A stretch of 22,024 nt of DNA from a virus: IMG/VR virus record IMGVR_UViG_3300025128_000388, positions 1 to 22,024 of that record; one strand, 5' to 3'. A program made the position numbers and the translations under genes. Positions 1-22,024 of this stretch are shown piece after piece. The notes beneath the pieces were generated by a model. It worked only from the letters and a program-made list of their open reading frames with translations. It did no database searches and was not told the DNA's origin. Positions within the stretch are counted from its first letter, which is position 1. Every line of letters begins with the position of its first letter.

Positions 1-125
1 AAACGACTATGATATCGTTCCATCCATTCTTGAGATACTTCTCTGGGCACTTTGTAATCGAACCAACCAAGAGGACCAGCATTAAAGCCAGCCTTCTTGG
101 GGCCAATGTAGCGCACCGTAGGCAT
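1..125 (-). CDS. Partial gene downstream of the capsid genes (N-terminus only)
   Basis: An open frame runs from an ATG at 125 down to the left edge, giving 41 codons that begin MPTVRYIGPKKAGFNAG and reach ERYHSR without a stop; the C-terminus lies outside the window. A good ribosome binding site, AAGGTGA, sits six bases upstream of the ATG, and the frame starts 11 bases after the preceding gene, so this is the next gene of the same minus-strand operon. I do not recognise the family. Its place two genes after the major capsid protein is where head-completion or head-tail connector genes usually lie, which is inference from position only. Confidence 0.75.
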   Translation of the reverse strand, partial: MPTVRYIGPKKAGFNAGPLGWFDYKVPREVSQEWMERYHSR

Positions 126-136
126 GTCGATTCACC

Positions 137-544
137 TTAACCGACAATTATCCAGATTACAGCGTTGCTTGTATCGTCAGTGGTTCCATCACTGGAAAGT
201 TCACAGTCAGCCGTGAGAATAAGTCCACTAGATGTTACACCAAGATTTGCAGTAGCGTCAGTTCCATGTGCAATTGCACTGATGATAACATTACAATCTC
301 CGCTAAGAGTGATTGTTTCTGCTTCTGCAAGTGCACCAACTCCAAGACAAACGAGGCGAGGTTGCATCCTGTTTGCTCCGTCAGTCTGACGGGCTGCAAA
401 GGAGGTCAAAGCCCCCGGATAGGATGTTAGCCAAGTTGTTTCGTCTTGGTCTACGCCTGCTTGTAGTGGTAGGTCCAATTGAACCTGCAAAGTTGCACTG
501 CCGCTACTTGTGTATGTAATTCCTCTGTGTGTTGTTGCTGCCAT
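137..544 (-). CDS. Small beta-rich protein after the capsid gene, possible head decoration protein
   Basis: A 135-residue protein rich in Ser, Thr, Gly, Ala and Val with alternating hydrophobic residues, suggesting an all-beta fold; its C-terminus is hydrophobic (NAVIWIIVG). No signal peptide, no zinc motif and very few lysines are visible. The ATG at 544 has an AAGGTGAT ribosome binding site with normal spacing. It lies 34 bases behind the major capsid gene, where HK97-like viruses often encode a decoration or head-stabilising protein. Size, fold type and position fit that role, but no family motif proves it; a fibre or neck component is an alternative. Confidence 0.6.
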   Translation of the reverse strand: MAATTHRGITYTSSGSATLQVQLDLPLQAGVDQDETTWLTSYPGALTSFAARQTDGANRMQPRLVCLGVGALAEAETITLSGDCNVIISAIAHGTDATANLGVTSSGLILTADCELSSDGTTDDTSNAVIWIIVG

Positions 545-574
545 TTTTAATCACCTTCTTATTATTGTCCCTCA

Positions 575-590
575 GACCTCACTGGAGGTC
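575..590 (-). promoter_or_regulatory. Perfect hairpin spanning the capsid gene stop codon
   Basis: Read on the minus strand, GACCTC and GAGGTC form a six-base-pair perfect stem around a four-base loop (CAGT). The stem includes the last codons and the TGA of the major capsid gene. What follows is purine-rich rather than a T-run, so it is not a normal intrinsic terminator. It could protect the capsid transcript's 3' end or be a processing site, or be chance, since the same bases encode the last residues (RDLQ). Confidence 0.3.
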
Positions 591-1721
591 ACGGATACTC
601 CCGCTTGCGCCGAAGAACGAGTCCCAGACTTCACCCATTGTTCGGTAAAGTCCTTCCTGACCAAGACGATTGATGGCGAACGGGTCACCAGTCTCGATAC
701 CAGACTCGAAGTATTGTGTTGGGATAGCAGTTTGGAACCACATGTAATCAGTGTCTAGATAGTATAGACGACTAATTGTGTCCGTAGGCATGTCCTTAGT
801 TGGGATAAGTGGCACACCATTGTAAGTTGCAACAAGGAAACCAGCCTCGATACCGGGAACACCCTTTACACCGTTGTAGGTTGGTGTAACACGCTTGGAT
901 TCCATGAATCGCTGCTGACTCTGTAGAAGTTGCTGAACACGCATGAGTGTATCATAACCAGTTAGGATAACCTTGGTGTTACCACCACGAGTCCAGATTT
1001 GCTGGAATAGAGTATCTAAGTGGTCTAGACTCAAGTTCCTGTCTGTAGCGGATGCATCTGCTGATACATCAACCTCAGCACTGTGGAAACCTACTGAACC
1101 GTCACGAGTAATGCTGTAGATATCGTGGTCAGTTGTTGCACTAACGTGGTTAGTGCCAGTAGTCATCTTATCAGGGTCAGAAGTTAGACGGTCAAGCGAC
1201 TCAAAGTCGTTTGCTGCTGGTGTATCAACATCAGTCAATAGCATTTGATTGATGTGGTCAGCGTGATGCTTACCCATTTCTTCCTTGAGGACCTGTCGCA
1301 CATCGCCCAATCCGTCGTCTTTGTCCGATAGGAACATGGACACTTCGGATAGGTCGAAGGTGTGAGCCACTGTCTTAGGCTTTGCAGCCACATGTAGGAA
1401 GTCCGGCTTAGTGGTGTCTGGTAGAGTTGCATTCTCAGCAACACCGCCACCCTTCGTGAAGGAAGGCTTGGCGGTAATGATTCGCCATCCACTGCGCTCC
1501 CACGGTTTCTTAGGCATGATACTGAATGCGTTGAATTCTTGGTTCAACTGAGACCATACTTTTCGTCCGTAGATTGCTTGGTATGTTCCAGCAGTTGTGC
1601 TCATTAACGGAGCATCAGCCTTGAGCAAATCCCCACTACTGTAGGTATATCCAGTCAAAGCGTTTCCGCCGTAGTAATATCGTTCCATGTCTTGAATTGT
1701 TCTTACGTAATCTCTTGCCAT
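579..1721 (-). CDS. Major capsid protein, HK97 fold
   Basis: This protein forms the icosahedral shell. It is 380 residues from the ATG at 1721, a usual size for HK97-fold capsid proteins. Recognisable parts are an N-terminal helical arm (ARDYVRTIQDMER), a central stretch with FDLSEVSMFL resembling the long spine helix region, and an A-domain-like segment with LDHLDTLFQQIWTRGG followed by KVILTGYDTLMRVQQLL. The C-terminal part contains GVPLIPTKDMP and a YYLDTDYMWFQ strand, typical late-domain features. It follows the protease-scaffold gene directly, the standard order. A start at the GTG at 1727 is possible in frame, but it abuts the GGAGGTGA ribosome binding site with no spacing, so the ATG six bases beyond that site is preferred. 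Confidence 0.9.
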   Translation of the reverse strand: MARDYVRTIQDMERYYYGGNALTGYTYSSGDLLKADAPLMSTTAGTYQAIYGRKVWSQLNQEFNAFSIMPKKPWERSGWRIITAKPSFTKGGGVAENATLPDTTKPDFLHVAAKPKTVAHTFDLSEVSMFLSDKDDGLGDVRQVLKEEMGKHHADHINQMLLTDVDTPAANDFESLDRLTSDPDKMTTGTNHVSATTDHDIYSITRDGSVGFHSAEVDVSADASATDRNLSLDHLDTLFQQIWTRGGNTKVILTGYDTLMRVQQLLQSQQRFMESKRVTPTYNGVKGVPGIEAGFLVATYNGVPLIPTKDMPTDTISRLYYLDTDYMWFQTAIPTQYFESGIETGDPFAINRLGQEGLYRTMGEVWDSFFGASGSIRDLQ

Positions 1722-1723
1722 AT

Positions 1724-3187
1724 TCACTCACCTCCACGTAGAGCGCGGTTCGCTAGGCGATGGACATCATCCCATTCCATGCGAGCCAATTCACTCGTGT
1801 CGGGAACAGGAATTGTCTGAGCAGATGCCTCAGACTTAGCGAATGTTTCGCCACTACCACTGCTTAGGTTATCGATTCGCTCACTAAGCGAAAGAACAGC
1901 CTTCTGTAGGTCAGATAGAGGTTCGCGAGAATCAAAGTTCTGTCGAGCAGACTCATTTGCTTCTTCACTCATTTCTTTTTGGAGGCGGTTCTCGAAATAG
2001 TTACCGAGGTCAGTCTTGAAGTGTTGCTCTTTTGCAGCAGCCTTGTAGACTTCATATGCCTGCTCGATATCAGAAGGAGAAACAGACTCAGGAGAAACAA
2101 AGTCTGAACCTTTGATAACATTCTGATTGCCTTTTCCACCTGCACCGAAGTTAGGTTTCTTTGCGCTGGTTCCTTCACCAACAATACCAAGAGGAGGCTG
2201 TCCACGGTGGGATGCACCATCTTCGCCCGGTCCGTAGCCCTTTTCCACTTCATCAAAGTGGTTTCGTGCTGCACTTGGGTCGTATCCTGCGCTCTTTACA
2301 GTAGATTCTAACCACTGTAGGTAGTCAGTTGTAATTACATCGTCCATTTCGTTCTTAGCCATTTTATCATCGTCCTTTTTCTTGTCGTCTTCGTCTTCGT
2401 CTTCGGATTCAGCCTTTTCCTTATCTTCGGAATCTTTCTTATCCTCGTCCTTGGAGTCTTTCTTGCCTTCCATGTGCTCACGGAGACCTTCGGGCATCTT
2501 GCCTTTCTCTGTATCTTCGTAAGCCATCTTATCGTTCTCGGCCTTCTCGACATCTTCCAATCGTTTGGAAAGACGTTCAAGAACGCTATTTAGTTCAGTC
2601 ATCGGGTCGCTCATTGTATCACCATTGTGTTTGCTTGTATCCTCTTTTAGGATTCGGAATTGGGCTTCTGGATTGATGCCCTTTTCGCAGATGGTTACTT
2701 CATGTAGTTCCATCCGTCGAATCTCCCGGTAATCACCACGAGAGGAATCATTTTTATTAACACGCTCAAAAGCCTGTCCACCTATAGAAAAAGAGCGTAA
2801 ATTGCCCTTGCGAATTTCAGCAGCGACTTCACGAGCCTTCTCTATGTCGCCGCGTAACTTGATAACAACAAACATTCCTGTGTCGTCTACTTCGGACTTC
2901 CACATTCGTCCAGACGAATCAGTATATGTAGGAACTACTTCTCCAACTTGAATATTAGAATGAGCAAGTTGGACATTTCGGAAACCATCTGCTTTCATGA
3001 ACTTACCAAAAGCATCTCTTAGAGCATCACGAGTAATGAGGTCGCCTTGTTTGTCGACCATTTCGACGCTGGCGTATCCTGCTACAACAAGGTCCTGACC
3101 CAATCCTTTGAGAAGGATGGGGTCATTCACCGGAGGAGCCATCATCAAAGCCATCAAACTTTCCGAGGTTGTTTCATGGTATATCAA
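1724..3187 (-). CDS. Prohead protease fused to an acidic scaffold-like domain
   Basis: Residues about 30-180 are an HK97-type (S78) prohead protease: GYASVEMVDKQGD opens the fold, His76 lies in LAHSN, Ser134 in RSFSIGG, and LHEVTICEKGINPEA (Glu163) matches the C-terminal conserved block. Residues about 195-285 are strongly charged Lys/Asp/Glu coiled coil, as in scaffold proteins, followed by a Gly/Pro linker and helices to 487. The scaffold should direct shell assembly and be digested by the protease. The last 25 residues share a motif (M-x-W-D-D-V-H) with the 107-residue protein at 10036-10359. The start is uncertain: the TTG at 3187 overlaps the upstream stop but lacks a ribosome binding site; ATGs at 3154, 3145 or 3142 would keep the protease whole. 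Confidence 0.88.
   Translation of the reverse strand: MIYHETTSESLMALMMAPPVNDPILLKGLGQDLVVAGYASVEMVDKQGDLITRDALRDAFGKFMKADGFRNVQLAHSNIQVGEVVPTYTDSSGRMWKSEVDDTGMFVVIKLRGDIEKAREVAAEIRKGNLRSFSIGGQAFERVNKNDSSRGDYREIRRMELHEVTICEKGINPEAQFRILKEDTSKHNGDTMSDPMTELNSVLERLSKRLEDVEKAENDKMAYEDTEKGKMPEGLREHMEGKKDSKDEDKKDSEDKEKAESEDEDEDDKKKDDDKMAKNEMDDVITTDYLQWLESTVKSAGYDPSAARNHFDEVEKGYGPGEDGASHRGQPPLGIVGEGTSAKKPNFGAGGKGNQNVIKGSDFVSPESVSPSDIEQAYEVYKAAAKEQHFKTDLGNYFENRLQKEMSEEANESARQNFDSREPLSDLQKAVLSLSERIDNLSSGSGETFAKSEASAQTIPVPDTSELARMEWDDVHRLANRALRGGE
1728..1735 (-). promoter_or_regulatory. Strong ribosome binding site of the capsid gene
   Basis: GGAGGTGA on the minus strand, the strongest ribosome binding site in the window, is separated by six bases (GTGAAT) from the ATG at 1721. 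It lies inside the end of the protease-scaffold gene. It decides the capsid start: the in-frame GTG at 1727 touches it. Its strength fits the need for many copies of the capsid protein. Confidence 0.75.
2618..2623 (-). promoter_or_regulatory. Possible internal ribosome binding site for a scaffold-only product
   Basis: GGTGAT lies just before an in-frame ATG at 2614 (Met192 of the protease-scaffold), with the GGTG core five bases from the ATG. It falls exactly between the protease domain and the charged scaffold region, and matches the GGTG-type sites of other genes here. Initiation there would give a 296-residue scaffold without protease, as lambda Nu3 is made from within gene C. This is inference from sequence and layout. 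Confidence 0.45.
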
Positions 3188-6100
3188 TCCCGATTATTGC
3201 GCAGATTGATAGAAGCACCCTCAGAGTCACTCTCAATAACGGCTCTGTCTCCTGTTTCTGAGTTTATTGTAAGACTCTTGCGACCTCTTTTCTTTGGGTC
3301 TTCTCTAGGTTTTCTGCGCACAACAGGGTCATAGTCGGGAAGAGCACTTTGGTCGATGAGTTCTGTGCCACCTGTGTTGAAGTTACCCGGTGTGGCGTAA
3401 CCAATACCAAGCCCTTTTGGTCCTGTAAAGGTTGTTTTCTCTTTGAGCATATGCTCAATCATCTCTAATGCAGTTATTAAACCGCGTTTGAAAAACTGGT
3501 CTTCGTCGACCTTCTTTGGTTTCTTTTTGTGGTTAGCAAGAGGCTCAACTTCAACATACGCTTTGTCTTCTTCTTCTTTCTTTTTCTCTTTTTCTGAGCG
3601 CAGAAGAATAGCAGCAGATGTTGCCCAATACGGTCTCTGAGAGTCTGCTAAGTTTTGCGCATAAGTATGAGGAGCATCAGGGTCATGCACCATCCACATC
3701 CCATCTACTTCATCAGCCTTGTAAATTACATCCATTCCTAACCCAGTAAGGTTAACGATGACTTTCCCTTTCGATACACGAACGCGATGAGGCGTATCAA
3801 TTGGATTACCCGACATAATGCCCATAGTCTCGACGCTATCTGTTGCTCCAGCCTCACTATCTTTCTCATATTTGGCACCGTTTAGACGATAGAGGTCATG
3901 TCCTTTTCGTTTGTTATGTGTAATACTATCAGATACAACGGTGATGTAGTCTCCTTCTTCGACATCTTTTACCTGAACTGTTCCTACATCCATGTAATGT
4001 TTATCATCATACTCAACTGAGCGATTACCAATGTCGTCTGCCACATCTTCGTAGATAGGACCTACACCAACACGGGCTGTTCCTCCTGAAACAGACAATA
4101 CGCGCACATCTAAACGCTTACCTGAACTTAGTAGAACCCACTTAGGGTGTCTATTTTCACCACGCATGTAAGTTGCATCTGCATCTCTAAGTAAAATCTG
4201 CTCTGCTTTTGGTTCAGCAAGCAAACCTTCAATCGATTCACCTAAACCAACATCATCAGTTCGACGAGTATTGATTGGAGCAGGAACAGTTACGTTTTCG
4301 TTTGACTCAAATGTCGCACGAAGGTGTCGAATACGGTCTTTTGTCGGCATATTTTCCATGTCTTCGTCACCACACTCTACAATATCGACAATGTGAAGAT
4401 GAGAGCCGTCCCATACTCCATCTAAAATGTATTCATCTGTCTTATTGAGTTCGCGCACACCCTCTTTTACGCTATTTGGAAGTGAAAACTCATCACCATC
4501 AGCCCCTCTTGCCTCTATTTTCTTTTTGTCTTTCGTAACAATTACTCTTTCACCCTCAGGCCAAATAGATACTACCCAATCACCAGTAAATCCGCGCAAA
4601 TGAATAAGGTCTTCAACATCGAAAATGCGATGCATGGCTTTGATAGGAAGAAACTCTCCTTTATCTCGGTCCTCATCTTTGAGCAAAAGGTCATGGTCCG
4701 TCAAAACGTCGAACGAATACCTAAACGTCTCATTGAGGTCTTCCACACCTTGACCAGCAGGGGGGTTGGATGAAAGCATTGCGGAGGATTGGGTTTCTGC
4801 TAAAACATCCTCGTTTGATAATTCACCAAACTCTCGTCGTTGAGCAATATTAGGCAAGAAACTACCATAAGCATGTTTGATTACGTTTCTTGGTAACATC
4901 ATTTGCAATCTTCTATACCCATTCGGTGCTCTTTTAATTTCAGGTCTTTTAGTTCCATCACCGAAGTTAATATTCATTGGAATATCCACCATACGACCAA
5001 AACTTCTGCGGAGTTGAGGGCTATTAAAGATAGGAAGAGGTCTAAACGTATTACCATCGTTGTCTTTGTGTATGGGAAGAGAGGTATTACGATTGAGACG
5101 GATACTACTCAACCCACTATCCGCACGCGACAGGTCTAAAGCGTTCATTCCTACCCTACTATGCATAAAATCGTGCATTTTTTCCGCTGCCTTCTCGTCA
5201 AACACACGAATATTTTCACCTCTAGTAACACCCCCTTTTCCTGTTCTATATCTTGGTAAATCAAAATTAGAATCTGGAAAAGCCATAGCATCTCTACGCA
5301 TTGAGTCTAGCAAATCAGGCAAAAAAGTATTCATATTAATGTAATCGTTTGTTTGTCTTCCTCCTCCACCAACCGATAATCCCCTTGAACGTGATAATTT
5401 TTTCAATTCTTTAATATTCATTGAAGTATACGGAGTAGTTGGTGGATTGTTACCCTGTTGGTTGTCTTGCTCTTCTAAATTAGCAATAAGTTTTGTTTTA
5501 TTCATACCTTGATGTTGAAAAGGATGAGTCTTCATGAACTTCTCTTTGTCGGTAATTTCTGAAAACTTCTTTAAATATTTAAGAGCAGATTTGCGCGTAT
5601 TCTCATCTTCTATCTGTTCTGCATAGTGTTGCATCAAATCAAGTCCTGTTGATTTAGGATTCTTTTCTAATGCATCTCGTAAATTATTCAAAAGTCTCTG
5701 TTGTAAATCAACACCCATATCATCTACACGAGTAGTGGAGTTGAAAACAGGTGCTGTAGAGTGACTACGTATATCTTCAACTATTTCTTTATCCATACCC
5801 ATTTTAGACAAGTGGTCCGCAAACTCTTCTCTTGCTTCTGGGGTCATTCTTCTTGCGCCTTCTACACCCATCTCCAAAAGATGTGGTAAAATTGAGCGAT
5901 AATTGTTGTAAAAGAAGTCGTTTTTGTTACTTACATCTGGGTCATTCATCAATTGGTAAAGTAAACCTTTAGCGATTGGTATACCTGCGTAATATGATTG
6001 CATCATTGCCTTTACCATATACGAGTTTCTGTTGGTATCTTTTTGTGATAACGCAATTGCATCTTTACCCTCACCTTGATTAGCAATACTACGAATATAG

Positions 6101-9100
6101 TATAAGAAGTCTTGATACTGTTTCATTTTTCCACTAGGTGCTAAAAGTTCTTGAGCGGCTTTTACTCTCTCTTCTTCACTTCCTGAAAGTAAATTGTTTA
6201 TTTTGTTGTGAGCCTCTTTGTATTTTTCTGGATTACGAATATCAGACGAGCCTGCATCAACATGGTCAAGAATATTCTTCATGATGATATTTGGATGAGG
6301 ACCAATTATCATTGGTTTACTCTTATCAACCTCTATTTTACCTGTGTTTGGATTATATCCGCCTTTGTATACAATAAAATCGCTTATTGGTTTCTTTTGA
6401 TTCTCTCCCTCTTCATCAAAATGGCGAACAAAGTTTGGAAGAGTAGTTTCTCCTTCTAAGTTTGGCTCAAAACTTATTCTTTCTGGGTTTCCATTTCTAT
6501 CAAGGCGAAATAAATTACGAAAATCGGGATGTATCTCACCACTTGTAAGAGAAAGAGGTGATTCTATTGGTATACCGTTTTCATCTCTTACCATGAATTC
6601 GCTCGGATGCTGTATGTTAGGCAAACTCCCCCTGTTTCCTTTTGAGAATGAATTGAGAGCACCAATAATATGGGGAGCATGAACTCTAGCACCACCACTG
6701 TGTATTTGCTCCGAAGTGTGTAATGGGTTTGTTTCATCACCTTCATTATAATTATACAAAACATGCCTATCTAACGGAAGGTCTTTGAAATCTTCACCAT
6801 CTTTCATCAACCCAGCCCGTTTTGCCCGTTTTGTTTGCGTCATACTACCTCCCATAAGAGGGTCATAATTGTCTAAATGCATAACGTGCCTAGCAAAATC
6901 ACGAATGGCCTCATGAGCAGAAACAGAGTCACCGTCTTCTGTAGGAAAACCGTTTGCGAACAAATTAAAATCGTTATGATTTTCATTATGAGGTCGAGAC
7001 AATCCAAAAATTAAATCTCCTAAATGCATGAACGTGCCGTGATGATTATGTAAATCATCTTCGTCTCTTTGTGCTCTTTTATTTCCGTGCGAAAACAAAG
7101 GTGGTCTGTCTGACCCTCTTCTACTAGCATCTGGCTCATCGTGAATATCTAATCTTCCTCCTTCTCCTTTTGTTTCTGATATTCTCTTGTTGTAAGAGCG
7201 CAAAGACCGAATATGGTCTGCTGGTTGACTGACCATTTGGTTTCGCGCATGTTTGTGAGTGCGAGACAGTGTGTGTAAGTTGCTCTTATCGGCTGTTTGC
7301 ACGTTAGCCCCAGCGAGCATGCCCACAAACGCAGACATGGCTTCACGAGGTTTGAGCAAAAGGTTAGGAGACAACAAAGACATCATGTTCTGCATTGTTT
7401 CTGGGTCAGTTTGACCTCCCATTTCACCAAGAACATTTGCTCCAGTCTCTAAATTGAACTTGCCTGCTTCTCTGGGTTTACCTTTGACCTTTGATTCGCG
7501 CATCTCTGTTGGTATCTGTAAATCACTTACTTCTTCAAAATGAAAACCGGGATACATATCATCGAGCATCGCTGCTACATCCATATCCCCATAACCTAAA
7601 CCACCATGAGAAAGAACATCATAAAGTGGTTTAACAGCACTTGGTTTCATTTCTGTCTTTTTGGTTAAGTCGTTGCTGTCTTTCATTGGACGATGAGGAC
7701 CTTCCATAGCAGACATAGCGTCAGACATGATTTCTCTTGGACGACCTTTGCTGGCTTTCATACGCATTTGGTCAATAATTTTCTCGTAAACAGACTCAGA
7801 AATAATACCAGCATTTACGTATCTATTAATTAAATCATAATTTAGTTTTCCTTCCGCATTTGATATTTCATAATTATGTTCTACACTACCATCTGATTGT
7901 TTCTTGGTGTTCTGAATAACATTTGGAGGCTTACCTTTTGCAGTGCCATGTTCGCTCAATATATTGTCCAAAAGGGAATCTTCTCCCTCAGATTTTGGGT
8001 TACCATCTTTCGTCATCTCTTCCAATATTTTTGCTATGTCGTCCCCACCGACATACTTTAGGTAATCATCGTCTACAACACTGGGTGTTCCACCTGAGTC
8101 TAAATGCGGAACTGCTTTACCGGGGTCATGTGGGTCTGATGTAATTGCATTTTGTAACCAAGCGAGTCTTTCATTGAATATTCTATGTATGGTGTTTCCC
8201 ATTTTATGGGAGTCTTGGAATCCTTCTATGTTTCCTTTTCCTCCATCAAGATGCCAACTTACTACATTCAATGCTTGTTCCTCTGGTAACATTTCTGTGC
8301 CTAACAACCATCCTAAAAGACCGAGCCCAAACCTATCTGGGTATCTGTTTTCTGCTGCTTTTTCAAATCCTTCTTGAGTAAAACCACCATCTTCATCATA
8401 CATGGTTGTCCATATAGTTGCGTCTGGAACTCCCATGTTTCTTAGTATTTGATGTTGTAAGAACTCTTTATCCTCTGGCTCTTTTCCTTTGAACTTCTCT
8501 CTGTATTCTTGCTTGTAATTATCAAGACCCATTTGATACATTCTTTCCATAGGTCCATGACCGTTGATGTCGTCATTACCATGAACATATTCTCCAAAAA
8601 TGCGATTGTGCGGGTGTTTAGAATACTCTTCTTCATGTTCTTTACGTCTTTTATCTAACTCAGATACGTGATGTTCTGAGTCTCTGTTTGAATACATGGC
8701 ACGAACGAGTTTTGTAATACCACTTTCATGCTCATCTGCACGCTCCTGACTTCCTTTCAAAAGACCACTTTTTTCAGGAAAAAGTGCGAGCATCTCAAGA
8801 GCATGAGATAAATCAGCATAGGGACTTCTACCCCTTTCGTAGCCTAATTGTGGGTCAGTAATCTGAAACTCGTCATCTATGCTCATTGTTCTAGGCATAT
8901 GTGAGCGAAAAGCACGCGCTATTGTCTTTCTAAGGTCTTTATGTTGATTTTTATCGAGTCTACCAGTTTCATTTTCCCAAATACGTTCTCGCCATCGTAT
9001 GGGGTCAATAATAGCATCTAATCTTCTACCATCAGAAAGCGTTACTATAGGCGGAGATAACCCAGTTTGTGTTTGACTTGTAGGTATTGCAGTATGTCGA

Positions 9101-9378
9101 TTAAATCTGCCTATCTTTTCAGGGTCAAAAGAGCCCTCAGCGCTATCTCCTTTGCGCTTGCGTGCTTTTGCTTTTAGTAAATTATTATCAACACCATTGT
9201 CGACGAGAATAGAATGTGCTCTAAGTAGAATCTGCTCATCCTCAGGGTGAGTTAAGTGCCCATGCTCAGTTAAATTGAGAACAGCAAAATGAAGGTCTGC
9301 TGCGGAGTCAGCATCATCATGTTTGATGAAGTCAACTACTGCGCGTTCATAGAAGCCACGAGCGTCTTCAACGACCAC
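3184..9378 (-). CDS. Giant 2064-residue structural-module protein with a degenerate DNA-ligase-like domain
   Basis: One uninterrupted frame of 2064 codons fills more than a quarter of the window. Most of it is hydrophilic and rich in His, Asn, Asp, Arg and Met, without membrane segments or a family I recognise. Residues about 1570-1850 resemble an ATP-dependent ligase adenylation domain plus OB fold. The C-terminus has a charged KEKKKEEEDK segment and a basic, Gly-rich end. The GTG start at 9378 follows GAGGTGGTG; an in-frame GTG at 9384 is also possible. It sits between small head genes and the protease-scaffold, so an internal head or ejected protein is a reasonable guess. It could also be a precursor cut by the protease. 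Length alone suggests a tape measure, but tape measures normally lie after the capsid gene and are helical and hydrophobic in part. Confidence 0.85.
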   Translation of the reverse strand: MVVEDARGFYERAVVDFIKHDDADSAADLHFAVLNLTEHGHLTHPEDEQILLRAHSILVDNGVDNNLLKAKARKRKGDSAEGSFDPEKIGRFNRHTAIPTSQTQTGLSPPIVTLSDGRRLDAIIDPIRWRERIWENETGRLDKNQHKDLRKTIARAFRSHMPRTMSIDDEFQITDPQLGYERGRSPYADLSHALEMLALFPEKSGLLKGSQERADEHESGITKLVRAMYSNRDSEHHVSELDKRRKEHEEEYSKHPHNRIFGEYVHGNDDINGHGPMERMYQMGLDNYKQEYREKFKGKEPEDKEFLQHQILRNMGVPDATIWTTMYDEDGGFTQEGFEKAAENRYPDRFGLGLLGWLLGTEMLPEEQALNVVSWHLDGGKGNIEGFQDSHKMGNTIHRIFNERLAWLQNAITSDPHDPGKAVPHLDSGGTPSVVDDDYLKYVGGDDIAKILEEMTKDGNPKSEGEDSLLDNILSEHGTAKGKPPNVIQNTKKQSDGSVEHNYEISNAEGKLNYDLINRYVNAGIISESVYEKIIDQMRMKASKGRPREIMSDAMSAMEGPHRPMKDSNDLTKKTEMKPSAVKPLYDVLSHGGLGYGDMDVAAMLDDMYPGFHFEEVSDLQIPTEMRESKVKGKPREAGKFNLETGANVLGEMGGQTDPETMQNMMSLLSPNLLLKPREAMSAFVGMLAGANVQTADKSNLHTLSRTHKHARNQMVSQPADHIRSLRSYNKRISETKGEGGRLDIHDEPDASRRGSDRPPLFSHGNKRAQRDEDDLHNHHGTFMHLGDLIFGLSRPHNENHNDFNLFANGFPTEDGDSVSAHEAIRDFARHVMHLDNYDPLMGGSMTQTKRAKRAGLMKDGEDFKDLPLDRHVLYNYNEGDETNPLHTSEQIHSGGARVHAPHIIGALNSFSKGNRGSLPNIQHPSEFMVRDENGIPIESPLSLTSGEIHPDFRNLFRLDRNGNPERISFEPNLEGETTLPNFVRHFDEEGENQKKPISDFIVYKGGYNPNTGKIEVDKSKPMIIGPHPNIIMKNILDHVDAGSSDIRNPEKYKEAHNKINNLLSGSEEERVKAAQELLAPSGKMKQYQDFLYYIRSIANQGEGKDAIALSQKDTNRNSYMVKAMMQSYYAGIPIAKGLLYQLMNDPDVSNKNDFFYNNYRSILPHLLEMGVEGARRMTPEAREEFADHLSKMGMDKEIVEDIRSHSTAPVFNSTTRVDDMGVDLQQRLLNNLRDALEKNPKSTGLDLMQHYAEQIEDENTRKSALKYLKKFSEITDKEKFMKTHPFQHQGMNKTKLIANLEEQDNQQGNNPPTTPYTSMNIKELKKLSRSRGLSVGGGGRQTNDYINMNTFLPDLLDSMRRDAMAFPDSNFDLPRYRTGKGGVTRGENIRVFDEKAAEKMHDFMHSRVGMNALDLSRADSGLSSIRLNRNTSLPIHKDNDGNTFRPLPIFNSPQLRRSFGRMVDIPMNINFGDGTKRPEIKRAPNGYRRLQMMLPRNVIKHAYGSFLPNIAQRREFGELSNEDVLAETQSSAMLSSNPPAGQGVEDLNETFRYSFDVLTDHDLLLKDEDRDKGEFLPIKAMHRIFDVEDLIHLRGFTGDWVVSIWPEGERVIVTKDKKKIEARGADGDEFSLPNSVKEGVRELNKTDEYILDGVWDGSHLHIVDIVECGDEDMENMPTKDRIRHLRATFESNENVTVPAPINTRRTDDVGLGESIEGLLAEPKAEQILLRDADATYMRGENRHPKWVLLSSGKRLDVRVLSVSGGTARVGVGPIYEDVADDIGNRSVEYDDKHYMDVGTVQVKDVEEGDYITVVSDSITHNKRKGHDLYRLNGAKYEKDSEAGATDSVETMGIMSGNPIDTPHRVRVSKGKVIVNLTGLGMDVIYKADEVDGMWMVHDPDAPHTYAQNLADSQRPYWATSAAILLRSEKEKKKEEEDKAYVEVEPLANHKKKPKKVDEDQFFKRGLITALEMIEHMLKEKTTFTGPKGLGIGYATPGNFNTGGTELIDQSALPDYDPVVRRKPREDPKKRGRKSLTINSETGDRAVIESDSEGASINLRNNRD
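3829..4671 (-). other. Degenerate nucleotidyltransferase (ATP-dependent DNA ligase-like) domain inside the giant protein
   Basis: The blocks of ATP-dependent ligases appear in order with normal spacing. GFTGDW (1596-1601) is at the motif I (KxDGxR) position, followed by GERVIVTKDKKKIEARG. ILDG (1651-1654) matches motif III and is followed by LHIVDIVECGDEDMENMPTKDR, the stretch that in ligases reads as a strand, Gly-x-Asp/Glu, Pro and Arg. EQILLRD (1726-1732) matches motif IV and KWVLL (1746-1750) motif V, then a beta-rich segment fits an OB fold. The motif I lysine that carries AMP is Gly, its Asp is Thr, and the motif V lysines are Leu, so adenylation is unlikely. The match is by eye. Confidence 0.6.
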
Positions 9379-9391
9379 ACGTTCACCACCT

Positions 9392-10036
9392 CTAACAGCC
9401 CATTTTACACATGCCTTTGTCTACGCCCATTTGCTTACCGCAACCGGGGCATTTCTTGCCTTTGTGAATAATTTTAGAAATAGCCTTGAGTGTAGGACCT
9501 GCGTCCATATCATCACCCATGTCGCCCATATCAGGCATGTCGGGTTTATCTCCACCTGCTTTATCAGCAAGGTCATCAATCATATCTTTGATTCGAGTAG
9601 CAAGGCTTTGAGCGTCATCATCGTCACCGCCCATTGGGGGTTTGTCGTCCATGTCTCCCATAGGACCGGGACCATCATCTGGTGGACCTCCACCCATCAA
9701 AGCATCAAGAGGTCCCTTAGTCAATGCCTCACTAGGATGTGCATTACCACCAGCGTTATTCTCATGCATTGCAAGAGTTGAGCCAGTTTGATGAGGGTTA
9801 CCATCAATCATTTTTACATTTTCAGCAGAAGATGCTTTCTTTGATACAGATTCGATATCTGTTTCAGGAAGTTGTTGATTAGTCCAGTAGTGAGCAGCCT
9901 GAGTTTCTTCAACACCACGCACGTTACGGATTGCACTATCATCACGCTCAACACTCTTGAGCATATCTTTCGCTTTTTCCAATGCTGCATCAACATCGGG
10001 TGCCCACTCACCTGCATTTACTTCAAACGGTCTCAT
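9392..10036 (-). CDS. Acidic 214-residue protein with a C-terminal zinc knuckle
   Basis: The N-terminal 40 residues look helical (DVDAALEKAKDMLKS). The middle (about 108-180) is low complexity, rich in Asp, Gly, Pro and Met (GPGPMGDMDD, PDMPDMGDMGDDMD). The last 25 residues are basic and end in a Cys4 knuckle: C196-x2-C199-x10-C210-x3-C214, with the final Cys as the last residue. The ATG at 10036 overlaps the previous stop (TAATG) and has an AAGGTGG site. It lies between small portal-proximal genes and the giant protein. An acidic protein with a zinc tail suggests a scaffold or connector partner, but I do not recognise the family. Confidence 0.7.
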   Translation of the reverse strand: MRPFEVNAGEWAPDVDAALEKAKDMLKSVERDDSAIRNVRGVEETQAAHYWTNQQLPETDIESVSKKASSAENVKMIDGNPHQTGSTLAMHENNAGGNAHPSEALTKGPLDALMGGGPPDDGPGPMGDMDDKPPMGGDDDDAQSLATRIKDMIDDLADKAGGDKPDMPDMGDMGDDMDAGPTLKAISKIIHKGKKCPGCGKQMGVDKGMCKMGC

Positions 10037-10359
10037 TATTGACTACCACCTTGTGTTTTTTCTGCCATGGCATGTATTTCATCCCACGACATTTCGTGCC
10101 ATGCTTCATTAGATTCAGGAAGCGACATCATTGCTCCGTCGAATCCATCTGCTGCCTTAGCAATAACTGAATCGGTCTCACCGCGCAAAGGGTCCCCCCA
10201 GACATCCTCAGCAGCGGGAGTAGTTGCGCGAACAAAACCAGCGCGTTTGAGAAGAATATCAGCACTGTGCATTTGAGTATTGAGGTCTCGAATTTGAGCG
10301 TCCATACGCTCCATTTTAGAAATAAGAGCGCTTACAAGAATACTAACATCTTCACTCAT
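10036..10359 (-). CDS. 107-residue helical protein sharing motifs with two other module proteins
   Basis: The N-terminal 38 residues form a likely coiled coil (SILVSALISKMERMDAQIRD). A DILLKRAGFV block (35-43) resembles LLKAGFVGF in the 509-residue protein at 15414-16943. The C-terminus, M90-S-W-D-E-I-H96-A-M-A, closely matches the tail of the protease-scaffold, and both tails are about 17 residues from the end. The ATG at 10359 has a GGGTGA site and overlaps the preceding gene by eight bases; the stop overlaps the next start as TAATG. The shared motifs suggest a binding partner or cargo of the same assembly step. No known family recognised. Confidence 0.7.
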   Translation of the reverse strand: MSEDVSILVSALISKMERMDAQIRDLNTQMHSADILLKRAGFVRATTPAAEDVWGDPLRGETDSVIAKAADGFDGAMMSLPESNEAWHEMSWDEIHAMAEKTQGGSQ

Positions 10360-10717
10360 TACCGCTCACCCGCTGACCGTAACCGCTCTGTGGTTTCCAG
10401 TTACTGCGGATACCATCAGGACCAATGTAACCCATTGGGCGCTCACCTTTCTGAATAACACCTTGTCCATCAAACTGCATGACTGGAGCACCACCAGCAT
10501 AAATGTCGTTAGGGCCTGTAGCAGTGACTCCATTAGTTTCAGATTTGTATATTTCTCCTACATCATCAGCAAGATAATCGCTAGTCTGCGCTATACTTCT
10601 AAGAAGTTGTTGTGCAGATACAAGGTCGTTATTACTTATGGCTTCTTTGAAAGAAGCAACAGTAGATTCCAATTTACGAACCATTGGGTCCATCTTACTC
10701 AGGGACGAGGACATCAT
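10352..10717 (-). CDS. 121-residue small protein next to the portal gene
   Basis: The N-terminal 60 residues are predicted helical (MVRKLESTVASFKEAISNN, then LVSAQQLLRSIAQTSDYLADD). The C-terminal half is Gly-rich and polar (GPNDIYAGGAPVMQFDGQG) with no motif I recognise. Two ATGs in a row stand at 10717 and 10714; upstream there is only a weak GCGAGAG, so coupling with the portal gene, which ends 28 bases before, is likely. Position right after the portal suggests a portal-associated or internal head protein, which is inference. Confidence 0.65.
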   Translation of the reverse strand: MMSSSLSKMDPMVRKLESTVASFKEAISNNDLVSAQQLLRSIAQTSDYLADDVGEIYKSETNGVTATGPNDIYAGGAPVMQFDGQGVIQKGERPMGYIGPDGIRSNWKPQSGYGQRVSGNE

Positions 10718-10745
10718 CTCTCGCAGAGTGCATTAGGTCTTGAAC

Positions 10746-12569
10746 CTATCGTGGAAGATTGTCGTTGCCTTTGTTTCTTTTTGCTGGGTCTTTCGCAGCG
10801 TCAACAGCATCTAATGCTTGTTCCATTGGAGTTTTATCTGAGCCTCTTTGATGGGTTTTACCTCTAGGAGCACCATCAGGTGTGCGCACGTCTTCTACAG
10901 GAGCAGGACCACGCTCTCTCTGTCCTGTTCCTTCTCCAAGACCAATTGCTTTCTGAACCATTGGTGGCATTCCTCCACCCGGTGGTGCAGCCCCTGCACC
11001 GGGAGGCATTCCTCTAGGTGGCATTCCGCCTCCGCCCGGTGGTGCCCCCATCGGAGGCATACCCCCTCCACCGGGCATCATAGGCGGCATTCCACCCATC
11101 GGTGGCATTCCTTGCGGACCCCCACCAGCAGGCATTTCACCTGCTTCCGGTTTCTTGTATACGAAGCGTATGTCTCGCCCCGCATCCTCAGTAAGTTCAG
11201 GCTGGAAACCGAGAGCAGCCATTCTTTGAGCAATGTTTACTTCCATCTCATCTCTGCGCAGACGAGTTACATCATCTTCTTCTTCGTTAGGATAAAGAGT
11301 AATTTCCCAATCACTTACTCCTAATTCTTGTAAGAAACGAGGGAATAGTTCTCTTGAATATATTTTTTGACCAAATTCAACAGCGCGGTTTGTAACAAGA
11401 ATTTGCATACCTTCGTTATTCAAACCACCTCCCTTACCTGAATCCATCATAAAAATGTTTGATACACCATAGAATGCAGCGATGCGCATGCGTAATTCAT
11501 CACGGACTTGTGCGTATTGCATTTCATCAAGTGTGTCCATAAAGCGAACAAACTCTACTTTACCTCGACCACTCTGACTTTCAACACCCACTTTTGGAAT
11601 ATAGTGAGGGTCGCGCTCCATTTTCTCTTCTGCCCCTTTCCAGAAAGATGCAGTTGATTGTATGTTATCAGTAGTAATTGCAAGTATACCACGAGGTATT
11701 CTTCGTTTTTGATATGCCAGATACATGTAATTATCCATGGCAGCCAAAGTAGTTGCTTGACGCCAGAGAGTGGCTACAGGAGAGCGCCCGTATAGTTTTG
11801 AAGGATTAAACTTACTAATGTGCACGACTTCTCCTTCAATGTAATATTGGGTTTTACCTGAACCAGCAGTGTTTACAAAGTGAACATCTTGTAATTCTAA
11901 ACCACAAGTTTCACATTTTTCATGGTCACCGTTATTTGGGTAAGTGCGGGAACGATGCACAGGACACACAAGATAACGTCCACCACGAATACCCTTCTTA
12001 TCAGCCACAATACGGAAGAAAGTAGGGTCACCTCGCAAAATCTCACGAACACGGAAAAACTCCATTTCTCCTGTGTCTTTGTTCATGTAGTAATCTTTCA
12101 CAAGAATCATGAAAGCATCATCTACAATGTTCAGGTCCCATTCTAACTCACGAAGAACATCCGTAAACGATTGGTCCATGCTGTTTCTTTGCTCAAGAAG
12201 GTAACGAAGATACACAATTTGGTCTGCATCAGGAGTATCAAACTCATCATGACCACAAACGTGGCATTCTTTCACAGTATCATGTTGATATTCTTCACTA
12301 CAATTTTTACACTTCTTGTGAAATTTTTTCTGAATGTAATACCCACGACGGAATACTTCTTGGCAGAGGGTGTTAATGGTTGTGCGCAAAATAATACTTT
12401 CTTGAACAGTAGCATAAAGTGCAGGTATACTGATACCTTGAACTAACACAGGTTCTTGGATACCTGTTTTCCACAAAGGCATAATTGGCTCAGGAGTAGA
12501 ACGAGTTCGGAAGGGACTAGTGAGACGTTCAACGAATCTTCCGATTCTAGATTGATTATCATCTACCAT
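10746..12569 (-). CDS. Portal protein with two zinc knuckles and a Gly/Pro/Met-rich tail
   Basis: The portal is the ring at one head vertex through which DNA passes. Portal-like features are the N-terminal PLWKTGIQEPVLVQGISIPALYA stretch (split here by its Pro residues), the early helix SIILRTTINTLCQEVFRRG, the segment IEGEVVHISKFNPSKLYGRSPV (about 245-264), which matches the usual portal 'hi-ghrhp' strand-loop, and the helix RIAAFYGVSNIFM (362-374). Unusual are two inserted knuckles, C87-x2-C90-x11-C102-x2-C105 and C202-x2-H205-x13-C219-x2-C222, and a low-complexity tail (474-540) of GGGMPPM repeats followed by a charged end. At 607 residues it is longer than many portals because of these. 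It has an ATG with a GAGGTGG site, and lies downstream of the terminase as expected. Confidence 0.85.
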   Translation of the reverse strand: MVDDNQSRIGRFVERLTSPFRTRSTPEPIMPLWKTGIQEPVLVQGISIPALYATVQESIILRTTINTLCQEVFRRGYYIQKKFHKKCKNCSEEYQHDTVKECHVCGHDEFDTPDADQIVYLRYLLEQRNSMDQSFTDVLRELEWDLNIVDDAFMILVKDYYMNKDTGEMEFFRVREILRGDPTFFRIVADKKGIRGGRYLVCPVHRSRTYPNNGDHEKCETCGLELQDVHFVNTAGSGKTQYYIEGEVVHISKFNPSKLYGRSPVATLWRQATTLAAMDNYMYLAYQKRRIPRGILAITTDNIQSTASFWKGAEEKMERDPHYIPKVGVESQSGRGKVEFVRFMDTLDEMQYAQVRDELRMRIAAFYGVSNIFMMDSGKGGGLNNEGMQILVTNRAVEFGQKIYSRELFPRFLQELGVSDWEITLYPNEEEDDVTRLRRDEMEVNIAQRMAALGFQPELTEDAGRDIRFVYKKPEAGEMPAGGGPQGMPPMGGMPPMMPGGGGMPPMGAPPGGGGMPPRGMPPGAGAAPPGGGMPPMVQKAIGLGEGTGQRERGPAPVEDVRTPDGAPRGKTHQRGSDKTPMEQALDAVDAAKDPAKRNKGNDNLPR

Positions 12570-14011
12570 TAGACCACCTCAGAGCCGAGTGTGTCGGGGT
12601 CGCTCACAGTCCACGACTGGACCTCTGCTTCATCAACCTTCCATTCATCAAGTAATTCTTGACGTTTGTTTGGGTCATCCTTCCAATTGTGCCATTTTAC
12701 GATACGATACAACTCATCTTTTCTCTTGTTAATGAGGTCCCCAGTCTCACCGCGCAGGGTTAAATGCTCCAATACTGCATTGGCTTGCTCCTTCTTCATA
12801 CGTAGATGAGGGAGTAGTCCTTTGAGTAGTTTACTGAGGTCGTCACGACTGTAAAATTGCAAACGATGTTGAGTTCTAGTGCTATTTTTGTGAATTTTCA
12901 AATCTAATTGAAGAATGCCGCACCCCAAAGCCTTGTGAAGTTGTTCACAATGCCACTTACCACGGTCTCCTGTAGCAATTATACCTGCGCGTGGCTCTCC
13001 ACGTTTTGTAATAGTGATATATCCGTCAGCATCAAGGAAGCCAGCAGCGTAAGCCCACGGATTTTTGAGTAAAAGTTCAGGTTCCATCTTTTCAATATCC
13101 CATCTTTTACCCATTTTAACTATATCATAATCTGGACCGTAAGTTTTGAGCAGTCTTGCCATTTTTTGAATAGTAAATCCACTATTACGGGAATCGTTCT
13201 CCATCAAATGATGTGCAATTGTGCGCGAATCCATTGGTCCTAACTGTTCGATAAGTTGTGTCGCACGCTCCATCCACATCATTTCGTGTTTATTCAGAGT
13301 ATCTGACTGATGCAATGTATTTTTCCAAGCAGTGCGAGCATCTTTTCTTTTTTGTATTGCTCCAACCCACAAATCTCTTTGTTGCTCATCCCAATCCCCA
13401 TCTATCTGTGATAACTTACTGATAACATCGTTAGCAGCCTCCCATTGAGTGCATGCTCGACGAAGAGACGTTTCGCGAACATCGCCAAACTTACGTAAAC
13501 TCATCAAATCTCGGTCACTTATACCAAGAGAGCGAACTGCCTCAAGATGTTTTTCAACCCATGGAACTGTTTTCAGAGTTTCTTCTACTTCTAAACGCTT
13601 CATTAAACGAATAGCATCAATTGCTGAGTCGATTTCATCACGCATCGCTTTGTGAACACGACGTTTCATACGTAAATCTTTGACGAGAGTTTCAGCATCT
13701 GACCCCATATATGTTTGAAACCAGCCTTCTTCACTAAGTTTCATTTGTCCTACGACTCGACGCATCTCTTCCTCACGTCTTTGTTTCTCCTCTTCATCCT
13801 CTCCTTTTGGTGGTGTGCGACCAGATAAGGTGCCTTGTCCACCGGATGGACTTGCATTAGCATCACCAAAAGTAGGTCCTATAATCGAACCTTGTTTTAA
13901 CAAAGGGTGCTGAGTTAACTGTTTGATAACCCAGATACGGTCAGGGTCAGTTTCATCAGTTTTGATTACAGCGTCGTAGTCATCACCAACAAGCATGCTC
14001 CCCCATTTCAT
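12569..14011 (-). CDS. Helical protein with winged-helix-like and LAGLIDADG domains, between terminase and portal
   Basis: The 480 residues split into a short N-terminal part with a disordered Gly/Pro/Ser linker (50-75), a long charged helical region (75-245), a likely winged helix (250-305; PMDSRTIAHHL then TIQKMARLLKTYG), a single LAGLIDADG domain (about 316-418; AAGFLDADG at 322-330) and an acidic C-terminal extension. Asp327 and Asp329 of the signature are kept, so a homodimeric nuclease is possible; equally the domain may only bind DNA, as in bacterial WhiA. The ATG at 14011 has a GGGTGG site and overlaps the terminase stop; the stop at 12569 overlaps the portal start. That tight coupling argues for a virion or packaging role rather than a recent selfish insertion. 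Confidence 0.8.
   Translation of the reverse strand: MKWGSMLVGDDYDAVIKTDETDPDRIWVIKQLTQHPLLKQGSIIGPTFGDANASPSGGQGTLSGRTPPKGEDEEEKQRREEEMRRVVGQMKLSEEGWFQTYMGSDAETLVKDLRMKRRVHKAMRDEIDSAIDAIRLMKRLEVEETLKTVPWVEKHLEAVRSLGISDRDLMSLRKFGDVRETSLRRACTQWEAANDVISKLSQIDGDWDEQQRDLWVGAIQKRKDARTAWKNTLHQSDTLNKHEMMWMERATQLIEQLGPMDSRTIAHHLMENDSRNSGFTIQKMARLLKTYGPDYDIVKMGKRWDIEKMEPELLLKNPWAYAAGFLDADGYITITKRGEPRAGIIATGDRGKWHCEQLHKALGCGILQLDLKIHKNSTRTQHRLQFYSRDDLSKLLKGLLPHLRMKKEQANAVLEHLTLRGETGDLINKRKDELYRIVKWHNWKDDPNKRQELLDEWKVDEAEVQSWTVSDPDTLGSEVV
12758..13066 (-). other. LAGLIDADG domain within the 480-residue protein
   Basis: Residues about 316-418: the helix PWAYAAGFLDADGYITI, then GIIATGDRGKWHCEQLHKAL, a strand GCGILQLDLK, and HRLQFYSRDDLSKLLKGLLPHL followed by KKEQANAVLEHL. 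This is the full alpha-beta-beta-alpha-beta-beta-alpha pattern of one LAGLIDADG unit. There is only one unit, so cutting would need a dimer. No intein splice-junction residues surround it. Confidence 0.8.
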
Positions 14012-15402
14012 ATGATACCACCCAACAGGTCATCTAAATCAACTATTCGCTCGCGGAACTCTGTAGTGCCCCAATGAGCCAAGGCAAGTGCTAATGCGAA
14101 GTCATCGTGACGAGCAATACTTTCTAAGCGTCCCTTCTTCGACATACCAAACATCATCAATTCTCGCTCAAGAATGCTAGTTACATCACGAGAGCGGTCG
14201 TCTGCCCATGGTAATTTTATCTGTTCATTTTCAAAACGCATAACGAGTCCCATAAGAAGTGACTCACGTCTTTGTTTAGTAGAAATGAAGGTCTTTACAG
14301 GTAGGTCTGTATCTGCTCTAAGTTCAGTTGCAAACACACGCTGGAAGTGGTTAGATTCTAACTCAATAACAACAGGTTGAAACTTATTATTCAATTTCTG
14401 GATTTCCATTATCTGTGTTCTGAAATCCATTCCTTTTCTGCGCACAACATGCACTAACTCCAGAAGTTCAGGGTTAGTCGATGGGCGACGAAGAACAACC
14501 ATAACAGTATAGTCAGCCTGCCTATCTGACGAAATAGCAGGGTCCCAACCGATGAAGTATTGGTCATCATCATCTCCTGTTGCTCTATCCATCAAAGATA
14601 GAGTGTTATCTTTCGCTAACTGTAAAACAGTAGATGGGAACAAACTGGACATATCGTCCATGGGTTCACACAGATACTCACGAGTAAATGCGATAGCAGG
14701 CATATCCTTGCGTCGAGAGTCAAGAGCCTCTAAGTCCCAACGCTCAGGCCATAGGGCTTTACCTGTTCCATCAATAGCAGGATAAGTCTCAACAAGATAT
14801 CCATCACGTCTTTCTAATTCTGTATACAAGTCAGTAGGAGTAAAGGGTGTTCCTACAATGCAGAGTTGTGCTGTATGGTGGAGAGTAGGAGTAAGAACTT
14901 CATAGAACCAAGACGCAACACGTTGCAACTCAGTATCTGTTGTGCCCCACAAAATATCATCACACAGAATAATATCAGGGTGAATACCACGAACAGCCCC
15001 ACCAACTGACTTTGCACTGATACGTGAACCGTTAGTAAATCCAAAGAATGTCTTCGACCAAGAGTCATGAGCCTTGAGTTTGTTAAACATAGGAACGCCA
15101 CTAATGAGGTCATTTAGATTTCTCATGTGGTGTATCGACTGGTGTAGACTGTGACTGAAAATAACAGCCTCTGTTTTCTCAGTAAACAATGTCTTCCAAA
15201 GAACATACCCAAGAAAGAGTGTAGATTTACCATGGTCACGAGCCGCTTTTACACAATATCGATTATGTGATGCTAAGTTCTCATACCATCGTCGATGATG
15301 GTCTGCTAATTGAAAGCCTAAGATTTGCTCAAAGAAGAACTTGAAGTCTCGCTTGCACATTTCCCAATCGATATCGTCAATAACATCCTGAGAAAGGTCC
15401 AC
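14008..15402 (-). CDS. terL: Terminase large subunit (ATPase and nuclease)
   Basis: This motor pumps genomic DNA into the prohead and cuts it. The ATPase domain has a Walker A at AARDHGKST (53-61), preceded by the adenine-binding region, a Walker B at IILCDDIL (144-151) and a coupling motif CIVGTPF (181-187). The RNase H-like nuclease domain begins at FIGWDPAISSD (Asp287), continues with VVIELESNHFQ (347-354) and ends at the HDDFALALALAHW helix (432-444), giving the expected acidic residues. At 464 residues it has normal length. The start is a GTG at 15402 with a GAGGTGG site seven bases upstream; the site overlaps the end of the previous gene. The end overlaps the next gene's ATG. Confidence 0.95.
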   Translation of the reverse strand: MDLSQDVIDDIDWEMCKRDFKFFFEQILGFQLADHHRRWYENLASHNRYCVKAARDHGKSTLFLGYVLWKTLFTEKTEAVIFSHSLHQSIHHMRNLNDLISGVPMFNKLKAHDSWSKTFFGFTNGSRISAKSVGGAVRGIHPDIILCDDILWGTTDTELQRVASWFYEVLTPTLHHTAQLCIVGTPFTPTDLYTELERRDGYLVETYPAIDGTGKALWPERWDLEALDSRRKDMPAIAFTREYLCEPMDDMSSLFPSTVLQLAKDNTLSLMDRATGDDDDQYFIGWDPAISSDRQADYTVMVVLRRPSTNPELLELVHVVRRKGMDFRTQIMEIQKLNNKFQPVVIELESNHFQRVFATELRADTDLPVKTFISTKQRRESLLMGLVMRFENEQIKLPWADDRSRDVTSILERELMMFGMSKKGRLESIARHDDFALALALAHWGTTEFRERIVDLDDLLGGII

Positions 15403-15413
15403 TCAGAACCACC

Positions 15414-16943
15414 TCACTGATGGGTCTTCCTGAATAAAAGCGCATCCCAAGCAAGGTCCATAGGTGAATCGTAACTCAAATTGAGTTTTTGTGGATTCAT
15501 TGGGTCAGCATTAGGGTCTACAAACTCCATATCAGCAGGTGGTCCACCACCAACGGGTTGTTTAGGAGCAAAAGTTCCTGTAAAATCAGGACCAAAATAT
15601 CTTCTCATCATTTCTTGATTGGCTTCGTTTTCATATCCTTCTTGCAATCTTCGAGCCATTGTATCTGTAAGACCTTTATCACCTAATTGTAGTGGTAGTG
15701 AAAAGTCTCCCTCCTCAGTAATGGGATTGCCAGAAGCATCCCTAAATCTACCAACTAAAGACCCAAGTGATTTTCCTGACCCACCGTAACCTTTGAGGCC
15801 GCCTAACCCCGCCATCATTTGTTGATATTCAGACAATTCCTCACCCTCAGGCGCAGTCATGGTTGCTGGTGGAGCCTTTGGTTCAGGCATTGAAGGTGTT
15901 GTTGCACCGCCCTCCTGTCTTCTCTGTATCTCCTTAAGTTGCTCATTAAGTTCATCTTGTTGCTGTTGTAATTCATCATCAACAGGGTCTTGTCCAGCAA
16001 CTTCCGTAGATTTAGGTGCAACCTTCACTGTTTTAGCGTCTTTCTTTGCGCGAATCTCTTTACCTGCCTCTGGGTCAGCAGCAGTTGGAGCAGTTTTTGG
16101 TTTTGCAGCAGGTTCTGGTTTTGCAGCAGGTTCTGGTTTTGCAGCAGGTGTTGGGTCTGGAGCAGATGCTGGTGTTGGTGGTGGTGTTGGGTCTGGAGCA
16201 GGTGCTGGGTCTGGAGCAGGTGTTGGTGCTACATCTGTAGGAACCTCTGGAGCAGGTGCTGCTGGTGGTGCTGCTTCCTGAGCAGGAGCAGCAGGAGCAT
16301 CATCTTTCTCAGGCTTACCAAACTCACTAACGTCAACTCCTAAGTTTCGTGCGATATCTGCTAAATATTTTCTTTGCGCTTCTTCGTCCTGTCCTGCCAT
16401 AGCGCCAGTAAAAGCCTCCGTTGCGCGACTACCTCTTCTTTCGTTAAGGAATTGTTTGCCTTGTTCTCCCATTCTACCTAGTCTTGCTTTTGCTCTTTCC
16501 ATCATACTAGCAGGTATCTTGGGTGCTCCTTCTCCAAAGTCATAGTAAGCAGAGGGGCCTTTTTCTCCGGGTGCTGCTCTTGTAGGCTCCATACCTTGTT
16601 GTTGAGCAAAACTCCTTACTTGTGCTCGTTCGCTAGGACGAAGCACAGGTATTGAAAATTGTTGTTGAGTTCGGGTTGGTTGCATTGAAGCACCGCCGGG
16701 AGCCGTATACACACCGGGCATTTCTCCGGGCCTTTGTTCTCCATGACGACCCATTCGTGTTGTTTGGATTCCTCCTCCTTCGGCTGGCACATTAGTAAAA
16801 GAGCCTGCTTGCTGCTTCAACAAAACGTCGTCACCATCGAAGCCAACAAAGCCTGCTTTGAGCAAAAACATAACAGTTGCATCTTCTTCTCCATGCGCTA
16901 TACAAGCCACACCATATTCGTATTCAGACATGATGTAGGTCAT
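15414..16943 (-). CDS. 509-residue Pro/Ala/Gln-rich protein before terminase, unknown
   Basis: The N-terminus (EYGVACIAHGEEDATVMFLLKAGFVGFDG) looks folded and contains an LLKAGFV block also seen in the 107-residue protein. Residues about 90-215 are mixed Arg/Gln/Gly-rich; 215-290 are a Pro/Ala/Asp linker with KPEPAA repeats; 320-345 form a Gln/Glu-rich coiled coil (ELQQQQDELNEQLKEI). The rest is Gly/Pro-rich with short helices, ending FRKTHQ. It starts with an ATG at 16943 behind AAGGTGG; a second ATG at 16931 is less well spaced. No family recognised. The disordered, repeat-rich layout suggests a flexible scaffold or internal head protein, which is a guess. Confidence 0.7.
   Translation of the reverse strand: MTYIMSEYEYGVACIAHGEEDATVMFLLKAGFVGFDGDDVLLKQQAGSFTNVPAEGGGIQTTRMGRHGEQRPGEMPGVYTAPGGASMQPTRTQQQFSIPVLRPSERAQVRSFAQQQGMEPTRAAPGEKGPSAYYDFGEGAPKIPASMMERAKARLGRMGEQGKQFLNERRGSRATEAFTGAMAGQDEEAQRKYLADIARNLGVDVSEFGKPEKDDAPAAPAQEAAPPAAPAPEVPTDVAPTPAPDPAPAPDPTPPPTPASAPDPTPAAKPEPAAKPEPAAKPKTAPTAADPEAGKEIRAKKDAKTVKVAPKSTEVAGQDPVDDELQQQQDELNEQLKEIQRRQEGGATTPSMPEPKAPPATMTAPEGEELSEYQQMMAGLGGLKGYGGSGKSLGSLVGRFRDASGNPITEEGDFSLPLQLGDKGLTDTMARRLQEGYENEANQEMMRRYFGPDFTGTFAPKQPVGGGPPADMEFVDPNADPMNPQKLNLSYDSPMDLAWDALLFRKTHQ
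16099..16152 (-). repeat. Three 18-base tandem repeats encoding KPEPAA
   Basis: The plus-strand unit GGTTTTGCAGCAGGTTCT occurs at 16099-16116 and 16117-16134 and, with two changed bases, at 16135-16152. On the coding strand it gives Lys-Pro-Glu-Pro-Ala-Ala. Looser GGTGTTGGGTCTGGAGCA-type units continue to about 16233 and encode Pro-Ala-Pro-Asp-Pro. It is an in-frame linker array, prone to length change. Confidence 0.8.
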
Positions 16944-18640
16944 CGCGATGCCACCTTAACTGCTCTTACGACATCATATGGAATACTAAGGGCTTTCGCA
17001 AGAGTCTCCCAATTACCAACTCCATGTTGTATAGCAAGAATATCTTGTTGTGAAAGATTGTGGTTCTGCGCAAGACCACCTATATCATCAGACTTAGTAA
17101 AGATACCATCCATCTCTGCCTCTGCTATTTGTAACCGTTCCATGATATCAAAAAGAGAGTCGCTTGAAGTCATTACAGGCACATTTACACCTAATGGGGC
17201 ACGACCATATGTAGGAGCAACTCCCACCATAGGTCTTGTTGGAGGTAATCCTATTTTCGGTGGAGTAGGTCTTACAATATCTTGAATCGGCATAGAGCCT
17301 GCTCCTTCTACAGGTGCATAACCACCATAATTAACGTGAGCAGGCATTACTGGAGTTCTAGGTGTATCGTCTACAGGAATTATAGGACCGGATGTGTCGT
17401 ATCCTGCTTCTTTGTGTGCTTCTGGTTCCTGTCCATCATGATACAAATCTCTAGAATGATTATACAACAGTGATGCGTTTCTATTGCTGCTTACGTTTAC
17501 TGGTTTGTAATCTTTCAATCGGTCTTTCGACAATTGAAGAATAGCCATTGTTCGACTTAACGCTCTGAACTGACTACTATTCATATTTGTTTGATGGTCT
17601 TGGACATATTGTTGTTGTAAACCTTTTATATCAGCCTCATCAACTCCTGATTGCATTAATCTATCTTGTAGACTAAGCATTAACTTTCTAAGAGGCGCCT
17701 CTTTTCCTTGACTTCCTTTAGTGTATGAGTCATACGGACGAAATAGACCTGATGCAGGTGTGCGAGCCAATTGTTGTGCTTCTGTTTCGTCTAGTCCTAA
17801 TCTTGTTCGGAAAGTATCAACTAACCTACCAGATGTTCTTCCTTGTTGTGTGTCGAATGTTCTGTAAGCATTCTCAGGAAGTGCAGCCAAAACGTGATTA
17901 AGAGACAAAGGAACAGATTCACGCTCACCTGTGTTTCTAACTGCTTGCGAAAAAGGCTCTTCCCGTCGGTCTTTACCTTTTGGATTACTTGTATGTCTAC
18001 GATGGTTGGAATCGCCATCCGTTGTAATCATGAAATGTTGTGGCTCCATGTGAAGTTGATTACCTGCACCGTAAGAAGATTGAACTCCTACCGCATCTAG
18101 TAATTTTTTCAAATACTTTTTGAATGGGAGAGGTGCACTTTCTGGAAATCTTCCCTTGGTAGGATGAGCACCCATATTGTGATACAAGGTAATTAGTCTT
18201 CCATCACTATCACGAGTAGGTATCTCATCGTCACTGTGTTTACCTGCTCCAATCCAATTCCCATAATTATTTTGAGACCACTCAGGATGTAATTTACCAT
18301 TTTCATCAAAAGGTATGGGAACTGAATGTTTAGCATCTCTGTGGTTTGCGTTGAATTGTCGAGCAGCCTCGTTAAACAAATCCTTTGCTACCTTCAACGC
18401 TTTAGACAAATCAGTGCCGGGAAACCTCTTCATGATATCAAAAGCCACCTTGTGAGCAGCCCCCTCCATCGGCCATTTACCCATTATGTTCCTAATCGGA
18501 GCGCCTGTTTTAGGATGGAGATGGAAATGTGAGTGAGTTTCAGCATAAGGATTTCCTTCATCAGCGAACCTTACCAAGTGTTTGATACCTGTTTCAGGGT
18601 CAACCCACTCTACCCCTTCACCCTTAATGATGAGCGTCAT
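16940..18640 (-). CDS. 566-residue unknown protein, His/Asn-rich, in the packaging region
   Basis: Nothing in it matches a family I know. The N-terminus has a compact WVDPETGIKHLVRF strand pair and a His-rich THSHFHLHPKTG segment, then helices (KALKVAKDLFNEAARQFNAN). The middle is basic and polar; 400-475 is a Pro/Gly/Val linker (PPKIGLPPTRPMVGVAP). The C-terminus has helices LFDIMERLQIAEAEMDGIF and NLSQQDILAIQHGVGNWETL, the last resembling a small helix-turn-helix. Its polar His/Asn/Asp-rich style resembles the 2064-residue protein, so both may be virion proteins. The ATG at 18640 is preceded only by GGGGGC; its stop overlaps the next gene's start. Confidence 0.7.
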   Translation of the reverse strand: MTLIIKGEGVEWVDPETGIKHLVRFADEGNPYAETHSHFHLHPKTGAPIRNIMGKWPMEGAAHKVAFDIMKRFPGTDLSKALKVAKDLFNEAARQFNANHRDAKHSVPIPFDENGKLHPEWSQNNYGNWIGAGKHSDDEIPTRDSDGRLITLYHNMGAHPTKGRFPESAPLPFKKYLKKLLDAVGVQSSYGAGNQLHMEPQHFMITTDGDSNHRRHTSNPKGKDRREEPFSQAVRNTGERESVPLSLNHVLAALPENAYRTFDTQQGRTSGRLVDTFRTRLGLDETEAQQLARTPASGLFRPYDSYTKGSQGKEAPLRKLMLSLQDRLMQSGVDEADIKGLQQQYVQDHQTNMNSSQFRALSRTMAILQLSKDRLKDYKPVNVSSNRNASLLYNHSRDLYHDGQEPEAHKEAGYDTSGPIIPVDDTPRTPVMPAHVNYGGYAPVEGAGSMPIQDIVRPTPPKIGLPPTRPMVGVAPTYGRAPLGVNVPVMTSSDSLFDIMERLQIAEAEMDGIFTKSDDIGGLAQNHNLSQQDILAIQHGVGNWETLAKALSIPYDVVRAVKVASR

Positions 18641-19863
18641 TACTGATGCCCCCTACGAGGTGCGAGTAAACCGATGGGGTGAGCACCCCACATCGTGGGG
18701 TCGTCATCAGGGTCAGCCTCTGTAGCACCCGTAGGATGAGAAGTCTGACGAGGATGTGCGTTGGGACTAGGTCCTTCTGCATCTCCTTTCTGATTGTAAA
18801 ACGATTTATGGAACTCATCACTCTTAGCGATTCTTTTCAATCTACCCAGAAGAGAGCGTATCTCTGCTATGTCCGCGTGTGTAAAAGACCCTCTCCTCGA
18901 TGTATCTTTCAAACTAGAAAGAACGCCAGATGCAAGTGCTCGTAACCCCTTCCCTTTTGCTAACGTAGGTGATTTTGTTTTACCACCGGGAACCTTTGGT
19001 TGTTTAGGTTTTCCAAGTTTCTTTGGGCCTTTTGTCGCTGTATCTTTTGGAAGAGGAGGCATGTCTCTTTGGATTTTAATTTCTGGTGGTTTACCAGTTT
19101 GGAAGGGTATTGTAGGAACAACGTCAGCCATAGGTTGTTCTCTTTTAACTGCTGAATAAACAGACCTTGCTTCTTTTTCTCTTGGGTCTGCTCCATAAGT
19201 AAGACTTCTTGTTTGTCTTGCTGGTGTTTCAAGTCGTGGACCAACAGCGCCTTCTGTTCGTCCTACCAACTGTCTTTTCGCTTGAGGAATGTTAGTTGCT
19301 TGTGTAATTCTACGAGCAAAAACATTGAGTCCGCCACCTGTGCTTCTTAATTTTTTGTGAGGTTTAGGCGCTCCACTACGAAGAGTTTCTGTTGTAGTTC
19401 CCAATCTTCTTTTGGTGCGCTCTGCCTTTCGACCTCTTTCTCTTGAACGAACACGCTCAAGAGTTTCTGTAGGACTTGTTTTATCTTTGGCTTTTCTAAA
19501 TGTGTTATTCCATGCTATGTCGATGGGCTCTCCCATCTGTATTGGTGCGTCTAACCCACCACCGGGTGGGAACGCAGCAGACATACCCGGAGGCCCTGTT
19601 TGCGCAGCCTGCTCTCCAACCTGTGCTTGTGAGTCAAATTTTTCTTCCTTTGGCTCTTTCTGGTGAATCTTAACTTTAATGTGACGAAGACCTGCTAACT
19701 TTTTTTGGCGCTCTTTCTTTTCTTTGATTTCTTTCTGCTCAGATTTGTCTTGTTCACGAGGGTCACCGTTAGCATGGGTCCGGTCCTGTTCAATGAACTC
19801 AGGTGCCTCACGAGGGTTGAACTTCAACCCAGAAGTAGACCCACGATTTCCTTCACCCGCCAT
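18640..19863 (-). CDS. 407-residue basic, low-complexity protein, unknown
   Basis: Very rich in Lys, Arg, Pro, Gly and Thr. The first 75 residues carry a charged helix (EQDKSEQKEIKEKKERQKK). Residues about 130-310 are a basic disordered stretch (ERGRKAERTKRRLG, KKLGKPKQPKVPGGKTKSP). A short helical unit follows (THADIAEIRSLLGRLKRIAKSDEF) and the tail is His/Pro/Asp-rich. The strong positive charge would suit nucleic-acid binding or charge balancing inside the head, which is inference. The ATG at 19863 has a GGAGATG site and follows the preceding gene with a one-base overlap; the stop overlaps the next ATG. No recognised family. Confidence 0.65.
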   Translation of the reverse strand: MAGEGNRGSTSGLKFNPREAPEFIEQDRTHANGDPREQDKSEQKEIKEKKERQKKLAGLRHIKVKIHQKEPKEEKFDSQAQVGEQAAQTGPPGMSAAFPPGGGLDAPIQMGEPIDIAWNNTFRKAKDKTSPTETLERVRSRERGRKAERTKRRLGTTTETLRSGAPKPHKKLRSTGGGLNVFARRITQATNIPQAKRQLVGRTEGAVGPRLETPARQTRSLTYGADPREKEARSVYSAVKREQPMADVVPTIPFQTGKPPEIKIQRDMPPLPKDTATKGPKKLGKPKQPKVPGGKTKSPTLAKGKGLRALASGVLSSLKDTSRRGSFTHADIAEIRSLLGRLKRIAKSDEFHKSFYNQKGDAEGPSPNAHPRQTSHPTGATEADPDDDPTMWGAHPIGLLAPRRGHQ

Positions 19864-20291
19864 TACATCATCTCCAAATGTGACTCCATGGTCTTACGAA
19901 TACGCTCAGAAATGTTATAGTAAAACACACCGATATCAGATGGTGTATCGAATGCACTAGCAAGCCTTTCCATCAAACTATCAAATGAGTCAAGCATATC
20001 CCAGAAACGTCTTCGCTCTTCAAATGCCTCAGGGCCATCCTCATCAAACACACGGTGCATTTGTGATTCTAAATCTTTGATGGTGCCGCGAAGACTATGA
20101 TATTGAGTGTAAATAGTCGGGGCCATCACACCAATGAGTTCATGCCATCGGTCAAACACGATACGAGTAAGCATAAAAAAATCAGGTAATTCTTCTTCAT
20201 ACAGAGGACCACGCTCACGAAGTAGTTCCGACTTACTAAGGTCTACACACATGAGTTCATGCATAGGAACAAAAACAAACGGGCGCACCAT
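19863..20291 (-). CDS. 142-residue helical protein following the putative small terminase
   Basis: A largely alpha-helical acidic protein. It opens with RPFVFVPMHELMCVDLSKSEL and continues with helices DFFMLTRIVFDRWHELIGV, YHSLRGTIKDLESQMHRVF and FWDMLDSFDSLMERLASAF. No metal site, membrane segment or known motif is visible. The ATG at 20291 has a strong GGAGGAG site and lies one base after the preceding stop. It could be a packaging accessory or a neck protein, but I cannot assign it. Confidence 0.65.
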   Translation of the reverse strand: MVRPFVFVPMHELMCVDLSKSELLRERGPLYEEELPDFFMLTRIVFDRWHELIGVMAPTIYTQYHSLRGTIKDLESQMHRVFDEDGPEAFEERRRFWDMLDSFDSLMERLASAFDTPSDIGVFYYNISERIRKTMESHLEMM

Positions 20292-20292
20292 T

Positions 20293-20961
20293 TTACTCCT
20301 CCATCAACTTAGACCGTATCCTTGCCCAGACCTCGGGAGACTCCTTCGCTAATTCAACTTTCAGGATATTCACTGTATCTGCTTGTATGTTTTGTTGAGT
20401 ATCACCCATACTTCGGTCTTGAATTTTCATCATTAAGTTCAGCGACTCTCTTACCTCTTTGTGGAGTGTTGTAATATTACGAACATACTGCGGGTCATGA
20501 CGGTCTGCATCATCAAGAATTAGGTTTAACTCACCGTTAATTCTCTCAATATTACTCCGAAGTGTTTGCATTTCTTTACCTGCTTCAATAGCAATAATAG
20601 GTGCTGCACTTTTTTGAACGAGTGGTTTGAGATGATGTTTGAGATGATGATACACTGTAGTTTCAGAGCACCCTATTTCTTCTGCGATTTGCTCAGTAGT
20701 CATACCTCCATTGAAGTATGCCTCTTCAAACTTTGAGCGAAGATGATGAGTGCAAACAACACATTCACTGTTTGAACCCATGTGAAAGTCACCCATGTGG
20801 TTTCTAAAATGACGGTCAGTTGTTCCTTCTCTCCATCCCATATCTCGGTCAAGTTGTTTTGGAATGATGACTCCATCCCTCAATCCTTGTTCTAATTGGT
20901 CCCTATCGGGATGGTTGCACAACTTACAAGATGACCGAGTAATGCGACCGCTCACAACCAT
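20293..20961 (-). CDS. Probable terminase small subunit with a duplicated zinc/helix-turn-helix unit
   Basis: Residues 12-55 and 67-110 are two copies of one unit aligned without gaps at an offset of 55. C12/C67, C15/C70, H17/H72, H51/H106 and H55/H110 coincide, with E24/E79, G30/G85, Q36/Q91, G42/G97, E45/E100 and T47/T102. Each copy looks like a Cys2-His2 site around a helix-turn-helix (clear in copy 2: MTTEQIAEEIGCSETTVYHH). Residues 128-220 are helices suited to oligomerisation. DNA-binding N-terminus, helical C-terminus and an upstream position in the packaging module fit a small terminase that recognises the genome, although terL lies about 4.9 kb away. A transcription regulator is the alternative. 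No ribosome binding site precedes the ATG at 20961. Confidence 0.6.
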   Translation of the reverse strand: MVVSGRITRSSCKLCNHPDRDQLEQGLRDGVIIPKQLDRDMGWREGTTDRHFRNHMGDFHMGSNSECVVCTHHLRSKFEEAYFNGGMTTEQIAEEIGCSETTVYHHLKHHLKPLVQKSAAPIIAIEAGKEMQTLRSNIERINGELNLILDDADRHDPQYVRNITTLHKEVRESLNLMMKIQDRSMGDTQQNIQADTVNILKVELAKESPEVWARIRSKLMEE

Positions 20962-21005
20962 GGGAGGAGGGCAACGCTCAAAGAGCCTTCGCCTTAAGAC
21001 GTGAT
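20962..21005. promoter_or_regulatory. Short divergent gap between the packaging operon and the plus-strand gene
   Basis: Only 44 bases separate the two divergent starts, and it should hold signals for both. No clear TATA box or -10/-35 pair is visible to me, and neither ATG has a normal ribosome binding site. The plus strand has GGGAGGAGG at 20962-20970, but it is 35 bases from the plus-strand ATG. Leaderless transcripts are possible. Confidence 0.3.
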
Positions 21006-21296
21006 ATGCGTAGACTCGGTAGAGTGCCTGTTACAGTTGATACTGCCAAGGACCTTGCGAAAGCAATGAGAGACATCGCCAAACGTGATAATGTAAGCGA
21101 AGATGAGCAGGAGCGAAGACAAAAAATCTGCTCAGAATGTCCGCACTACACAGGCTCAAGATGCGAATTATGTGGTTGTTTTATGGGGTTCAAAACAAGA
21201 CTGCGCAGTAGCACATGTCCTATCAATAAATGGTCAAGCGCTCTTGGAAAGGCTACGATAGACGATGCCCACCAAAGAAAAGGACACGAAGAGTGA
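21006..21296 (+). CDS. Small zinc-motif protein on the opposite strand
   Basis: A 96-residue protein with a basic N-terminus, a charged helix (TAKDLAKAMRDIAKRDNV, SEDEQERRQK) and a cysteine block: C42-x2-C45-PHY, C53-x2-C56-GCFM, then C71-P-x3-W. This Cys/CPHY/CGCFM/CP pattern is known from small uncharacterised proteins of many tailed phages; the function is unknown, and zinc binding is inferred. ATG at 21006 is the only usable start in this frame, which is open back to a stop at 20940. It is the only clear plus-strand gene and its 3' end overlaps the membrane-protein gene by 63 bases, tail to tail. Confidence 0.8.
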   Translation: MRRLGRVPVTVDTAKDLAKAMRDIAKRDNVSEDEQERRQKICSECPHYTGSRCELCGCFMGFKTRLRSSTCPINKWSSALGKATIDDAHQRKGHEE

Positions 21297-21476
21297 CCCC
21301 ATCATCCACGTTAGTTGTTGGGCCGTCATACTTTGAGCACCAAACGCAAGAATAAGAAACGAACCTAAGACAAGGCTGAATACTTGAACCATAATCATAT
21401 CAACAACAACAGAGTGACGAGTATCAGACATATCACTAACTGCTATGCTAAAAGAACTAATTGGCCCCATTACCAT
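21234..21476 (-). CDS. Small two-helix membrane protein, holin-like
   Basis: An 80-residue protein with two hydrophobic segments, about 23-46 (VVVDMIMVQVFSLVLGSFLI) and 54-74 (LTWMMGSLFVSFSLVGIVY), joined by a short polar loop (GAQSMTAQQ), and a short basic C-terminus (RSLSKSA). Size and topology fit a class II holin or another small viral membrane protein; no family motif confirms this and no lysin gene is in the window. The ATG at 21476 lies one base after the preceding stop. Its last 20 codons and stop overlap the plus-strand gene, which weakens confidence in one of the two ends only slightly, as both frames look real. Confidence 0.6.
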   Translation of the reverse strand: MVMGPISSFSIAVSDMSDTRHSVVVDMIMVQVFSLVLGSFLILAFGAQSMTAQQLTWMMGSLFVSFSLVGIVYRSLSKSA

Positions 21477-21477
21477 A

Positions 21478-22024
21478 TTACATCATTCTCCCAGTGCCAA
21501 GTGCATTACCCATCATTTTACCACTAAGACTAGCCATTCTGTCCATCAAACCTTCATTTGCCATAGCAGCACTCAAAGCACCTTGCATCATATTATTCTG
21601 AACTAAATTTGCAATTTGTTGTTGTTTCATTGTGCTCTCTTGAACAGATGTCGAAGCAGAATTTTGCAACTGTTGCATGTTCATGGTGATTGAATCTTGA
21701 GATGGAACAGAACTCATACCGCTCAAATCAAAAACCATATCCCCCTCTTTGTTTTCTGTTATCTTAGCATTATTCAGTATATCATGAACAGTAAATGCGA
21801 CTATATTTGAAATAAGACCTGCAAAGGATTGCAAGTTTTGACCGGGAGTGTTAGTAGGACCTGCCATCCATCTATCGATTGGAACACTGGTTTGAATCAA
21901 AGCAGAAATTAATTCCATTTCAGAAGGAGGCGCTACTGCTTGTGGTTGTTGGTAACCCATACCCATACCTGCACCCATACCTGCACCCATACCTGCACCC
22001 ATACCTGCACCCATACCCATACCC
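21478..22024 (-). CDS. C-terminal part of a Gly/Met-repeat protein, unknown (5' end off the window)
   Basis: The frame is open through the right edge, so the true start may lie outside; ATGs within the repeat cannot be told apart. The first 22 visible residues are Gly-Met-Gly-Ala repeats, then a Gln/Pro linker, then a folded-looking region (SEMELISALIQTSVPIDRW, NLQSFAGLISNIVAFTVHDI), a polar Ser/Gln/Met helix stretch (QDSITMNMQQLQNS) and a Met-rich end (GNALGTGRMM). No known family. It is co-directional with the membrane protein one base downstream, so the two probably belong together. Confidence 0.6.
   Translation of the reverse strand, partial: GMGMGAGMGAGMGAGMGAGMGMGYQQPQAVAPPSEMELISALIQTSVPIDRWMAGPTNTPGQNLQSFAGLISNIVAFTVHDILNNAKITENKEGDMVFDLSGMSSVPSQDSITMNMQQLQNSASTSVQESTMKQQQIANLVQNNMMQGALSAAMANEGLMDRMASLSGKMMGNALGTGRMM
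21955..22024 (-). repeat. 12-base and 6-base tandem repeats encoding Gly-Met-Gly-Ala
   Basis: Four exact copies of ACCTGCACCCAT lie at 21967-22014, flanked by two ACCCAT units at 21955-21966 and one at 22015-22020, running off the edge. On the coding strand they read GGT ATG / GGT GCA in frame. Such exact repeats arise by slippage and may vary in number between relatives or in assemblies. Confidence 0.85.

Follow-up and report, generated by a model that had tools for sequence, protein, structure and literature searches.

The giant gene and its neighbourhood

The window analysed here is a 22-kb virus record (IMGVR_UViG_3300025128_000388), probably a fragment, whose minus strand carries, in order, genes for a terminase, a 480-aa protein, a portal, three small proteins, a giant protein, a prohead protease, and the major capsid protein (MCP; Table 1). 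The 480-aa protein (positions 12569-14011, minus strand) contains a LAGLIDADG-type-looking stretch (AGFLDADGYITI...), and a Pfam search with it returned no match; in haloviruses, HNH or LAGLIDADG endonuclease genes occur in nearby intervals. The gene preceding the giant encodes a 214-aa protein (9392-10036, minus strand) whose C-terminal end is a short zinc-ribbon-like stretch rich in cysteine (CPGCGKQMGVDKGMCKMGC), and the protein encoded at 21478-22023 (minus strand) has an N-terminal Gly-Met-Ala repeat (GMGAGMGAGMGAGMGMG).

Table 1. Coordinates of the giant gene, its neighbours, and its ligase-like features in the window; residue numbers are those of the giant protein.
Feature	Position	Strand	Remarks
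Terminase large subunit	15402..14008	-	
Portal protein	12569..10746	-	32% identical to HCTV-5 portal
Giant head-module gene, single ORF	9378..3184	-	2064 aa
Helical region, residues 1107-1284	5527..6060	-	Largely confident prediction (AlphaFold2)
Ligase-type core (adenylation + OB domain), residues 1576-1850	3829-4653	-	
Ligase-type adenylation (nucleotidyltransferase) domain, residues 1576-1756	4111..4653	-	Catalytic residues lost
MHRIF, residues 1582-1586, where ligases have the PML(A) segment	4621..4635	-	H1583 and R1584 invariant
GFTGDW, residues 1596-1601, family-specific motif	4576..4593	-	G1596 and W1601 in 151/151 aligned domains
Motif I position, WPEGER, residues 1606-1611	4546..4563	-	Catalytic Lys replaced by Trp1606
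Motif III, DGV, residues 1653-1655	4414..4422	-	Glu replaced by I/V/L/T/A in 152/152
Motif IIIa, VDIV, residues 1664-1667	4378..4389	-	Asp1665 invariant; stacking Phe mostly lost
Motifs IV-V, EQILLRDADATYMRGENRHPKWVLLS, residues 1726-1751	4126..4203	-	Lys replaced by Arg1731, Lys by Leu1749, Lys by Ser1751
Ligase-type OB-fold domain, residues 1757-1850	3829..4110	-	AlphaFold2 models and Foldseek alignments of about 350 columns
Conserved C-terminal tail, residues 1976-2018, KEKTTFTGPKGLGIGYATPGNFNTGG...PDYD	3325..3453	-	
Prohead protease (Peptidase_S78)	3187..1724	-	Start overlaps stop of the giant gene
Major capsid protein (SU10_MCP)	1727..579	-	33% identical to MCP of halovirus HCTV-5

The whole giant protein had no significant match in Pfam, PHROGs, or PDB sequences. 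Contig scans recovered giants with the ligase domain in at least 423 IMG/VR contigs, whose source samples are presumably mostly marine, judged by sample numbers; hits in these scans were confirmed by tblastn, with E-values that are not database-wide. No relatives of the giant were found in two scans of 84,980 prokaryote genomes, nor among the INPHARED phages. The 124 complete copies analysed were 1776-2577 aa long. Gene order around the giant was invariable: the prohead protease lay after it in all 153 copies with enough downstream sequence, and the portal lay before it in all 55 copies with enough upstream sequence. In one relative (L277, 4725-6353), the ligase-like domain sits in an open frame of 543 aa whose start lies just upstream of the domain; this may reflect a gene that is naturally split or a frameshift from assembly. 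A 103-kb relative (L101) has a single 5109-aa open frame in its structural module (2896-18222, minus strand).

The C-terminal quarter of the giant is an archaeal-type DNA ligase core

The original prediction had placed a ligase-like domain inside this giant, between the portal and capsid genes, and fold, profile, and synteny data all supported that placement. Residues 1530-1880 were modelled with AlphaFold2 from 14 sequences, giving a mean pLDDT of 78, with most of the core above 80. When this model was compared with the PDB by Foldseek, the structural search that had been named as a check on the prediction, archaeal ATP-dependent DNA ligases came out on top of 138 matches at E<=1e-3, the best being the Thermococcus ligase 4eq5 (E 1.8e-14) and 2cfm (E 4.3e-14), with probability 1.00. 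A second, longer AlphaFold2 model built from 54 sequences gave an agreeing Foldseek result, as did a search of a viral-model library. At the profile level, HMMER matched the family profile to 4eq5 among PDB sequences (E 1.9e-5), and hhalign aligned it with a profile of seven real ligases over 216 columns (probability 96.3%, E 1.4e-9, score 51.6); 20 column-shuffled control profiles scored 22.6 or less, and a polymerase control reached a probability of 0.15%.

The Pfam profile PF01068 (DNA_ligase_A_M) matched 17 of 23 diverse full-length giant relatives, and it scored above its curated cut-off in 4/18, 13/24, and 5/9 relative contigs. By itself, the window fragment 3829-4671 reached an E-value of 0.02 with this profile, below the curated cut-off, as would be expected if the resemblance were a chance pattern rather than a ligase fold. 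However, such an artefact is contradicted by the fold searches, the profile-profile comparison, and the PF01068 matches in relatives, and we regard it as barely conceivable. There were also weak Pfam matches to the Snurportin-1 m3G-cap-binding domain and to mRNA capping enzyme, which have the nucleotidyltransferase fold as well; of these, snurportin binds its ligand but does not catalyse. These matches were weaker than those to DNA ligase, and searches of solved structures ranked DNA ligases first.

We conclude that the C-terminal quarter of the giant is an archaeal-type ATP-dependent DNA ligase core with adenylation and OB domains. Like the archaeal replicative ligases of Thermococcus and Pyrococcus (4eq5, 2cfm, 3rr5), it has its motifs in the order I, III, IIIa, IV, V, a PxKPM-like segment 24 residues ahead of the lysine position, the G and usually the R of KxDGxR, and a TY..G.R...W stretch between motifs IV and V. 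Unlike them, it lacks the catalytic Lys, other key residues, and a detectable N-terminal DNA-binding domain, is shorter between motifs III and IIIa, is fused to about 1550 further residues, and is encoded in the head module instead of with replication genes.

Catalytic residues are lost across the domains surveyed

Motif I had originally been read as GFTGDW, with glycine in place of the AMP-carrying lysine. A 34-residue segment of the giant (PIKAMHRIFDVEDLIHLRGFTGDWVVSIWPEGER) aligned gap-free to the Thermococcus ligase 3rr5, and in this register the lysine corresponds to Trp1606, the Asp to Glu1608, the Gly to Gly1609, and the Arg to Arg1611. Both hhalign and HMMER gave the same register, and 50 relatives keep xDGxR at this place (YDGxR in 49 of them) with Trp, Phe, or Tyr where the lysine would be. 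On these grounds, we placed the motif I lysine at Trp1606. The loss of the lysine was therefore borne out, whereas GFTGDW lay about ten residues off register; GFxGDW is a nearly invariant family-specific motif just upstream of the true motif I. The proposed change of the neighbouring Asp to Thr did not hold, as the window has Glu1608 here and 53 relatives have Asp, and the proposed spacing of 55 residues between motifs I and III was unsound because it was counted from the wrong motif I. For motif V, where both lysines had been taken to be leucine, this is correct for the first (Leu1749), but the second is Ser1751.

To describe the losses across the family, we surveyed 152 distinct domains with pairwise identity down to 28%. 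Lysine occupied the motif I position in none of the 152, being replaced by Trp (81), Tyr (40), Leu (13), Phe (12), Met (4), or Ile (1). The motif III Glu was likewise absent from every domain, the motif IV Lys was Arg in 148/152 (R1731 of the window), the first motif V Lys was always L, V, or M (0/152 Lys), and the second was kept in a single domain (1/152). Altogether, 135/152 domains retained none of the six catalytic residues, and no domain retained more than two. Because catalytic residues are missing in all domains surveyed, classical lysyl-AMP chemistry appears very unlikely. The replacement of the lysine by a bulky aromatic (Trp, Tyr, or Phe in 133/151) further suggests that the AMP pocket may be plugged.

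Two features would fit a domain that is still an enzyme, either through chemistry re-invented in the old pocket or through residual nucleotide binding. Forty-nine relatives have a lysine one residue upstream of the canonical place (position ~1605) in K-W-Y-D-G or a similar sequence (e.g. S-K-W-Y-D-G-K-R), with an aromatic at the lysine's place, and the former motif IV-V region has a near-invariant R-D, E, and R-H-P. However, in these 49 relatives motif III has no Glu and motif V has lost its first Lys; in addition, K-x-x-D-G differs from the ligase motif, and neighbouring residues of a strand point to opposite sides. We therefore consider a surviving enzyme highly improbable. We also looked among the relatives for an ordinary KxDG in another register close by, and none of the 152 domains had one, the upstream lysines all sitting in the K-x-x-D-G frame with other catalytic residues lost, so the claim of a pseudo-ligase survives. 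Judged from residue conservation, the invariant set that replaces the active site (R1731-D1732, E1741, and R1743-H1744-P1745) would also fit a new ligand or a new activity.

The ligase-like domain is under strong purifying selection

Comparison of the window with three near relatives gave dN/dS values of 0.05-0.13 for the ligase core, which rule out a decaying pseudogene. The core is also the best-conserved part of the giant, with a commonest-residue fraction of about 0.4-0.8 versus about 0.2-0.3 over most of the rest; the N-terminal parts are highly variable. Together, these data indicate that the ligase-like domain is in use and under strong purifying selection. In the motif IV-V region, D1732, T1736, E1741, R1743, H1744, P1745, and W1747 are invariant and Y1737 is also conserved, and the basic residues among the invariant set of the domain are H1583, R1584, R1682, R1687, R1731 (148/152), R1743, H1744, K1746, and R1786. 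The net charge of the domain is near that of real ligases, the window copy being acidic. Conservation of the C-terminal tail (KEKTTFTGPKGLGIGYATPGNFNTGG), which has no known match, is about equal to that of the ligase fold, and this tail beyond the OB fold is under equal constraint.

The giant is carried by magrovirus-like viruses, whose annotated ligase is probably the inactive domain

The 22-kb window itself has no PolB, chaperonin, or replication genes, and we turned to relatives' contigs of 103 and 118 kb. These encode a family B DNA polymerase, a TCP-1/cpn60 chaperonin, an RFC-like ATPase, ERCC4, and PD-(D/E)XK nucleases, and they show the features by which Magrovirales are recognized: a genome of about 90-118 kb in which PolB, a chaperonin gene, and replication genes of archaeal type lie opposite the structural module. 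This gene set is that of the magroviruses, viruses of marine Poseidoniales (PMC10768690, PMC5332604, PMC12999244), and the viruses carrying the giant are therefore magrovirus-like archaeal viruses. By portal and MCP, the closest isolates in phage records were Druskaviridae haloviruses (31-33% identity), in agreement with the relationship already described between magroviruses and that family (PMC10768690, PMC8651126).

ICTV profiles and a survey count a DNA ligase among the magrovirus replication genes (PMC10768690, PMC12999244, PMC10160649), and in the Group A magrovirus contig_156409, an annotated 'ATP-dependent DNA ligase' adjoins the prohead protease (PMC7318539). We searched for a second ligase in sets of 18, 24, and 9 giant-bearing contigs (G012 being in both of the first two sets, and nine of all these contigs being at least 95 kb long). 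PF01068 matched the giant ORF in 11/18 (the other seven having no match at all), 24/24, and 9/9 contigs, and it had no match outside the giant ORF in any of the three sets. There was also no PF01068 match in a set of 36 contigs with a polymerase gene, of which many are short, no NAD-dependent ligase (PF01653) in the 18 contigs, and no RNA ligase (PF09414) in the 24. As a positive control, HGTV-1's own ligase scored 93 bits with PF01068; the no-second-ligase result depends on Pfam sensitivity and comes from contigs that are often fragments.

Since the annotated ligase shares the prohead-protease adjacency of the giant and giant-bearing contigs yielded no other ligase, the published magrovirus 'ATP-dependent DNA ligase' is probably the dead domain of the giant, its identity being judged from the published gene position. 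The two also share the virus type (PolB, chaperonin, RFC-like ATPase, ERCC4, and PD-(D/E)XK); unlike the replication gene described in the literature, the giant domain lacks catalytic residues and is part of a giant head-module protein. Reviews credit magroviruses with genes for most of a replisome, an ATP-dependent DNA ligase among them (PMC10768690, PMC12999244, PMC10160649); if this identification is right, that statement needs correcting, and magroviruses must rely on a host ligase. The authors of the magrovirus genomes or Philosof et al. (2017) may already have spotted the inactivation; our searches of open-licence literature found no described pseudo-ligase of this kind. Such a large, deeply conserved set of pseudo-ligases would be one in which selection acts on non-catalytic functions only, with ligase-fold binding separable from chemistry.

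A putative binding module in the virus head

What the literature lists as the 'DNA ligase' of these viruses is probably a component of the virion with no enzymatic activity. The interpretation we favour, to which we give roughly an even chance, is that an archaeal-type ligase core was captured, lost its lysine-AMP chemistry, and was kept, within a head-associated protein, as a module that binds but does not catalyse, with DNA or DNA ends a likelier ligand than protein only. It is supported by the fold, the catalytic loss, the constraint, the fixed position in the head module (153/153 and 55/55), and the occurrence in at least 423 contigs. The giant protein would be built into, or packaged in, the head, where the ligase fold would grip either a partner protein or DNA (at a genome end, at a nick, or along its path at the portal) with no reaction following; its role would then lie in packaging the genome, handling its ends, or ejecting it. 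That a ligase without activity can still work at DNA ends is seen in yeast Dnl4, whose catalytic mutants continue to be recruited to breaks and to promote their joining (PMC3694833).

Contact with DNA is supported by the retained OB fold and the invariant basic residues. Counting against it, a search of 24 contigs for the N-terminal DNA-binding domain of ligases (PF04675) found none, although a divergent helical domain could escape such a search; the giant domain lacks, in the hhalign alignment, some 29 residues that archaeal ligases have between motifs III and IIIa; and the window copy is acidic. The DNA-binding function might have been lost as well, leaving a pure protein-protein module that makes an architectural contact to the portal, the protease or scaffold, or the capsid shell. 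The missing PF04675 domain, the fixed position of the giant ORF beside the protease gene, and the equally constrained C-terminal tail would all agree with such a module, but the OB fold and the basic set listed above speak for more than protein contacts, and we judge it unlikely, if well worth keeping in view.

For the binding module that we prefer, gripping nucleic acid or sensing nicks during packaging or in the head, the specific role originally suggested, is a plausible candidate; the N-terminal DNA-binding domain usual in ligases did not turn up, and the net charge says nothing either way. A still narrower version, which we put forward tentatively and hold to be doubtful in its full form, is that the aromatic-plugged pseudo-ligase senses, without catalysis, an end, a nick, or a gap in the packaged DNA and couples it to the portal, packaging, or ejection, in a large group of ocean archaeal viruses with no real replicative ligase.

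A different kind of role is brought up by the slot between portal and protease in the Druskaviridae HVTV-1 and HCTV-5, which have a homologous portal and MCP and where the slot likewise holds large, multidomain proteins. There, it encodes a MuF-type protein and a Zeta-toxin/ADP-ribosyltransferase protein of about 1300 aa, with an additional ADP-ribosyltransferase and an annotated sialidase in HCTV-5; the giant carries a ligase fold instead. If the slot were a cargo locus, the giant could be an effector that is injected with the genome and works inside the host, for instance by capping DNA ends or blocking host ligase or repair, and its highly variable N-terminal parts would suit this function. 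However, effector domains get swapped, whereas all the copies recovered conserve the ligase fold; no MuF, Zeta-toxin, or ADP-ribosyltransferase domain was found in the giant, Pfam detected no toxin-like domain in its relatives, and it had no profile similarity to HVTV-1 gp115. We therefore regard an ejected effector as rather improbable. The slot itself spans 9379-14564 in HVTV-1 (L224) and 5223-14693 in HCTV-5 (L225), and in these haloviruses it looks like a cargo locus.
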